Source of the DNA: Fidelibacterota bacterium
Lineage (GTDB): Bacteria > Pseudomonadota > Alphaproteobacteria > Rhodospirillales > Rhodospirillaceae
DNA length: 63,347 bases
Direction of reading: 5' to 3'
NCBI GenBank assembly: GCA_947475895.1
Contig: CANJMF010000018.1
Location: 1-63,347, forward strand
This document shows positions 1 to 63,347 of this stretch, in pieces; positions within the stretch are counted from its first letter, which is position 1; every line of letters starts with the position of its first letter. The notes beneath the pieces are model-generated. The model saw only the letters and a program-made list of their open reading frames with translations. It did not search any database and was not told where the DNA came from. A program made the position numbers and the translations under genes.

Positions 1-114
1 CACTACAACACCAAGCGGCCCCATTCAGCGCTCGGCTATAGGCCACCGGCGCCGGTGGCCTATAGCCCGATTCCAACACCACTCGAACAAAGCCAAAGTC
101 ATGCAGTAGACTAA
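1..114 (+). CDS. IS3-family transposase OrfB, C-terminal fragment
   Basis: The open frame runs in from the left edge and ends at TAA 112-114. The residues HYNTKRPHSALGYRPPAP are the typical C-terminal tail of IS3-family OrfB (DDE integrase domain), which catalyses strand transfer. Only 37 residues are present; the DDE catalytic residues lie outside the window. The bases after the stop (about 115-155) probably hold the right terminal inverted repeat, but its outer end cannot be fixed without the left end. A perfect palindrome (34-67) sits inside the coding sequence. Confidence 0.85.
   Translation, partial: HYNTKRPHSALGYRPPAPVAYSPIPTPLEQSQSHAVD
34..67. repeat. 34-bp perfect palindrome inside the transposase tail
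   Basis: Bases 34-50 are the exact reverse complement of 51-67, centred on GGCGCC, so the two 17-base arms have no spacer. It encodes the GYRPPAPVAYS part of the OrfB tail. It may be chance, a cruciform-prone site or an artefact near a contig end; I see no function. Confidence 0.9.
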
Positions 115-202
115 CATCTCGACTGGTACAGAAAATCGGTCAGGTCAGCCGTCGTCCGCTTATGATCGGTTTCCAACGGGTTAGCTTATGGGGAGGATTT
201 TC

Positions 203-925
203 ATGGCGCGTGTTGCAGTAGTCACCGGCGGAACTCGCGGAATCGGCAAAGCCATCTCAGTGGCCCTCAAGGAAAAAGGCTACAAAGTCGCGGCCAATTA
301 CAGCGGCAACGACGAAGCGGCCAAAGCCTTCACGGCTGAAACCGGCATTCCTCACTACAAATTCGATGTCTCCAGCTTCAACGCTGTCAAAGACGGCATC
401 GCGCGCATCGTCGCCGATCTCGGCCCCGTCGAAATTCTCGTCAACAACGCCGGCATCACGCGCGACGGAACACTGCACCGCATGGAGCAGGATCAGTGGC
501 AAGCGGTGATCGACACCAACATCGGCTCTTGCTTCAACATGTGCCGCGCCGTCATCGACGGCATGCGCGCCAAAAGTTTCGGACGCATCGTCAACGTCGG
601 ATCGGTGAACGGTCAGGCGGGACAATACGGACAAGTCAATTACGCCGCCGCCAAGTCGGGCATTCACGGCTTCACGAAAGCGCTCGCGCAAGAAGGCGCT
701 GGCAAAAACATCACCGTCAACGCCATCGCGCCGGGTTACGTGGATACGGACATGGTGCGCGCGGTGCCCGCGCCTGTGCTCGAGAAAATCATCGCCCGCA
801 TTCCGGTGGGCCGCTTAGGCCACGCCGAAGATATCGCGCGCGGCGTCATGTTCCTCGTGGCCGACGATGCCGATTTCATCACCGGTTCGACGCTGTCCAT
901 CAACGGCGGCCAGCATATGTACTGA
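203..925 (+). CDS. phaB: acetoacetyl-CoA reductase (PhaB-type SDR)
   Basis: Short-chain dehydrogenase of 240 residues, the usual PhaB length. It reduces acetoacetyl-CoA to (R)-3-hydroxybutyryl-CoA with NADPH, the second step of polyhydroxybutyrate synthesis in the cytoplasm. Visible motifs are the cofactor loop TGGTRGIG near residue 8, NNAG near 85, the catalytic Tyr-Lys in YAAAKSG near 150, and a C-terminal SINGGQHMY. An upstream in-frame ATG at 188 exists, but GGGGAGGA lies 6 bases before the ATG at 203, so 203 is chosen. phaA, the usual upstream neighbour, is absent; the sequence upstream is an IS end, so an insertion may have separated them. FabG is the alternative, but the NYSGNDEAA and RIPVGRLG segments favour PhaB. 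Confidence 0.88.
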   Translation: MARVAVVTGGTRGIGKAISVALKEKGYKVAANYSGNDEAAKAFTAETGIPHYKFDVSSFNAVKDGIARIVADLGPVEILVNNAGITRDGTLHRMEQDQWQAVIDTNIGSCFNMCRAVIDGMRAKSFGRIVNVGSVNGQAGQYGQVNYAAAKSGIHGFTKALAQEGAGKNITVNAIAPGYVDTDMVRAVPAPVLEKIIARIPVGRLGHAEDIARGVMFLVADDADFITGSTLSINGGQHMY

Positions 926-961
926 TCTGCCTTCGCAGATCAGCATCGCGGGAATTTTTTA
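924..961 (+). terminator. possible terminator after phaB
   Basis: GATCTGC, loop CTTC, GCAGATC form a 7-bp hairpin (924-941) overlapping the phaB stop codon. The T-run at 954-961 is separated from the stem by about 12 bases, so it is a weak candidate. Confidence 0.35.
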
Positions 962-1720
962 AAAGTTATTTTTGCGTTCGCGCACTTCGGCGAACACATC
1001 CACCGGCGCGCGTCCGGCCATGCCCACGGCTGCGGCTAATTCCGGTGCGTCTGCACGGAAGAAGGGATTCGCGGCCCGCTCTTCGCCGATGGTCGACGGC
1101 ACCGTCCATTTTCCGTGGGCCCGCAAATCCGTGACCTCGGCTTCGCGTCGGCGCAGGGCTGCATTGCGCGGGTCCACCGTCACCGCGAAGCGAATGTTGC
1201 TCGCGGTATATTCGTGGGCGCAATAGATCCGCGTTTCCGCCGGCAACGCCCGCAGCCGCACTAAACTATCCCACATTTGCGCGGGCGTACCTTCGAGCAC
1301 ACGCCCGCAGCCGATGGAGAAGATGGTGTCGCCGCAAAACAGCGCCGCCGAATCCTTAAACCAAAACGCAATGTGCCCGCTGGTGTGGCCGGGCACGAAG
1401 AACACCTCGGCCTTTTCGCCGCCGAAGTCGTAGACGTCGCCGCCGCTGATCTCCACGTCCACGCCGGGAATGCGCCCATGATCGTGGGTCGCGCCCACAA
1501 TGGTGCAGCCCGTCGCCGCTTTGATCTCCAGGTTCCCGCCCACGTGGTCGCCGTGGTGATGGGTGTTGAGGATGTGGGTGATTTTCCAGCCCCGCTTATC
1601 GGCTTCGGCCAGCACGGGTTCCGCTACGGCGGGGTCCACCACGGCCACGGCGCCGCTGGGCGCGCGGGCGAGGTAGATGAAGTTGTCCTGCAACACAGGA
1701 ATCTGCACGATTTCAAGCAT
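959..1720 (-). CDS. gloB: hydroxyacylglutathione hydrolase (glyoxalase II)
   Basis: Metallo-beta-lactamase-fold enzyme of 253 residues, the typical glyoxalase II length. It hydrolyses S-D-lactoylglutathione to D-lactate and glutathione in the methylglyoxal detoxification pathway. The metal-binding motif THHHGDH is at residues 53-59. Further metal ligands are in VPGHTSGH, FCGDTIF and YCAHEYT. The C-terminal domain carries RAANPFFR, the glutathione-binding segment of the family. It is convergent with phaB, and nothing suggests an operon. Confidence 0.93.
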   Translation of the reverse strand: MLEIVQIPVLQDNFIYLARAPSGAVAVVDPAVAEPVLAEADKRGWKITHILNTHHHGDHVGGNLEIKAATGCTIVGATHDHGRIPGVDVEISGGDVYDFGGEKAEVFFVPGHTSGHIAFWFKDSAALFCGDTIFSIGCGRVLEGTPAQMWDSLVRLRALPAETRIYCAHEYTASNIRFAVTVDPRNAALRRREAEVTDLRAHGKWTVPSTIGEERAANPFFRADAPELAAAVGMAGRAPVDVFAEVRERKNNF

Positions 1721-1918
1721 GGCCGCATACTACGCAATCGGGTTCGCGAGGCAAGCGCGATACCGGCAAGACAGCAACACGTGCCTTGAAAATGCCCCAC
1801 AAATGCAACGAATAAGGGCCGCCGCGCATTGAGAATATGATATTGAACGGAACGTGCGCGAGTCGTCGGAAAAGTCGCTCACGTCCCAACGAACCTCCAC
1901 TGTAGGAGCGAGACGCAC

Positions 1919-3061
1919 GTGCGGTGCTTTCCTCTCCGCTTCGCTGTTTCCAGACGCGCTGCGCGGTTCCTCGCGCTGGCGCTGGTCGCTGGATTCGCCG
2001 CGGTGATGATGGCATCGACCCTGACGGCGGGTGCCAAAGATGCACCCGACCCCGAGGTCAAAGTCATTCGTATTGGTGCGGGCCCCTCGGGCGCCACCGA
2101 TTTCCCCTTCGGCGGATTGATCGCCAACGCCATTTCCAACCCGCCCGGCTCGCGCGACTGCGATCGCGGCGGTAACTGCGGCGTGCCGGGTCTCATCGCC
2201 GTCGCGCAAACCACCGCCAACGCCGCCGAGAATTTGCGCGCCGTCGCCCGCGGCGATCTCGAAATGGCGCTCTCGCAAGCCGACACGACCTATTGGGCCT
2301 ATCAAGGCACCGGCGCCTTCGCGGGCGAGGAGCCGCTTGCCAACATCCGCGTGCTCGCGCGCCTGTACCCCGAGAACATTCACCTCGTCGCGCGCAAAGA
2401 CTCCGTCATCAAGTCTGTCGCCGACCTCAAGGGCAAGCGCGTCGCCATCGGCGCCGAACAATCGGCCACCGCCGCCACCGCCAAGCTCATCCTCTCGGCC
2501 TACGGCGTGAAGTGGAACACGGTGCAGCTTAAGTACATCGACTTCGCGCTCGTCGCCGCCGCCTTCAACAAAAACGAGATCGACGCCTTCTTCGTCATCA
2601 GCGGCGCGCCCGTGTTGGCGCTGGAAGATCTCGCCACCCGCACGCCCATCAAGCTCGTGCCCATCAACGGCCCCGTGGCCGACAAGCTGGCGCAGGTGTT
2701 TCCCTTCTACAGCCGCGGCATGATCCCGCCCGGCACCTATGGTTTGACCGATCCTGTCGAAACGCTCGATGTAGGCTCCGTGCTTGTCAGCCGCAGCACC
2801 ATGACGCCGGAACTGGCTTTTGGAATTGCGCGCGCCATCTGGCACGAGCGCAATGTCGGGCTCTTTCAAACCGGCCACCCGCGCGGCAAGTTCATGGATA
2901 AGGCCTTGGCCGCGCGCAATCTTGGCGTCCCGATCACCGACGGCGCTGATCGTTATTACGTTCAGAACGGCCTGATGGATCCGCAGCCCGCTTCCCCGCC
3001 GGCCGCCCCAGCGGCTAAACTGCCTGCCAAAGCGCAAGCCTCCATCAACGCGAAATCTTAG
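1919..3061 (+). CDS. TAXI-family TRAP transporter solute-binding protein
   Basis: Periplasmic receptor of about 380 residues. A basic start and a hydrophobic stretch (residues 15-38) ending before KDAPDPEVK form a signal peptide. IRIGAGPSGATDFPFGGLIANAIS and GDLEMALSQADTTYWAYQG match the TAXI (TRAP-associated extracytoplasmic immunogenic) fold that binds small carboxylates. A proline/alanine-rich tail follows the domain. Translation probably starts at GTG 1919, with AGGAG about 10 bases upstream; an ATG at 2007 is too far into the signal peptide. No TRAP membrane subunit is next to it, so it may serve a permease elsewhere. The ligand is unknown. It ends 13 bases before the M17 peptidase gene and may be cotranscribed with it. 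Confidence 0.82.
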   Translation: MRCFPLRFAVSRRAARFLALALVAGFAAVMMASTLTAGAKDAPDPEVKVIRIGAGPSGATDFPFGGLIANAISNPPGSRDCDRGGNCGVPGLIAVAQTTANAAENLRAVARGDLEMALSQADTTYWAYQGTGAFAGEEPLANIRVLARLYPENIHLVARKDSVIKSVADLKGKRVAIGAEQSATAATAKLILSAYGVKWNTVQLKYIDFALVAAAFNKNEIDAFFVISGAPVLALEDLATRTPIKLVPINGPVADKLAQVFPFYSRGMIPPGTYGLTDPVETLDVGSVLVSRSTMTPELAFGIARAIWHERNVGLFQTGHPRGKFMDKALAARNLGVPITDGADRYYVQNGLMDPQPASPPAAPAAKLPAKAQASINAKS

Positions 3062-3074
3062 AAGTACATCTGTA

Positions 3075-4484
3075 ATGACGTCATCTCCCTTGTCTCTGCT
3101 GGTCGATGCCGGCAGCTCCGCCATTCCCATTGCCGCTGTGGCTGCGGGCCATCTCGAAACGTGGCTCGCCGCGCAAAGCGAGCCCATGCGCGTCTGGATG
3201 AAGGCCATGGATTTCAAAGCCGACATCGGCGCCACGGCGCTTGTGCCCGGCGGCGATGGCGGCGTGTCCTTGGTGGTGCTGGGTCTCGGCAATGGCGACG
3301 AGCCATGGGCCACGGGCGCCCTCGCGAAATCATTGCCCAAAGGCACGTACCGCATTGTCGAGGTCAACGGCGCCATGCCCGACTTCGCCACCTGGGCCGC
3401 CTATGCTTGGGCCTTGGGCGGCTACACCTTCGGCCGCTACAAAAGCGGCCTGACGACTGACTACGCCAAGCTCGAATGGCCCAAAGACTGCGACCGCGGC
3501 TATGTGGAACGCGCGGTGAATGGCGCGGCGCTCACCCGCGATCTCATCAATACACCCGCCTCCGACATGCTGCCCGACGATCTTGAAAAGGTCGCGCGCC
3601 GCATCGCCCAAGACGCCGCCGCCAAGATCACCGTCATCACCGGCGAAGATTTGCTCACGCAAAACTATCCCATGATTCACGCGGTGGGCCGCGCCAGTTC
3701 TGTTGCTCCCCGGTTAATCGACATCACCTGGGGCGACATCACCGCGCCCAAGGTCACGTTGGTGGGCAAGGGCGTGTGCTTTGATTCCGGCGGCCTCGAC
3801 ATCAAACCCTCCGGCGCCATGGCGCTCATGAAAAAAGATATGGGTGGTGCTGCCTGCGTGCTGGGCCTCGCGCAGATGTTGATGGCGGCGAAGCTGCCCA
3901 TTCGCCTGCGTGTGCTGATCCCGGCGGTCGAAAACGCCATCTCCGGAAATGCCTTCCGCCCCGGCGACGTTTTGAAATCGCGCAAAGGCCTCACCGTCGA
4001 AATCGGCAACACCGACGCCGAAGGCCGCCTCGTGCTGGGCGACGCGCTCGCCGAAGCCGTCTCGGAAAATCCAGCACTCGTTATCGACTGCGCGACGCTC
4101 ACAGGTGCCTGCCGCACCGCCCTCGGTCCCGAAATCCCCGGCCTGTTCACCGATGACGACGCGCTCGCCGCCGATTTCTGGATGGCCGCCACCACATCGC
4201 GCGATCCCGTGTGGCGCTTGCCCCTGTGGCAACCGTACCGCCGCATGATCGACAGCAAAATCGCGGACCTAAACAACGCCGGTGAATCACCTTTCGCCGG
4301 CGCGATTACCGCCGCGTTGTTCTTGAAAGAGTTCGTGAAGCCCAAAGAGGGCGACGTAAAAGTGCCGTGGGCCCACCTCGACCTCTACGCCTGGAACCCC
4401 GCCGAAAAACCCGGCCGCTCCTACGGCGGCGACGCCATGGCGCAGCGCGCGCTGTATGCGCTGATACAGAAGCGGTTCGCTTAA
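3075..4484 (+). CDS. leucyl aminopeptidase family protein (M17)
   Basis: Two-metal aminopeptidase of 469 residues that removes N-terminal residues from peptides in the cytoplasm. The C-terminal catalytic half has GKGVCFDSGGLDIKPSGAM, with the metal/catalytic lysine and aspartate, and the signature NTDAEGRLVLGDAL. Together these define family M17. The N-terminal domain is divergent from E. coli PepA and resembles the shorter alphaproteobacterial paralogue, so I do not call it pepA. The gene follows the TAXI receptor by 13 bases. Its stop codon overlaps that of the convergent kinase gene by 4 bases. Confidence 0.9.
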   Translation: MTSSPLSLLVDAGSSAIPIAAVAAGHLETWLAAQSEPMRVWMKAMDFKADIGATALVPGGDGGVSLVVLGLGNGDEPWATGALAKSLPKGTYRIVEVNGAMPDFATWAAYAWALGGYTFGRYKSGLTTDYAKLEWPKDCDRGYVERAVNGAALTRDLINTPASDMLPDDLEKVARRIAQDAAAKITVITGEDLLTQNYPMIHAVGRASSVAPRLIDITWGDITAPKVTLVGKGVCFDSGGLDIKPSGAMALMKKDMGGAACVLGLAQMLMAAKLPIRLRVLIPAVENAISGNAFRPGDVLKSRKGLTVEIGNTDAEGRLVLGDALAEAVSENPALVIDCATLTGACRTALGPEIPGLFTDDDALAADFWMAATTSRDPVWRLPLWQPYRRMIDSKIADLNNAGESPFAGAITAALFLKEFVKPKEGDVKVPWAHLDLYAWNPAEKPGRSYGGDAMAQRALYALIQKRFA

Positions 4485-5041
4485 TTTTCGATTCGGTCGT
4501 AGAGCACGTCGGCTTGGTCGAATGGTCGATGCAGGCGGTGGTAATCCAGTATCTCCAGCGACAAGTACGGTTTGCCTTGCGCGTGATCAAGAAGATTAAG
4601 GCGTTTCCGCGCCGCGTCCTCATCGGTCCCGAAATAGGAGTCGTCTCCGTATATTCCAGACTTCGCTCGTCTACGAACGTATACAAGAAAGTCGGGATTG
4701 AGTTTAAGGCGTTCGAGTGCGGCAAGCACGCAAACACCGTCGACGATAACTAACTTATTTCCGTCGGAGCCTGCTTCGGTGATTGCGATTTGCAATCGGT
4801 TAAAATCCAATGCTTCGACGAAGACACCAGTATCCTGACGAAGAAATTTGTCCAAAGCCAGATGCGTGGCATTGATACCAAGCGCTAGTGTTTTGGAGAT
4901 CGAGGATTTTCCCGAGCCATCGACGCCATCAATCGCGATAAGAAAAGACTTCTGTTTTTTCCGATTAAGTATTTCATTCTGAAGCCCAATCGCGTCGTCT
5001 CGGATAACAGGTATGCCGGGTCGGTCCAAAAAAAACGTCAC
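4481..5041 (-). CDS. P-loop NTPase, uridine kinase-like
   Basis: Protein of 186 residues with a clear Walker A motif, GVDGSGKS, at residues 39-46, followed by a predicted kinase core (KLVIVDGVCVL as the strand carrying the second acidic residue). The fold suggests a small-molecule kinase of the uridine kinase/phosphoribulokinase superfamily. The substrate cannot be inferred. Base composition is visibly more AT-rich than the neighbours, with less biased third positions, suggesting recent acquisition. It is wedged convergently between the M17 and M61 peptidase genes, overlapping the former by 4 bases. Confidence 0.7.
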   Translation of the reverse strand: MTFFLDRPGIPVIRDDAIGLQNEILNRKKQKSFLIAIDGVDGSGKSSISKTLALGINATHLALDKFLRQDTGVFVEALDFNRLQIAITEAGSDGNKLVIVDGVCVLAALERLKLNPDFLVYVRRRAKSGIYGDDSYFGTDEDAARKRLNLLDHAQGKPYLSLEILDYHRLHRPFDQADVLYDRIEN

Positions 5042-5053
5042 TTGCGCTAAAAC

Positions 5054-6976
5054 TTACTTCTTCGCTTCTAAAATCTGATCCAACAGGGCCGGCGCTTTAT
5101 CCTCGCGCTCCAACTGCGGATACCGCAACCCATCCCGGTAATCGATCTTCACCGTCGCATACGTCTCGCCGTTCTTCACCAGCAACTCAAACGGTGCACC
5201 CGATTTCTGCGCGTCTTTGATCGCGTCTTTCAACCGGTCGCTCTCGTAGCTCGTGCCATTCACGGCCACGATCTGCGTGCCGGGCGTCAGGCCCGCGTTG
5301 TGCGCGGGGCCGTTCCAGCGCACGTCGCCCAGTTTGGCTTCGCGGCCAATGGTCACACCCAGCGAATAGGTTAGGTCCGTCGCCTTGCGCCGCGCCTGTT
5401 CGTCCTTGTCGTAGCCGTTCGGCGTGTCTTTATAGGTCAGCGCATATCCGCCGCGTTTCACGCCGTCCAACGGCGCGCCCGCGTGTGTATCCAATCGCGT
5501 GCGCAGGAATTTCGCCCAGTCGTAGGGCTGCACGGTGTTCAACGCATGCACCACATCCTCGAACGTATAGGTCGCGGGCGTATAGCTTCCGTCGTTGATA
5601 CCGAAGAACACCTTGGCGAAATCATCCAGCGACTTCTTGCCCTTCGACAATTCGCGGATCAGCGTATCGGCGTCCAGCCACACCAGCATGCCTTCCGAGT
5701 AGTAATCCTCGCTCCGCTGCCACGAACGCCACGGCTGCGCGCGCCGCAAGCCCGTGATCGGATCGTTGGTGGTGTCGGCCAGGGTCTTCCATTCACGGCC
5801 GATGCGATGATCGTAGGTCGCCGCCGTCAGCGCGAACACATCCAGCACTTGCTGCTTGGTCAAAAGCCCGGCGCGCGCCGACAGCACATAACCCCAATAC
5901 TGCGTCTGCCCTTCGTAAACCCACAGCAAGCTGTTGCGCATGGGCACGTTGTAATTGGCCGTCCACAAATCGGCGGGGCGGCGGAACTTGCCGTTCCACG
6001 AGTGCGTGATTTCATGCGGCAATAAGTCACGATACCCGGCGGTCTTGTCCCATTCGGTGAAGTAAGTGGGGCCCACACCGTTTTCGCTCGAGCGATGATG
6101 CTCAAGCCCAATGCCGCCCATTCGCTCCGTCAACGCCAACAAAACGTCGTAGTGATCGAAGTGATGGCTGCCGAATAATTTCCCCAGTTGCGTCACCAGC
6201 GTCTTGTGCGCTTCCAGATGTTCGGGCTTCGCCTCCAAATCCCCGGGCCGGTCCGCGAAGATACTCAGGCGCACGGGTGCGCCGCCGATGTTGCCCAGGT
6301 CCACCTTCTTCGCGTACTTGCCCGCGAACATTGGGGAGTCGATCAGCGTTTCAATGTTGGTGGGCTTGAACGTTGTGGTGTCGCCGCTGGTCGTCGCCGT
6401 CTCCAACGCGGTCGCGAACTGCCAGCCCGTGGGTAAGGTCACGCTCGCCTCCACCGGAATCTGGCGCACGTAATAGCCCGCCGGATAAATCACATTGGCG
6501 GTCCATTGCAGGTTCAGCATTTCCGCTGTCATCACGCGCCGGCTTTCGCCTGCGTCCCCGCCCGACAAAAATTGAAACGACACGTCCAGCGCGCGCACGT
6601 TCTCCGGCACGTCCACATGGAAGGCGTAAACGTTCACCGGGTCGCGCCGCCATTCCAGGGCCTTGCCGTTGGCCGAAATTTTCAAACCCGCCACGTTATC
6701 CACGCGCCCCGTGGGGCTGTGGTTGCCCGGCAGCCACTGCGGATACAGCAGCGTCACCGTCCCGGCACTCACCGGGATCGATTCCTTCACCTGAAAAACG
6801 TGGCGCGCGATGTCGGTGGCATCCACCGCGATCTTCAGCGTGCCGGGGTAAGCCACGTCGCGCGGCGCCGCGATGGCGGGCGGCAGCGGCGTGGGCGCGG
6901 GGCCATCGGAGGCCTGCGCAAGGCCGGCGGCGACACACAAGCCGACAGCGACGAAAACGGATGTGGATGAATGCAT
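5054..6976 (-). CDS. M61-family glycyl aminopeptidase with PDZ domain, exported
   Basis: Zinc peptidase of about 640 residues. An N-terminal signal peptide (VFVAVGLCVAAGLAQAS) sends it to the periplasm. A beta-rich N-terminal domain precedes the catalytic domain, where HEITHSWNGK (about residues 321-330) is the HExxH zinc motif with the family's WNGK extension. A C-terminal PDZ domain (about 535-605, LGVTIGREAKLGDV then NAGLTPGTQIVAVNG) is standard for M61. An earlier in-frame ATG at 7006 exists; GGGAGGGGG lies about 9 bases before the ATG at 6976, so that start is preferred. Family members prefer N-terminal Gly or Ala. It appears monocistronic. Confidence 0.9.
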   Translation of the reverse strand: MHSSTSVFVAVGLCVAAGLAQASDGPAPTPLPPAIAAPRDVAYPGTLKIAVDATDIARHVFQVKESIPVSAGTVTLLYPQWLPGNHSPTGRVDNVAGLKISANGKALEWRRDPVNVYAFHVDVPENVRALDVSFQFLSGGDAGESRRVMTAEMLNLQWTANVIYPAGYYVRQIPVEASVTLPTGWQFATALETATTSGDTTTFKPTNIETLIDSPMFAGKYAKKVDLGNIGGAPVRLSIFADRPGDLEAKPEHLEAHKTLVTQLGKLFGSHHFDHYDVLLALTERMGGIGLEHHRSSENGVGPTYFTEWDKTAGYRDLLPHEITHSWNGKFRRPADLWTANYNVPMRNSLLWVYEGQTQYWGYVLSARAGLLTKQQVLDVFALTAATYDHRIGREWKTLADTTNDPITGLRRAQPWRSWQRSEDYYSEGMLVWLDADTLIRELSKGKKSLDDFAKVFFGINDGSYTPATYTFEDVVHALNTVQPYDWAKFLRTRLDTHAGAPLDGVKRGGYALTYKDTPNGYDKDEQARRKATDLTYSLGVTIGREAKLGDVRWNGPAHNAGLTPGTQIVAVNGTSYESDRLKDAIKDAQKSGAPFELLVKNGETYATVKIDYRDGLRYPQLEREDKAPALLDQILEAKK

Positions 6977-7042
6977 GAGCGGTTCCCCCTCCCGCCATTT
7001 GAGCATACTTGCGCGGTCGTCGGGGAGGGGGATTGGCGCGTT

Positions 7043-7378
7043 TTAGGTCTTCAATTTGGCTGGAGATTTTGCAGGCGGAGCGTCGCCCTCCTGCAAGTCC
7101 GCCACCGAATCCAAGGCCGCGCGCACGCCGCTACGCACATCCGCGAACACGTGCCGGTACCATTTCTCACGCGCTTTCGCGCCTTTGGTATACGCGCCGT
7201 GTTTCAGCGCATTCGTATTACCGGGCCGCGCGCCGGAGCCCTTCGCGCCGCCGTGCTTATGGCAGCGATTCTTATCCCGGCACACAGGTGCCCGGCACGA
7301 TTCGCCCGCACGCGTGCGCGCCCCGCAGCGCGGAGCCATATGCATGGCCCGCACGGCGGCTGAACGATCAACCGTCAT
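7043..7378 (-). CDS. small Cys/His-motif protein with NALKHG motif
   Basis: 111 residues. CGARTRAGESCRAPVCRDKNRCHKHGG looks like a small metal-binding knuckle (four Cys and the HKHGG histidines). GSGARPGNTNALKHGAYT follows it. The same signature occurs in alphaproteobacterial proteins and at the N-termini of some phage terminase small subunits. The lysine-rich tail ends SPAKLKT. I infer nucleic-acid binding, but no function is established from the sequence. It stands alone between the M61 gene and a 90-bp repeat. Confidence 0.6.
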   Translation of the reverse strand: MTVDRSAAVRAMHMAPRCGARTRAGESCRAPVCRDKNRCHKHGGAKGSGARPGNTNALKHGAYTKGAKAREKWYRHVFADVRSGVRAALDSVADLQEGDAPPAKSPAKLKT

Positions 7379-7497
7379 GGTCTCACCGAAAAATGTAAAG
7401 GAAGCGGGACCGCCACGCCGTCAGGGCGCGCAAAGTCACCATGAGAATTATGTCAACAATTCCCGAAATGGCAAGGTCGCGCTCATGCGTTCAGGCG

Positions 7498-7587
7498 CAT
7501 AAGTTCATGGGCTCGTTTGCCAGCGCGGGAATCTTTGTCGAATCAGCGCACTAAGGGTGCGCCGTCCATAAGTTCATGGGGTCGTTT
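7498..7587 (+). repeat. 90-bp structured intergenic repeat, copy 1
   Basis: The element begins and ends with the 21-base word CATAAGTTCATGGG(C/G)TCGTTT (7498-7518 and 7567-7587). Between them is a perfect hairpin GCGCAC-TAAGG-GTGCGC. An inverted copy of exactly the same length is at 46245-46334. Read on the minus strand, this copy begins about a dozen bases after the TGA stop of the acyl-CoA ligase gene. No coding potential is seen. Confidence 0.85.
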
Positions 7588-7600
7588 TTCGCTTTTGCGC

Positions 7601-9286
7601 TCACGCGGTCGCGATTTCGCTTAAGCCCAGTTCTTCCATCATCGCCTTGCGGATCTCGAACTTCTGCACTTTGCCCGTCACCGTCATGGGGAAGGTGTCC
7701 ACGAAGCGCACATAGCGCGGCACTTTGTAGTGCGCGATTTGACCACGGCAGAACGCGATGATGTCCTCGGTCGTCGCCGACTCACCCGCGCGCAGCTTGA
7801 TCCACGCGCACACTTCTTCGCCGTACTTCACATCCGGCAATCCCACGATCTGCACCGCCTCGATTTTGGGATGGCCGAACAAGAACTCTTCCACCTCGCG
7901 CGGATAAACGTTTTCGCCGCCCCGGATGATCATATCCTTGATGCGCCCGACAACGCTGCCGTAGCCCTGCGCGTCGAGGGTGCCGATGTCGCCCGTATGC
8001 ATCCAGCCATTGGCGTCGACGACCTCCGCGGTCTTTTGCGGATCGTTCCAATACCCAAGCATGACCGAATATCCCCGCACGCAAATCTCGCCCGGCTCAT
8101 TGCGCTTCACCGTGCGCCCTTCGGAGTCGACGATCTTCACCTCCAGATGCGGCAGTACGCGCCCGATGGTGGTGACGCGCCGCTCCAGCGTGTCCTCCAA
8201 CGTCGTCTGAAGGCTGACAGGGCTCGTCTCCGTCATGCCATAGGCGATGCAGACATCGCTCATATGCATGCGGTCGATCACCTTGCGCATCACTTCAATG
8301 GGGCAAGCCGATCCCGCCATGATGCCCGTGCGCAAACCGGAAAGATCAAACCGGCTGAAGTCAGGATGCTCCAACTCAGCGATGAACATTGTCGGTACGC
8401 CGAACAGCCCCGTGCAGTGCTCGGCTTCCACCGTCTTCAACACCGCCAACGGATCGAAACCGTCCGATGCATAAGTCATCGTGGCGCCATGAACTACACA
8501 CGCCAAATTCCCCATGACCATGCCGAAGCAATGATACAGCGGCACCGGAATGCACAGGCGGTCGCTCGCGCGCAGTCCCATGGCGCGCCCCACAAAGAAA
8601 CCGTTGTTCACGATATTCCGGTGGGAAAGCGTCGCACCTTTTGGAAGGCCGGTTGTGCCGCTTGTGAACTGGATGTTGATCGGGTCTTGGGGCGTGAGCG
8701 TTTTCGCAATCGCTTTCAACTTTTCGCGGTCGCTGCTCAGTTCCTCGACGTCATCGAACGACAACCATCCCGGCCGTTTGCCCCCGCCGATCTTGATGAC
8801 CGTGCGCAAGTGCGCAAGGCGCTCCGCGCGGATATCTCCCGATGCTGAAACCAATTCAGGCGCCAGCGTTTCGATCATGCCAACATAATCGCTCGACTTG
8901 AATCTGTCGGCGCATACCAGCGCTTTCACGCCCACTTTGTTGAGCGTGTATTCGACTTCCGACAGTCGATAAGCCGGATTGATGTTGACTTGGATCAGCC
9001 CCGCACGCGCTGTCGCGAATTGGGTGATGACCCACTCCGCACAATTCGGTGCCCATATGCCGACGCGGTCTCCTGGTACAAGACCCAGGCTTAATAATCC
9101 TGCCGCAAACGCATCGACGCGGGCCGCGAAGTCCTGCCACGTCAAACGGATCCCTTGATGGCACGACACGACGGCCTCGCCCTGGGGCCATTGGCGCACG
9201 GCCAAGTCCAGCACTTCGCCTATGGTCAGTTCCAACAACGGCGGCTCGGACGTGCCTCTGACCAAGCTGAGTGTTTCGTCGTGCAT
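7601..9286 (-). CDS. fatty acyl-CoA synthetase (AMP-binding)
   Basis: Adenylate-forming ligase of 561 residues that activates a fatty acid to acyl-CoA through acyl-AMP. The P-loop-like motif [12 protein letters not shown], the A5-type segment YGMTETSP, the hinge motif HTGDIG...[13 protein letters not shown], and the C-terminal catalytic Lys region ([20 protein letters not shown]) are all present, so it looks fully active. It has no signal peptide. Chain-length preference cannot be read. A 90-bp repeat begins shortly after its stop codon. Confidence 0.9.
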
Positions 9287-9348
9287 GCGGCGCGGCCTCC
9301 CAGGCTGTTACAGAGTGAAGCCCGGAAGCCGTTCTAAAATCAAGACGC

Positions 9349-12300
9349 CTAAGCTTGCAGTTTGGCCGCGATGTTGTTGGTCACGGGCACGTCCAACCGG
9401 TCGAGCATTTCCTTCGGCACGATCTGCCAGAAGTTGCGCACTTCCCGGTCCCAATTCACCAACAACTGCTCGGCCCAAGGCGACGACGTCTCGCGCTGAT
9501 GCTCGATGATCAGGTTGCGCAGCAGCGTTTCGTAATGACCCACTTCGATGCGTTGATAAATGATCGTGCCGGTGTTCACCCGGTGCTCGAACTGCTGGTC
9601 GCGGTCGTACACATACGCCATGCCGCCCGTCATGCCCGCACCGAAGTTGGCACCCACTTGGCCCAAGATCACGGCCACGCCGCCCGTCATATATTCGCAC
9701 GCGTTCGAGCCGCAGCCCTCGATGACAGTGATCGCACCCGAATTGCGCACGGCGAAGCGTTCGCCCGCTTGCCCCGCCGCGAACAACTTGCCGCTGGTCG
9801 CGCCGTAAAGCACCGTGTTGCCGATGATGGTGTTCTCGCTCCACATGTAAGTGCACGACGTGGTCGGGCGAATGACAATCGTGCCGCCCGACAAACCTTT
9901 TCCAACGTAATCGTTGGAATCGCCCCACACTTCCAGCTTCAAGCCCTTCACGGCGAAGGCGCCCAGCGATTGCCCGCAACTGCCGCGCAGCCGCACGGTT
10001 AGATGGCCCGGCTGCAAACCGTCCATGCCGTACTTCTTCACGATCATGTGCGACATCTTGGTGCCGATGGCGCGCAGCGTGTTGCGCACGTTATAGGTCA
10101 GTTGCATTTTCTCGCCGTCGTTCAGCAGCGGGCCTGCGTCGGCGATCATCTGTTCGTCCAGCGTCGGCGGGACTTCGTTGCGGCCTTTGACGGCATTGCG
10201 CGTCGGCAAGCCGCCCGCGTCCGGCTGCACCAACAGTGGATTGAGATCGAGATCGTCCAAGTGCGCCGCGCCGCGACTCACCTGGCGCAGCAAGTCCGTG
10301 CGCCCGATCACTTCATCCAACGACTTGAACCCAAGGCTCGCCAGAATGTCGCGCACTTCTTCGGCGATGAAGCTGAACAGGTTCACCACTTTCTCCGGCG
10401 TGCCTGTGAATTTGCGGCGCAGCTCCGGCACTTGCGTGCACACGCCCACAGGGCAGGTGTTGGAATGGCACTGGCGCACCATAATGCAGCCCATGGCGAT
10501 CAGCGACGTCGTGCCGATACCGAACTCTTCCGCGCCCATCATGGCCGCGATCACCACGTCGCGCCCGGTTTTGATGCCGCCGTCGGTGCGCAGCACTACG
10601 CGGTGCCGCAACCGGTTCAGCGTCAGCACCTGATGCACTTCCGTCAGGCCCATTTCCCACGGCAAGCCCGCGTGCTTGATCGACGTCTGTGGCGATGCAC
10701 CCGTGCCGCCGGAATGTCCGGCGATCAAAATCACGTCGGCGTTGGCTTTCGCGACGCCCGCCGCCACCGTGCCGATGCCCGTGCGCGCCACCAGCTTCAC
10801 GCACACGCGCGCATTCGGGTTGATCTGTTTCAGGTCGTAGATGAGCTGCGCCAAATCCTCGATGGAATAAATATCGTGATGCGGCGGAGGCGAAATCAGC
10901 ATCACGCCCGGTGTGGCATGGCGCAGCGTTGCGATCATCTCGGTCACCTTGAAGCCGGGCAGCTGTCCGCCTTCGCCGGGCTTGGCTCCTTGCGCCACTT
11001 TGATTTCAATCTCGCGGCACTGGTTCAAGTATTCCGCCGTCACGCCAAAGCGTCCCGACGCGATTTGCTTGATGGCCGAGTTGGCGTTGTCGCCGTTAGG
11101 CGCCGGCTTATACCGCGCGCGGTCTTCGCCGCCTTCACCGGAGTCCGATTTTGCGCCGATCCGGTTCATGGCGATGTTCAGCGTGCCGTGCGCTTCCGGT
11201 CCCAAGGCCCCCAGCGACATGCCGGGTGTGACAAAGCGTTTGCGGATCTCAGTCGTGGATTCCACCGCTTCCGGCGAAATGGGCTGCACCGCAGGTTTGA
11301 AATCCAGCAAGTCGCGCAGCCAGATCGGCGGCAGTTTGCGAATGCCTTCCGAATATTTCAGGTACGTCGCGTACGTATCCTTCTCCACCGCGGTTTGCAG
11401 AAGGTGGATCAAACGGCCGTCGTGGCCGTGCGGATCGCCCGAGTTCGCCCGATAACGATAAAATCCGCCGACCGGCAGCGTCACCACATGGGCGCGGTAC
11501 GCTTGCGTGTGTTGCTCCAGCGTCTTCTTCTGAATCCCGGCAAGTCCGATGCCCGAAATGCGGCTGCTCATGCCGGGGAAAAATTCCGCTGCCAAGGCGC
11601 GCGATAATCCGACCGCTTCGAAATTATAGCCGCCGCGATAGGAGCTGATCAGCGAGATGCCCATCTTAGACATCACCTTCAAAAGACCTTCACCGATGGC
11701 CTTCTGATAGCGCTTCACGCACTCGTCCAACGCCACGTCGCCGAACAGGCCGCGGCGATGGCGATCCGCAATGGCTTCTTCGGTCAGATACGGGTTCACG
11801 GTCGTCGCGCCCACGCCGATCAGCACGGCGAAGTAATGCACGTCCAGGCATTCACCCGCCCGTACGTTCAGCGATGTAAAAGTGCGCAGCTTCTGGCGAA
11901 TCAAATGCGTATGCACGCAGGCCGCCGCCAAAATCATCGGCATGCTGGCGCGCGGACCCGTCACGTTCTCATCCGACAACACCAAATGGCGCTTGCCGGC
12001 GCGTACCGCTTCCTCGGCTTCCGTTTGAATGCGCGCCAAAGCCTGGCGCAGCGCGTTTTCGCCACCATTCACATCGAACGTACAATCGATCTCGCCCGCG
12101 TTCTCGCCCATGTATTTGCGCATGGCCAAAAACTGCGTCGTCGTTAACATCGGGCTCGAAAGCTGCAGCAGCTCGCACTGCTCCGGCGACTCATCCAAAA
12201 TGTTGCCCAGGTTTCCCAGGCGGGTGTTCAGCGTCATCACGCGGCTTTCGCGCAACGAGTCGATGGGCGGGTTCGTAACTTGGCTAAAATTTTGCCGGAA

Positions 12301-13914
12301 GAAGTGATGCAAGCCGCGATAGTTATGCGCCAACACCGCCAGCGGGGTGTCGTCGCCCATGGAACCCAGCGCTTCTTTGGCATCCACGACCATGGGGTGA
12401 AGGATCAGCTCCATGTCTTCCAGCGTCATGCCGTAAGCCGCCTGTCGGCGGAGTAAGTCCTCTTTCGTCAATGCCGGCTTGGGCGACTTGCTGCCTTTGA
12501 TGATGGCGTCGAGATAGGTCGTGTTCTTGAACCACTGACCGAACGGCTGCTTGGCCGCCAAGTTGTCTTTCAGCTCGCGGTCGCGGAAGAATTTCCCTTC
12601 CACCAAATCGACGCCGATCATTTGCCCAGGACCAACGCGGCCTTTCTCCACCACGTCGCCCGTCGGCACGCGCACCATGCCGGTTTCCGAACCGACGACG
12701 AGCAGGCCGTCTTTGGTCAGCGTGTAGCGCATGGGCCGCAAACCGTTGCGGTCCATATAACCGATGACCCAGCGGCCGTCGGTGGCGCACATAGCGGCGG
12801 GCCCGTCCCACGGCTCCATGACGGCGTTGCAATAGCCGAACAGATCGCGGTGCGCTTCCGGCATCACGGCGTTCTGGCTAATGCTTTCGGGCACGAGCAA
12901 ACATCTCGCCATGGGCGCGCTGCGGCCCGCGCGGCAGATCAGCTCGAACACGTTGTCGAGCGCCGCCGAGTCCGATCCACCCGGCTGGATGATGGGCTTT
13001 AACTCCTCGATCGTCTCGCCGAACGATGGATGCGACAGGCGGCACTCGTGCGCCTTCATCCAGTTCACATTGCCCAGTAGCGTATTGATCTCGCCGTTAT
13101 GCGCCAGCATGCGGAACGGCTGCGCCAAATGCCACGTTGGAAACGTGTTGGTGGAATAGCGTTGGTGATAGATCACGAAGTTCGACGTGAACCGCTCGTC
13201 GAGCAGATCGGGATAAAACGCCGTCAACTGTTCGGCCAGGAACATGCCTTTGTAAATGATCGAACGGCTCGACAGCGAGCAGATGTAGAACTCGCGGATA
13301 TGCTCTTCCTGCACGCGCTTTTCGATGCGCCGGCGCACCAGGTACATGTTGCGTTCAAGGTCGTCGCCGGTCAGGCCGCGCCGGTTCGCCACCATAATCT
13401 GTTCGATCTCGGGGCGCGTGGCGTTGGCCTTTTCGCCGATGATGGCGATATCCACCGGCACCTGACGCCAGCCATAAATATAATAGCCGGCATCCAGCAT
13501 TTCGCTTTCAACGATGGTGCGGCAGGTTTCTTGCGCGCGCAAATCGGTCTTGGGCAAAAATACCATGCCCACGCACAGCACGTCGTTTTCAGGGATGACA
13601 TGGCCGGTGCGCACCACATGATCGCGAAAGAAATCCTGCGGGACCTGCAGATGAATGCCGCAACCGTCGCCCGTCTTTCCGTCCGCATCCACGGCCCCGC
13701 GATGGAACAGCACGCTCAACGCTTCGATGCCCGCTTCCACCACGCGCCGGCGCGGTTGGCCGTCGATAGATACCACCATGCCGACGCCGCACGAGTCATG
13801 TTCGTCGGCGGGATTGTAAGCGTGCCCGGCCGTCAGCTTATCGACATTGGCCCTATAATTGGCGACGAATTGTTCGCCGTTTTCCAATTCATTTTTTTCA
13901 GAAATGTCGGTCAT
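9349..13914 (-). CDS. gltB: glutamate synthase (NADPH) large subunit
   Basis: About 1521 residues, full GltB length. It makes glutamate from glutamine and 2-oxoglutarate together with GltD. The N-terminal glutamine amidotransferase domain has DSCGVGMV near residue 40; this cysteine becomes the N-terminal nucleophile after propeptide removal. Next come the central domain, the FMN/2-oxoglutarate synthase domain (AGHSGGTGASPQTSIKHAG) and a Cys cluster (GCIMVRQCHSNTCPVGVCTQ) for the 3Fe-4S centre. The C-terminal GXGXG beta-helix repeats follow. Start is ATG 13914 (MTDISEKNE), since longer in-frame extensions run into gltD. gltD lies immediately upstream with one base between stop and start. Confidence 0.97.
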   Translation of the reverse strand: MTDISEKNELENGEQFVANYRANVDKLTAGHAYNPADEHDSCGVGMVVSIDGQPRRRVVEAGIEALSVLFHRGAVDADGKTGDGCGIHLQVPQDFFRDHVVRTGHVIPENDVLCVGMVFLPKTDLRAQETCRTIVESEMLDAGYYIYGWRQVPVDIAIIGEKANATRPEIEQIMVANRRGLTGDDLERNMYLVRRRIEKRVQEEHIREFYICSLSSRSIIYKGMFLAEQLTAFYPDLLDERFTSNFVIYHQRYSTNTFPTWHLAQPFRMLAHNGEINTLLGNVNWMKAHECRLSHPSFGETIEELKPIIQPGGSDSAALDNVFELICRAGRSAPMARCLLVPESISQNAVMPEAHRDLFGYCNAVMEPWDGPAAMCATDGRWVIGYMDRNGLRPMRYTLTKDGLLVVGSETGMVRVPTGDVVEKGRVGPGQMIGVDLVEGKFFRDRELKDNLAAKQPFGQWFKNTTYLDAIIKGSKSPKPALTKEDLLRRQAAYGMTLEDMELILHPMVVDAKEALGSMGDDTPLAVLAHNYRGLHHFFRQNFSQVTNPPIDSLRESRVMTLNTRLGNLGNILDESPEQCELLQLSSPMLTTTQFLAMRKYMGENAGEIDCTFDVNGGENALRQALARIQTEAEEAVRAGKRHLVLSDENVTGPRASMPMILAAACVHTHLIRQKLRTFTSLNVRAGECLDVHYFAVLIGVGATTVNPYLTEEAIADRHRRGLFGDVALDECVKRYQKAIGEGLLKVMSKMGISLISSYRGGYNFEAVGLSRALAAEFFPGMSSRISGIGLAGIQKKTLEQHTQAYRAHVVTLPVGGFYRYRANSGDPHGHDGRLIHLLQTAVEKDTYATYLKYSEGIRKLPPIWLRDLLDFKPAVQPISPEAVESTTEIRKRFVTPGMSLGALGPEAHGTLNIAMNRIGAKSDSGEGGEDRARYKPAPNGDNANSAIKQIASGRFGVTAEYLNQCREIEIKVAQGAKPGEGGQLPGFKVTEMIATLRHATPGVMLISPPPHHDIYSIEDLAQLIYDLKQINPNARVCVKLVARTGIGTVAAGVAKANADVILIAGHSGGTGASPQTSIKHAGLPWEMGLTEVHQVLTLNRLRHRVVLRTDGGIKTGRDVVIAAMMGAEEFGIGTTSLIAMGCIMVRQCHSNTCPVGVCTQVPELRRKFTGTPEKVVNLFSFIAEEVRDILASLGFKSLDEVIGRTDLLRQVSRGAAHLDDLDLNPLLVQPDAGGLPTRNAVKGRNEVPPTLDEQMIADAGPLLNDGEKMQLTYNVRNTLRAIGTKMSHMIVKKYGMDGLQPGHLTVRLRGSCGQSLGAFAVKGLKLEVWGDSNDYVGKGLSGGTIVIRPTTSCTYMWSENTIIGNTVLYGATSGKLFAAGQAGERFAVRNSGAITVIEGCGSNACEYMTGGVAVILGQVGANFGAGMTGGMAYVYDRDQQFEHRVNTGTIIYQRIEVGHYETLLRNLIIEHQRETSSPWAEQLLVNWDREVRNFWQIVPKEMLDRLDVPVTNNIAAKLQA

Positions 13915-13915
13915 G

Positions 13916-15421
13916 TCACGAAGCCTTGCGCAAAGAGTCGTCCGCGGCTGCTTTCGCGGCTTGCATAAATTTGTGCATGCTGGCGGCTGCATCGCGGCCA
14001 TCACGGATGGCCCACACCACCAGCGAAGCACCGCGCACGATGTCGCCGGCGGCGAACACGCCATCCATGGTCGTCATCTGTGTGCGGAAATCGGTTTTCA
14101 GCGTGCCCCAGCGCGTCACGCCCAACCCCGCTTCGCCGAACATGGCGGGCAGGTCTTCGGGATCGAAACCGAGCGCCTCGATCACCATGTCGGCGGGCAC
14201 CACGAATTGCGAGCCTTCTACGTCCTGCGGTTTCGCGCGGCCCGATGCGTCCGGCGTGCCTAAGTGAATGCGCACAGCGCGTACACCCGTGACCTTGTTG
14301 TCTGTGTCATGCAGCACCGCTTCAGGCCCCGACAACCACACGAACTCGACGCCTTCTTCGATGGCGTTGGTCACTTCACGCTGCGAGCCCGGCATGTTTT
14401 CCCGGTCGCGGCGATACAAGCACTTCACCGACTTCGCACCTTGGCGAATGGCGGTGCGCACGCAATCCATCGCCGTATCGCCGCCGCCGATGACGACGAT
14501 GTTTTTGCCTTTGGCATTCAACACACCGTTGTCGAAATCCGGCACTGCGTCGCCCAAATCCTTGCGGTTTGATGCCGTCAGATACGTCATAGCTGCAAAT
14601 ACGCCGTTCGCGCCCACGCCGGGGCACGCCAAGGCGCGCGCTTTATAAACGCCGGTCGCCACCAATACCGCGTCATGCTTCTTGCGCAGGTCCGAGAAGC
14701 TGACGGTCTTGCCGACCTCGACATTCGTATGAATGGTGATGCCCGCATCGCTCAACAGTTTCGCGCGCCGCGCCACCACATCCTTCTCCAGCTTGAAGCC
14801 GGGGATTCCATAAATCAGCAAACCGCCAACACGGTCGTAGCGGTCATAGATCTCGACCTTGTAGCCCAGCTTGCGCAATTCCTCGGCCGCCGCCATGCCG
14901 CCAGGCCCTGCGCCGACGATGCCGACCGATTGATCCAGCTCGACCGTGGGCTTAGCAGGTTTCACCCAGCCGTTTTCCCACGCGGTTTCGGTGATGAATT
15001 TTTCCACCGCGCCGATGGTCACCGTGCCGTGCTTGGATTGCTCCAGCACGCAATTGCCTTCGCACAACCGATCCTGCGGACAAATGCGCCCGCAAATCTC
15101 CGGCATGTTGTTGGTGGCCGACGACACTGCATAGGCTTCTTCAAGCCGGCCTTCGGCCGTGAGCTTCAACCAATCGGGAATGTTGTTCTGCACGGGGCAA
15201 TGCACTTGGCAGAACGGAATGCCGCATTGCTCGCAGCGGGAGGCCTGATCGCCGGCATTTTTCTCAGGCCAGGCTTCGTAGATTTCACCGAAGTCCGCAC
15301 GGCGCGAAAGCGGCGAGCGTTTTTTTGGCGTGGCCTGAGGCAAACGGATGAACTGCAACATGTCACGGACCACGGGCAGGGACTCCTCATCTGTGCATGC
15401 CCCAAACATTTGGGGCTTCAT
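13916..15421 (-). CDS. gltD: glutamate synthase small subunit
   Basis: About 501 residues. It carries FAD and NADPH sites and passes electrons to GltB. The N-terminal cysteine cluster CEQCGIPFCQVHCPVQNNIPDW binds 4Fe-4S centres. GIVGAGPGGMAAAEEL is the FAD-binding GxGxxG, and VVIGGGDTAMDCVRTA the NADPH-binding one. Two starts are plausible. ATG 15421 (MKPQMFGAC) has GGAGGTGG about 9 bases upstream, while ATG 15361 (MLQFIRLPQ) matches the usual family N-terminus. I took the first on ribosome-site evidence. The order gltD-gltB on the minus strand implies one operon. Confidence 0.95.
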   Translation of the reverse strand: MKPQMFGACTDEESLPVVRDMLQFIRLPQATPKKRSPLSRRADFGEIYEAWPEKNAGDQASRCEQCGIPFCQVHCPVQNNIPDWLKLTAEGRLEEAYAVSSATNNMPEICGRICPQDRLCEGNCVLEQSKHGTVTIGAVEKFITETAWENGWVKPAKPTVELDQSVGIVGAGPGGMAAAEELRKLGYKVEIYDRYDRVGGLLIYGIPGFKLEKDVVARRAKLLSDAGITIHTNVEVGKTVSFSDLRKKHDAVLVATGVYKARALACPGVGANGVFAAMTYLTASNRKDLGDAVPDFDNGVLNAKGKNIVVIGGGDTAMDCVRTAIRQGAKSVKCLYRRDRENMPGSQREVTNAIEEGVEFVWLSGPEAVLHDTDNKVTGVRAVRIHLGTPDASGRAKPQDVEGSQFVVPADMVIEALGFDPEDLPAMFGEAGLGVTRWGTLKTDFRTQMTTMDGVFAAGDIVRGASLVVWAIRDGRDAAASMHKFMQAAKAAADDSLRKAS

Positions 15422-15710
15422 GACCGCGCCACCTCCCAACGACGCGCCGCTCAAGCAAATTTCGGGAAAGCCTCTCCGGGCCAACCAGAATCGATTTTAT
15501 CGGCGAGAAGGGCGTGAGGCGACTCAATTTCTTCAATTAAGTCAGGTATACTGACATAATGGGTGCGCCGCATATCTAACCGGGGTCAGACGGCATGTTT
15601 TGCGGAATTTTTTCTAAAAATTGGTACGCATGTGTTTACAATATGCGTTACGTAGAGGCATTAGCCACAATCGAATCAAGATGTTATAAGGATTATCTAC
15701 AAGGGGTGGA

Positions 15711-16532
15711 TTGGTTCGGGTGGCATTAACACAAATAGTTGTGCTGGCTATTTTGCAGGGAATCGCACTGGTTTTACCGGTGGGAACGGCCAGTCACGTC
15801 GCCCTCCTGAACGCTTTAACTGGCTGGGAACCGCCCACACCCCAATTCAACCTGGCCAATCATTTCGGCGTTCTCGCGGCGACCCTGATTTATTTCGGGG
15901 GCGACCTTTGGGAGATGGCCACCGGCGTCGCGCGCGCCGCCAAAGGCAAGCGCAATGCCGAGGCGCGTTTGGCGTTTCAACTCATAGCGGCCAGCATCCT
16001 CGCCATCGGCGTCGGGCTCGCGCTGACGATTTATGTTCTCGACGATCAATGGCGGTCGCTCAAGATCACCGCCTGGGCCACGCTCGGTTTCGGTTTTCTT
16101 TTGTTTGTAATCGATCAAACCAGCATGACGGTGAAGCGCGTCGAACATTCAAGCATCGGCGACGCCATATTCGTGGCACTCAGCCAGGTGTTGTCGCTCG
16201 TTCCCGGCGTCAGCCGTGTCGGTATCACAATGACCTTTGCGCGGTTTCTTGGTTACGAGCGCATCGAAGCGGCGCGGTTTTCCTATCTCCTGTCGATTCC
16301 AGCGTTGCTCGCGCTGATTTCAGGCAACGCATACCGATTGTTTAAAGCGCAGGAACTGACCTTTACGCGCCTCGACATCGTCGGCGCCGTCATTGCGTTT
16401 GTCGTCAGCCTCATGACGCTTGCAAGCTTGATGGGCTTTTTAAAGCGCCGCAGCTTTACGCCGATCCTCATCTACCGTCTCATCATCGGCGGCATCGTGG
16501 CCCTTTTGGCCTACGACGTGATCGCGTTCTAA
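15711..16532 (+). CDS. UppP/BacA-like undecaprenyl-diphosphate phosphatase family protein
   Basis: Polytopic membrane protein of 273 residues with the UppP layout. UppP recycles undecaprenyl diphosphate for cell-wall and LPS synthesis. The first motif, normally (E/Q)GxxEFLPxSSxGH, reads QGIALVLPVGTASH here: the second glutamate is leucine. The second motif PGxSRSxxT reads PGVSRVGIT, keeping the arginine. So key residues are partly lost and activity is uncertain. The likely start is TTG 15711, with AAGGGG at 15701-15706; GTG 15720 is an alternative. A strong terminator follows. Confidence 0.78.
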   Translation: MVRVALTQIVVLAILQGIALVLPVGTASHVALLNALTGWEPPTPQFNLANHFGVLAATLIYFGGDLWEMATGVARAAKGKRNAEARLAFQLIAASILAIGVGLALTIYVLDDQWRSLKITAWATLGFGFLLFVIDQTSMTVKRVEHSSIGDAIFVALSQVLSLVPGVSRVGITMTFARFLGYERIEAARFSYLLSIPALLALISGNAYRLFKAQELTFTRLDIVGAVIAFVVSLMTLASLMGFLKRRSFTPILIYRLIIGGIVALLAYDVIAF

Positions 16533-16576
16533 GAACGCGGACGCTCACGCGCAATCGCCGACGGACCATAACGCGA

Positions 16577-16619
16577 CAACCCCACGTACGCGGGTACATG
16601 GGGTTGTTTTATTTTTTTT
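16577..16619 (+). terminator. intrinsic terminator after the UppP-like gene
   Basis: CAACCCCA (16577-16584) pairs with TGGGGTTG (16599-16606), and the inner bases GTAC/GTAC extend the hairpin. A T-rich run to 16619 follows. It lies between convergent genes and could serve both directions. Confidence 0.85.
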
Positions 16620-16659
16620 CGTAAGTCGCTATCGGCTCAGCGGAGTAATTGAGCCTTTT

Positions 16660-16875
16660 TTAGCAACATCGTCCAACGCCGCGCGCAAACTTTGCTTCCA
16701 CGCGATCCTGAAAGAAGGCCTCGTAGCTGAGGACCGATCGATCAGGATGATTGGTGCGCGTGTGCTGAACATACGTCTCGTAGTCCGGCACGCCGCACAT
16801 CAACCGCGCCGAGGCTTGCGCGCGGTCGAACCACGTCGTTAGCAGGTTGGCAGGCTTTTTGGCCGCCTTGCTCAT
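16660..16875 (-). CDS. YbdD/YjiX-family small protein (CstA partner)
   Basis: 71 residues. The segments LMCGVPDYETYVQH, HPDRSVLSYEAFF and C-terminal GRCC match the YbdD/YjiX family (DUF466), nearly always encoded right after CstA-type transporters. Start ATG 16875 overlaps the cstA stop as ATGA, showing translational coupling. Longer upstream extensions would lie inside cstA and are rejected. Its role is presumed to be assisting the transporter. Confidence 0.85.
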   Translation of the reverse strand: MSKAAKKPANLLTTWFDRAQASARLMCGVPDYETYVQHTRTNHPDRSVLSYEAFFQDRVEAKFARGVGRCC

Positions 16876-18905
16876 GCACGCGCTTCCTGCAGAGCCGGCG
16901 TGCTGCGTCCGCGCATCACGGCGCGCAGACCGAAGCCCAGCATGGCGATCACGACCAAGCCGAAGATGACGCACAGCGTTGCGTCCATATAGTCGTTGAA
17001 CACGATCTGCTCCATTTGCGCGATGGATTTTGCGGGCGCCAATACCGTATCAGCGTCGATACCGGCTTGGACCATGCGGGCGTGCGCGAGGAAGCCGATC
17101 GCCGGATCCGAGTGCCAAATCTTCTGAACGCCGGCGGTCATCGAGCACACCAGTAGCCAGGTCAGCGGAACAAGGCCCACCCAGTACGCTTTCGCCTGCG
17201 GGCTGCGGGCGATGAGCACGGTGACTGTCGTCAGCGCAATCGCTGCCAGCATTTGATTCGAGATGCCGAACAGGGCCCACAGCGAGTTAATACCGCCGAA
17301 GGGATCGACCACGCCCTGGTAAAGGATGTAACCCCAACACGCGACGGCGATGCCGGTGCCGAGCGCGTTGCCGGTCCATGAGTTCGTACGGCCGAGCGAA
17401 GGCGAGAAGTAGCTGAAGATGTCCTGCAGCATGAAGCGCGCGACGCGCGTGCCGGCGCTGATGGTGGTCAGGATGAACAGCGCTTCGAACAGAATGGCGA
17501 AGTGATACCAGAACGCCATCATCTCCTTGCCGCCCATCATCTGCGACAGGATGTGCGCCATGCCGACCGCGAGTGTCGGCGCGCCGCCCGAACGCGACAG
17601 GATCGAAGTTTCACCGACGTTCTTGGCGGTTTCCGCCAAAGATTCGGGTGTGATCACGAAGCCCCAGTTGGAGATCGCTGCCGATGCGCTTTCCACCGTC
17701 GTGCCGATGAGCGCGGCCGGTGCGTTCAGCGCGAAGTATGTGCCCGGATCGAGGCACGTGGCGGCGACCAGCGCCATCACGCCCACGAAGGATTCCGCGA
17801 CCATGGCGCCGTAGCCCAGGATGCGCGTGTCGCTTTCACGCTCGACCATTTTGGGCGTCGTGCCCGAGGAGATGATGGCGTGAAAGCCCGAGATCGCACT
17901 GCAAGCGATGGTGATGAACAGGAACGGGAACAGCGAACCGGCGAAGGAAGGCCCCGTGCCGTCGATGAAGCGGGTCATCGCCGGGAACTGAATCTCCGGA
18001 AGCACAAACAAAATGCCGCCGGCGAGCAGAACGATCACGCCGATTTTCATGAAGGTGCTGAGATAGTCGCGTGGCGCCAGCATCAGCCACACCGGCAAGA
18101 TTGCGGCGACAAAGCCAAACACGATCAAGCCGATGGCGATTTGCGGACCGCTGAAGGTGAACATCGGGCCCCAGACTGGGTCCGCCGCCACGTTCGCGCC
18201 GCCGATCAGCGATGCCAGCAAAAGCACAATACCGATAACTGACACCTCAAGAATGCGGCCGGGGCGCAGGTAGCGCATGTACACGCCCATGAAGAGCGAG
18301 ATCGGAATGGTCATGATGACCGCGAACGCGCCCCAGGGGCTGCCGATCAAGGCTTTCGTGACCACAAGGCCCAGCACGGCGATCAGGATGGTGCTGATCA
18401 TGAAGATGCCGATCTGAGCGATGACGCCGGCGTCTTTGCCGAGTTCGTCTTTAATCATCTGCGACAGGCTCGAGCCGTTACGGCGCATGGAGAACGCCAT
18501 CACCAAGAAGTCCTGAACGCAACCGGCGAACACCGCGCCGGCAAGGATCCACAAGATGCCTGGCAGGTAGCCCATCTGCGCGGCGAGCACGGGGCCGACG
18601 AGGGGGCCCGCGCCGGCGATGGCTGCGAATTGGTGACCGAAGAGAACGACCGTGTTGGTCGGCACGTAGTCGAGGCCGTCATTGTTGCGAATGGCGGGCG
18701 TCGGACGAGAGTCGTCGAGGCATAAAACCTTGTTGGCGATGTAACCGCTATAGAAGCGATACCCGAGCGTGTAAGTGCAGATGGCCGCGATGACCATCCA
18801 GGCCGCGTTGACGGTTTCGCCGCGGTTCAAGGCAAGAATTCCCAGCGAGGCTGCCAAGCCAATGGCCGCCAAAACCCAAGCGCCTTTGATCAATAAAGAT
18901 TTCAT
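16872..18905 (-). CDS. cstA: CstA/BtsT-family carbon-starvation transporter
   Basis: Inner-membrane protein of about 677 residues with many transmembrane helices. Family members import peptides or pyruvate during carbon limitation. Diagnostic segments include DDSRPTPAIRNNDGLDYVPTN and AAIAGAGPLVGPVLAAQMGYLPG near the N-terminus and HAIISSGTTPKM in the middle. Start ATG 18905 (MKSLLIKGAWVLAA) has GGAGGGG about 8 bases upstream. An upstream in-frame ATG at 18986 gives an unlikely Arg-rich leader. It is coupled to the downstream YbdD-type gene. No regulator is adjacent. Confidence 0.92.
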   Translation of the reverse strand: MKSLLIKGAWVLAAIGLAASLGILALNRGETVNAAWMVIAAICTYTLGYRFYSGYIANKVLCLDDSRPTPAIRNNDGLDYVPTNTVVLFGHQFAAIAGAGPLVGPVLAAQMGYLPGILWILAGAVFAGCVQDFLVMAFSMRRNGSSLSQMIKDELGKDAGVIAQIGIFMISTILIAVLGLVVTKALIGSPWGAFAVIMTIPISLFMGVYMRYLRPGRILEVSVIGIVLLLASLIGGANVAADPVWGPMFTFSGPQIAIGLIVFGFVAAILPVWLMLAPRDYLSTFMKIGVIVLLAGGILFVLPEIQFPAMTRFIDGTGPSFAGSLFPFLFITIACSAISGFHAIISSGTTPKMVERESDTRILGYGAMVAESFVGVMALVAATCLDPGTYFALNAPAALIGTTVESASAAISNWGFVITPESLAETAKNVGETSILSRSGGAPTLAVGMAHILSQMMGGKEMMAFWYHFAILFEALFILTTISAGTRVARFMLQDIFSYFSPSLGRTNSWTGNALGTGIAVACWGYILYQGVVDPFGGINSLWALFGISNQMLAAIALTTVTVLIARSPQAKAYWVGLVPLTWLLVCSMTAGVQKIWHSDPAIGFLAHARMVQAGIDADTVLAPAKSIAQMEQIVFNDYMDATLCVIFGLVVIAMLGFGLRAVMRGRSTPALQEARA

Positions 18906-19032
18906 GTCGATTCCCCTCCGCACTGGCGCGCGCGCGCACGCCTCCACTCCAAAGCGCCAAGGCGGCGCCCGCTCTCCGGGGCGCACTGTGCCATAAAAAG
19001 GCTGAAAGTCGAACCCGCGAAAGCCGCGGTTT

Positions 19033-20016
19033 CTAGGTCCTGGCTTCGAGCCGGAGCTTCTTATTTTGCTGCACCGGACGGAACCGCTTGAGGTATGTCG
19101 GAACCACCACTTCTACGGTCGTGGGTGCAATGCCGAAGGCGGCTAAGCCGGGCAAACGTCCCGTCGCCACATTTCCCAATCTCAGCATTTTGAGCTGATC
19201 GGGCGTGAACGGCGGCTTAGGCAGGAATTGCAGGAAAAGCGCACTGATGCTGGCCACAAAGAACGGGAATCCGGCCACCCAGCGGCGGCGCAATGTGGCT
19301 TCATTCACGATATTCAGGATTTCGCGCATGTCATAGATGCGCGGGCCGGCCAGTTCATAGACTTGGCCCGCGTGGGCCTGGCCTTCGAGGCTTTGGGCAA
19401 TCGCGTCAACCACGTCGCCCACATACACAGGCTGGAAACGCGATCCACCGCCGCCGGTCGCGTGGGGCACGGTGTTGGTGAAGAACGGCAGGATCGGCGA
19501 GATTTGGGCAATTTTGCCAAACATATTGAAAAAGCCGTCTTCGGATCCGAAGACCACAGACGGGCGGATAATCGTGACTTTCGGAAAAACTTCGCGCGCG
19601 GCTTTTTCACCTTCGGCCTTGCTGCGCGCATACTTCGACGTGGCATGGGCATCGGCACCTAGCGCTGACAGATGCACGAAATGACTAGCACCCGCAGCAG
19701 CAGCGGCCTTCGCGACATTGGCAGCGCCTTCAACGTGAAGCGCCGAGAACGAGCGGCGTCCGCATGAATACAACACACCCACCAAGTTCACGACCGCATC
19801 GGAGCCGTGCACCGCTTTGGCGACGCTTGCCGGATCCATGACGGACGCTGGCACCAGTGAAATTTGACCCAGATCACCGGCCGGCTTCAGATACCAAGCC
19901 TTTTGAATGTCGCGCACGGCGACGCGAACGCGCCACCCTTGCGCGGCGAGATGGCGAACCAAGTGCCGGCCGATGAAGCCGGAACCGCCGAAAACCGTGA
20001 CGAGTTTCTGCGTCAT
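19033..20016 (-). CDS. NDUFA9-like NAD(P)-binding atypical SDR
   Basis: 327 residues. The N-terminal Rossmann motif VFGGSGFIGRHLVRHL and the rest of the fold match the NDUFA9 accessory subunit of complex I and its alphaproteobacterial homologues. HLSALGADAHATSKYARSKAEGE has the Tyr-Lys pair of extended SDRs. Whether it joins complex I or acts alone (for example in lipid or quinone metabolism) is not shown by the sequence. The nuo genes are not in this window. It is divergent from the tRNA-Leu gene. Confidence 0.85.
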   Translation of the reverse strand: MTQKLVTVFGGSGFIGRHLVRHLAAQGWRVRVAVRDIQKAWYLKPAGDLGQISLVPASVMDPASVAKAVHGSDAVVNLVGVLYSCGRRSFSALHVEGAANVAKAAAAAGASHFVHLSALGADAHATSKYARSKAEGEKAAREVFPKVTIIRPSVVFGSEDGFFNMFGKIAQISPILPFFTNTVPHATGGGGSRFQPVYVGDVVDAIAQSLEGQAHAGQVYELAGPRIYDMREILNIVNEATLRRRWVAGFPFFVASISALFLQFLPKPPFTPDQLKMLRLGNVATGRLPGLAAFGIAPTTVEVVVPTYLKRFRPVQQNKKLRLEART

Positions 20017-20126
20017 AACGTGTGTTTACTGCCCTTTTCCCGAGGCTTCATCAGTGACATAGAACCCCCTCGGCTGGCAACAGGCGGGTGCCTCAAAAAC
20101 CCGCCAAACCCTTGCGTTTCCTTGCA

Positions 20127-20154
20127 TTGACAACCCCGAAGCCGCCCTTTATCC
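20127..20154 (+). promoter_or_regulatory. probable sigma-70 promoter of tRNA-Leu
   Basis: TTGACA at 20127-20132 and TTATCC at 20149-20154 are separated by 16 bases and end 12 bases before the tRNA 5' end. Confidence 0.55.
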
Positions 20155-20166
20155 CTCGGCCCTGTC

Positions 20167-20253
<87 letters not shown>

Positions 20254-20384
20254 CCCTTAGAAAATTTTGTTATTTTTTCAAAGGCTTGACGTTGGGTGCG
20301 CCAATGTCGCCCCGTGAAGGTGCGCCAATATCGTTCGCGTTTTGATCGGCTACGATCAAATGAAGCGCCCGTGCAGCGATTTTA

Positions 20385-20585
20385 TTGCGGTTTGCTCTGC
20401 GCGTATATCGAGCCGCTTCGCTAGGGCTGGCGTGTGCCGTCTTTCTTTTTCTTACGCCGCCACTTACGGAGATCGTGACCTTTCGGAATGCAGACGCCAG
20501 CCGTCCACGGGTCTTTCTTGTTTGCGAAGGGCGCGCTCACGACCGCACCTCTGCTTCTGCCTGGGGACAGACGCTGCGCCAATAA
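20385..20585 (+). CDS. weak candidate small exported protein
   Basis: 66 residues from a TTG start. ASLGLACAVFLFLTPP would be a hydrophobic signal segment. There is no clear ribosome-binding site. The 3' end overlaps the minus-strand small gene at 20537-20746, so at most one of the two is likely real here. Nothing is recognised. Confidence 0.2.
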   Translation: MRFALRVYRAASLGLACAVFLFLTPPLTEIVTFRNADASRPRVFLVCEGRAHDRTSASAWGQTLRQ

Positions 20586-20746
20586 GCTAGGTACGGCTCG
20601 ATCGATCCGGCGCCGTAAGATGTAGAAAGAGTGCCGTCGCCGTCAGGTCCGCCATTCTGACGGATTTGGACCGTCAAAATGTCGTGGCCTCCAGCACGCG
20701 CGGTAATTCTCATTTCCACGAAGTCGTCGGTCGCGTTCGGAGCCAT
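20537..20746 (-). CDS. hypothetical small protein in tRNA-Leu element
   Basis: 69 residues starting MAPNATDDFVEMRITARAGG and containing ILTVQIRQNGGPDGDGTL. Composition is protein-like, with alternating hydrophobic residues suggesting a small beta-rich domain. I do not recognise it. Its start is 53 bases from the plus-strand start at 20800, so the two may share a divergent promoter. Confidence 0.4.
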   Translation of the reverse strand: MAPNATDDFVEMRITARAGGHDILTVQIRQNGGPDGDGTLSTSYGAGSIEPYLAYWRSVCPQAEAEVRS

Positions 20747-20799
20747 AGTCAACGCCTTCTCGTCGCTTGTGGGTACAGTTGACCACGTTGAAGGCACAC

Positions 20800-20931
20800 G
20801 TGACAAAAAAGGACTCCAGCGACGATCATCACCACTATATCGACGGCGGCCCAATAGCCGATGTTGAGAACGGTACCGTGCGTCTATCGGCCAATGCCGA
20901 CGTCGCAATTACTCTGGAAGATGATAAATAG
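20800..20931 (+). CDS. hypothetical 43-residue acidic protein in tRNA-Leu element
   Basis: GTG start at 20800 with GAAGG 5 bases upstream; TAG stop at 20929-20931. The product begins with a charged, His-rich stretch (KKDSSDDHHHY) and ends NADVAITLEDDK. No family is recognised. It is divergent from the 69-residue frame at 20537-20746. Confidence 0.35.
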   Translation: MTKKDSSDDHHHYIDGGPIADVENGTVRLSANADVAITLEDDK

Positions 20932-21166
20932 CCGGCCTCAGACGTCTGACCCGCTCGTAGCCGAAGCGCAGCAACCGAAGCTCTTTTGTACGAGCCCAGT
21001 CTTAGAAAGGGAACGTCGCGAAGACTGAATGTGAAATGTGCTCGCACCACGTGCGTTCAGACACCACGTGAGCGTTTTTCACAGTATTAAGTTTGATGCC
21101 GCAGTCCTAATTGCGCGTTGGTGCGTTGATACTCAACGAACCATCAGATGCATACCGGAGGGATTT

Positions 21167-21352
21167 ATGGCCATAAGAAATCGAGAGCAAAGGCCCGCAG
21201 GCGGAGAATTTGAGGCGGGCGAAACTCTGATCTCAAGGGACGGATGCTTCGTCGTGAACGGCGAAGATGTTCTGAACGACCAGGATATCCGCGCAACACT
21301 TGCATTTATACAAAGCCAATGGCGTGAGGCCCACATAGTCCCGCCTCAGTAG
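21167..21352 (+). CDS. hypothetical 61-residue protein in tRNA-Leu element
   Basis: ATG 21167 is preceded at 4-5 bases by GGAGGG, the best ribosome-binding site in the element. The product, MAIRNREQRPAGGEFEAGET then ISRDGCFVVNGEDVLND and IRATLAFIQSQW, looks like a small cytoplasmic protein. I do not recognise the family. Confidence 0.5.
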   Translation: MAIRNREQRPAGGEFEAGETLISRDGCFVVNGEDVLNDQDIRATLAFIQSQWREAHIVPPQ

Positions 21353-21631
21353 CTCGTCTGTAGCCTCATGGGCCCGTAAGCTAGGCGACCCGCATCAGAC
21401 GAACGCGCCCGGTTTCGGGGCGGATATCAAAAGTCGTTGAATTAAGGCAAACACGCGCCAAGGCGTGGCTTACTTTTGCTGGGTTTAATACCTCGTAATT
21501 TCCGAGCCTATACCCAGCCATGTTTTCCTGCGACGCTACGCCATACACCTCAATTGGCCGTAGTTACCGCTGCGTGTGGCAAGTGCATTCCACGCGCAGC
21601 TGTTGGTTTTCGGCAGAGCGATCGGATCAAC

Positions 21632-22285
21632 GTGCCCCACAAAGAGTCGCAAACCCAAAGCGCACCGCTACGGGAAGTACATATACCTCAGTGGCATGAA
21701 AAGCATCTGAGAGCTGCGACCCATGCTGCCGGTGTCGCGCTTTGGTCGTGGAATGTAAACACGGACGCCATCGTGATGGATGGCCAGATAGGCGTCGAGA
21801 GCGTGCCGGGCAAAGGAAGCGTGTTTTGGTTCACCGTAGCGCTGCCGCTGGCAGCAGCGCCGGTCGCATTAGAAAAAGACGCGGCTGCGGTCAAATGTCG
21901 CTCCGCACGCATCCTCGTGGCCGAAGACATAGAAATGAATCGGGTTATTGCGGCGGCTTTGCTTAAGACGGGCGGCCATGAGGTGACGATGGTCGAGAAC
22001 GGTAAGGACGCAATTGAGGCCGTGAAGCAGAGTCCTTTTGACCTCATCTTTATGGATATGGAAATGCCGATCATGGATGGCCTAGACGCAACTCGGAAAA
22101 TTCGCGGCTTGGACGGAGACGCCGCGGCCACTCCGATTGTTGCGCTGACTGCCAACGCATTGACGGAGGACGCCGCTCGGTGTCGCGCGGCAGGAATGAA
22201 CGACCATCTTGCAAAGCCGATTACCAAGCTCTCCCTTACAAACATGATTGAAAAATGGGCGTCAAATCGTGAGCTAGAAAATTGA
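21632..22285 (+). pseudogene. internally deleted hybrid histidine kinase / receiver protein
   Basis: In one frame a PAS-like start (HLRAATHAAGVALWSWNVNTD) is joined directly to the end of a HATPase domain (GQIGVESVPGKGSVFWFTV). A complete receiver domain follows, with acidic pocket in VAEDIEMN, phospho-acceptor Asp in FMDMEMPIMDG, and Lys in LAKPI. The dimerisation/phosphoacceptor-His domain and most of the ATP-binding domain are missing, so it cannot autophosphorylate. The deletion is in frame, so the receiver may still be made. GTG 21632 is a possible start; the frame stays open back to 21476. It ends about 145 bases before the element's right boundary. Confidence 0.7.
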
Positions 22286-22336
22286 GTTAAGTATCGCCTT
22301 TTGGAATTGTTGGGGGACTCTGATCAACCCAATTTG

Positions 22337-22391
22337 GTGCGACAAATGATCCGAATACCTTGGGAAGATACGGGAAACTAATTTGTCGCAC
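22337..22391. repeat. inverted GTGCGACAAAT pair, left of att core
   Basis: GTGCGACAAAT at 22337-22347 and its reverse complement at 22381-22391, 33 bases apart. The inner edge is 38 bases from the attachment core. This may be arm-type integrase-binding sites. Confidence 0.75.
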
Positions 22392-22429
22392 TCGCCCGTA
22401 ACCCTATGATATGCATAGGTTGTTGTGCG

Positions 22430-22445
22430 CCTCTTCCGGGCACCA
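22430..22445 (+). other. attachment-site copy of the tRNA-Leu 3' end
   Basis: Exact 16-base match (CCTCTTCCGGGCACCA) to the tRNA-Leu 3' terminus at 20238-20253. It lacks the rest of the tRNA, so it marks the far boundary of the integrated element. Confidence 0.85.
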
Positions 22446-22485
22446 TCTTTTCTAATTATTTGAAATCTCACAAAGTGGCTCGCGC

Positions 22486-22510
22486 GTGCGACAAAATGAA
22501 TTTGTCGCAC
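22486..22510. repeat. perfect hairpin of the GTGCGACAAA motif, right of att core
   Basis: GTGCGACAAA, loop ATGAA, TTTGTCGCAC: a 10-bp perfect stem. It uses the same word as the pair left of the core. No T-run follows, so it is not a terminator. Confidence 0.8.
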
Positions 22511-22842
22511 CTCTGAAATCGTCCGCGATTTCTTGAGTGATGCTCTGGGGTATACTTCGCGCTAGGCAAATAGACGTGGCCTGTCTTTCGGTGCGAGCGC
22601 ACCGGTACGCGTACCCTCCACAACAGCGACCACGGCCCCGTGTACGGGACAGAGTCGCCGGGTGTGGGGATCAATCGTAGCTAGGTCCTACCCACCGTCG
22701 GGTCCGGACACGCGGCCGACAATTATCTTGCCCGAAGCTTCAACCCCTCGGCGGCATGTCCTGGGATGAAACAGCGCGCAGCGCCACCACGAGAAGAGCC
22801 GCTTGTCGCTTGATCGTCATGGATGCCCCCTATGACGACAGG

Positions 22843-23652
22843 TTACGCGGCTTTTTCCGACCCAGAATGGCCACCCGGTCGTTGGGACAGCAAAAAAATA
22901 AGTCCGACAATTACGATAAGGAGGACCACGGACGCGAGCGGACGGCTCAATTCGAGCCCACCGCTTTCACGAGGCTTATCTAGAAAATCGCCGACGGTAG
23001 CGCCAAGCGGTCGCGTAAGAATAAATGCAGACCAAAATAGTAATACGCGGGAAATTTTTGTTGCCGCATAGAGCGCGGCAACGACAATGAGAGCCGCACC
23101 GAAGATCAACGCGCTGCCCGAGTAGCTAAGGCTGCTATCGGCAATCCAGTCACCTAAAGCGGTGCCAAGCGTCTGCGAAAAGGTAATTGTAATCCAGTAA
23201 TAGGTTTCCTCACGACGACCGGAAACCGTGTTCACATCGACGGTCCCCAATGCTTTGTACCAGGCAAACAGTGACACCAGTACGCACGCCAGAAGCAGAA
23301 GCGAGCCACCGGGATATCCAATCCCAAGCGATCGCGTCGCCATGTCGGCTAAGGTGGTTCCCGCAGTCGTTGAGGCGACAATCGTGGCCCAGTAGAGCCA
23401 CGCATTGAATTTGCGAGCGCGAATTTGCAGCAAGACAAGAACTACCAACAGCACGCCGAAGATCGCTGTGCCGATAAGATAACCATAGCCGGTCGCTTCC
23501 TCGGTCGTCTCACCGAGCCAGGTCATCGTGACGCTGTCGCCGCCGGTCTCGCCAAGCGTCGTAGCTAAAATTTTTATAGCCCAAAATCCGAGCGTAACGG
23601 CGGGCACTTTTGACAATGTGTGGGCTAAGTCATTTGGTGGCGTGCTGGTCAT
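22843..23652 (-). CDS. DUF347 (COG4705-type) integral membrane protein
   Basis: 269 residues with about eight hydrophobic segments. Four internal repeats are visible: ATTLGETGGDSVT, GTTLADMATRSLG, GTALGDWIADSSL and GATVGDFLDKP. This is the DUF347 repeat, with a conserved Gly/Asp-Glu at the membrane entry. Function is not established; acidic residues in each repeat suggest cation handling, which is inference. GAGG precedes the ATG at 23652. It is 9 bases downstream of the outer-membrane-type gene, third in a probable three-gene operon. Confidence 0.75.
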   Translation of the reverse strand: MTSTPPNDLAHTLSKVPAVTLGFWAIKILATTLGETGGDSVTMTWLGETTEEATGYGYLIGTAIFGVLLVVLVLLQIRARKFNAWLYWATIVASTTAGTTLADMATRSLGIGYPGGSLLLLACVLVSLFAWYKALGTVDVNTVSGRREETYYWITITFSQTLGTALGDWIADSSLSYSGSALIFGAALIVVAALYAATKISRVLLFWSAFILTRPLGATVGDFLDKPRESGGLELSRPLASVVLLIVIVGLIFLLSQRPGGHSGSEKAA

Positions 23653-23661
23653 TGTGATCCT

Positions 23662-24396
23662 CTAGAACGTAAAAAGGAGTGCTGCGTACCAGGAGAGTTG
23701 GTCCATTTGATTGGCGTTTTGAATGCCCGGCCCCATTGAGCCGACGAGATGGAATGTGTCTGTCACGTCGTAGCGGATACCAGCGCTTACACCCGTCAAA
23801 TGACGTGATCCGCTCGCGTCCGGTGTTTGATGATATATTTCCGCGCCGAACTCTAAATTTTCGAGCGCCTTGTAAGTTACGGCCCAGCCGACAAGGCAGT
23901 AATCCTTTGAGCCATTACGGCGGTTGATGGCGCAACCTCCGCCACCAAAGGTGCCCCAACGGCCCGTTTGGCGACCTATCCAGAGTGGGAGGAAAAACGT
24001 CACATGTTGATCGCCCACATGTGACGAACCACTCGGAAGGAAAACACGCGGAAAGATAGCGACATCGACGCCGGCCGTTTCTTGATGAATGAAACGATAC
24101 TTGGCCGCGAGTTCAACGTTTCCGAGACCGCCGATAAAGGGGCTGCCCGTAGGATGATTGTATTCAATGGGCACCGTCACGGACAATTGTAAGTCGGGCG
24201 CTCCGCCGTAGCTGATGTCTAATCCAGCCGCTCCGCCGCTTCCGTCAATTGTTCGTGTACCCGCACCAAAAGCATAGATCTCAAAATGACCTATCTCGGT
24301 AGGCTCTGGATCGTCAGTCACGTACGGAGGGCCCGCCGCAGCAGGAAGCGGCAGCAGAAATGGAAAAACCCATGCGAGACGTCGCGGATGGTTCAC
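23662..24396 (-). CDS. MetA-pathway-type outer-membrane beta-barrel protein
   Basis: About 244 residues. The signal peptide is LAWVFPFLLPLPAAAG, then GPPYVTDDPEPTEIGHFEIY. The repeated amphipathic strands (SYGGAPDLQLSVTVPIEY, GNVELAAKYRF, AGIRYDVTDTFHLVGSMG) resemble the PF13557 phenol MetA-type transporter barrels. It ends in an aromatic residue (ALLFTF), as outer-membrane barrels do. GTG 24396 lies 2 bases after the TGA of the upstream small gene, indicating coupling, and is preferred over the longer ATG at 24450. The substrate is unknown. Confidence 0.7.
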   Translation of the reverse strand: MNHPRRLAWVFPFLLPLPAAAGPPYVTDDPEPTEIGHFEIYAFGAGTRTIDGSGGAAGLDISYGGAPDLQLSVTVPIEYNHPTGSPFIGGLGNVELAAKYRFIHQETAGVDVAIFPRVFLPSGSSHVGDQHVTFFLPLWIGRQTGRWGTFGGGGCAINRRNGSKDYCLVGWAVTYKALENLEFGAEIYHQTPDASGSRHLTGVSAGIRYDVTDTFHLVGSMGPGIQNANQMDQLSWYAALLFTF

Positions 24397-24398
24397 AG

Positions 24399-24647
24399 TC
24401 AACCTTGGGTGACGACAGGATTCTTCCGCGAGAGCGCCGACATCACGCACAGAAAAATCGCATTCGGCGAACGCGGCTCAACCTTAAGCCAGTCGGCGGA
24501 TACACGATCAAAGTTGGCGACGGCGTCGTTGGCGAACGCGAAGGGAAATTGTGCAAAATCTAAAACATGGTTTTGCGGAAGCCCCCGCTTGCCGCGCTCG
24601 GCACGTTCCGCATTCTCGACTTCGGCGATGAGTTCTTGGGGTGTCAC
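24399..24647 (-). CDS. hypothetical 82-residue protein, first gene of operon
   Basis: GTG start at 24647. The product begins MTPQELIAEVENAERAERGK and contains NHVLDFAQFPFAFANDAV. I do not recognise it. Tight coupling to the next gene (TGA then GTG two bases later) supports that it is translated. No signal peptide or membrane segment is evident. Confidence 0.5.
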   Translation of the reverse strand: MTPQELIAEVENAERAERGKRGLPQNHVLDFAQFPFAFANDAVANFDRVSADWLKVEPRSPNAIFLCVMSALSRKNPVVTQG

Positions 24648-24783
24648 ACTTGCACGCGAGCGATGCTCGCCTCGACCGGAGGGGTTGGCGGTATTTTAGT
24701 CCGGAGCCCCGAAAGGTTAGTTCACCGAAGATTCGATGTCGAGCGACCGAGAAGCGTGGCTTTTTCGCTGTAAGGCGCGGTTA

Positions 24784-24814
24784 CCTAAATCAAGCCATTG
24801 ATTTTGTTTAGGTG
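24784..24814. repeat. imperfect inverted repeat upstream of rnd
   Basis: ACCTAAA at 24784 pairs with TTTAGGT ending near 24814, with a further partly complementary interior (TCAA/TTGA). It lies between divergent genes. It could be an operator or a weak bidirectional structure; nothing decides. Confidence 0.3.
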
Positions 24815-24858
24815 ATATGGCCCTCTTCGGCCTTCAAACATTCAACGAGATTTAAGCT

Positions 24859-25467
24859 GTGACCAATCATCTCCATCGCGGCGATCTTCCGGCCAATGTT
24901 GCCTTTAAAGGCGCAATCGCCGTCGATACTGAGACCATGGGCCTTAGTCTCACGCGCGACCGTCTGTGTCTCGTGCAGCTTTCGGGCGGCGACGGCCACG
25001 CGCACCTCGTCCAGATTCTCCCGGGCACGCCATCGCCACGTCTTGCGGCCCTGTTGGCCGACGAAGCGGTTCTCAAGATTTTCCATTTCGCGCGCTTCGA
25101 TCTCGGCATGATTCAGAAATACCTGAATGTCCGTTGCGCGCCGGTTTACTGCACACGCACGGCATCGAAGCTTGTGCGCACGAACACCGACAGACACGGT
25201 CTTAAAGACCTGTGCAAGGAATTGCTCGGCGTCGAGATCTCGAAGCAGCAGCAGAGCTCGGATTGGGCCGCACCCACACTGACGAACGATCAAATCGACT
25301 ACGCCGCGGCCGACGTCCTATATCTCCACAGCCTTAAAGGCGAAATGGATCGTTTGTTGGTGCGGGAAGGCCGGGCGGCGCTGGCCGAGGCCTGTTTCCG
25401 GTTTCTTCCCGACCGCGCGGCCCTCGATTTGGCCGGTTGGCCCGAAGAAGACATCTTCGCTCATTAA
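24859..25467 (+). CDS. rnd: ribonuclease D (short form)
   Basis: 3'-5' exoribonuclease of 202 residues, the exonuclease domain only, without HRDC domains, as is common in alphaproteobacteria. The DEDDy motifs are AVDTETMGL near residue 22 (ExoI), FHFARFDLGMI near 77 (ExoII) and YAAADVLYLHSL near 154 (ExoIII with Tyr). It would trim tRNA and other stable RNA precursors in the cytoplasm. The start is GTG 24859; no strong ribosome site is visible. Confidence 0.9.
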   Translation: MTNHLHRGDLPANVAFKGAIAVDTETMGLSLTRDRLCLVQLSGGDGHAHLVQILPGTPSPRLAALLADEAVLKIFHFARFDLGMIQKYLNVRCAPVYCTRTASKLVRTNTDRHGLKDLCKELLGVEISKQQQSSDWAAPTLTNDQIDYAAADVLYLHSLKGEMDRLLVREGRAALAEACFRFLPDRAALDLAGWPEEDIFAH

Positions 25468-25584
25468 TAATTGCTCACGGTTGCAGGACCGACCCAGCTA
25501 TCCACCCCTCGGGCGGTTGACCCTGCGTAAACCTTTAGGCGATACTTTGGCCCAGTTCTTGCACAATCCACACCCAAGCAGGTA

Positions 25585-26586
25585 ATGACCAAAGCTTCCA
25601 CCACTCTCCGGAAAGCCGCGCCCAAGGCTGCCAGCGCCGACGCCGACGTTGTCGCAGGACGTCAGGTTCTCGCGCATGCCAAAACCGGCCTCGAAGCGCT
25701 GTCGGAAAGCCTGGGAACCGCCTTTTCCGCCGCTGTCGAAATTTTTGCGCAGGCGTCCGGCCGTGTCGTCGTGTCGGGCATGGGCAAAAGCGGTCTCGTG
25801 GGTCACAAGATCGCGGCAACGCTCGCTTCGACCGGCACGCCAGCCTTCTTTGTTCATGCCGCCGAAGCCAGCCACGGCGACCTTGGCATGATTGCCTCGG
25901 GCGATGCGGTGCTTGCGATTTCCAATTCCGGCGAAACACCCGAGCTTTCCGATCTCGTTTCCTATACGCGCCGGTTCGCCATTCCCTTAGTGGCGATAAC
26001 GACGCGCCCCATATCCAGTTTGGCGCAAGCCGCCGACGTCGCGCTGCTATTGCCGGATGTGGGCGAGGCGTGTCCCCTCGGTCTTGCGCCGACCACGTCG
26101 ACGACGTTGACGATGGCGTTGGGCGATGCGATTGCCGTTGCCTTGCTGGAACGCCGCGGGTTCACCGCCGACGATTTCAAAACCTTCCATCCGGGCGGCA
26201 AGCTCGGACGTAAATTGTTTAAGGTCATCGACCTCATGCACACCGGCGACGAATTGCCGCTGGTGAAGCCGTCGATGCCGATGGCAGAAGTCGTTCCGTA
26301 TATGACCAGCAAGACTTTCGGCGTTGCGGGCGTTGTCGATGAAGCCGGCCGGTTGATCGGCGTCGTGACCGACGGCGATCTTCGTCGCCATATTTCCAAT
26401 TTGCTTTCGCTGACGGCAGCGGAAGTCATGACAAAAACACCTAAATCGCTAGGCCCCGCCATTCTCGCGGCCGAAGCCATGCGGCGCATGAACGAATGGA
26501 AAGTCACCAGCGTGTTCGTGGTCGATGATGCAAAGCCCGTCGGCGTCCTGCGTATGCACGATATCGTGCGGGCCGGCGCCGTATGA
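25585..26586 (+). CDS. kdsD: arabinose-5-phosphate isomerase (KpsF/GutQ family)
   Basis: 333 residues. It converts ribulose 5-phosphate to arabinose 5-phosphate, the first step to Kdo for LPS. The SIS domain covers about residues 40-180 (VVSGMGKSGLVGHKIAATLAS, then SNSGETPEL). Two CBS domains follow (about 205-330). Its place before lptC, lptA and lptB, with ATGA overlap to lptC, is the usual LPS-assembly context. Confidence 0.95.
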   Translation: MTKASTTLRKAAPKAASADADVVAGRQVLAHAKTGLEALSESLGTAFSAAVEIFAQASGRVVVSGMGKSGLVGHKIAATLASTGTPAFFVHAAEASHGDLGMIASGDAVLAISNSGETPELSDLVSYTRRFAIPLVAITTRPISSLAQAADVALLLPDVGEACPLGLAPTTSTTLTMALGDAIAVALLERRGFTADDFKTFHPGGKLGRKLFKVIDLMHTGDELPLVKPSMPMAEVVPYMTSKTFGVAGVVDEAGRLIGVVTDGDLRRHISNLLSLTAAEVMTKTPKSLGPAILAAEAMRRMNEWKVTSVFVVDDAKPVGVLRMHDIVRAGAV

Positions 26587-27269
26587 CCGCACCCAATCAG
26601 CCCAAAGACGATGTTCTGTGGCGGCCACGCGAGGCATCCGTCGCGCAGTCGGTGGCGCAATACAGTCGCTTTGTCGGCATCATGAAGCTGTCCTTGCCGA
26701 TTGCGGCCGGACTACTTCTTCTGTTGATCATCGTGTTGCCGCTTCTGCGCCGCGACGCCGATCGCTTTCAAGTAGGCACCGCGACCATCAACGCCAAGGA
26801 CGGCACGCTGAGCATGACTAACGCACGCTATTACGGGACTGACGATAAAGGTCAGCCGTACAACGTGACGGCGGCCGGCGTGCTGCAGAAATCAGCCGAC
26901 GATCGCGCCATCGATCTCAACGCGCCGAAAGCCGAAATCAATATGAACAACGGTACATGGATGTCAGCAACCGCGTCAGCCGGCACCTATAACCGCGAGA
27001 AGCAAGTGCTCGATCTGTCGGGCGATGTGTCGCTGTATCATTATACGGGCAACGACATTCACACCGACCAAGCGCAAGTTCGGTTGAAAGACGGGACCGT
27101 CACCGGCAACGGCGACGTTCACGGCAAAGGCCCCGTCGGCACCATCGACGCCAAGGGTTTCATCTATTCTAAAGAAGATAAAAAAATGCGCTTCACGGGT
27201 CCGGCACGGCTGACGTTCAGCCCCAAGAGCAAGACAGATGAAGCGGCTGCACCGGAGACGAAGAAATGA
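26583..27269 (+). CDS. lptC: LptC, LPS export periplasmic/inner-membrane protein
   Basis: 228 residues. A cytoplasmic N-terminus is followed by one transmembrane helix (LPIAAGLLLLLIIVLPLL, about 38-55) and an OstA-like beta-jellyroll periplasmic domain (ARYYGTDDKGQPYNVTAAG, then GDVSLYHYTGNDIHTDQAQVRL). LptC bridges the LptBFG ABC transporter to LptA. It overlaps kdsD and lptA by 4 bases on each side. Confidence 0.92.
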   Translation: MTAPNQPKDDVLWRPREASVAQSVAQYSRFVGIMKLSLPIAAGLLLLLIIVLPLLRRDADRFQVGTATINAKDGTLSMTNARYYGTDDKGQPYNVTAAGVLQKSADDRAIDLNAPKAEINMNNGTWMSATASAGTYNREKQVLDLSGDVSLYHYTGNDIHTDQAQVRLKDGTVTGNGDVHGKGPVGTIDAKGFIYSKEDKKMRFTGPARLTFSPKSKTDEAAAPETKK

Positions 27270-28165
27270 GGATACTGGTCTTGGCTGCGGTCTGCGCAGC
27301 GATGGTGTCGCCGGCGTATGCGCAGTCACTTAAGTTTCAGCCGAAGAACACCGCGCAGCCGATTGAGGTGAGCGCCGATAACGGCCTCGAACTGCAGCAG
27401 GAAGCCAAACGCGCTATTGCGCGCGGCAATGCGAAGCTGGTGCAGGGCGACGTCAGCGTTGTTGCCGACGAGCTCATTGCCGACTACCGCGACGACAACG
27501 ACATTTATCGTGTATTCGCAACCGGTCACGTCACAATGAAGTCGGCCACGGAAACGGCCACGGGCGAAGCCGCCGTCTATGACGTCGACAAAGCTGTGTT
27601 GGTGTTGACGGGCGACCCGGTGACATTGGTCAGCGCAGACGGAACGGTCACTGCTCACAAGACGCTGCAGTATTGGGCCAACGAACGCGTCGCCGTTGCG
27701 GAAGGCAATGCGTCCGCGGGCGATACGCAACAACGCCAGATCCAAGGCGACAAGCTCATCGCGTTTTTCCGCGAAGACGGAACGAGTCCGCAAAAAGGTA
27801 AAAAGTCCGCCTCGATAAACGAGCCGCGTAATCGCGGCGACATAAATTACGTTCAGGCGTTTGGAAACGTACGCATGAAAACGGCGACCGAAGATATTCA
27901 CAGTGACCGGGGCGCTTACAACATCGATACGAGTGTTGCGACTTTGGACGGCAACGTGCGGATTACGCGCGACAAGAATCAGCTGAACGGCGGTTTCGCC
28001 GTCGTGAACGTGAAGGGCGGAGTGAGCAAGCTCTTTGCGAGCGCCGCGCAGGCCGGACAACCAGGCATGAGAGACAGCACGCGCGTTAAGGCGTTGATTG
28101 CCCCCGATACGAAGCCCGGGGCCGCGCCGCCGGTAGATGCCAACACGACAAAGGCAAAACAATAA
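27266..28165 (+). CDS. lptA: LptA, periplasmic LPS bridge protein
   Basis: 299 residues, longer than E. coli LptA. Signal peptide: RILVLAAVCAAMVSPAYAQS. The OstA domain follows (LQQEAKRAIARGNAKLVQGDVSVVADELIADY, then ATGHVTMKSATETATGEAAVYD). The C-terminal third is low-complexity, rich in Ala, Pro and Thr. It forms the LPS-conducting bridge across the periplasm. ATGA overlap with lptC and a 1-base overlap with lptB indicate one transcript. Confidence 0.92.
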   Translation: MRILVLAAVCAAMVSPAYAQSLKFQPKNTAQPIEVSADNGLELQQEAKRAIARGNAKLVQGDVSVVADELIADYRDDNDIYRVFATGHVTMKSATETATGEAAVYDVDKAVLVLTGDPVTLVSADGTVTAHKTLQYWANERVAVAEGNASAGDTQQRQIQGDKLIAFFREDGTSPQKGKKSASINEPRNRGDINYVQAFGNVRMKTATEDIHSDRGAYNIDTSVATLDGNVRITRDKNQLNGGFAVVNVKGGVSKLFASAAQAGQPGMRDSTRVKALIAPDTKPGAAPPVDANTTKAKQ

Positions 28166-28956
28166 TGGAACCCGTGCGCGCGACATCTGAAGGTGCCAGC
28201 GGTTCCGGCTCTAGTGGGCCGAATGGCGTTCCGGAAACGGGTCTCCACGTCAAAAATTTAGGCAAAACGTTCAAGGGCCGTCCGGTTCTGCGCGATGTGA
28301 GCCTTTCGGTTCAGCGCGGCGAGGCCGTTGGTCTTCTCGGCCCCAATGGTGCGGGCAAGACCACGTCGTTCTATTGCGTCACCGGCCTCATTAGTCCCGA
28401 TCAGGGCGGCATCTATCTCGACGGCCAGGACATCACGCCGCTTCCCATGTATCGGCGCGCGCGCTTAGGCATCGGTTATTTACCGCAGGAAGCCTCGATC
28501 TTTCGCGGCATGACAGTGGAAATGAACATCCGCGCCGTCGCCGAGGTCGTGGAGAAGGACAAGGCGTCGCAAACTGCCTTAGTGGATGCGCTGCTGCATG
28601 AGTTTTCCATCGAACACTTGCGCCGCTCGCCAGCGCTAGCGCTTTCGGGCGGCGAACGCCGCCGCTGTGAAATCGCCCGCGCGCTCGCATCGCGCCCAAG
28701 CTTTATTCTTCTCGACGAACCTCTGGCCGGGATTGATCCCATCGCGGTGGGCGAGATCCGCGAAATGGTCTCGCACTTAAAAGACCGCGGCCTCGGTGTG
28801 CTGATTACCGACCACAACGTGCGCGAGACCCTCGACATCATCGATCGTGCTTACATCTTGCACGAAGGTACAGTGCTGATGGAGGGCCGGCCCTCCGAGA
28901 TCGTTGCCCACGAAGGCGTGCGGCGCGTTTATCTCGGAGAACGTTTCAGCTTGTAG
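28165..28956 (+). CDS. lptB: LptB, LPS export ABC ATPase
   Basis: 263 residues. Walker A is GPNGAGKTT, signature LSGGERRRCEIARAL, Walker B FILLDEPLAGIDP, with the H-loop in ITDHNVRE. It powers LPS extraction with LptF and LptG. The first ~25 residues before LHVKNLGKTF are a Gly/Ser-rich extension not needed by the fold; an internal start is possible, but the tight junction with lptA favours 28165. It is followed by rpoN after 14 bases. Confidence 0.95.
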   Translation: MEPVRATSEGASGSGSSGPNGVPETGLHVKNLGKTFKGRPVLRDVSLSVQRGEAVGLLGPNGAGKTTSFYCVTGLISPDQGGIYLDGQDITPLPMYRRARLGIGYLPQEASIFRGMTVEMNIRAVAEVVEKDKASQTALVDALLHEFSIEHLRRSPALALSGGERRRCEIARALASRPSFILLDEPLAGIDPIAVGEIREMVSHLKDRGLGVLITDHNVRETLDIIDRAYILHEGTVLMEGRPSEIVAHEGVRRVYLGERFSL

Positions 28957-28970
28957 CGGCAGCAGGAACG

Positions 28971-30473
28971 ATGGGGCTCGCACCGCGCTTAGATCTCAGG
29001 CAAAGCCAAAGTCTCGTCATTACGCCGCAGCTGCAGCAGGCGATTAAGCTGCTGCAATTATCGGCCGTTGAACTGGTCGAATATGTCGACCAAGAGCTTG
29101 AATCCAACCCTCTGCTTGAAACCGAAGACACCGGCGAACTCGGTGCGCTGACCGAAAGCGCGGGCAATGCCGACGACCGCAGCGAAGAGGGCATGTCGGT
29201 GGTCGACGCTGTCGAGGGGCAAACCGAAGCGCCGCTCGACATCGAGGTGGGTGTCGAGGATAACGAAGCAGCCCTTAGCCTTGAAGGCGAAGGAAACTTC
29301 GATACCGCCAACGCACAGGATTGGGGTTCGGGCGGCGCGGGCGGTGAAGCACCGGATCTGGAACGCACCGTCGCCGAAGCGCCGGATCTGCGCAGTCATC
29401 TCGTTCAGCAACTCAACCTTTCGTTTGTCGACGCGACGGACCACTTCATCGGCATGTGGCTCATCGATCAGTTGGATGAAAGCGGGTATCTGCGCGCCGA
29501 TCTTACCGAAACTGCCGAACAGCTCGGTGCGCCCGAGGCGCACATTTTACGCGTGCTAGACACCCTGCAGCGGTTCGACCCGCCCGGCATTTTCGCGCGC
29601 GATCTAAAAGAATGCCTGCGTTTACAGCTACAAGACCGCAACCGCTTTGACCCGGCGATGGAAGCGTTTATCGCCCACATCGAATTGCTGGCGGCGCGCG
29701 AGATCAAGAAGTTGCGCGAGATCTGCGGCGTGTCCATGGAAGACATCCAGGACATGATCGCCGAAGTGCGTGCCTTGGATCCGAAGCCGGCGCTGAAATT
29801 CGAACACGCCGTCAGTAACGCCGTTATTCCGGATGTTATCATGACGCCGCTGCCCGACGGAGGCTGGCGCGTGGAATTGAATATCGACGCGCTTCCACGC
29901 GTGCTCGTTAATCGTACCTACGCGGCGACAATCAATCGCGCCGCTATGTCGAAAACCGATAAAGCGTTCATGACGGAAAAACTGCAAACCGCGAATTGGC
30001 TCGTGAAAGCTTTGCATCAGCGCGCCGAAACAATCCTCAAGGTGGCGACCGAACTCGTGAAGCAGCAAGAAGCTTTCTTCCGTCTAGGTATTACGCATTT
30101 GCGACCGCTGATTTTGCGCGACGTGGCTGAAGCCATCGAAATGCACGAAAGCACCGTAAGCCGCGTCACAACAAATAAGTACATGTCGACCCCGCGCGGC
30201 ATCTTCGAGTTGAAGTATTTCTTCACGCAGGCATTGCCGTCGGCCAATGGGGCCGCAAGCCATTCGGCGGAGGCTGTGCGCCACCGCATTAAAACTTTGA
30301 TCGATGCCGAGGCGGCCACCGACGTCCTATCGGACGATCGGATCGTCGATATCCTGCGCGGAGACGGGGTCGAGGTGGCGCGCAGAACCGTCGCCAAGTA
30401 TCGGGATTCGCTCAATATTCCGTCTTCGGTACAGCGACGGCGCGACAAATCCATGGAACTTGGCGTGGGTTAA
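28971..30473 (+). CDS. rpoN: RNA polymerase sigma-54 factor
   Basis: 500 residues. Region I is Gln-rich (LDLRQSQSLVITPQLQQAIKLLQLS), which contacts activator ATPases. An acidic linker (about 50-120), the core-binding domain, the helix-turn-helix (HESTVSRVTTNKYMSTPRG) and the C-terminal RpoN box (ARRTVAKYRDSLNIPSS) follow. It directs transcription of nitrogen and other regulons. The position between lptB and ptsN is the common proteobacterial arrangement. Confidence 0.97.
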   Translation: MGLAPRLDLRQSQSLVITPQLQQAIKLLQLSAVELVEYVDQELESNPLLETEDTGELGALTESAGNADDRSEEGMSVVDAVEGQTEAPLDIEVGVEDNEAALSLEGEGNFDTANAQDWGSGGAGGEAPDLERTVAEAPDLRSHLVQQLNLSFVDATDHFIGMWLIDQLDESGYLRADLTETAEQLGAPEAHILRVLDTLQRFDPPGIFARDLKECLRLQLQDRNRFDPAMEAFIAHIELLAAREIKKLREICGVSMEDIQDMIAEVRALDPKPALKFEHAVSNAVIPDVIMTPLPDGGWRVELNIDALPRVLVNRTYAATINRAAMSKTDKAFMTEKLQTANWLVKALHQRAETILKVATELVKQQEAFFRLGITHLRPLILRDVAEAIEMHESTVSRVTTNKYMSTPRGIFELKYFFTQALPSANGAASHSAEAVRHRIKTLIDAEAATDVLSDDRIVDILRGDGVEVARRTVAKYRDSLNIPSSVQRRRDKSMELGVG

Positions 30474-30810
30474 AAACGTTGTATGGCGCAACGATGACAA
30501 AGGGTCCGTCAATCTTGACTTCTCCAATTGGCGGCGCGTATGTTCCGCCACTTTTTTGAACGGTCTTTCGCGAATGGCGCTTGGTAAAGCGCAAGCAGCT
30601 TGATCGCACGAGTTCAAAATTTGGCGCCGTTCTCGGATTTGGGCATTCCCCGTGGTGATGGGGATCACGAGACAAGATAGAGCGCCGTCATAGAAAGCAA
30701 AAAAACGGCGAACTTCATCTCATAACGATAGGCATCTTCTCATCTGCACTTCGCGCAATTTTTATGTGCGAAGGGGGTGGGCCGGTTGGGATGCAGTGTA
30801 AAGGCGTATG
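30474..30810. other. intergenic stretch between rpoN and ptsN
   Basis: This is where hpf often lies in related genomes. No open frame here shows ribosome hibernation factor sequence. Besides the terminator at 30529-30557 I see only AT-richer sequence that probably holds the ptsN promoter. Confidence 0.6.
30529..30557 (+). terminator. intrinsic terminator of the lpt-rpoN operon
   Basis: TGGCGG (30529-30534) and CCGCCA (30545-30550) form a stem with a 10-base loop, followed by C and six T. It lies 56 bases after the rpoN stop. Confidence 0.75.
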
Positions 30811-31272
30811 ATGGAAATCAGTGATTTGCTAAAACCGGAAGCGGTCGTTGCTCACTTGAAGGCCGGCAATAAAAAGCAGGCCCTGCAAGAGCTGTCGAAG
30901 TATGCCGCAGAAATCACCGGTGTGAACGAGCGCCGCATTTTCGAAACCCTGCTGGAACGCGAGCGCCTAGGTACGACGGGTGTTGGCAACGGTATCGCCA
31001 TTCCGCACGGCAAGCTGCCGGATTTCAAACGCATGTACGGCGTTTTCGCGCGCGTCGATAAGCCGCTCGATTTCGAAGCCATCGACGAACAACCCGTGGA
31101 TCTCATCTTTTTGCTTTTGGCGCCGGAAGGTGCGGGGGCTGATCATTTGAAAGCGTTGGCGCGCGTTTCACGCCTCTTACGCGATCCGGTCATGTGCGAA
31201 AAGCTGCGCGGGGCGGAAAGTGCCGACGGCCTTTACATGCTGCTCGTGCAGAACGAAGCCCAGGCGGCGTAA
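30808..31272 (+). CDS. ptsN: nitrogen-PTS EIIA component
   Basis: 154 residues, one PTS EIIA type-2 domain. The phosphorylated histidine is in GIAIPHGKLP near residue 72. EIIA-Ntr is the terminal acceptor of the PTSNtr chain and regulates potassium and nitrogen physiology. Two ATGs in a row (30808, 30811) are possible starts; AAGG at 30801-30804 fits the second slightly better. A terminator separates it from rpoN, so it likely has its own promoter. Confidence 0.93.
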   Translation: MMEISDLLKPEAVVAHLKAGNKKQALQELSKYAAEITGVNERRIFETLLERERLGTTGVGNGIAIPHGKLPDFKRMYGVFARVDKPLDFEAIDEQPVDLIFLLLAPEGAGADHLKALARVSRLLRDPVMCEKLRGAESADGLYMLLVQNEAQAA

Positions 31273-31273
31273 T

Positions 31274-31900
31274 TTATCCTTCGTCTTCCCCAAAGGCTGC
31301 GCGTGCCTGAAAGACGCGCTGTGCAATCGTTACCGCGCAGGCGATCGTGAACAGCCAGCCGATCACGGGAAATGCGTTCGGCCAGATTAAGGCGATAAAA
31401 AAGAAGATCACGATTTCGCCGCGCTCAACCATAGCGCTGACGTAAAAGAAGGGTGCTCCGTCGATCTCGGGGCTGGGTATCTCGATGCCAACCCCATGAC
31501 GAGCCGCGAACATTTGCAGCGCCACAGCTGCAACGCCGATTCCTGCCAGCGTGATCATCAGCGCAATTCCTGCAAACCTATTGGCCGGGTCGGCTAAAGC
31601 GAAGCCCGCGGCGAGCGCGCTGAAGACAATCAAATCCAATACAATGTTCAAATACGACCCGAAGTCCGTTGCCTTGGACGCGCGCGCGACTGCGCCATCC
31701 AGGCCGGCGGCAAGGCGGCTCAGGGCCAATACGACAAAACCCAGGCTGGTCCAGCTAACGCCAATAAATACAGCGGCAATCAAGCCGGCCACAAATCCAG
31801 CCCACGTTAAAAGGTTGGCTTTGATATTGCGCTCCAATAACGCAGCGCCGGCGGCATCCAGGGGCGATCTCAGGGCTTTTGCGAAGAATGGATCGAGCAT
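31274..31900 (-). CDS. CDP-alcohol phosphatidyltransferase-family membrane protein, divergent active site
   Basis: 208 residues with several transmembrane helices. The family active site is DxxDGxxAR...GxxxDxxxD, which binds metal and the CDP-lipid. Here it reads AAGLDGAVAR and, further on, GSYLNIVLD. The first aspartate is Ala and the third is Asn; the second and fourth remain. Close family members I know of keep ADGLDG and GYLDIV. The fold is clear, but catalysis is doubtful. Its stop is adjacent to that of convergent ptsN. Confidence 0.8.
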   Translation of the reverse strand: MLDPFFAKALRSPLDAAGAALLERNIKANLLTWAGFVAGLIAAVFIGVSWTSLGFVVLALSRLAAGLDGAVARASKATDFGSYLNIVLDLIVFSALAAGFALADPANRFAGIALMITLAGIGVAAVALQMFAARHGVGIEIPSPEIDGAPFFYVSAMVERGEIVIFFFIALIWPNAFPVIGWLFTIACAVTIAQRVFQARAAFGEDEG

Positions 31901-31958
31901 GGTTTCTCACAGCAAAGTTTCGTAAAGTCGCAGGACCATTATGGGGGAGAATGCGTCC

Positions 31959-32273
31959 ATGGTCAGAGGCATTTTCGTTGCGCTGGGAATTATAGCTGCG
32001 GTGCCCTGCTATGCGCAGCAGTCGTTGCCAAAAGGTTCTAATGATCCCTTGATGGAAATCTGCTCAAGTTTCCTTGAGCAAAGCGGACAGGGCGTTTCGG
32101 GCAATCGCAATAATTTGTGCACGTGCCTCGTGCGCGAAACGAAAAACCGACTGACCCCCCAGGAAATGAAGATCTATAACGACGCGGGTCAAACCGGCCG
32201 GCAAGTGCCCGACCCCATCATGCAAAAAATCATCGGCATTGCGACGGCATGCCTGGAGCAATCCGCGCGTTAG
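31959..32273 (+). CDS. small secreted hypothetical protein
   Basis: 104 residues from ATG 31959, which has GGGGGAGA 8 bases upstream; ATG 31941 is an upstream alternative. Signal peptide: MVRGIFVALGIIAAVPCYAQ. The mature part has four cysteines (EICSSFL, NLCTCLV, TACLEQ), suggesting a disulphide-stabilised helical periplasmic domain. I do not recognise the family. Its 3' end overlaps the convergent TonB-domain gene by 4 bases. Confidence 0.7.
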   Translation: MVRGIFVALGIIAAVPCYAQQSLPKGSNDPLMEICSSFLEQSGQGVSGNRNNLCTCLVRETKNRLTPQEMKIYNDAGQTGRQVPDPIMQKIIGIATACLEQSAR

Positions 32274-33028
32274 CGCTGACCGCCCAACCGGAACGCCATC
32301 GTAAATTGCAGGTTTGAAGCCGATACCGGCTGCCCTCTTGCGTCGAGCATGGGCGTAAAGCGCCATTTACGGAAGCTTTCCAGCGCCGGTTGTTCGAACG
32401 CTTGTGTGGGCGTCGATTTGAGAACATGGGCCTCGGTTACGCGCCCGGAGGCATCGATGCTGAAGCCGATGTCGACATCGCCTTCGGTCTTTTGTTGAAA
32501 GGCTGCAATCGGGTATTCGGTCTGAACCTGATAGACGGGCTGAGGGTCTTTGCCGGGCCCCATTTCGATCCCGCGTGACACGGCGATTGCTTGCTCGGCA
32601 GCCGTCATGGGGTCGCCGTTTTCTTCCGACAACTGAATCAGAAGCGTACGGCGTGGCTGCAACTTCTTTTCTTTTTGCCCCGCAGCGGCACGCATGGAAA
32701 TTTCCCTACGCAGGGCCGGGATGGCGGCGCGCGCATTGCGCATGCTGCGATAGGCCTCCGAGATGCCTTGCGCAAAATAGAGCGCGTCGGGCGATTTCTC
32801 GCCCGCCGTCTTTTCGGTTAAGGCCAGCCCTTTTTTGGAAAGTTCCAAAACGTGCGGGAAATCGTGCTGACCCGTCGCGCGTTGGACCTGATCTTTGATT
32901 TCCTTGATCTCGCGCTGCTCGGAATCGCCGCAGGCCGCCAGCATGACGGCCAGCGCAGCGCAGGCGCCAATACGACGCAAAAGGCTACCGAACGCGGTTG
33001 TCCGCGCTGGAAGTGAGAGGGCAGCCAT
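32270..33028 (-). CDS. lipoprotein with C-terminal TonB domain
   Basis: About 252 residues. A signal peptide ends in a lipobox (AVMLAACGDS), so the cysteine is likely lipidated. A helical, tetratricopeptide-like middle region (about 35-140) follows. The C-terminus has a TonB-type fold (PQPVYQVQTEYPIAAFQQKTEGDVDIGFSI, then ESFRKWRFTPML). Family members with this plan are envelope proteins of unclear role rather than classical TonB energy transducers, as no N-terminal membrane helix with ExbD-binding features is present. AAGGAG lies 7 bases before ATG 33028. Confidence 0.8.
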   Translation of the reverse strand: MAALSLPARTTAFGSLLRRIGACAALAVMLAACGDSEQREIKEIKDQVQRATGQHDFPHVLELSKKGLALTEKTAGEKSPDALYFAQGISEAYRSMRNARAAIPALRREISMRAAAGQKEKKLQPRRTLLIQLSEENGDPMTAAEQAIAVSRGIEMGPGKDPQPVYQVQTEYPIAAFQQKTEGDVDIGFSIDASGRVTEAHVLKSTPTQAFEQPALESFRKWRFTPMLDARGQPVSASNLQFTMAFRLGGQR

Positions 33029-33241
33029 GGTCCAAGCTCCTTCAAGCGACCACACAGAGGCGAGTATCCATCATCTCTGCAACTTCATACTTTTCAGTTA
33101 ATGGGTGATGCGCCGACACATCCGTGGGGGAAAATCGCTCTCTGCCGCCCATCAAGGTCTCGTAACAAAAACCATTTTTGCTGAAACTTAAGGAATTTGT
33201 TACACCCGTAACGGGTGCCCGGTTCCATGGGGGGAGCGGGC

Positions 33242-34981
33242 GTGACGGGGGATACCAGAATGGCCGCCCCTGGCCGCGCGACATTTGAAGTTCAAGTCTA
33301 TCGAGACGGACGCTGGGCCATCAGCCAAGTGCTGACCAGCGAGGACGCAGCGCGTGCAAAAGCCAAAGAGCTTTTGACGCTCAAGACCACGCATGGCGTA
33401 AAGATCATCAAGGAAACGAAATTCTCGGCCGATAGTGTTCGCGAGTCCGAGATCTTCTGCCAAATGAAAGAAGTCGAAGAGACCGACGACTTCACCGTGA
33501 CGCCGGTTGAAGAATCGCCGCTCTGCGATGAAGTCACCGACTATTATCAAACAGCCGCGCGCACGACGATGGCGCGCCTGTTTTCAAAGTATCTCGAAAA
33601 ACATGAGATGACTCCGCTCGAGCTCTTGCACAGCCACAAGAGTCTCAAGCGCATGCTTAATCTCGACAACCTTGTGCCTTCGGCCGTGGACAAGATCGCG
33701 AGCTTGCATGCGCGCGCGAATGCCTCCGATAGCCGAAAAGCCAAGGAAGCAATTTTCCAGGCCGTCGATCGGATCGCCGCGCGCGCGCGTGAAGTCGACA
33801 GCAAACCGCTACCAGAACTGAAGGGCAGCACCCTCGACGAACTGCTGCGTCGGATCGACGCCAAATTCACCGATGCCGAAGAGCGCCAATACATGGCGAA
33901 CGTTGCGCTCGTGCGGACGTCGGTGTTGTGGACCGGTTGGCTCGGCAAAATGAGCGAACTCTTGCCGATGGCAAAGTCGCAACAAGACGAACGCGCGCGC
34001 GCGATGGTCGACGAAATGATGTCGGACATTTTGGTGGCGCGCACCGTCATTAAAGACGTGATCGGCATCTCCAAGCACTTGGGTGATGCGATGATGCGCA
34101 TCCTCGACCTTCTGCAGGGCAAGTGCCAGCCGACGAAGTTGGCGGTTCCCGAGCTTGTGGAGTTGCTCAACTATCTCTTTGCGAACGATATGTTGCCGCG
34201 CTCGAAGAAAGTGCTGTTCGATCGTCTCGAACGCGACCTCGCAAGCCCCGTGCGCCTGACCAACAGCGAAGACCCCAATGGTGACAAATTATTCTTCGAC
34301 CAGCTGCTCGAGCGCATTGTGGACGATCACGGTGTGTTCGGCGGCCGAGCCAGCGCCGTCGGACTGGCGGATCGCTGGGCGCGCCTGAGCAACTTCGGCG
34401 GACCGACAGGTCGCAAGCGAGCGGTCGAAGGCGTGCGCGACAAGCTGACCTCGGGTAAGCGCAAATTTGTATTCTTGTTGGCGATGTACGGCTCCGACGC
34501 AGAGCGGGAGCTAAGAACAACAATTGAAGTGCAAGTGCGCGATTTGGCCGCACAGCTCAACACGATTTCCAAGATCGCGCCGGCAGCGCGCACCGAAAAG
34601 GCGCGATTGCAGGAAACGGCGGGCATTCAGCGGATGGTGTTGGATTCCCAATTGCCGCAAGGCATCCGCGATCCCATCGCCAATAAGTTCGACGAACTGG
34701 TTTCCGATTACATCATTTCCCAAGGCGTGATTGAGCGTCTCGATGACAAGCGGTTGTCATTTCACGAGCGTGCAACGCGTTTGGTGACCTTCTGCGCATC
34801 GGGCGTTTTGACGGTGGGTCGAGCGACCACAATTGCCCGAGACATTGTCGTCAATTATCTGCGCCGCAAAGACTTCATCGCCGAGTTCACAGCCGATATG
34901 ACCGAGCCCGCGGCCAAAGAACAAGCCATCAAAGACTTCTACATTCTTCTGTCGCGCACGGGCTTTGACGTTAAAGGTTAG
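33242..34981 (+). CDS. large cytoplasmic hypothetical protein
   Basis: About 579 residues, no signal peptide or membrane helix. The N-terminal part (RATFEVQVYRDGRWAISQVL, then EDAARAKAKELL) looks like a small alpha/beta domain found at the start of several alphaproteobacterial proteins. The rest is strongly helical and charged, with no motif I can name. GTG 33242 has GGGGGGAG 6 bases upstream and is preferred over GTG 33215. Its stop overlaps the convergent bufC stop by 4 bases. Function unknown. Confidence 0.75.
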   Translation: MTGDTRMAAPGRATFEVQVYRDGRWAISQVLTSEDAARAKAKELLTLKTTHGVKIIKETKFSADSVRESEIFCQMKEVEETDDFTVTPVEESPLCDEVTDYYQTAARTTMARLFSKYLEKHEMTPLELLHSHKSLKRMLNLDNLVPSAVDKIASLHARANASDSRKAKEAIFQAVDRIAARAREVDSKPLPELKGSTLDELLRRIDAKFTDAEERQYMANVALVRTSVLWTGWLGKMSELLPMAKSQQDERARAMVDEMMSDILVARTVIKDVIGISKHLGDAMMRILDLLQGKCQPTKLAVPELVELLNYLFANDMLPRSKKVLFDRLERDLASPVRLTNSEDPNGDKLFFDQLLERIVDDHGVFGGRASAVGLADRWARLSNFGGPTGRKRAVEGVRDKLTSGKRKFVFLLAMYGSDAERELRTTIEVQVRDLAAQLNTISKIAPAARTEKARLQETAGIQRMVLDSQLPQGIRDPIANKFDELVSDYIISQGVIERLDDKRLSFHERATRLVTFCASGVLTVGRATTIARDIVVNYLRRKDFIAEFTADMTEPAAKEQAIKDFYILLSRTGFDVKG

Positions 34982-35745
34982 GTCGCGCGGCGCATATCTC
35001 TGAACGTGCCTTTGACAAAGTGCTGCGCCAGCGCGTTTTGAAGATCGTGTGCAGCGTTGTACGTAAGCGCCGCTTCTGCCGCTTCGCCCAGCCTTTTTCC
35101 CGCGTAGACCGCTTCGACGAAGACCGCGTCCGCCGATGTGATTAAGCGCGTGATCACATGGTCCCGTGGCCGCGACACAAGAACATCTTCGCCAACTTTC
35201 ATGTCAACGCGTGGAATGTCGATGATGTCGGGCTGATTGACTTCCCAAATGCGATAAATGGGAAATTGCGATCGTATCAGGCGCACAGCAGGATGCGGAT
35301 CCAAGCGAAGTGTTTCTATGTCATCCGACGCCGCAACGAGAAACGCCGCGTCAAACGGCGGCGCATCGGCGGCGAAGTAAGCTTCTCCGCGGACCCATTC
35401 GAGCCGCGCGACATCCGCGAGATAAGGCAATTGCTGGTGGACGTCGGATATCGCAATGAAGGCCGGAAAATCGCTACCGTACGTGGACAGCTGAGGCCGG
35501 CGCGGAGGGGCATTTGCAATAAAACGGCGCGCAAGGCTCGCGAAGAAAGCATCACCAACGATCCGCTGTGTTGCCGGAAAAGCGGCGGCGAGCGCTTCTA
35601 CCAAGCTGCCCTGAACCGTGTTGCGATAAACCGCGATGCGGTCGGCGATGGACCCGGATGAGCGTACATGCGCGCGCAAGGAGCCGTCTCCGGGGCCGAG
35701 GACAGCGTTGCGAAACAGCAGTTGTAGATCGCGTAAGGGTATCAT
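34978..35745 (-). CDS. bufC: BufC/HvfC-type partner protein (DUF2063)
   Basis: 255 residues. The N-terminal DUF2063 domain (RDLQLLFRNAVLGPG...IAVYRNTVQGSLVEALAAAFPATQRIVGDAFF) and a C-terminal domain match the partner protein that works with the MNIO enzyme BufB on bufferin precursors, probably by presenting the peptide. It overlaps bufB by 4 bases (ATGA) and is third in bufA-bufB-bufC. Confidence 0.88.
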   Translation of the reverse strand: MIPLRDLQLLFRNAVLGPGDGSLRAHVRSSGSIADRIAVYRNTVQGSLVEALAAAFPATQRIVGDAFFASLARRFIANAPPRRPQLSTYGSDFPAFIAISDVHQQLPYLADVARLEWVRGEAYFAADAPPFDAAFLVAASDDIETLRLDPHPAVRLIRSQFPIYRIWEVNQPDIIDIPRVDMKVGEDVLVSRPRDHVITRLITSADAVFVEAVYAGKRLGEAAEAALTYNAAHDLQNALAQHFVKGTFRDMRRAT

Positions 35746-36578
35746 GGGTTCAGGTCCAACAGGTTTTGCGCCTTAGCCGCTTCACCTAGAAGGATGTGCA
35801 ACTCGGGGATTTCCAAATCCCATTCGATCAACGTCGGACGCGGGCCGATCCGGGCGATGGTTTGTGCGTAGAGTCCCCAGACGTCGTCACAGACTTTGGC
35901 GCTATGGGTGTCGATCAAAAAGGGATCGTTGCCGTGCGCAGCGACGCTGTGTCCGGCAAGATGGATTTCGCCCACCGCGTCGCCTGGAATTGTATTCAAA
36001 TAATCCTGCGCGTCGATGCCGTTGTTATGTGCGCTAACGTAGACATTGTTCACATCGAGCAACAGGCCGCAGCCCGTACGCGCGACAAGGTGCGCCAGGA
36101 ATTCCGGCTCGCTCATGGTTGAAGCGGGGAATGAGATGTAAGCCGACGGATTTTCGATCAGAATTTTCTGCCCGAAGGTGCTTTGCGCGGTTTCAACATT
36201 GCGCGCCACCGTGTTCAACGTCTCGTCGTTATAGGGCAGCGGCAGAAGATCATTGAGATAGGTTCCATCCGTCACGCTCCACGCCAGGTGTTCGGAAATC
36301 AGCTTGGGCTGCGTGCGATCGAAAAGGGTTTTCAAGCGCCTGAGGTGTTCAGGGTCCAAACCCTCTGCCGAACCGAGCGAGAGTCCTACGCCGTGACAAC
36401 TGATGAGATAACGCGCCGCGATGGCGTCGAGCATCGCAAGGCGCGGGCCGCCATCACAGAGAAAATTCTCGCTATGGATTTCCAGCCACGGCGCGCGCAA
36501 CGGCGCGTCCGAGGCTTCGGCGGCGAAAAGCGCGAGGTGAGGATGGCGCAGGCCGATACCTGCCGCCGGGCGAATCAT
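35742..36578 (-). CDS. bufB: MNIO-family peptide-modifying oxidase (DUF692)
   Basis: 278 residues from ATG 36578, a start that overlaps the bufA stop by one base (TGATG). GIGLRHPHLALF, WLEIHSENFL, ISCHGVGLSLG, SEHLAWS, ENPSAYI and LLDVNNVYVSAHN hold the His/Glu/Asp ligands of the multinuclear iron site of the TIM-barrel DUF692 family (as in MbnB). In bufferin clusters it converts precursor cysteines to thiooxazole heterocycles. The ligand set appears complete. Confidence 0.92.
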   Translation of the reverse strand: MIRPAAGIGLRHPHLALFAAEASDAPLRAPWLEIHSENFLCDGGPRLAMLDAIAARYLISCHGVGLSLGSAEGLDPEHLRRLKTLFDRTQPKLISEHLAWSVTDGTYLNDLLPLPYNDETLNTVARNVETAQSTFGQKILIENPSAYISFPASTMSEPEFLAHLVARTGCGLLLDVNNVYVSAHNNGIDAQDYLNTIPGDAVGEIHLAGHSVAAHGNDPFLIDTHSAKVCDDVWGLYAQTIARIGPRPTLIEWDLEIPELHILLGEAAKAQNLLDLNP

Positions 36579-36916
36579 CAGCTGTGCGAGGCGTCTTTTT
36601 GGACGGGCGGCTGGCTCACGCCGTCGAAGGGCTGAAGCTTGCCGCCCATTTGCAGGCAGGTGCCTGCGGCCACCAATGTCCACTCCTGACCGCTATAGTC
36701 GAGCGTCGCGAGGCCGCCACAAGTATGGTCCGCTCCTTGCGAGGCACAGGCGTTTTCGCCTGCCGTCACAACGCCGAAGCATTTTTCCTTACCTGATTCC
36801 ACGCGATCCATACCGCCAGGAGAAGCTGTCTCTTTCTCAACTATGGCGAGTGCGCCGGCGACTACGGCAGCCCCGACAACAGCCCCTGCAAGCATGCGAA
36901 TTTTCAATTTATCCAT
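36578..36916 (-). CDS. bufA: bufferin precursor (DUF2282)
   Basis: 112 residues. A hydrophobic signal segment ([20 protein letters not shown]) is followed by four conserved cysteines: EKCFGVV, NACASQG, HTCGG and GTCLQM. This is the DUF2282 BufA pattern: exported, cysteine-containing peptides that bind copper after modification by BufB. Unusually, a short linker of about 20 residues and a Ser/Pro-rich tail ([10 protein letters not shown]) flank the core. The operon order bufA-bufB-bufC on the minus strand suggests metal-stress induction, but no operator is recognisable in 36917-37083. Confidence 0.88.
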
Positions 36917-37083
36917 TGCGACGTCCCTCGGCGATCAGGCCCGAAGAGTGAAGTATACGCATCATAGAACCAAAATCCTTAACACCGAGAATCACACCTT
37001 TGCGAGGGACTATAGGTTCGTTTGCAATACTTGTAACATACCGTGAATTGACGGCTACGACTCGCGTGTAGAAAACGCATCCC

Positions 37084-38853
37084 ATGCAACAGAGTGTGGC
37101 CGCCTCAGTCGTTCCACCGTCGCTGGTCCCAACCCCGACGGATACGCCGAATTTTACGAAGCGGCTTGCCAATTTCGATACGTTGCCCGCCGCGTTAGAT
37201 TATGCGGCCAAAAGCGAAACGGGATTCACGTTCTATTCCGGTCGCGGTGTGATCGAGGCCGTGCTGCCCTTCCGCGATTTGCGGGATCGTGCGGTCGATG
37301 CCGCGCTGCGGCTGGCAGGGGCTGGTCTCAAGCCGGGAGACCGCGTCGCTTTGTTGGCAGCGACCACACCGGAATTTCTCGTGCTCTTCTTCGCTTGCCA
37401 ATATGTCGGCGTGATTCCCGTGCCGATGCCGCTGCCGACAGCTTTCGGACGGCGCGAGGCTTACATCGAGCAAATCAAAGGCCAGATGGTGTCGTCGGGC
37501 GCACGCATGGTGTTCGGCCCAGCAGAGTTTCTGCCGCTCGTCCGCGAAGCCGCGGCGGCGACAACGTTGCAGTTCATTGGCGCCTTGGACGACGTGGCAG
37601 CCTGGACGCAAAGCGGCGCGGACTTGCATGCCGCAGGAACAAACGATTTATCCTATATCCAATACAGCTCCGGCTCGACGCGCTTTCCCACCGGCGTGAT
37701 GGTGACGCATGCGGCCCTCATGGCGAACAGCCATGCCATGAATCGATACGGCGTAAGCAATGGCCCGGGCCAACGTGCGACCTCGTGGCTGCCGTTCTTT
37801 CACGACATGGGCCTGGTTGGCTTCATGTTGGGCGCCCTGACGAGTCAGACCTCGGTCGATTATTTGGCGACGGAAGATTTCGCGCGCCGTCCGCTGACGT
37901 GGCTGAAGATTGTCAGCGACAATGGCAGCACCGTCTCCTACGCGCCGTCTTTCGGTTATGAATTGTGCGCCCGCCGTGTCGCGACGATGAGCGAGGGTTC
38001 GCTGGGTCTCGACCTTTCGAAATGGCGCATCGCCGGCATCGGCGGCGAAATGATCAAGCCCAATGTGATGCAGGCCTTTGCGGCCGCCTTCAAGCCTTAT
38101 GGGTTTTCGGAAAAAGCGTTCTGCGCAAGTTACGGCCTGGCGGAATGTGTGCTGGCGGTCAGCTTCGCGGGGACAAATAAAGGAATGGTGCTCGACCATG
38201 TTGATAAAGCGGGCCTTGAAGATCATCGCGCCGTCGCCGTGAGTGAGGCCGCGCCTGATGCGCGCACTTTCGTTTCCTGCGGTAAAATCATTCCGGGCCA
38301 CCGCGTCGAAATTCGCGGCGAGGGTGGCGAGATCCTCGGCGAACGCCAAGTGGGCCGCGTGTTTGTTGATGGCCCAAGCGTCATGAGCGGCTATTTCAAC
38401 GATGCTGCCGCCACGGAAGGCGCCTTAAAGGATGGTTGGCTTGATACGGGTGATCTTGGGTATTGGATTGGCGACGAGCTCGTGATCGTCGGGCGTGCCA
38501 AAGACATGATGATCGTCAACGGCCGCAATGTATGGCCGCAAGACATCGAATGGACCGTGGAACATATCGACGGGTTGCGGTCGGGCGATAGCGCGGCCAT
38601 CGTTCTTGTTGGCAACGACGGCGCCGAAAAACCGACGGTCCTTGTTCAGTGCCGTCTGTCGGATGTGTCCGAACGCAATAAACTGGCAGCCGAAGTGCGC
38701 ACAAAGATTCAAGAAGCCTCCGGAATTCAATGCGACATCATCTTGGTGCCGGCGCGTAGCTTGCCAAAGACGACCTCGGGAAAACTTGCACGCGGTCGCG
38801 CCAAAACCATGTTCATGGCCGGCGAAATTCCGCGGCTCGATATAGCCTCCTAG
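37084..38853 (+). CDS. aasR: fatty acyl-AMP ligase / acyl-ACP synthetase for ceramide synthesis
   Basis: 589 residues of the fatty acyl-AMP ligase type. YSSGSTRFPTGVMVTHAAL is the phosphate-binding loop, with Thr where acyl-CoA ligases have Lys, as in FAALs. FHDMGLVGFMLG, GYFNDAAATEG and DTGDLGYWIGDELVIVGRAKDMMIVNGRN are also family motifs. It would load a fatty acid onto the ACP at 39909-40178 for serine palmitoyltransferase. It is followed by cerR after 3 bases and heads the ceramide cluster. The symbol follows the Caulobacter naming. Confidence 0.85.
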   Translation: MQQSVAASVVPPSLVPTPTDTPNFTKRLANFDTLPAALDYAAKSETGFTFYSGRGVIEAVLPFRDLRDRAVDAALRLAGAGLKPGDRVALLAATTPEFLVLFFACQYVGVIPVPMPLPTAFGRREAYIEQIKGQMVSSGARMVFGPAEFLPLVREAAAATTLQFIGALDDVAAWTQSGADLHAAGTNDLSYIQYSSGSTRFPTGVMVTHAALMANSHAMNRYGVSNGPGQRATSWLPFFHDMGLVGFMLGALTSQTSVDYLATEDFARRPLTWLKIVSDNGSTVSYAPSFGYELCARRVATMSEGSLGLDLSKWRIAGIGGEMIKPNVMQAFAAAFKPYGFSEKAFCASYGLAECVLAVSFAGTNKGMVLDHVDKAGLEDHRAVAVSEAAPDARTFVSCGKIIPGHRVEIRGEGGEILGERQVGRVFVDGPSVMSGYFNDAAATEGALKDGWLDTGDLGYWIGDELVIVGRAKDMMIVNGRNVWPQDIEWTVEHIDGLRSGDSAAIVLVGNDGAEKPTVLVQCRLSDVSERNKLAAEVRTKIQEASGIQCDIILVPARSLPKTTSGKLARGRAKTMFMAGEIPRLDIAS

Positions 38854-38856
38854 AAA

Positions 38857-39801
38857 ATGAACCGCCCACTGATCGCCATCACCGGCGCGACAGGTTTCAT
38901 CGGTGGGCGATTGGCGCGCGCACTCGTCGACGCAGGTTACGATGTGCGGGCGTTGACGCGCCGTGCGCCGTCGCGGGACGTGCCGTCGGAAGTGGCGTGG
39001 GTTCAAGGCACGCTTAACAATGACGAAGCGCTCAACGCGCTCGTTAAAGACGCGGCGTTTGTCGTGCATTGCGCGGGCGCCATCAAAGCCCGCAACCGCG
39101 ATGAATTTCTCGAAGTGAATGCCGGAGGTACGCGCCGCCTTGCGGCGGTGGCCGCCGCGCAATCCAAACCGCCGCGCTTTATTCATCTGTCGTCGATTGC
39201 CGCACGTGCGCCAACGCTTTCCAGTTATGCCGCGAGCAAACGCGCGAGCGAGCAGGCGTTGCGGGGGTTCGATATTTTGCGTCCGGTGATTTTGCGCCCG
39301 CCCGCCGTCTACGGCCCGGGCGATATGGAAACCCTGCGGATTTTTCAAATGGCCGTGAAGGGGTTCGTGGTGGCGCCCGCTCAGCGCACCGCTCGCCTGT
39401 CGCTGGTGCATGTGGAAGACGTGACACGCGCCGTCCTGGCGGCCCTGAAACTGGCCGAACCTCCCGCCCGTCCCGTTGAGTTCGATGACGGGCGCATCGG
39501 GGGCTATACCTGGCCAGAAATTGTAACAGCCGCCGGGGAAGCTCTGCGGACGACCCCGCGGTTAATCCGGCTTCCTGCCCCCCTGGTTTACGGGGTCGGG
39601 CTGGCCGGGTCGGTCCACGCGGCCATGACTGGGCGGCCAAATGTGCTGTGCTGGGACAAAGTTGCTGAACTGCTTTTTCCGGACTGGGTGGCGGCCGGCG
39701 AGCCCCTTTTTGGATATAACCCCTTGTGGAATATAGAAAAAGGCTTCAAAGATACGGTGACTTGGTACGCCTCACGGGGTCTGTTGAAAAGTAACGGGTA
39801 A
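38857..39801 (+). CDS. cerR: ceramide reductase-type NAD-dependent epimerase/dehydratase
   Basis: 314 residues, extended SDR. ITGATGFIGGRLARAL is the NAD(P)-binding loop and YAASKRASEQAL the Tyr-xxx-Lys. In bacterial sphingolipid pathways this member reduces the 3-keto group of oxidised ceramide. The assignment rests on its place between the acyl-ACP synthetase and the ACP/Spt genes. Sequence alone would say only NAD-dependent epimerase family. Confidence 0.82.
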   Translation: MNRPLIAITGATGFIGGRLARALVDAGYDVRALTRRAPSRDVPSEVAWVQGTLNNDEALNALVKDAAFVVHCAGAIKARNRDEFLEVNAGGTRRLAAVAAAQSKPPRFIHLSSIAARAPTLSSYAASKRASEQALRGFDILRPVILRPPAVYGPGDMETLRIFQMAVKGFVVAPAQRTARLSLVHVEDVTRAVLAALKLAEPPARPVEFDDGRIGGYTWPEIVTAAGEALRTTPRLIRLPAPLVYGVGLAGSVHAAMTGRPNVLCWDKVAELLFPDWVAAGEPLFGYNPLWNIEKGFKDTVTWYASRGLLKSNG

Positions 39802-39908
39802 GTTGATTTGGTATTTTCCTTAGATTCCCGCACTCTAACACTTAGCACCTGCAGCAAAATCCGACCGATCAGCGGAGCCGCGGGTGCACGAGGAATGGTT
39901 TTCGCGGC

Positions 39909-40178
39909 ATGACGACGATAGGCACTGAACCCTCGGCACAGACCGTGGCGGCCTTGGTCGAAATCCTCGGACCGTTCAACAAGACAGGCGCTGAGCTAAA
40001 ACCAGGAACGCGGTTCACAGAGGATTTGAACTTTGATTCACTGGTTGTGATGGAGTTCGTTGCCGTTGTTGAAGACACGTTCGATATCTCCGTGCCTCTC
40101 AACATTCTGCCGGATGTGGCAACGATAAGGGACTTGGCGGCGGCGGTAGATGAAATCGTCGCGGAATCAAAGTCCTGA
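39909..40178 (+). CDS. acpR: acyl carrier protein of ceramide pathway
   Basis: 89 residues. The phosphopantetheine serine is in DLNFDSLVVMEFV near residue 45; helix II is acidic (EDTFDISVP). It is longer and less acidic than housekeeping AcpP. It would carry the acyl chain for serine palmitoyltransferase, as in Caulobacter AcpR. A gap of 107 bases separates it from cerR, so a second promoter is possible. Confidence 0.88.
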   Translation: MTTIGTEPSAQTVAALVEILGPFNKTGAELKPGTRFTEDLNFDSLVVMEFVAVVEDTFDISVPLNILPDVATIRDLAAAVDEIVAESKS

Positions 40179-40217
40179 GGGCTCCCGCTCAACGGGAACG
40201 TAAACGTGGGGATTTAA

Positions 40218-41450
40218 ATGGCTGAGTTGTTAGATCGTTTTGCGCCGCTGATGGGTCAGCGCGATGCATTGTTCGGCGACGGCGGTGCCAACCCCTTCCA
40301 AGTGAAAATGGACCAGGTTCTGTCGCAGACCGAAGCGATGATCGGCAATCGCCGCACAATCCTCGTCGGAACCAACAATTATCTCGGACTGACTTTCGCG
40401 CCCGAAGCGCTGCAAGCCGCGCACGACGCGCTCGATGCCTGCGGTACCGGCACAACCGGCAGCCGCGTTGCCAACGGCACTTATAGCGGCCACGCCGATC
40501 TCGAAAAGACGCTCGCGACATTTTTCGGCAAAGAACACGCGATGGTGTTCTCCACGGGCTTCCTCGCGAACCTCGGCATTCTGTCGACGCTGATGGGTCC
40601 GGAAGATTTCATTTTGATGGACGCCGATTGCCACGCGTCGATCTATGACGGCGTGCGCGGTTCGTCCGCGCAGATCATTCGTTTCAAGCACAACGATGCG
40701 GCCGATCTCGATAAGCGTTTGGCGCGTCTTGCCGACAAGCCGGGCAACAAGCTGATTGTCATTGAAGGCATTTATTCAATGCTCGGCGACAAAGCGCAGC
40801 TGGCGGATATCGTCGCGGTGAAAAAGAAACACGCGAACACCTATCTGTTGTCCGACGAAGCACACTCGCTCGGCGTTCTCGGCCGCTACGGTCGTGGTCT
40901 GCCGGAAGAAGTGGGCTGCGAAGACGATGTCGATTTCATCGTCGGCACGTTTTCGAAATCGGTCGGCACGGTCGGCGGCTTCTGCGTCTCGAACCATCCG
41001 CAATTCGATACCTTGCGCCTCGTATGCCGCGCGTATGTGTTCACCGCGTCTCTGCCGCCTTCGGTGGTAGCGTCCGCGATTGCAAACCTGAAAGCGGTTC
41101 AAAAAGGTGGCGCGCTGCGCGCACGTTTGATGCGCAACGCGAAACATCTGCACACGGGGTTGAGCGCGCTCGGCTTGAAGATCGCCAGCGATGTCAGCCC
41201 GGTTGTGGCTGTTGTGGCGCCCGACGTGCAAACCGCCGTTACCTTCTGGCGCGGGCTCATCGAAGCGGGCGTGTATGTGAACCTGGCGCTGCCGCCGGCA
41301 ACGCCGTTTGGTTACTCATTGCTGCGCGCAAGCTTGTGCGCGGCGCATACGGAAGAGCAGCTCGAGGAAGTGATCGCGATTTTCGCGAAAGTCGCGTCCG
41401 ACATCGGCCTCATTACACCCGCGAAGACGAAACGTACCGCCGTCGGTTAA
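40218..41450 (+). CDS. spt: serine palmitoyltransferase (alpha-oxoamine synthase)
   Basis: 410 residues, PLP enzyme of the AONS family. It condenses L-serine with an acyl thioester to 3-ketosphinganine, the committed sphingolipid step. GTNNYLGLTF, FSTGFLANLG, LSDEAHSLGVLGRYGRG and the PLP-lysine region GTFSKSVGTVGGFC are present. KBL, BioF and HemA share the fold, but the neighbouring ACP, reductase and GNAT genes single out Spt. It is preceded by GGGGATTTAAATG, a moderate ribosome site. Confidence 0.92.
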   Translation: MAELLDRFAPLMGQRDALFGDGGANPFQVKMDQVLSQTEAMIGNRRTILVGTNNYLGLTFAPEALQAAHDALDACGTGTTGSRVANGTYSGHADLEKTLATFFGKEHAMVFSTGFLANLGILSTLMGPEDFILMDADCHASIYDGVRGSSAQIIRFKHNDAADLDKRLARLADKPGNKLIVIEGIYSMLGDKAQLADIVAVKKKHANTYLLSDEAHSLGVLGRYGRGLPEEVGCEDDVDFIVGTFSKSVGTVGGFCVSNHPQFDTLRLVCRAYVFTASLPPSVVASAIANLKAVQKGGALRARLMRNAKHLHTGLSALGLKIASDVSPVVAVVAPDVQTAVTFWRGLIEAGVYVNLALPPATPFGYSLLRASLCAAHTEEQLEEVIAIFAKVASDIGLITPAKTKRTAVG

Positions 41451-41628
41451 CGGTCGTTACAACGATAGGTAATGACGCGCCACGCTCTGATCGCGTGATA
41501 GCCGTCGAAATCGGGGATTTCCCTTGGAAATCCAAACCTAGCCCTCGCATTAGCGTTCGCTTAAAATGCGGGCCGTTGGGCATGGCGCGCCCTGTTACAT
41601 CCAACCGAACTCGGCAAAGGCGCGGAAT

Positions 41629-42885
41629 ATGAAGGCCCTTGATCGTTACGTTCTCGGCCTAATTCTGCCGACCTTGGCCGTCACCCTTTTCATTGCGGCG
41701 ATCGTGCTCGCCATGGATCGGCTGATGCGCCTCCTGGATATCGCCGTGGGCAACGGTGTTTCAACACTGGTCGTGTTCCAGATGGTGTTCAACCTGCTGC
41801 CGCATTACATCAGCCTCGCATTGCCGGTGGGATTGTTTCTCGGGGTGCTCCTGGCGTTTCGGCGCATGTCCATGCAGTCCGAGCTCGATGCCATTCATTC
41901 GTGCGGCATTGGCATCGGTCGGCTTATTCGCCCCGCCCTGGCGCTCGCCGCGATTTGCATGGCGCTGAATTTTATTCTCTCCGGTTATGTGCAGCCGTAC
42001 ACGCGCTACATCTACAACCGTATTTATTTCAACATCACGTCGGGACTGATCGAGCAGGGCATTGGCGAGGGCGTTTTCAGAACGCTTCCCAACGGCTACA
42101 CGCTGCGCGTCGAAGAGTCCCGCAACGGCGGCCGCGAGCTGTCGGGCGTATTCGCCCACAAACAAGAAGAAAACGGGCACATCACCACGCTGACCGCCAA
42201 ACAAGGCGAGTTGATGACGCGCGGATTAAACGGTTCCATTGCGTTGCGCCTCTTCGACGGCAATTGGTCGCAGTGGGATCCTTCAACCAAGGCGACATCC
42301 ACGGTTCATTTCGATCAAAACATATGGGCGCTTAATCTCGACGAACTGCTGCGTTTTCGCGGACGCGGCGGTGATTCCCGCGAATTGACGACCTTCGAGC
42401 TGCTGCGAGGTTATTTCGACAACGTGGCCGCCGGTCGTAAGGGGCTAAAGGTCGACGAGACCGCGCCTGAAGATCCGCCGGAGCGCAGTGTCGCGCCCGC
42501 ATCTTTGTCGTCTGAGCTGCATGGGCGTTTGGTGTTCTCCCTTTCCATGTTCCTTCTGCCGTTGATGGCGGCGCCCTTCGGCATCATGACGCATCGCTCA
42601 AGCAAGTCCTTTGGCATGGTGGCAGGGCTTTCGCTGCTCGTCAGTTATCATAAGGTTCTCGAATTCAGCGGCGCTTATAGCAGTCACACCGGTGCGCCGG
42701 CTGGCGTCATGCTGTGGACGATTTTTGTCCTCTTTGCCATTGCGGTGACCTGGCTCTTCACGCGCACGCAAATGCAGGCCGGCGCGCCGCCAATTCAGCG
42801 TTTCGAGGCCCATTGGGTTGCGTTCTGGTCGGCGGTATCCGCGATCTTTCGCCCGAAGCGGGTCGTTACACCGGCGCGGGCATAG
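41629..42885 (+). CDS. LptF-like permease in ceramide cluster
   Basis: 418 residues from ATG 41629 (MKALDRYVLG). It has the LptF/LptG plan (YjgP/YjgQ): three N-terminal transmembrane helices, a periplasmic beta-jellyroll domain (about 130-290), and three C-terminal helices. LPHYISLALPVGLFLGVLLAFRRMSMQSELDAIHSCGIG is the coupling-helix region that contacts the LptB ATPase. Either these are the cell's LPS permeases placed here, or a dedicated pair for sphingolipid export. The cluster position makes the second an attractive inference. The next gene is the matching LptG-like one. Confidence 0.85.
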   Translation: MKALDRYVLGLILPTLAVTLFIAAIVLAMDRLMRLLDIAVGNGVSTLVVFQMVFNLLPHYISLALPVGLFLGVLLAFRRMSMQSELDAIHSCGIGIGRLIRPALALAAICMALNFILSGYVQPYTRYIYNRIYFNITSGLIEQGIGEGVFRTLPNGYTLRVEESRNGGRELSGVFAHKQEENGHITTLTAKQGELMTRGLNGSIALRLFDGNWSQWDPSTKATSTVHFDQNIWALNLDELLRFRGRGGDSRELTTFELLRGYFDNVAAGRKGLKVDETAPEDPPERSVAPASLSSELHGRLVFSLSMFLLPLMAAPFGIMTHRSSKSFGMVAGLSLLVSYHKVLEFSGAYSSHTGAPAGVMLWTIFVLFAIAVTWLFTRTQMQAGAPPIQRFEAHWVAFWSAVSAIFRPKRVVTPARA

Positions 42886-42894
42886 GCCAAAGAA

Positions 42895-43965
42895 ATGATT
42901 CTCACGCGCTATGTGATGCGTTCTTACCTCACGCGGTTCGCAGCATTGCTGCTGGGATTGGTCGTGTTCCTGCAAACGCTTGATCTGCTCGCCGAGGCCA
43001 ACACGGTGCTGGCGGGCGGTGGACCGCCGGTGCTCACGCTGCTGCGCTATGTGGCGCTGCGCTCGCCGTCTCTTGCGCAAACCATCGCGCCGTTGGCCGG
43101 CTTGCTCGCAGCACTTATGGCGCTGGTTGTGATGGCGCGTAACAGTGAAATTCTTGCGATGCGTGCGGCCGGGCGTTCGGTCTTCAGCCTTGTCAGCGGT
43201 TTGGTCGCATGCGGCTTTGGTCTTTCGTTGGCGCTGTTTGTGTTTACCGAATACGTGGAAGTGCCGGCCAACTCAGCGCTGCAGGATTGGAAAGACTCCG
43301 GTTACAAAACCGAAGGCCGCGTCGATAACGGCGAAAGCAGTTGGTTGGTGGAAGGCGATACCTACATTCGTGTGGCACAGGTCATGCGCGAAGGCACCGT
43401 GCTCAACGACGTCCGGGTCTTTAAGCAGGGCACCGACGCCAGCATTACCGACATCATCGCGGTACGTTTAGCCATTTGGGAAGACGATCATTGGACGACG
43501 TTCGACGTGCGCCGTCTCGGTGCGGTGAACGCGGATGCCACGCCGGCGGTTTGGGAAACAAAGCTTAAGCCCGATCAGTTCTTGCGCTTTGCCAACCATC
43601 CCGACGAATTGTCGATGAATGCGCTGAAGGAATACGTCGGCACCGTCGCGGTGGGTTCGCGTCCGCCGTATTTCTACGACACATGGTTGCAACAGAAAAT
43701 TGCCGGACCGATGGTTCTCGCCCTCATGCCGCTGTTGGCGGCACTGGCCGCGTTCGCCCACCACCGCCAAGGCACGCCCGTCATGACGATTGTGTGGGGG
43801 GTCACGTTTGGTTTCATGTTTGTCGTAATCGATAACATTTTGCTCGCCATGGGCCAGTTCGGCTCGCTGCCGCCGCTTCTAGCGGCGTGGCTACCACTCG
43901 CACTTTTCACGACCGCGGGCTTATGGGTTCTGTTTACATTCGAGCACACTGGCGCGCGTACGTAA
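42895..43965 (+). CDS. LptG-like permease in ceramide cluster
   Basis: 356 residues, same six-helix plus periplasmic jellyroll plan as its neighbour 9 bases upstream. ILTRYVMRSYLTRFAALLLGLVVFLQTLDLL begins the first helix. MALVVMARNSEILAMRAAGRSV is the LptB-contact region. The pair would form the heterodimer that, with an LptB ATPase, extracts a lipid from the inner membrane. The partner ATPase could be the LptB at 28165-28956, as none is encoded in this cluster. Confidence 0.87.
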   Translation: MILTRYVMRSYLTRFAALLLGLVVFLQTLDLLAEANTVLAGGGPPVLTLLRYVALRSPSLAQTIAPLAGLLAALMALVVMARNSEILAMRAAGRSVFSLVSGLVACGFGLSLALFVFTEYVEVPANSALQDWKDSGYKTEGRVDNGESSWLVEGDTYIRVAQVMREGTVLNDVRVFKQGTDASITDIIAVRLAIWEDDHWTTFDVRRLGAVNADATPAVWETKLKPDQFLRFANHPDELSMNALKEYVGTVAVGSRPPYFYDTWLQQKIAGPMVLALMPLLAALAAFAHHRQGTPVMTIVWGVTFGFMFVVIDNILLAMGQFGSLPPLLAAWLPLALFTTAGLWVLFTFEHTGART

Positions 43966-44005
43966 GCGGGTTTATAAAACGCCGCAGATTGCAGCCATTT
44001 ATGGA

Positions 44006-44809
44006 ATGAATGTGAAGCTCAAGCTCGGCTTCTGGAGCGATAAGGAATACCACCTGGACCGCATGGATTTGCGAGCCCTGACGGCGGCCTATTTGCAGTA
44101 CTACGCGATCGCTGCATATTTCGTTGTGGCGTTGGTCGCCGGTGGCAGCGTGATCGCATCACTCATCACTGATCCATCTTTGTTGTTGCCGGTGTTGGTC
44201 GCGTGCTTGTTGGCCTTCTTCATCTACCCGGTTGTTTGGTACGTGCTGCATCGCTTCATTTTGCACAGCCGCTGGATGTGGAAATCGCCGCTCACCGCGA
44301 GCACATGGAAGCGCATTCACTACGATCACCATAGCGACCCTAATAATTTGAAAGTGCTGTTCGGCGCGCTCTACACCACGCTGCCCACGGTTGCCATTGC
44401 GACAATGCCGGTGGGCTACGCGCTCGGTGGTTGGACGGGCGCCCTTGCCGCTTTGACGACGGGCGTAATTCAAACATGTGTCTATGAATACTTTCATTGC
44501 ATTCAACACTTGGGCTATGTGCCTAAGTGGGCGTGGGTGCGCGAGATGAAGCGCTTTCATATGGCGCACCATTTCCATAACGAGACGGGCAACTTCGGCA
44601 TCACGAATTTGTGGTGGGATAAGGTCGTGGGCACGTTCTACGACGGTCTGAAAGAACGTCCGCGCTCGGCGACGGTGTTCAATCTCGGTTACGACGAAGA
44701 GGTCGCCAAGACCTACCCTTACGTGGCGCGCCTGACGCCCACGTGGCCTTACAATACCAACCCGATGCAGCGTAAGCGCGCCGCCGCCAATCAGGCGAGC
44801 ACGACCTAA
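44006..44809 (+). CDS. fatty acid hydroxylase / sterol desaturase superfamily membrane protein
   Basis: 267 residues. It has several transmembrane helices and the di-iron histidine motifs HRFILH, HYDHH, EYFHCIQH and HMAHHFHNETGNFG. Enzymes of this superfamily hydroxylate or desaturate lipid chains in the membrane. Between LptG-like and ceramide synthase genes, the likely substrate is the long-chain base or the N-acyl chain of ceramide, which is inference. It is 5 bases before cerS, so the two are co-translated or nearly so. Confidence 0.83.
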   Translation: MNVKLKLGFWSDKEYHLDRMDLRALTAAYLQYYAIAAYFVVALVAGGSVIASLITDPSLLLPVLVACLLAFFIYPVVWYVLHRFILHSRWMWKSPLTASTWKRIHYDHHSDPNNLKVLFGALYTTLPTVAIATMPVGYALGGWTGALAALTTGVIQTCVYEYFHCIQHLGYVPKWAWVREMKRFHMAHHFHNETGNFGITNLWWDKVVGTFYDGLKERPRSATVFNLGYDEEVAKTYPYVARLTPTWPYNTNPMQRKRAAANQASTT

Positions 44810-44814
44810 GTCCC

Positions 44815-45978
44815 ATGCACCAGACGCTCGCGTCCGCGATCACGATCAAACGCGTCGGCGCGGGGGCGACGCGCTCCGACTTCATTCAGGTTTCGCACGC
44901 CACGCAAGGACACGATCCTTATTGGGTGGCGCCGATTGCCTTGGTTGAGGGGCCGCGCCTCAATCCGAAAAGCAATCCCTGGTTCCAGCACGGCGAAGCG
45001 GCACTGTTCATTGCCGAGCGCGACGGAAAGCCCGTGGGCCGCATTTCGGCGCAGGTCGATCAGGCGCATTTGAAAATTCACAAGGACGCCACGGGATTTT
45101 TCGGCTTCTTTGAATCCGTCGATGACCAGGCCGTCGCCGACGCGTTGTTCAAAACCGCGTGCGATTGGCTGCGTGAAAAAGGAATGAAGCGTTGCGTTGG
45201 GCCGTTCAGCTTTAACATCAACGATGAATCGGGCTTGTTGATCGACGGCTTCAATTGCCCGCCGCGCATGGCGATGGGACATACGCAGCCTTACTATCAA
45301 ACTTTGGTAGAAGCGGCGGGCTTTACTAAAGTTGTCGATATGCGCGCCTACCTCACGCCCATGGACACGGGCTTGCCGTTCAAACAACTCAAGTGGTTGA
45401 AGCGTGCGCTGGACCGCAACCCGAGTCTCGCCGTGCGCGCGATTGATATGTCGCGTTACGACGAAGAGTTCGCGGCGATGATGGAGATCATTCGCGTGGC
45501 GTGGGTCGACAACTGGGGTTCCATTCCGCCGAGCGAAGCGGAGGCCAAACATTTGGCCGCCGAACTGAAGCTCATCTTGTTGCCGGAACTGGTGTCCATC
45601 GCCACCATCGACGGCCGGCCGGTTGCGTTTTGCCTGGCGCTGCCCGACTTCAATGAAATGATCCGCGACCTGAAGGGAAAGCTGTTTCCCTTCGGTTGGG
45701 CGAAGCTGGTGTGGCGTTTGCTGACGCGCCGCACATTCGTTTCCGGAACGCGCGTGATCTTCATGGGCGTGATGCCGGAGTTCAAAAACAAACCCATGGG
45801 TTCGGTGTTGGCGCTGCTGACGGTTGGCGCGGTGCGCGAGGCATCGCTCAAACTGCGGATGCCGGTGTGCGAGATGAGCTGGGTTTTGGAAACCAATACC
45901 CAGACGTGCCATTCGATCGAGGACATTGGCGGGCGCGTCTATAAGACCTACCGCATGTACGAGCGCGCGCTTATATAA
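44815..45978 (+). CDS. cerS: bacterial ceramide synthase, GNAT-type N-acyltransferase
   Basis: 387 residues. The N-terminal half (FIQVSHATQGHDPYWVAPI, then NPWFQHGEAALFIAERDGKPVGRISAQ) and C-terminal GNAT-like half match the Caulobacter ceramide synthase family, which acylates the long-chain amine and is unrelated to eukaryotic ceramide synthases. By itself the sequence would be called GNAT-like; the surrounding spt, acpR and cerR genes give the function. It is followed after 17 bases by a small membrane gene with a good ribosome site. Confidence 0.85.
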   Translation: MHQTLASAITIKRVGAGATRSDFIQVSHATQGHDPYWVAPIALVEGPRLNPKSNPWFQHGEAALFIAERDGKPVGRISAQVDQAHLKIHKDATGFFGFFESVDDQAVADALFKTACDWLREKGMKRCVGPFSFNINDESGLLIDGFNCPPRMAMGHTQPYYQTLVEAAGFTKVVDMRAYLTPMDTGLPFKQLKWLKRALDRNPSLAVRAIDMSRYDEEFAAMMEIIRVAWVDNWGSIPPSEAEAKHLAAELKLILLPELVSIATIDGRPVAFCLALPDFNEMIRDLKGKLFPFGWAKLVWRLLTRRTFVSGTRVIFMGVMPEFKNKPMGSVLALLTVGAVREASLKLRMPVCEMSWVLETNTQTCHSIEDIGGRVYKTYRMYERALI

Positions 45979-45995
45979 GCCGAGGAGGCGATCGG

Positions 45996-46244
45996 GTGCT
46001 CGGCTTCATTTTCCGTCTTTTCTTTACGCTTTTGGCCATCGCGGTGCTGGGACTGCTGTTTGTCTATGCGCTGGTCGCCGCCGCGATCATCACGCCGTTT
46101 TTGGCGATCTTTCTTTATTTCCTGAACCGGAAGGCCAAGGCACGCTGGCAGGAGCTGCAGCGTGAGCAGGCGCGTTACCGCAGTCCCGACGGACAGCCGG
46201 GGCCCGTGATCGATCACGATCCCAACGATCTGCCGCGCACGTGA
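45996..46244 (+). CDS. small membrane protein, last gene of ceramide operon
   Basis: 82 residues from GTG 45996, with CGAGGAGG about 8 bases upstream. One long hydrophobic stretch (about 3-45, possibly two helices) is followed by a basic cytoplasmic-type segment NRKAKARWQELQREQ and an acidic tail. No family recognised. Its position suggests a link with the sphingolipid genes, but this is unproven. A 90-bp repeat begins immediately after its stop. Confidence 0.65.
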   Translation: MLGFIFRLFFTLLAIAVLGLLFVYALVAAAIITPFLAIFLYFLNRKAKARWQELQREQARYRSPDGQPGPVIDHDPNDLPRT

Positions 46245-46334
46245 AAACGAGCCCATGAACTTATGGGCGCCGACCCCTTAGGGCGCTGATTCTAGTCGGA
46301 AATTCGCGCTGGCAAACGAGCCCATGAACTTATG
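46245..46334 (-). repeat. 90-bp structured intergenic repeat, copy 2
   Basis: This is the reverse complement of copy 1 (7498-7587), the same length, with terminal 21-base words at 46245-46265 and 46314-46334. The first 30 bases of the two copies are identical. Internal bases differ, but a hairpin is kept (GCGCC/GGCGC here, GCGCAC/GTGCGC in copy 1). It starts one base after the upstream stop codon. It also contains the stop codon of the convergent dmeF-type gene at 46330-46332. Confidence 0.85.
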
Positions 46335-47328
46335 CGGCGTGGGGCTTGTCGCCGCAGCACACTTCCACTTCAACGGTGACGTGGCTCAAGCTCGGAATTT
46401 TCGTGAGAAGGGCTTTGTAATACGCCGGCGGGCGCGGGGTATGGGTCACCACGGTTAAGACCGCTGCCAAATGGCCTGGCCCGACGCGCCAGACGTGAAG
46501 ATCGGCGAGGCGGTTGTCGGCATCCGCTTCAATCGCCGTGCGCACCGCGCGCGTCGTTTTAGCGGAGGGATCGGCATCCAACAAAATGCGCCCCGTCGTT
46601 CCCAGAAGGCTCCAGGCCCAACGCGCGATAATGACAGAGCCCAGCACGCCGATAGCGGGGTCGAGCCAATTCAGCCCCCAGAAACGCCCAGCGAGCAAAG
46701 CACCGATGGCCAACACCGACGTCAATGCGTCGGCGAGAACGTGCACGTAGGCAGCCCGTAAATTGTGATCTTGATGGTGATGCTCATGACTGTGTTCATG
46801 AGCGTGGTCATGGTGGTCCTCATGAGCGTGATGGTCATGCTTCGCCTCGGGTTCGTCGTGGCCGTGCTGATGATCGTCCTTCAGCATCCAGGCCGTAACC
46901 AGATTGACGACGAGACCCAGCACAGCGACTGCGATAGCATCATCGAAGGCGATGGGTACGGGCGTCAGCAGGCGCACGGTCGACTCGTAAGCCATCATCA
47001 CGGCGATGACGCCCAAGACGAGCGCGCTGGCAAATCCACCGAGGTCGCCGACTTTACCGGTGCCGAAGGTGTAGGTGGTGTTCGCCGCATGGCGATGTGC
47101 GTACTGATAGGCGAACGCGGCAATGCCCAATGCGGCGGCGTGGCTGCCCATGTGCCAACCGTCGGCCAGCAGCGCCATGGAGCCGAAGACCGTACCGGCG
47201 ATAATTTCGGCGACCATCATCGCGATTGTGAGGCCCAGCGCCCACTGCGTGCGCTTCGCGTTCGTCGCGTGGCCTTGGGCCAAGAAGAAATGATTGCGCT
47301 GCCAGGGTTCTAAGGAGTGCTCGGTCAT
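46330..47328 (-). CDS. dmeF: DmeF-type Co/Ni cation diffusion facilitator
   Basis: 332 residues. Six transmembrane helices and a C-terminal cytoplasmic domain give the CDF plan; it exports divalent metals by proton antiport. MALLADGWHMGSHAAALGIAAFAY and YTFGTGKVGDLGGFASA are typical of the DmeF subgroup (Co2+/Ni2+). A loop at residues about 153-188 has 17 histidines, a metal-sensing or buffering segment. No DmeR repressor is next to it. Its stop codon lies inside the 90-bp repeat. Confidence 0.87.
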   Translation of the reverse strand: MTEHSLEPWQRNHFFLAQGHATNAKRTQWALGLTIAMMVAEIIAGTVFGSMALLADGWHMGSHAAALGIAAFAYQYAHRHAANTTYTFGTGKVGDLGGFASALVLGVIAVMMAYESTVRLLTPVPIAFDDAIAVAVLGLVVNLVTAWMLKDDHQHGHDEPEAKHDHHAHEDHHDHAHEHSHEHHHQDHNLRAAYVHVLADALTSVLAIGALLAGRFWGLNWLDPAIGVLGSVIIARWAWSLLGTTGRILLDADPSAKTTRAVRTAIEADADNRLADLHVWRVGPGHLAAVLTVVTHTPRPPAYYKALLTKIPSLSHVTVEVEVCCGDKPHAA

Positions 47329-47396
47329 GAGGGTATTTTAATCCTTTGCAGGCCGGCCTCAACGTTTATGCTGTTACAGCCGTCGGAGAGATCTTC

Positions 47397-48113
47397 ATGA
47401 AAATTCTGGCTCGTGCCCTCGCTTTTCTGGCGTTTTTCGCCGTTCCTGTAACAGCCGCCGATCTCAATGGTTATGGCGGAACGCCGATGACGTTTGAAAA
47501 CATCGGAAAATCCTACATGGGACGCGACATTGCCTTTGTGATGGGTCACGAGGCGAAGGATTGGCTCGATCGTCCTGATCGCGAGCAAGAAGAGGGCACA
47601 TCCAAACTACTGCCGCTTCTGAATTTGAAACCGACCGACGTCGTGGCCGACGTGGGTGCCGGCACGGGGTATTTCAGCTTTCGACTGGCGAAGGCCGTGC
47701 CGAAAGGCAAGGTCTACGCCGAAGACGTTCAACGCGAAATGCTCGACGTGATCAAAGCGCGCATCGCAAAAGGCGAGGGCAATAACGTCGAGACCGTGTT
47801 GGGCGGAATCAAAGACCCGCGTCTGCCGAAAAACAAACTCGATCTCATTCTTCTCGTGGACGCCTACCACGAATTTTCATTTCCCCGCGAAATGGGAATG
47901 GCGATGGTCGCCGCGCTCAAACCCGGAGGACGCATCGCGCTGGTAGAGTATCGCGGAGAAGATCCCAGCGTTCCCATTCGGGATCATCACAAAATGACGG
48001 TCGACCAGGCGACGCGGGAAATGAGCGTCGTCGGCCTTACGCTGGTCAGCACGGACAGCAAAACGCTGCCGTGGCAACACGTGATGATTTTTCAAAAACC
48101 CGGAACGCCCTAG
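47397..48113 (+). CDS. class I SAM-dependent methyltransferase with signal peptide
   Basis: 238 residues from ATG 47397, with GGAGA upstream. Signal peptide: KILARALAFLAFFAVPVTAADL. The methyltransferase core has VVADVGAGTGYFSFRLA (SAM-binding motif I) and LDLILLVDAYHEF (motif IV). Such exported methyltransferases recur in proteobacteria, but SAM is not known to be in the periplasm, so location and role are unclear. The leader may instead be a membrane anchor. It starts 69 bases from the divergent dmeF start. Confidence 0.8.
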   Translation: MKILARALAFLAFFAVPVTAADLNGYGGTPMTFENIGKSYMGRDIAFVMGHEAKDWLDRPDREQEEGTSKLLPLLNLKPTDVVADVGAGTGYFSFRLAKAVPKGKVYAEDVQREMLDVIKARIAKGEGNNVETVLGGIKDPRLPKNKLDLILLVDAYHEFSFPREMGMAMVAALKPGGRIALVEYRGEDPSVPIRDHHKMTVDQATREMSVVGLTLVSTDSKTLPWQHVMIFQKPGTP

Positions 48114-48124
48114 CGGCTGACCCA

Positions 48125-48322
48125 CTATGCCGTCGGTTGCGGCATGTCCGGGGTGGGTTGCGGCGGCATCTGATAGGGCTCGATTTCAGGCATCGGCGAT
48201 TCTGCCGGCGGCGCTTCCATCGGAATCGGTTTTCCCGGCTGGGATTCGGGCGTCGGGTGCTGACGCTTTTTCTCGTCCTCATCGGCCGCTGCGATCAGTT
48301 GGTCGCGAAACCAGCACTTCAT
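48125..48322 (-). CDS. small proline-rich hypothetical protein
   Basis: 65 residues: MKCWFRDQLIAAADEDEKKR followed by a proline/glutamate-rich tail (ESPMPEIEPYQMPPQPTPDM). No signal peptide and no clear ribosome site. It is convergent with the methyltransferase gene. A real product is plausible but not certain. Confidence 0.4.
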   Translation of the reverse strand: MKCWFRDQLIAAADEDEKKRQHPTPESQPGKPIPMEAPPAESPMPEIEPYQMPPQPTPDMPQPTA

Positions 48323-48444
48323 GCCTTAATCCTGCCCTTAAAATTGAATTGCCGCGTCAGGTGTCTACATAAAACGAAGTACACGGTGCGAAGTTCCGTA
48401 TCGCGGTTACGAGGCACATGGATACGAGGCACATGGAGGTTGCA

Positions 48445-48879
48445 ATGGCGCTTAAACACGCCCGGGCGCTATGCGCGGCAATTGTTGTCGGAGTTCCGCT
48501 TGCGGCCTCCGCCCAAACACGTGAATGCACGGATACTGTGGCAGCCTGCGCACGGCGCGACAGCAACGTGGCAAAAGGCGTCATCCCGGGCGACCCTGGC
48601 ATTGTCCCCAGCAATCCCGCCGGATCTGCGCCGCAGGTGCCCGGCCCGCCCCCGCCGCTTCCGACTGCCCCCATCCCACCGCTCGTGGCGCCGCAACCGC
48701 CTGTATCCCTGCCGCCGCCGATTTCGCCGGTTCCCGCGCCAGCACCGCCACGCCCGACGACAGGTGGCGTGATTGCCCCACCGCCGACCGGCGATAAGGA
48801 ATTCGCGATCAAGCCGCCGCCCACCGGCGACGATATTCCGATCGTTCAACCCCCACCCAATATCGAAGCGAAGTCCTAA
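48445..48879 (+). CDS. proline-rich secreted protein
   Basis: About 144 residues from ATG 48445, with GGAGG 5 bases upstream; earlier in-frame ATGs (48418, 48433) are less well placed. Signal peptide: ALCAAIVVGVPLAASAQ. The mature part has CTDTVAACARRD, then a long Pro-rich region (GPPPPLPTAPIPPLVAPQPP) with no fold. Such segments span envelope layers. The function is unknown. Confidence 0.6.
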   Translation: MALKHARALCAAIVVGVPLAASAQTRECTDTVAACARRDSNVAKGVIPGDPGIVPSNPAGSAPQVPGPPPPLPTAPIPPLVAPQPPVSLPPPISPVPAPAPPRPTTGGVIAPPPTGDKEFAIKPPPTGDDIPIVQPPPNIEAKS

Positions 48880-48921
48880 AAGTTGACATCCGACGCCCGG
48901 GGGCATTACCACCTCGGATAG

Positions 48922-49105
48922 TGACGGTGCTGAGACCTTCTCGCGAGGGTCAAAGCCAAGAGGGAATTCGGTGTAATACCGGAGCTGCCCCCGCAACTGT
49001 AAGCGGAGAGCGCCCTGTCCACGATGCCACTGGGTTCCAGCAACGGACCTGGGAAGGCGGACAGGGAGCATCGACCCGTGAGCCAGGAGACCTGCCGTCA
49101 CGAGC
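48922..49105 (+). promoter_or_regulatory. cobalamin riboswitch
   Basis: GCCCCCGCAACTGTAAGCGG at about 48987-49006 is the conserved core of the adenosylcobalamin riboswitch, and AGCCAGGAGACCTGCC (49081-49096) is the B12 box. It precedes a TonB-dependent cobalamin receptor gene by about 180 bases, so it would lower expression of btuB-btuF-btuC-btuD when B12 is plentiful. GGTGCTGAGACCTTCTCGCG at 48924-48943 may form the basal stem. Confidence 0.95.
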
Positions 49106-49287
49106 GTCATCTTACCAATGGACGGGGTAACTCTGTTGGTGCGGCCGATCTGATCGCGGTGACGCGTGCTTCAAAAACCGCGATGGGTTGGGCCGGGCAA
49201 TTTTTCCGCACGTCCTTTCTCCGTCTTTAATTTAACCGGCGCCGCTCCGATGGTTTTGGGGCGTGCGCCTTTACGGGGGTATTGGAC

Positions 49288-51222
49288 ATGCGTTCCATCC
49301 GTTCTGCACTTTTATGTTCCACATGTTTTGCTGCCATGACGTCCGCCGCATTGGCGGACGACGCGCCTTCCATGGTCGACGAGATCGTTGTCACCGCCAC
49401 GCGCACGCCCGTGCCGCTGAAGACTGTCGGCAGCGCCATCCACATCATTACGGCCGAAGATATTGCCGAGCGTCCGCGCACGGAGCTTTCCGATCTGTTG
49501 CGTGAAGTGCCCGGCATTGCCGTGAACCGCTCGGGCCAGCTCGGAACACTGACCCAAGTGCGCACGCGCGGCACTGAAGCCAATCAAACGCTGGTGTACA
49601 TCAACGGCATCAATGTCGGCGATCCGTTCTCGAACGGCGCTTACGACTTCGGAAACCTGCTGACCGAAGATGTCGCGCGCGTTGAAGTGTTGCGCGGTCC
49701 GCAAAGCGCGCTTTACGGCGCGCAAGCCATCGGCGGCGTCATCAATATCTTCACGACCGAAGGCGCGGGCCCTCTGAAGTTCAAAGTTCAGGGTGAGGGC
49801 GGTTCCCACGGCACGTACCAGGTTGCGACGGCGGCCAATGGCGGCGGAGAGAACTACAGCTACGCGGGTTCAGCTGCCTATTTGAATACGCGCGGTATTT
49901 CGCAATCGCCCACCGGCACGGAAGCGGACGGGCATCACAACCTGACTTTGAATGCGCGCGGCCGTCTTGATGTCACAGACCAAATCGAGGTCACTGCCGC
50001 GGCGCGCTATATCAAGGCGCGCGTCAAAGCGGACATACAAAACTTTACGTTCGGTTCGCCGTTCTACGGCTTGTTGCAGGATGCGGACGAATATACACGC
50101 TCGGAGAATCTCTACCTTACAGGCGGTGCGCGCCTGAAGTTATTCGACGGCGCTTGGCAGCATGCCGTGTCGGTGGCGTTGACCGATGTGAAGGGAAACA
50201 CCTTCGACTACGGCGCGTTCTCGTTTGGATCGATCGGTCGTGCGATCAACGTCTCTTATCAAACAGACGCGACGATCAACGATACGGCACACAATCTTTC
50301 GCATGCCCTCACAGGCCTCGTGGAAGTAAAGGCCGACACTTATGAGAACAAGCAAGGTTTCCCTGGCCCAGCCAATCAGCGCAAGACCGCGACCGACGTG
50401 GGATACGTGGGCGAATATCGCCTCGGCATTTACGATCAGGTGTTTTTGTCGGGTGCTTTGCGTTTCGACAACAACGATCTGTTTCAAAATGCCACCACCT
50501 ATCATCTGGCGGCGGCCTGGCAGATTCCCAACAGCGGCGTGAAACTGCGCGCCAGCTACGGCACGGGTTTTGCCAAGCCGGGATTTTATGAGCTGTTTGG
50601 ATTCGATCCCACCAGCTTCGTCGGCAATCCCAACTTGAAGCCCGAGACATCGCGCGGGTGGGATGTGGGCACCGATATCAGCTTGATCGAAGGCCGGGCC
50701 TATTTCTCGTTCTCGTATTTCTCCAGCAATCTGAGAAACGAGATCTTCACGAACTTCGCTGTGTTTCCATTCACCGCCGGCAATCGTGCCGGCATCAGCA
50801 CCCGTCGCGGCGCGGAGTTCTCACTCCGGTATGTGCCGATGCCGGGCCTGACTTTGGCAGCAGCCTACACCTACACCAATTCGAAGGATGCGACCGGAAC
50901 CCAGGAACTGCGCCGTCCCATAACCATCGCCAGCCTTACGGCCACTTATCGGTTTCTCGAAGACAAAGCGCAAGTCGGCATGAGCGCCGACCACAACGGC
51001 AAGATGACGGACTCCGCCTTCGTTCCGTCTATCCCCAGCGGCGTGGCGACATTGAAAAGCTTCACGTTGGTGACCGGCACCGCGTCGTATCGGGTGACAG
51101 AGATGGTCGAGGTGTTTGGTCGCGTCGAAAATCTCTTGGACCAGCGCTACCAGGAAGTTTTCGGCTTTAACACGCTCGGCCGCACGGGTTACGGTGGGGT
51201 GCGCGTTCGCGTCGGGGGATAA
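49288..51222 (+). CDS. btuB: TonB-dependent cobalamin receptor
   Basis: 644 residues. Signal peptide SALLCSTCFAAMTSAALA is followed by a TonB-box region (DEIVVTATRTP), a plug domain (AEDIAERPRTELSDLLREVPGI, then RVEVLRGPQSALYGAQAIGGVINI) and a 22-strand barrel ending GGVRVRVGG. ATG 49288 is preferred to TTG 49282. Cobalamin specificity is inferred from the upstream riboswitch and the downstream BtuFCD genes. It takes up B12 across the outer membrane. Confidence 0.92.
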   Translation: MRSIRSALLCSTCFAAMTSAALADDAPSMVDEIVVTATRTPVPLKTVGSAIHIITAEDIAERPRTELSDLLREVPGIAVNRSGQLGTLTQVRTRGTEANQTLVYINGINVGDPFSNGAYDFGNLLTEDVARVEVLRGPQSALYGAQAIGGVINIFTTEGAGPLKFKVQGEGGSHGTYQVATAANGGGENYSYAGSAAYLNTRGISQSPTGTEADGHHNLTLNARGRLDVTDQIEVTAAARYIKARVKADIQNFTFGSPFYGLLQDADEYTRSENLYLTGGARLKLFDGAWQHAVSVALTDVKGNTFDYGAFSFGSIGRAINVSYQTDATINDTAHNLSHALTGLVEVKADTYENKQGFPGPANQRKTATDVGYVGEYRLGIYDQVFLSGALRFDNNDLFQNATTYHLAAAWQIPNSGVKLRASYGTGFAKPGFYELFGFDPTSFVGNPNLKPETSRGWDVGTDISLIEGRAYFSFSYFSSNLRNEIFTNFAVFPFTAGNRAGISTRRGAEFSLRYVPMPGLTLAAAYTYTNSKDATGTQELRRPITIASLTATYRFLEDKAQVGMSADHNGKMTDSAFVPSIPSGVATLKSFTLVTGTASYRVTEMVEVFGRVENLLDQRYQEVFGFNTLGRTGYGGVRVRVGG

Positions 51223-51228
51223 AAGCAC

Positions 51229-52071
51229 GTGAAAGCTTCATGGGCATGGTGGCTGGTATGTGTGGGCTTGCTGGCGGCGGCGACGCCGGCGAGCGCCGGC
51301 GCAAACCGTATCGTGTCCATGAATCTTTGTACCGACCAGATCGCGTTGCTTTTGGTCGGGCCTGAGCGGATCGCCTCCGTGAGCTGGCTTGGGGCTGACC
51401 CGGCGGAATCGGCCTTGGCCGATATGGCAAAAGGCATTCCGATCAATCACGGTCTTGCGGAGGAAGTGATTGCCGCGAAACCGGATTTGATTTTGACGGG
51501 TCTTTATACGACCGGTTTCGCTAAAGCGATGTTGCGGCGCTTGAATTACCGCGTCGTCGAGGTCGATAGCCCCAACACCATCGCGGGAATCGACGGGATT
51601 TTGCGCACACTGGGTGAAGCGGTAGGGGAGCCGGAGCGCGCTGAAGCCTTGCTCGCGGATATGAAGGCCCGCTTGAACGCGGCCGGAACGGCGGCGGCAG
51701 CGGAAAACTTTCATGGCTCGGCGATTGTTTATGACGCCAATGGTTACACGGTGGGCCGTCCGGGCTTAGCTGATGATGTGATGACGCTTCTCGGACTCAC
51801 CAACAAAGCGCCCGATCTTGGGATCGCCGCTTATGGCCAGGTACCTATCGAAAGCATGTTGGCGGCGCGACCCGATTATATCGTGCATTTACTCTACCGC
51901 CCCGGCGAGGCGTCTCTGGCCAACGCGGCCATGAATCATCCCGCGATCCGCCATGCCATGCGCGCCCGTCCGCCGCTGACGATTCAAGGACGCTTGCTCA
52001 CGTGCGGTACGCCCCTGGTGGCCGATGCCGCCGAACAGTTGCTCGGCGCCCTTCGCGCCGCGAGGCCGTGA
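51229..52071 (+). CDS. btuF: cobalamin ABC transporter substrate-binding protein
   Basis: 280 residues from GTG 51229, 6 bases after btuB. Signal peptide: WAWWLVCVGLLAAATPASAGA. ANRIVSMNLCTDQIALLLVGPERIASVSW starts a class III (BtuF/FepB) binding fold. Its stop overlaps the permease start by one base (TGATG). Confidence 0.88.
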   Translation: MKASWAWWLVCVGLLAAATPASAGANRIVSMNLCTDQIALLLVGPERIASVSWLGADPAESALADMAKGIPINHGLAEEVIAAKPDLILTGLYTTGFAKAMLRRLNYRVVEVDSPNTIAGIDGILRTLGEAVGEPERAEALLADMKARLNAAGTAAAAENFHGSAIVYDANGYTVGRPGLADDVMTLLGLTNKAPDLGIAAYGQVPIESMLAARPDYIVHLLYRPGEASLANAAMNHPAIRHAMRARPPLTIQGRLLTCGTPLVADAAEQLLGALRAARP

Positions 52072-53108
52072 TGTCCGAGATCGCCGCCGCCATCACCTTG
52101 CCTCACGCGCGCGGCGAGATGCGCGCGGCGACGTTGATCGGCCTGTTGAGCCTGCTCGTTGTGATTCTGTTTTGCCTCTCGCTCGTCATCGGGCGCGGAA
52201 CCGTCACCGGCGGACTGGGCGATCTGATTTCGCTTTGGCACCGCGACCCGGAGACGGCGCGGATTATCCTCACGCAAGTCCGCTTGCCGCGGACGCTGTT
52301 GGCGTTGCTTGTCGGTGCGTCGCTCGGACTGTCCGGCGCGGTGCTGCAGGGCCTTTTGCGTAATCCCTTGGCGGAGCCGGCTTTGCTCGGCGCGTCGAGT
52401 TCGGCGGCGTTGGGCGCCGTGGCTGTGTTCTATTTTGGCGCGGCTGGAACTTCTTATTGGCTGCCCTTCGGCGGCATGATGGGTACGCTCGTGGCGACGG
52501 GCCTTTTGCTGTACCTGGGCGGCCGTACGCAAGAAACCATGACGCTTGTTCTGGCGGGCGTCGCGATCAACGCCCTGACATCGGCGGCGACGTCGCTGGC
52601 GCTGAATTTCGCGCCGAGCCCTTACGCAGCCTTGGAAATCGTGTTTTGGATTCTCGGCTCCTTCGCGGACCGGTCACTCGATCATGTGGTGATTGCCGCG
52701 CCTTTAATGGTGATCGGCTGGATCATGCTTTTGCCCACGGGCCGCGCGCTGGAGGCGATTACGCTGGGCGAGGATACGGCAGAGACGCTGGGTTTTAGCT
52801 TAAAGCGCGTGCGCTTGCAGGCCATTGTCGGCACGGCGTTTTGTGTGGGGGCCGCGGTGGCCGTGACGGGCGTTGTCAGCTTCGTCGGACTTATCGTCCC
52901 GCATCTTCTGCGTCCGCTTGTGGGTTATCGGCCGGGGCGCTTGCTGGTGCCGTGCATGCTCGGCGGCGCGGCGCTGATGCTGGGGGCCGATATTGGCGTG
53001 CGCGTGATTTCCACATCACTCGAGTTGAAAGTCGGCGTGCTGACGGCGCTCATCGGCGCGCCGTTCTTTCTGCATCTGTTGTCCGTCATGCGGCGGTCGC
53101 GGCCATGA
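52071..53108 (+). CDS. btuC: cobalamin ABC transporter permease (FecCD family)
   Basis: 345 residues from ATG 52071. Ten-helix FecCD-family permease; RLPRTLLALLVGASLGLSGAVLQGLLRNPLAEPALLG is the diagnostic N-terminal region. GVVSFVGLIVPHLLRPLVG is the coupling region that contacts the ATPase. It transports B12 from BtuF into the cytoplasm. It overlaps btuF by 1 base and btuD by 4 bases. Confidence 0.93.
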   Translation: MSEIAAAITLPHARGEMRAATLIGLLSLLVVILFCLSLVIGRGTVTGGLGDLISLWHRDPETARIILTQVRLPRTLLALLVGASLGLSGAVLQGLLRNPLAEPALLGASSSAALGAVAVFYFGAAGTSYWLPFGGMMGTLVATGLLLYLGGRTQETMTLVLAGVAINALTSAATSLALNFAPSPYAALEIVFWILGSFADRSLDHVVIAAPLMVIGWIMLLPTGRALEAITLGEDTAETLGFSLKRVRLQAIVGTAFCVGAAVAVTGVVSFVGLIVPHLLRPLVGYRPGRLLVPCMLGGAALMLGADIGVRVISTSLELKVGVLTALIGAPFFLHLLSVMRRSRP

Positions 53109-53899
53109 TTCTTGAAGCACGCCATGTGACCATTCGCTACGACGGCGTTCCCGCTGTCGTCGATGTGTCGTGCGCGCTCCAACCCGGAACGTTTGTGGGC
53201 CTGATCGGGCCTAATGGCGCTGGAAAAACGACCCTCATGCGCGCGTGCGCGAGCCTCGTGGTTCCGGATGCCGGAGACATTGTGCTCGATGGAAAGTCAG
53301 TATCGGCGTGGGAGCGTCGCGCCCGCGCCCGCGCGATCGGGTATTTGGCGCAAGAGCGCGCCGTGCAATGGCCGCTGACGGTGGCGCGCGTGGTGGCGCT
53401 GGGCCGTATTCCGCATTTGGGGCCTTGGGACGATATCGCGGCGGCTGATGCGGCGATTGTCGTACAAGCGCTGGCGCAAGCCGACGTGACGCACCTGGCC
53501 GCGCGCGCGGTGACGACGCTGTCGGGCGGTGAGATGACACGCGTGCTGATCGCGCGGGTGCTCGCCGGCATGCCGGCGGTGTTGTTGGCCGATGAACCGA
53601 TCTCCGATCTCGATCCGGCGCACCGCTTGCAGGTGCTGCAGATTTTCCGCAGCCTGGCGCGGGCAGGGCGAACCGTTGTTGTGGTGTTGCACGATTTGAC
53701 GCTCGCGGCGCGTTTTTGCGACCGGCTCGTTCTTATGAATGAGGGCGCAATCGTTGCGGACGGAACGCCGTCTGATGTTCTGACGCAGGACAATATGGCG
53801 CGGTACTACGGCGTCAATGCCACCATTTCCACGCATGCAGGCGAGCTGATGGTGGTTCCTTGGGATTTAAGCGGGGATTTAAGCGCCGCGAAAAATTAG
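53105..53899 (+). CDS. btuD: cobalamin ABC transporter ATPase
   Basis: 264 residues from ATG 53105; an upstream in-frame extension runs through btuC and is rejected. Walker A GPNGAGKTT, signature TLSGGEMTRVLIARVL, Walker B PAVLLADEPISDLDP, H-loop VLHDLTLAA. It drives BtuC. The ATGA junction with btuC confirms the operon. Its stop overlaps the convergent receiver gene by 4 bases. Confidence 0.92.
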   Translation: MILEARHVTIRYDGVPAVVDVSCALQPGTFVGLIGPNGAGKTTLMRACASLVVPDAGDIVLDGKSVSAWERRARARAIGYLAQERAVQWPLTVARVVALGRIPHLGPWDDIAAADAAIVVQALAQADVTHLAARAVTTLSGGEMTRVLIARVLAGMPAVLLADEPISDLDPAHRLQVLQIFRSLARAGRTVVVVLHDLTLAARFCDRLVLMNEGAIVADGTPSDVLTQDNMARYYGVNATISTHAGELMVVPWDLSGDLSAAKN

Positions 53900-55008
53900 C
53901 TGGCGGCCTGTTCGCCGGGCTTGGCGGAGAATTTCCCAATGGCGAGTTTGAGCGCCTTGAACAGCATCTGGCCCAGCTCGCCGCCGTCGCCTTCGATTTT
54001 GTCGCGCAACACGGCGCGCATGGTGTCGATGTGCGCCTTGACGATTTCGAGATTGGCATCGTCTTGCCGGCATGGCGTCTTCGTGACTTCGTAAAGCGAC
54101 TTTCCGAAGACGGTGATCAAAGGATATCCAAACGTACCGCCTTGGCCGCGCAGTTCGTGAGCGATGAGGTTGATCTCTTCGAATTGCGCATTGCGGTCGC
54201 CGCTGACTTGCTTGGCTTCCAGCACTTGCCGCGCAAGCTTGTCCAAATAGCCTTTGGCCCAATCGAGGAAGCCTTCGGCTTCGCGCTTCAGTGCCTGTTC
54301 GGCGCCGGCCAGAATGTCGTCCGGCAGCACGAACGGCTGGCGCTGAGCATTGGAGCCCATCTTTTGCTTCAAATAGTTGGGCAGCTTGAACAGCCACACG
54401 TCGCTGGGCGCCGAGGGTTTCTCGACCTTGTCTTTGGAATAGACAATCGTTGCGTGGGATTCATCGGGCTTGCGGCGCTCTTGGCCCTTTGGGGGCCCGG
54501 CTTTGTTTGAGCGGCGCCGATCGGGGCCGAAATAATTCTGCGTCGTCACGAACTGACGCGGATTGTCGATGATGCGCTGGAGAACTTTGTAAATGTTCTC
54601 CACCGAGAACGGCTTCGCCATGAAATCGTTGACGCCGTGGTCGCGCGATTCTTCCACGTTCACGCGATCGGCTGCGCCTGACAGCATGATGAACGGCATG
54701 AAGCGGCTGGGCGATTGCTTGTCGTCGCGCAGCCACTGCAGCAGATGCAGGCCGCTCACGGGCGACATGATGAAATCGGAAATGACGACGTCGATGGGTT
54801 CGACGGCGGCGGAAAACCCTCGGGTGGTGAGCTTCAGGTACTCGACCGCTTCCTTGCCGTTCTTCATTTTCAGGATGCGGGTGAAGCCCATGCGCTTGAG
54901 GCTGTTCACCATGATATCGAGCATGTACTCGTTATCCTCCACCACCATGATGGAGATGCGATCCTGGCCAAGGTTCTCCTTGTTCTTATTTGTCTGCACT
55001 AACGACAC
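53896..55008 (-). CDS. response regulator with receiver and C-terminal Hpt-like domain
   Basis: 370 residues. The receiver domain is about 15-150 with phospho-acceptor Asp78 in VVISDFIMSP, an acidic pair in VVEDNEYM and Lys in FMAKPFS. A conserved linker YFGPDRRR follows. The C-terminal part has NLIAHELRGQGGTFG, with a His in a helical setting like an Hpt domain. This layout is common in alphaproteobacteria. No DNA-binding domain is present, so signalling is by phosphotransfer or protein contact. No cognate kinase is next to it. Confidence 0.82.
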   Translation of the reverse strand: MSLVQTNKNKENLGQDRISIMVVEDNEYMLDIMVNSLKRMGFTRILKMKNGKEAVEYLKLTTRGFSAAVEPIDVVISDFIMSPVSGLHLLQWLRDDKQSPSRFMPFIMLSGAADRVNVEESRDHGVNDFMAKPFSVENIYKVLQRIIDNPRQFVTTQNYFGPDRRRSNKAGPPKGQERRKPDESHATIVYSKDKVEKPSAPSDVWLFKLPNYLKQKMGSNAQRQPFVLPDDILAGAEQALKREAEGFLDWAKGYLDKLARQVLEAKQVSGDRNAQFEEINLIAHELRGQGGTFGYPLITVFGKSLYEVTKTPCRQDDANLEIVKAHIDTMRAVLRDKIEGDGGELGQMLFKALKLAIGKFSAKPGEQAAS

Positions 55009-55388
55009 GTATCTATCCTGCCCCTGTCCTCAGGGAATAACCCAAGTTCCGGCAAGGCTGACCACGATCGGCGCGCGGATGGCGCGCGCAGACAGCCTCA
55101 CGAAACACAACTCAGGGTTTCGACCCGCTCCTACATGAGGGTACATTGCCTGATTTTTCAATGCATTTCATCCGTTTCAGTCGATGCGACACCCTGAGGA
55201 AGGCAAGGCCCTGCTTTAAACCAGGAAAAAGCCCTCATTCCGGGTGCACCGTATCAAACTGAGTTATAGAGCCTTCGAGAGGGGCGCCCCGGCGGCGGCT
55301 TTGAAGCCTGGAAGGCAAGGCTCCGGGCGTTTTTAAAGTCGCCCTGTAGTTGAGAGCGCCTACGGCACCAAATGGACGTAACGCCACG
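55009..55388. other. intergenic stretch before the glycosyltransferase operon
   Basis: No credible gene. It holds a GC-rich hairpin region at 55285-55334 and presumably promoters for the divergent genes. I recognise no known RNA family. Confidence 0.6.
55285..55334 (+). terminator. terminator-like branched hairpin
   Basis: CGCCCCGG at 55285 pairs with CCGGGCG ending at 55329 (one mismatch or bulge), with an inner GGCTTTGAAGCC hairpin, followed by TTTTT. It lies 55 bases upstream of a start codon, so it could be a leader attenuator, or the end of a small RNA starting in 55009-55280. Confidence 0.4.
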
Positions 55389-56966
55389 ATGACGAACACG
55401 ACGGCCCGCTTTGAAACATCCCGACGTCTGGCGTGGCTGCTGTGCTGCGTTGTCCCGTTCGTGTTCGGCGGTTTCGCGCTGGCGCTAGGTCAGGACGCCA
55501 ATTGGGATCTGAAAAATTACCATTGGTACAATCCCTATGCCTTGCTGACCGGTCGTTGGCAGTTCGATCTATCGCCGGCGTCCTACTACAACCCCGCCAT
55601 CGACGTGCCCATGTATCTGGCGGCGCAAGCGCTCAGCGCAAAAACGCTCACGTTTGGACTGGGCGTTGTCCACGGCCTCAATTTTATTTTGCTGTTTGTG
55701 TTGGCGCGCACGGTGCTGCGCTCGCCGGATGAGGTGCGACGGACCCTTGCCGCCGCGGTCATCGCGTTCGTTGGTTTAATTGGCGGCGGGCACCTCGGCA
55801 TTGTCGGCACGACGTTCGGCGACAACGTCATCAGTTTATTCGTGCTGACGTCGGTCGTCATTGTCGCGCAAAAACCGAAGACGCTTTTTTCTCCCGACTC
55901 ACGCATTGCTTTAGCCGGCTTGGTCATGGGCGTTGCCGTAGGGCTGAAGCTGCCCATGGGTATTTTTGCCGTGGGTTTTTGCCTGGCCTTTCTTTTCATC
56001 GGCGGGGCTGTGCGGCTGCGCTTTCTTCTGGCGTTTATGTATGGCGTCGGCGTGGTCGGTGGCCTGACGCTTTCAGCCGGTTATTGGTTCTGGATGATGG
56101 CGCGCGATTTTGGGAATCCTTTATTTCCCTATTTCAATGGCCTTTTCGGCTCGCCCATGGGCCTAGCTGACAGCTATCGCGATGTACGCTTTGTGCCGAA
56201 AGACTTTTTCACCGCTGTCCTTTTCCCATTCCTCTTCAGCCTCGATGGGAAACGCGTGGGCGAGATCGTGTTTCGCGATTTCCGAATTGCGACGGCCTAC
56301 GCGCTTTGGATCGTCACGGCCATCATGCTGTTCGCGCGAAGGTCCGCGAGCACCTCCGTCGTCGAGCCGACGCTGAGTCGGTATCTGGCGCTTGCATCCT
56401 TGGTGACCCTCGTCGTTTGGACGCCACTGTTTGCGGTCTATCGCTACATCATTCCGCTAGAGATGCTTGCGCCGGTCTTGATCGTTGCAGCAGTCGGTCA
56501 ATGGCCGACCACAGTACGCACGCGCGCTATCATCACGAGCGTTGCGTTACTGCTTGTGACCGCGAGCGCGCTTCCGGGGACTTGGACGCGGCAAACGACG
56601 TGGACCCGCCAACTTGTCGAAGTCACGGTGCCGCCGTTTGCCGATCCGACCCATAGCATGGTGTTGATGGTGGGGTATGAGCCCGCGTCCTATGTGATTC
56701 CGGCGTTTCCGCCGCAAATCCCGTTTTTGCGCATACAGGGCTATTTTAATGATCCCGACGACGACACGGGCTTTAATCGCGTCGTACACGAGCGCGTCGC
56801 GGCCCACGGCGGCGATCTTTATTTGCTGTTTGCGACGTGGGAGCAGGGCAAGGCCGCGCGCGCCTTGTCGCGCTATAATCTCAGCACGGACTTTGATCAG
56901 TGTGTGAATCTCGTCACCAATCTGAGCGAGGGCCTTAAGTTGTGCGCCCTATCCCGGAACCCTTGA
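55389..56966 (+). CDS. polytopic membrane protein, GT-C glycosyltransferase-like
   Basis: About 525 residues from ATG 55389. Some 10-12 transmembrane helices. After the first helix comes ALGQDANWDLKNYHWYNPYALLTGRW, an acidic/aromatic periplasmic loop like the catalytic loop of GT-C enzymes that use polyprenyl-phosphate sugars. The C-terminal periplasmic part lacks a known motif. Followed after 4 bases by a GT2 gene and then GtrA, it likely belongs to a glycan or lipid glycosylation route. The exact reaction is unknown. Confidence 0.7.
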   Translation: MTNTTARFETSRRLAWLLCCVVPFVFGGFALALGQDANWDLKNYHWYNPYALLTGRWQFDLSPASYYNPAIDVPMYLAAQALSAKTLTFGLGVVHGLNFILLFVLARTVLRSPDEVRRTLAAAVIAFVGLIGGGHLGIVGTTFGDNVISLFVLTSVVIVAQKPKTLFSPDSRIALAGLVMGVAVGLKLPMGIFAVGFCLAFLFIGGAVRLRFLLAFMYGVGVVGGLTLSAGYWFWMMARDFGNPLFPYFNGLFGSPMGLADSYRDVRFVPKDFFTAVLFPFLFSLDGKRVGEIVFRDFRIATAYALWIVTAIMLFARRSASTSVVEPTLSRYLALASLVTLVVWTPLFAVYRYIIPLEMLAPVLIVAAVGQWPTTVRTRAIITSVALLLVTASALPGTWTRQTTWTRQLVEVTVPPFADPTHSMVLMVGYEPASYVIPAFPPQIPFLRIQGYFNDPDDDTGFNRVVHERVAAHGGDLYLLFATWEQGKAARALSRYNLSTDFDQCVNLVTNLSEGLKLCALSRNP

Positions 56967-56970
56967 ACAT

Positions 56971-57954
56971 ATGATATCACCGTCGTCCATGCTCAGCCCT
57001 CGCATCGCCGTCCTTATCCCTTGCTACAACGAAGAAGCTGCCATCGGCAGCGTCGTGAAGGATTTTCACGCGGCGCTGCATGGCGCGACGATTTACGTTT
57101 ACGACAATAATTCGCGCGACCGCACCACCGAGGTCGCGGCTGCCGCCGGTGCCGTGGTGTGTCTCGAACCCTTGCAAGGCAAAGGCAATGTCGTGCGGCG
57201 CATGTTCGCAGACATTGAGGCCGATGTGTACGTGCTCGTCGACGGCGACGACACCTATCATGCGCCCAGCGCGCCAGGACTCGTCCATAAGCTGCTCACG
57301 GAAAATCTGGATATGGTGAACGGCGCGCGCGTGACGGATATCGAGGCTGCCTATCGCCGCGGCCATCGCTTCGGTAATCGCTTGCTGACCACGCTGGTGT
57401 CCTCGGTGTTCGGCAAGCGCACCGCCGACATGTTGTCGGGCTATCGCGTCTTTTCGCGGCGGTTTGTGAAGTCGTTCCCGGCGTTGGCCGGCGGTTTTGA
57501 AATCGAAACCGAATTGACCGTTCACGCGCTCGAAATGCGCATGCCCTTCGCCGAAGTGGCGACACCATACAAAGACCGCCCAGTCGGTTCGCACAGCAAG
57601 CTGTCGACCTATCGCGACGGTCTGCGGATTCTTCTCATGATCGGCCGATTGGTGAAAGAAGAACGCCCGCTGCAGGCCTTCTCGTTCATGGCCGTCATTT
57701 TCGGCCTCGCTGCAGTAATCGTTGCAGCACCGGTATTTGCAACTTACTTCGAAACTGGATTGGTGCCGCGACTGCCGACGGCTGTTTTTGCTGTGGCACT
57801 TATGTTGCTCGCGTTCTTGTCGTTAACGTGCGGCCTCATTCTCGAAAGCGTGACGCGGGGCCGGCGCGAGATCAAACGTCTCGCCTATTTGGCGCAACCG
57901 CTTTTCAGCGCGCTGACGCCGCCGTCCATCGAGACCGCGCGCAGATCTTCATGA
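56971..57954 (+). CDS. GT2 polyprenyl-phosphate glycosyltransferase
   Basis: 327 residues. The GT-A fold has AVLIPCYNEEAAIGSVV and a DGDDTYHAP nucleotide-binding region. Two transmembrane helices are at the C-terminus (FSFMAVIFGLAAVIVAAPVF, then FAVALMLLAFLSLTCGLIL). It resembles dolichol/undecaprenyl-phosphate sugar transferases that make a lipid-linked sugar for GT-C enzymes such as its upstream neighbour. It overlaps gtrA by 4 bases. Confidence 0.85.
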   Translation: MISPSSMLSPRIAVLIPCYNEEAAIGSVVKDFHAALHGATIYVYDNNSRDRTTEVAAAAGAVVCLEPLQGKGNVVRRMFADIEADVYVLVDGDDTYHAPSAPGLVHKLLTENLDMVNGARVTDIEAAYRRGHRFGNRLLTTLVSSVFGKRTADMLSGYRVFSRRFVKSFPALAGGFEIETELTVHALEMRMPFAEVATPYKDRPVGSHSKLSTYRDGLRILLMIGRLVKEERPLQAFSFMAVIFGLAAVIVAAPVFATYFETGLVPRLPTAVFAVALMLLAFLSLTCGLILESVTRGRREIKRLAYLAQPLFSALTPPSIETARRSS

Positions 57955-58394
57955 GCGAAGGCGCGCGCCAATTTCTCCGTTTTTCGATCATTGGCGTTGT
58001 GGGCTTTGTCGTCGATGCCGCCACGTTGACGTTGGTGACAAAAGGACTAGGCCTCGGTCTTTATGTGGGGCGCGTCATTTCGTTTCTGGTCGCGGCGACG
58101 GCCACCTGGGCTTTAAACCGCCGCTTTACCTTCATCACGGTCGATACCCGGCCTCTGGTCGTGCAATGGCTGCGGTTCGTATCGGCGAATGCGATTGGCG
58201 GGGCAGCCAATTATGCGACCTATGCGGTGCTGGTCTCGCTGGTGCCCTTTGTAACAGCCCAGCCCGTGTGGGGCGTAGCGGCAGGCTCCTTCGCAGGCCT
58301 GATTTTCAACTTCACGATCAACAAATTCTGGGTTTTTCGGCACCGGAACGAGGCAGGCCCTCAGGGCCCGGAGCCGTCGAATCCTGTCGCTTAA
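57951..58394 (+). CDS. GtrA-family membrane protein
   Basis: 147 residues from ATG 57951 (MSEGARQFLRFS); an upstream extension runs through the GT2 gene and is rejected. Four transmembrane helices. RFSIIGVVGFVVDAATLTLV, TWALNRRFTF and INKFWVFR are GtrA signatures. GtrA proteins are thought to flip polyprenyl-phosphate-linked sugars. With the two genes upstream it completes a modification module. Operon by ATGA overlap. Confidence 0.9.
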   Translation: MSEGARQFLRFSIIGVVGFVVDAATLTLVTKGLGLGLYVGRVISFLVAATATWALNRRFTFITVDTRPLVVQWLRFVSANAIGGAANYATYAVLVSLVPFVTAQPVWGVAAGSFAGLIFNFTINKFWVFRHRNEAGPQGPEPSNPVA

Positions 58395-58515
58395 ACTAAG
58401 TTTATGTTGCCGAAGCCACAATTCGCGCCGTAAAAAAGTACCGATTTCTCGGGGAAGATAGCCACAAGCAATCGCAACCGTTCCCATCACATCCATCAAC
58501 ATGTGAGTTCAATTC

Positions 58516-58887
58516 ATGCGCACCGTTCTTCTGCTCGCGGCTGTCTTTGTGTCCGCTACCTCTGCTAACGCCTTCGCTGCCGATGCTGTCATGGGCAAGC
58601 GTCAATTCGCACCGTGCTCGGCCTGTCACACCGTGGACGCCGGTGGACCCAATAAGATCGGCCCTAATCTTCATGGCCTGTTTACGCGGATCTCCGGGAC
58701 CAAATCGGATTTCGCCTTTTCCGAAGCCATGAAAAAAGCCGCCATCAAATGGGATCCGGTCATTCTTGAGAAGTACATCACCAAGCCGCAAGCGATGGTG
58801 CCCGGCACCAAGATGCCCTTTCTGGGAATCGCCGATCCTGCCGCCCGTGCCAATATCGTCGCCTACCTAGAAGAGTCGACGAAGTAG
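58516..58887 (+). CDS. class I cytochrome c
   Basis: 123 residues. Signal peptide: RTVLLLAAVFVSATSANAFA. Haem-binding CSACH is at residues 35-39, and the Met ligand is in VPGTKMPF near the C-terminus. It resembles cytochrome c2/c550, soluble periplasmic electron carriers. It has its own terminator at 58911-58939. Confidence 0.93.
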   Translation: MRTVLLLAAVFVSATSANAFAADAVMGKRQFAPCSACHTVDAGGPNKIGPNLHGLFTRISGTKSDFAFSEAMKKAAIKWDPVILEKYITKPQAMVPGTKMPFLGIADPAARANIVAYLEESTK

Positions 58888-58910
58888 GCGCGCGGCAACC
58901 GTCGGAAAGT

Positions 58911-58939
58911 AAAAGGCGCTTCGGAAGAAGCGCCTTTTT
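58911..58939 (+). terminator. intrinsic terminator after cytochrome c gene
   Basis: AAAAGGCGCTTC, loop GGAA, GAAGCGCCTTTTT: a 12-base perfect stem with a T-run, starting 24 bases after the cytochrome stop. Confidence 0.95.
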
Positions 58940-59137
58940 ATTTGTGTGTATTTCCGCGCGTCCGGGCGGAGGCGGCCAAAAACGCAGCTATTTCAGTGCT
59001 CACGCTGCGTTTGTGGCGGTGAGGGCAGCTAAGCTCTTCGGCCAGCTAAACCGCAAAAACATCAATTCCCTAGCAACCACACCACTGTTGCGTGTGTTAA
59101 TGTTCCGACAGGGACACCCGGGGGACTATCGCGGCCA

Positions 59138-60757
59138 ATGGCGGACACGAAATCCAGCTTCGAGCGGATTGCGCTCAATCGTGTGACATTCGGTGCGCGT
59201 GATGTCGAAATCACGCATTTGCAGAATAATGGCTGGACCGCATGGGTCGAGCGTCAGCTGATTCCGCCGGCAGGCGACGACCCGGCCCTGGCCGCGCACA
59301 TCAAGTCGCAGGTCATGCATATCCAGTATGACGCGTTCGACGACAATCAGATCAATTACCACTGGAAAGCGGTCAACGAAGATCGCCCGCTGACCTATCT
59401 CTACGCTTCGCCCGAGCAAATCTGGACGACGGGCATTAGTATCCCGTGGACGGTATCGTTTGCCGAAGACACCCGCATGTGGACCGAGTTCGTCTCGGGC
59501 ATTTTCATGCGCAACGCGCACAGTGCATTTCAACTGCGCGAGTTCATGGCCGATTTCTGGCTGAATCACTTCAGCGTTGCCAAGGGCAAGGGGCGCGGCG
59601 TTTATGGCCCCGCCATCGCCTATGACCGGGACGTGATCCGCCCCAATGTGTTTGGGAATTTCCGTACGTTGTTGGAAAACGTCGCCTGTTCGACGTCGAT
59701 GCTGATGTATCTCGATAACGCCGGCAGCACGGCCGCCATCCCCAACGAGAATTATGCGCGCGAACTCATGGAGCTTCACACCATGGGGCGCGATGCATAC
59801 TTCGGTAAGAATCCCAGCGGCGCCGACGTCAGTGCGAAAGGCTTTACCGACGAGGATATTCTGCAAGCCTCGCGCGCGCTGTCGGGTTGGACAATCCAGC
59901 GCGGCCAAACCAATCAGTTACCGGGTGTTGCCAGCAACTCGGGCGTGATCGTTTATCCCAACAGCGGCCAATTCGTTTTCAATCCCGGTCAGCACAGCGA
60001 TCAGGCCGGCCGTTTTCTCGGTGTCGATCTCTCCGCCCTTAACGGGCAGGCCCAGGGCCGCAAAGTGCTCGATATTATCGCCAATCATCCGGCAACCGCG
60101 CCGTTCATCTGCGGCAAATTGTGTCGGCGCATTTTTGGCGACACGCCGCCGCAAGCGGTGCTCGACCGCGCCGTTGAGGCGTGGATCATCCACCGTAATG
60201 CGCACGATCAGATCGCACGCGTGCTGCGCGCTATTTTGTTGGACGGGCCCGAGATTGGTATTGGGCCCGTACAGAAAGTGCGCCGTCCGTACGAACGCTT
60301 TATTGCCATGGTGCGCGCGACCGATACGCTGCTCAATGCCAGCAGCAATTGGACCTTCATGTTCCAAACGCTCAACGATAGCCCGTTGATTTGGCCGACG
60401 CCCGACGGACGCCCCGATACAAATGCGTTCTGGCTGACGACTTATACGAACGTGACGGTCCCCGAGGAACTGAAACGCATCACCTATGAGGTCGGAACAA
60501 CGCCCGTCAACCAAGTGATCTCGGTGTATGCGCAGACTCCGGCGGCGGCCCGAACATCGATAACGGCGGTTGTGGAGTATTGGGTGGAGCGCATGATCGG
60601 CGGCTTGCTCGACGACGACGCGATGAATGCGCTCGTCGCCTATGCCGCCGAACGCGGGCTGCCTTCGGAGAACCAGTGGTGGGCCTATTGGGAAGCCGAT
60701 TTCGTGCGAAACATCATCACCACCATCGCGTCTTCTCCTGAATTCGTGATGAGGTAG
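59138..60757 (+). CDS. DUF1800 family protein
   Basis: 539 residues. It begins ERIALNRVTFGARDVEITHLQ and contains MADFWLNHFSVAKGKGRG, NYARELMELHTMG and ILQASRALSGWTI, all DUF1800 signatures. There is no strong signal peptide. It is almost always encoded next to a DUF1501 gene, as here (6 bases between). The pair's role is unknown; many members are exported. No clear ribosome site precedes ATG 59138. Confidence 0.85.
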   Translation: MADTKSSFERIALNRVTFGARDVEITHLQNNGWTAWVERQLIPPAGDDPALAAHIKSQVMHIQYDAFDDNQINYHWKAVNEDRPLTYLYASPEQIWTTGISIPWTVSFAEDTRMWTEFVSGIFMRNAHSAFQLREFMADFWLNHFSVAKGKGRGVYGPAIAYDRDVIRPNVFGNFRTLLENVACSTSMLMYLDNAGSTAAIPNENYARELMELHTMGRDAYFGKNPSGADVSAKGFTDEDILQASRALSGWTIQRGQTNQLPGVASNSGVIVYPNSGQFVFNPGQHSDQAGRFLGVDLSALNGQAQGRKVLDIIANHPATAPFICGKLCRRIFGDTPPQAVLDRAVEAWIIHRNAHDQIARVLRAILLDGPEIGIGPVQKVRRPYERFIAMVRATDTLLNASSNWTFMFQTLNDSPLIWPTPDGRPDTNAFWLTTYTNVTVPEELKRITYEVGTTPVNQVISVYAQTPAAARTSITAVVEYWVERMIGGLLDDDAMNALVAYAAERGLPSENQWWAYWEADFVRNIITTIASSPEFVMR

Positions 60758-60763
60758 GCGCGC

Positions 60764-62000
60764 ATGACTCAAATCACGACTCTTTCACGCCGCAATCTCC
60801 TCAGGGCAACCGCTGGCGGCGGCCTGGTATCGCTGATGCCAGGCCTCAATGTTGCCTTGGGCGCTGATGCGGCTGCGCCGCAGCCTAACCAACAAACCGT
60901 CGTGTTCCTGTTCTTGCGGTTTGGCATGGACGGCCTTTCGTTGATCGCGCCTGCCGATGACGGCGCCTACCGCGACCGCCGCCCAACCATCGCTCTGCGG
61001 GCGGGCGGCTTGGGCAGCGCGAATTACCTGGGGCTGCATCAAGGAACGCCGTTCTTCATGCACCCGCGCAGGGTATCTTTACGACATGTTTAAAAAGGGA
61101 TCGCTGGCGGCGATCCATGCTTCCGGTGTGCCCACCGAAAACCGCAGCCATTTCGAAACGCAAGAAATGGTGACACGCGGGCTTGCTGACAATGAAACGC
61201 TCGACCGCCGTGGCTGGTTGGCGCGGCATCTTATCGCCCAGTCAGACACCCACAGCGATTTCGAAGGCGTGTCCGACGGCCAAGGTGTTACGCAAGCGCT
61301 CGAAGGCATGGGCGCCGCGCTCACCTTCAGCGGTCTGGCGGGACTCGCGACCGCGTTCTACGGGCGTTACGGAACGGCCATGGCGGCGATGCACAAGGGC
61401 GACAGTGACCTTGCGCAATCGATGCAAAAGACCATGCGGGTCGCCGATGCCGTGCGTGAACGGGCGGCCCTGGTTCCCTACGAGACTGAAAAGGGAAATT
61501 ACACGTACGGTCCGCTTTCCAGCACGCTGCGCCCGCTGGCCCAGGTGCTGAAACTCAATTTGGGTGTGCGGGTTGCCACCGTCGATTTCGGCGGCTGGGA
61601 CCATCATGAATATTTGTCGAACAGCTTTTTCAATCAAGCCGGCGAGCTGAGCGATTCTGTCGCGGCCTTCGTCGACGATCTCGGCCCGCTCGCCGAGCGC
61701 GTGACCATTGTGATGATGACCGAGTTCGGACGCCGTGTGCGCGAGAACACCAACAACGGCACCGATCACGGCGCGGGATCAGTGATGCTCGTGCAAGGCG
61801 CCGGCGTGAACGGCGGCAAATTTTATGGCGATTGGCCGGGACTCACGGAGCGTGTGCTCGATCAAGGCGATCTGCCGGTGGTGACAGACTATCGCCGCGT
61901 TCTCGGCGAGCTTCTCGTGAAACGCCAAGGCCAAACCAGTTTGGAAAAAGTGTTTCCGACCGCGCCTTACAGCCCGCTCGGTATTTTCAAAAACGCTTAA
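60764..62000 (+). pseudogene. DUF1501 family protein with frameshift
   Basis: The first frame (60764-61093) encodes a Tat-like signal (SRRNLLRATAGGGLVSLMPG) and the start of a DUF1501 domain (VVFLFLRFGMDGLSLIAPADDG), then stops at 61091. From about 61065 the correct sequence continues in another frame: RAGYLYDMFKKGS through VDFGGWDHHEY and TEFGRRV to the stop at 61998-62000. The shift is within CACCCGCGCAGGG (61061-61073): one extra or two missing bases. Everything else reads as an intact gene, so a sequencing error is as likely as a real mutation. Confidence 0.85.
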
Positions 62001-62031
62001 CGCGTAGCGATACACAGCTAGCAACAAAAAT

Positions 62032-62056
62032 CGCTCCGATAAGGGAGCGCTTTTTT
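62032..62056 (+). terminator. intrinsic terminator after DUF1501 gene
   Basis: CGCTCC (62032-62037) pairs with GGAGCG (62044-62049), followed by C and six T. Confidence 0.85.
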
Positions 62057-62069
62057 GTTGGCGAGTTGA

Positions 62070-62114
62070 TGGTGGAGCTGAGCGGAATCGAACCGCTGAC
62101 CTCTACAATGCCAT
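62070..62114 (-). pseudogene. tRNA-Ala(GGC) 3' half, attachment site
   Basis: On the minus strand the sequence reads ATGGCAT (anticodon loop with GGC), TGTAG, variable AGGTC, T-arm AGCGG-TTCGATT-CCGCT, acceptor CAGCTCC and CCA: exactly tRNA positions 32-76. The 5' half is absent; sequence past 62114 does not continue the tRNA. This is what remains on one side after an element integrates in the anticodon-loop region. The intact tRNA should lie at the element's other end, outside the window. Confidence 0.85.
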
Positions 62115-62260
62115 CAGGCCCGAGTAAGATTCCTTAGCGTTCCTCCAGAGCGATTAAGGCATATGGATCAAGGGTTTCTGTTGACCTACGATTCCGCGAG
62201 TGTCATCAAGATTCCGTCGAATTCCCCCCGCATGCTTACTTCACGCTTACGCGGAACTCG

Positions 62261-62274
62261 ATTGTAGAGGTCAG
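62261..62274 (+). repeat. inverted copy of the tRNA-Ala core before integrase start
   Basis: ATTGTAGAGGTCAG at 62261-62274 is the reverse complement of CTGACCTCTACAAT at 62096-62109 inside the tRNA fragment. It ends one base before the integrase ATG. It overlaps the place where a ribosome-binding site would be. Confidence 0.85.
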
Positions 62275-62275
62275 G

Positions 62276-63075
62276 ATGGCACACCTTACGAAGCGCACAA
62301 TCGATGCACTTGAACCGCGAGGGCTCTACTTCATCGTTTGGGATGATGCGATGCCCGGCTTTGGCGTGCGCGTTTTTGAATCCGGTAAAAAAAGCTACGT
62401 GGTGCAATACCGGAAAGACGGACGCAGTCGCCGCCTCACAATCGGACTTCACGGAAAGCTCACGCCCGACGAAGCGCGCAAGGAAGCCAAGAAATATTTG
62501 GGCGACGTGGCCAAGGGTCACGACCCGGCCGAAGAGCGGGCGATCATTCACCGTGACCCTACCGTCGGCCAGCTCTGCGACTTGTACCTGAAGGAAGGAC
62601 GGGCCGCGAAGCCCACCAAGAAGGAATCGAGCTGGAAGACCGACAAGAGCAATATGAACCGGCATATCCGGCCATTGCTCGGTTGCCGTAAGCTTCGATC
62701 GCTGAACAAGGCCGACATTCAGCGATTTCAAGCCGACGTGACGATGGGCAAGACCGCGACGGACGAAAAGACCGGATTCCGAGGCCGGGCCATCGTGAAG
62801 GGCGGACGAGGGACGGCGGCGCGTGCCACGTCGATTCTCAGCGCTATGCTCAGCTTCGCTGCGGATCGCTCGATCATCCCCTTCAATCCGGCCAGAGGCG
62901 TGAAGCTGCACCCAAACAACCGACGGGAGCGCTTCCTCTCGGCGGACGAGTTGGGCCGCTTGGGCGAGGCTCTGGACGCGAATGAGACTCCTACGGTGGC
63001 GGCTCCCTCGCCAGAGGCTGCCCGTGCGGCAGAGGCCGCGCCCTCTGTCGCTGCTATTCGCCTCTTGATTCTGAC
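62276..63075 (+). pseudogene. tyrosine integrase truncated by an IS3-type element
   Basis: About 267 genuine residues. The N-terminal arm-binding domain (DUF4102; [28 protein letters not shown], then [28 protein letters not shown]) and the core-binding domain ([24 protein letters not shown] on) are intact. The catalytic domain begins at AAIRLLILT, and there IS sequence takes over; the frame then runs to a stop at 63118 inside the IS. The Arg-His-Arg-Tyr catalytic residues are all lost, so it cannot recombine DNA. It points away from the tRNA-Ala fragment, into its former element. Confidence 0.9.
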
Positions 63076-63215
63076 TGACCGGCCCCCACTGAGTGGTCCG
63101 ATTGGAATGTTAGTTTAGAGCATGCGTTTGATCCATCAGTTTTGCCGTTGGCCAGACGATGGCCTCGGGTGCGGGAGGCCGATAACCCAGCGATGAATGT
63201 GACCTGACGGCTTTT
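63076..63215 (-). mobile_element. IS3-family element end with OrfB C-terminus, minus strand
   Basis: On the minus strand the frame reads VRSHSSLGYRPPAPEAIVWP and on to HALN, with stop at 63110-63112, an OrfB tail similar to the one at 1-114. The outer end (TGACCGGCCCCCACTGAGTG, from 63076) is the likely terminal inverted repeat, inserted in the integrase gene. Upstream OrfB sequence is lost near 63215, where it meets another IS in the opposite orientation. Confidence 0.8.
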
Positions 63216-63264
63216 TTTGTACCGGTCGATTTGAGAGAATTGACCCTGACAGAAGGAGCTGAAG

Positions 63265-63347
63265 ATGGGGAAACGTGGATTTGGTGCCGAGCAGATTGTT
63301 TCCAAGTTAAGGCAGATCGAGGTGCTGATGGCGCAGGGCAAGACTGC
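63265..63347 (+). CDS. IS3-family OrfA, N-terminal fragment
   Basis: ATG 63265 (GAAGGAG 10 bases upstream) begins MGKRGFGAEQIVSKLRQIEV and continues LMAQGKT to the window edge. This is the helix-turn-helix start of IS3-family OrfA, which is fused to OrfB by frameshifting in active elements. The sequence at 63216-63264 probably contains its left end. It is head-to-head with the OrfB remnant. Confidence 0.85.
   Translation, partial: MGKRGFGAEQIVSKLRQIEVLMAQGKT

Follow-up and report, generated by a model that had tools for sequence, protein, structure and literature searches.

The window, meaning the whole stretch of 63,347 nucleotides that was analysed, contains a single plus-strand gene run at 37084-46244 in the order aasR-cerR-acpR-spt-lptF-lptG-hydroxylase-cerS (Table 1). 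The bacterial ceramide pathway is complete within this run, with AasR, CerR, AcpR, Spt and CerS all present. The earlier note had described ceramide genes, an LptF/G-type permease pair and a hydroxylase-like enzyme in one run, and all of these were found together on the plus strand. The names CerR, AcpR and CerS are based on general domains and gene position, with no dedicated profile. Intergenic gaps are 3-175 nt, the 175-nt gap lying 5′ of lptF when its preferred start is taken in place of the listed one (41566). The weakest part of the run is the 82-codon ORF at its 3′-end, because it had no second copy among the loci scanned (phmmer, E 1e-5). The GC content of this ORF by codon position resembles that of its neighbours and it possesses a single hydrophobic helix; the small membrane protein of the earlier note is coding-like, with doubtful membership in the run. 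Scans of positions 36900-46500 yielded 2 promoter-like sequences (shuffle mean 3.6) and 16 terminator-like sequences (13.5 in shuffles), neither class being enriched, and are uninformative on the borders of an operon.

Table 1. Genes of the ceramide run and of the lptC-lptA-lptB block in the window
Feature	Position	Strand	Evidence and remarks
lptC	26583..27269	+	TIGR04409 62.7 bits; only PF06835 match in the genome; probably shared
lptA-like	27266..28165	+	TIGR03002 61.9 bits, below cut-off 71.7; PF03968 above cut-off
lptB, ATPase	28165..28956	+	TIGR04406 364 bits; the genome's only one above the family cut-off
aasR, fatty acyl-AMP/ACP ligase	37084..38853	+	NF006624 765 bits (cut-off 600); PF00501
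cerR, SDR/epimerase-fold ceramide reductase	38857..39801	+	PF01370 99.5 bits; place in the aasR-cerR-acpR-spt run common to other loci
acpR, acyl carrier protein	39909..40178	+	PF00550 37.7 bits
spt, serine palmitoyltransferase	40218..41450	+	NF047599 605.8 bits (cut-off 500)
lptF2, ceramide-linked LptF-like permease	41626..42885	+	PF03739 239.6 bits (cut-off 27.9); TIGR04407 231.2 bits (cut-off 230); trees; residue columns
lptG2, ceramide-linked LptG-like permease	42895..43965	+	PF03739 201 bits (cut-off 27.9); TIGR04408 250.1 bits (cut-off 240); trees; residue columns
Scs7-like membrane hydroxylase	44006..44809	+	PF04116 70.8 bits; directly 5′ of cerS
cerS, GNAT-like bacterial ceramide synthase	44815..45978	+	PF00583 23.1 bits; alignment with 25 relatives, 29-45% identity
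small one-helix membrane ORF	45996..46244	+	one hydrophobic peak; coding-like GC by codon position; doubtful member of the run

The hydroxylase carries a PF04116 domain with conserved histidine clusters and matches Scs7 (PDB 4zr1) in a PDB sequence search (E 5.4e-11). Scs7 is also the best Foldseek match to its AlphaFold model (mean pLDDT 91.8; E 1.6e-5), and the only PDB fold match at E < 0.001. The two proteins share sequence, fold and conserved histidines, but their identity is 24-25%, the TM-score is 0.52-0.56, and the activity of the window enzyme is a prediction. As no related PDB fold other than Scs7 was found, the position that is hydroxylated does not follow from this match. Of 47 hydroxylase matches at CerS loci, three (L053, L102 and L137) score below 165 bits and were excluded, those at L102 and L137 being 20-23% identical to the window enzyme. 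Hydroxylation of the amide-linked acyl chain is likewise proposed for Caulobacter CC_0202 (PMC11324152, citing another paper), but CC_0202 is described there as a DesA-family desaturase/hydroxylase encoded outside the Caulobacter cluster, whereas the window enzyme is a PF04116 protein that adjoins cerS.

Two further LptF/G genes lie outside the window, an ordinary lptF adjoining lptD and an ordinary lptG. The idea that the pair in the run represents the genome's only LptF/G genes was rejected on this count, the genome holding the run's pair and an ordinary pair elsewhere. Profile searches found LptB, LptC, LptA and LptD once each, and a second LptC or LptA was rejected as well, the single copies residing in the lptC-lptA-lptB block at 26583-28956; no LptC2 was detected by PF06835, a profile that gave one match only and may miss LptC2. 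Only the permease pair LptF/LptG is therefore duplicated, so that both pairs must use the same remaining bridge components unless the cargo takes a different route. The run itself contains no ATPase gene, as the earlier note had it, and the sole LptB-type ATPase in the genome over the family cut-off, that of the block, probably drives both LptFG pairs.

Ceramide-linked pairs form a separate subfamily in three of the three trees made. One branch parts ceramide-linked LptF from ordinary alphaproteobacterial LptF, and likewise for LptG (SH-aLRT 99), and LptF2 and LptG2 of the run fall on the ceramide side (SH-aLRT 99-100), grouping with other ceramide-linked pairs and apart from the LptD-linked or ordinary pairs. 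As judged from these sequences, the ceramide-linked pairs apparently arose by two recruitments.

E. coli LptF E84 and LptG E88, which we take to be the coupling-helix glutamates that face LptB, align with Glu in the run's LptF2 and LptG2, and the residue alignment as a whole retains them in 109/109 and 102/109 proteins, respectively. LptG residues K40 and K41 touch the 4′-phosphate and inner core of LPS (PMC6744409), and the run's LptG2 has N/T at the corresponding columns. Column 40 is basic in 36/38 ordinary versus 1/57 ceramide-linked LptG proteins of the main clade, and column 41 in 38/38 versus 10/57, the 57 including one duplicate (L056 and L073 are one and the same LptG, that of G123, entered under two labels). 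At the K34 column of LptG, most proteins of either class carry an acidic residue; the LptG K62, R133 and R136 and the LptF R263 and K317 columns are variable or non-basic in ordinary alphaproteobacterial proteins too; LptF R33 is retained in most proteins of both classes; and the LptF K322 column is basic in 24/41 ordinary proteins but seldom so in the ceramide-linked class. Among the aligned LPS-contact columns, only LptG 40/41 separates the classes cleanly. Compared with the ordinary LptB2FG of E. coli and relatives (PDB 6mhu and others), the window pair is alike in fold family, pair arrangement and coupling glutamates, but its LptG2 is without basic residues at 40/41, its genomic neighbours are ceramide genes instead of lptD, and it belongs to a separate branch.

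Across 190 genomes of the class (with the 140-residue CerS fragment of G184 excluded from CerS counts), at least four LptF/G genes occur in 9/11 genomes that possess both CerS and LpxC versus 1/164 genomes without CerS (Fisher p 1.6e-12, uncorrected for kinship; counts not independent). Two genomes, G035 and G079, have CerS and LpxC and no second pair, and G022 has four LptF/G copies and no CerS. In all nine of the CerS- and LpxC-positive genomes that carry a second pair, no more than about 14 kb separates it from ceramide genes. The five ceramide genes are the usual neighbours of a ceramide-linked pair; a full pair is absent from 7 of the 43 named CerS loci having at least 9 kb on each side. 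The earlier note would have been refuted had these been the only LptF/G genes, co-varying with LPS genes; instead, the extra pair tracks CerS. A pair serving sphingolipids is backed by the genome comparison, but the dedicated route suggested by that note overstates the case, the duplication being confined to LptF/LptG, with LptB, LptC, LptA and LptD in single copy.

Genomes without LPS genes provide a second line of evidence. Fourteen genomes from 10 families, each at least 99% complete, have CerS and lack LpxC, and LpxB is missing from 13 of them (G058 has a weak match). Exactly two PF03739 genes are present in 13/14, within about 5 kb of CerS, and in all 13 the LptG falls on the ceramide side of the tree. 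These 13 genomes possess both LptD and LptB; LptC was found in 11 of the 14. In the remaining genome, G066, LptF/G, LptD and LptC all went unmatched and LptB did not exceed the cut-off, implying that a CerS genome can do without the machine. Among genomes lacking both LpxC and LpxB, an LptF/G pair occurs in 12/13 with CerS versus 1/10 without (Fisher p 1.1e-4, counts not independent). Most of the CerS-negative LPS-less genomes are small (0.6-1.7 Mb in 9/10), and G166 (80% complete) is the only genome to keep LptF/G without LpxC, LpxB and CerS. Six genomes that lack LpxC and CerS and keep LptF/G (G019, G059, G062, G087, G134 and G151) resemble counter-examples, but LpxB is present in all six; it is also present in G023, G127 and G074, the last with a single LptF/G gene. 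The failure to find LpxC in these LpxB-positive genomes may be due to gaps in the assemblies or to divergence of the protein. A search of the open-access literature, with subscription papers and most preprints outside its scope, found no counterpart of this LPS-less comparison.

These data bear on the view that the pair is a redundant LPS exporter located in a ceramide run by chance. Both proteins score above the LPS-export equivalog cut-offs, LptF2 barely, but they fall in the separate subfamily in all three trees, such pairs are retained where LpxC and LpxB are gone, and the basic LPS-contact pair of LptG is lost. The view is disfavoured as highly improbable, and was rejected on the trees, the LPS-less genomes and the residues.

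The run probably makes (dihydro)ceramide and exports it. The acyl chain would be charged by AasR and AcpR, the ceramide would be built by Spt and CerS and reduced by CerR, and its N-acyl chain would probably be 2-hydroxylated by the predicted Scs7-like enzyme. Judging from the comparative sequence data, export of the sphingolipid over the Lpt bridge is likely. We infer the pair's substrate, its use of LptB, LptC, LptA and LptD, the direction of transport and the site of hydroxylation. A more general model, to which we give about even credence, is that the Lpt bridge is a general lipid conveyor and not an LPS machine, LptF/LptG determining what it carries. The pair would have been exchanged independently at least twice, each time with the basic LPS clamp of LptG mostly lost, to give a sphingolipid exporter; in LPS-positive genomes such as this one a single LptB-C-A-D bridge would carry both cargos, and in LPS-less sphingolipid bacteria sphingolipid alone.

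An LptB-driven pair might instead extract or flip sphingolipid at the inner membrane and hand it over to a route other than LptC-LptA-LptD, such as an AsmA-like or Mla-type bridge. The limitation of the duplication to LptF and LptG would fit such a hand-over, as would the two LPS-less pair-keepers of 13 in which LptC was not found (G058 and G131), but LptD is retained in all 13, where LPS should not need it, and we regard the hand-over as unlikely. A different question is that of the cargo itself: in place of plain ceramide, the pair could move another lipid of the same organisms, perhaps a derivative bearing a sugar, hydroxyl or phosphate group. A Glycos_transf_2 gene about 11 kb downstream (56971-57954), an upstream CDP-alcohol phosphotransferase match (31274-31900; 23.0 bits, cut-off 22) and the phosphoglycerate ceramides of Caulobacter (PMC11324152) point in this direction; however, the pair's usual neighbours are the five ceramide genes and the distinction is mostly one of head group, making this alternative quite unlikely.

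Two papers from 2024 (PMC11087976, PMC11324152) described the way in which bacterial sphingolipids reach the outer membrane as unknown, and the second of them already proposed that LptF2/LptG2 of Caulobacter move phosphosphingolipids. To that proposal the present analysis adds the comparison of LPS-less genomes, the LptG residue signature and a second lineage. If the pair is the cargo-specific part, two lipid classes would be served by one transenvelope machine, and LPS-less bacteria would be clean systems in which to study it. The LptG 40/41 signature would allow the selection of cargo to be approached directly, and genome sequences could be read for the kind of LptFG pair as a predictor of LPS, sphingolipid or both at the cell surface.

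The ceramide cluster of Caulobacter crescentus carries LptF2/LptG2 (CC_1156/CC_1155) beside cerS (PMC11324152), and, with named Caulobacteraceae loci as proxies, its pair belongs to the same main tree clade as that of the window. The window run differs in being contiguous, lptF following spt as the next gene, and in having a hydroxylase adjoining cerS. Caulobacter also has an LptC2, whereas the window genome has none by PF06835 (with the caveat on that profile given above). At six Caulobacteraceae loci, the spt-lptF gap and the 3.5 kb downstream of cerS contain 195 ORFs of 90 aa or longer; searched against the window, these gave three matches, none near the run. The coupling Glu of LptG is kept in the window LptG2 but is Ala in 7/7 aligned Caulobacteraceae sequences.

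The ceramide operon with an LptF/LptG-like permease pair that the earlier note described in the window is real, and its pair is of the ceramide type. Intergenic gaps within the run measure 3 to 175 nt. Of the profiled loci, many of them clipped at contig or fetched-stretch ends, only the window has all eight core genes in a single order with no gap above 300 nt; the closest are locus L108, with seven genes and no hydroxylase, and L119, which is similar but has one 0.7-kb gap.

Features of the window, with related loci in other genomes (genome and contig named where outside the window)
Feature	Position or loci	Strand	Content
Ceramide run	37084-46244	plus	aasR, cerR, acpR, spt, lptF-like, lptG-like, FA_hydroxylase (PF04116), cerS, then a doubtful small membrane ORF; tight run
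Modified-peptide-like cluster adjoining the ceramide run on its upstream side	34978-36916	minus	DUF2063 protein, PF05114 (MbnB/TglH/ChrH-type) enzyme, short cysteine-containing ORF; bufferin-like
CDP-alcohol phosphotransferase	31274-31900		match barely above cut-off; possible head-group enzyme
Family 2 glycosyltransferase	56971-57954		possible head-group enzyme
Iron or cobalamin type uptake cluster	49282-53108		TonB-dependent receptor, periplasmic binding protein, FecCD permease
CerS locus of genome G066 (L041)	G066:C1:1497001-1517000		carries aasR-cerR-acpR-spt; family mate G186 retains a ceramide-type pair
Second CerS of genome G159 (L062)	G159:C6:3001-21000		adjacent spt; contig other than that of the main ceramide cluster; no LptF/G in the stretch fetched
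Second ceramide-linked LptF/G lineage	L076, L078, L080, L084, L105, L111, L112, L122, L125, L129, L137, L140, L141, L145		E. coli side of tree

The window genome (3.3 Mb, 100% complete) holds four PF03739 genes: besides the window pair there are an LptF on contig C12 and an LptG on C8, so the window pair is not its sole LptF/G. The C12 LptF adjoins lptD and scores 243 bits against TIGR04407 (cut-off 230), and the C8 LptG scores 235 bits against TIGR04408, slightly below the cut-off of 240. By eye, lptD and a SurA-like ORF lie downstream of the LptF gene; the LptG gene is followed by a PAP2-like ORF (also by eye), then by type III polyketide synthase-like and weak isoprenylcysteine methyltransferase-like proteins. 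LptC (PF06835) and LptD gave one match each and LptD_N two (LptA and LptD), one ATPase exceeded the LptB cut-off, and LpxC and LpxB were both detected. The tested lipid A genes and a single LptB/C/A/D bridge are thus accompanied by two permease pairs. The ordinary lptF and lptG are non-adjacent in this genome (L005 on C12, L006 on C8) and in G035 (L065, L066).

One set of 190 genomes from the class was searched for CerS, LptF/G, LpxC and LptD; CerS matched in 26, and G184 was excluded because its match is a fragment. At least four LptF/G genes were found in 9 of the 11 genomes with both CerS and LpxC, and two in the remaining two (G035, G079); three of the five matches in G027 come from a fragmented ordinary pair. 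Among the 164 genomes without CerS, one has four LptF/G genes (G022) and four have three (G025, G064, G087, G182). The 14 genomes with CerS and no LpxC represent ten families, and each is at least 99% complete; LpxB is absent from 13, with a weak match in G058. Exactly two LptF/G genes, about 5 kb or less from CerS, are present in 13 of these 14, all 13 of which retain LptD and LptB, and LptC was detected in 11 of the 14. In G066, which has CerS and is 100% complete on one contig, LptF/G, LptD, LptC, LpxC and LpxB all went unmatched, and nothing exceeded the LptB cut-off. Where LpxC and LpxB are both missing, the LptF/G pair is retained in 12 of 13 genomes with CerS versus 1 of 10 without; these genome counts ignore kinship, and nine of the latter ten genomes are 0.6-1.7 Mb in size. 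Within family f30, G159 (CerS, no LpxC) has the ceramide type only, and of the two copies in G028 (LpxC, no CerS) the one retrieved is an ordinary LptF. LptF/G copies rise from two to four with CerS within f36 and f52, and show no rise within f37 (G035). The contrasts within f30, f36 and f52 agree with an LptF/G pair that follows CerS.

The earlier note had proposed two further checks, clustering of the pair with ceramide genes elsewhere and an LptF/LptG tree. In the sample of the best 80 named CerS loci from a scan of genome contigs, LptF and LptG both occur in 47, and in 36 of the 43 loci flanked by 9 kb or more on each side; the other seven, L068, L069, L082, L101, L123, L143 and L144, do not hold both. 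The distance of LptF/G from CerS in this sample has a median of 1.1 kb and a maximum of 8.3 kb. With groups set by gene location rather than by sequence, a single branch (SH-aLRT 99) parts ceramide-linked from ordinary proteins both in the LptF tree (68 and 41) and in the LptG tree (71 and 38).

A joint tree of LptF and LptG with E. coli added (70 selected rows) has 32 ceramide-linked pairs, including that of the window, on one side of a branch at 100, and 12 more (Pseudomonas, Halieaceae, Desulfobulbaceae, Geothrix, Acidocella, Nitrospirillum and further gammaproteobacteria) group with E. coli at 100. Because ceramide-linked pairs fall on both sides, the trees, quick ones without bootstrap and with a single gammaproteobacterial ordinary pair, suggest at least two recruitments of LptFG to ceramide loci. 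The second lineage is found in gammaproteobacteria, Desulfobulbaceae, Geothrix and some alphaproteobacteria, and its placement argues against a Caulobacter-like donor for the transport genes of Pseudomonas asuensis.

In the LPS-bound sfLptB2FG structure, according to PMC6744409, LptG K40 and LptF K317 contact the 4′-phosphate, and LptG K41 and others contact the inner core; E. coli, whose numbering is used here, has the same residues. Basic residues occupy LptG column 40 in 36 of 38 ordinary proteins of alphaproteobacteria versus 1 of 57 in the main ceramide clade and 2 of 14 in the second, and column 41 in 38 of 38 versus 10 of 57 and 1 of 14, a signature that counts once per lineage and not as 57 independent events. 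Mean net charge over LptG 30-45 is +0.7 in ordinary and about -2 in ceramide-linked proteins. The LptB-facing glutamate is present in 109 of 109 LptF and 102 of 109 LptG, the seven exceptions all being from Caulobacteraceae. On our reading, such a pair would still couple to LptB but would have given up its hold on the second LPS phosphate and on the core. All seven aligned Caulobacteraceae LptG2 (L110, L120, L126, L135, L138, L142, L146) have Ala for Glu at E. coli E88, and their LptF2 keep Glu.

Caulobacter CC_1168, CC_1156 and CC_1155 have been named LptC2, LptF2 and LptG2, and PMC11324152 (2024) offers them as phosphosphingolipid movers as a proposal only, with no test; the sphingolipid-transport idea is thus already known. 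PMC11087976 assigns Spt and CerS to the cytoplasm and CerR to the periplasm, and states that no sphingolipid flippase or transporter had been identified as of 2024. The window locus is a new compact member alongside Caulobacter LptF2/LptG2, with no LptC2 detectable by PF06835. The literature searched held no counterpart of the comparison among LPS-less genomes, of the signature at LptG 40/41 or of the second lineage. Judged from sequence, the likeliest role of the pair would be sphingolipid export via the shared Lpt bridge, which we consider probable.

Of 107 CerS loci, 44 (three of these being one G027 gene in triplicate) encode a PF04116-type protein that scores above 290 against the profile, as do 25 of the best 80 named loci. 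It lies on the same strand and no more than 300 bp upstream of cerS in 27 loci, with ORF ends as used, which overrun in some others. No such hydroxylase adjoins cerS in the Caulobacteraceae loci profiled, and N-acyl hydroxylation in Caulobacter is attributed to the DesA-type enzyme CC_0202 in PMC11324152. The sole significant solved relative of the window hydroxylase, by sequence and by fold, is yeast Scs7, and we infer for it a putative N-acyl hydroxylation, the same reaction as that of CC_0202 by a different enzyme.
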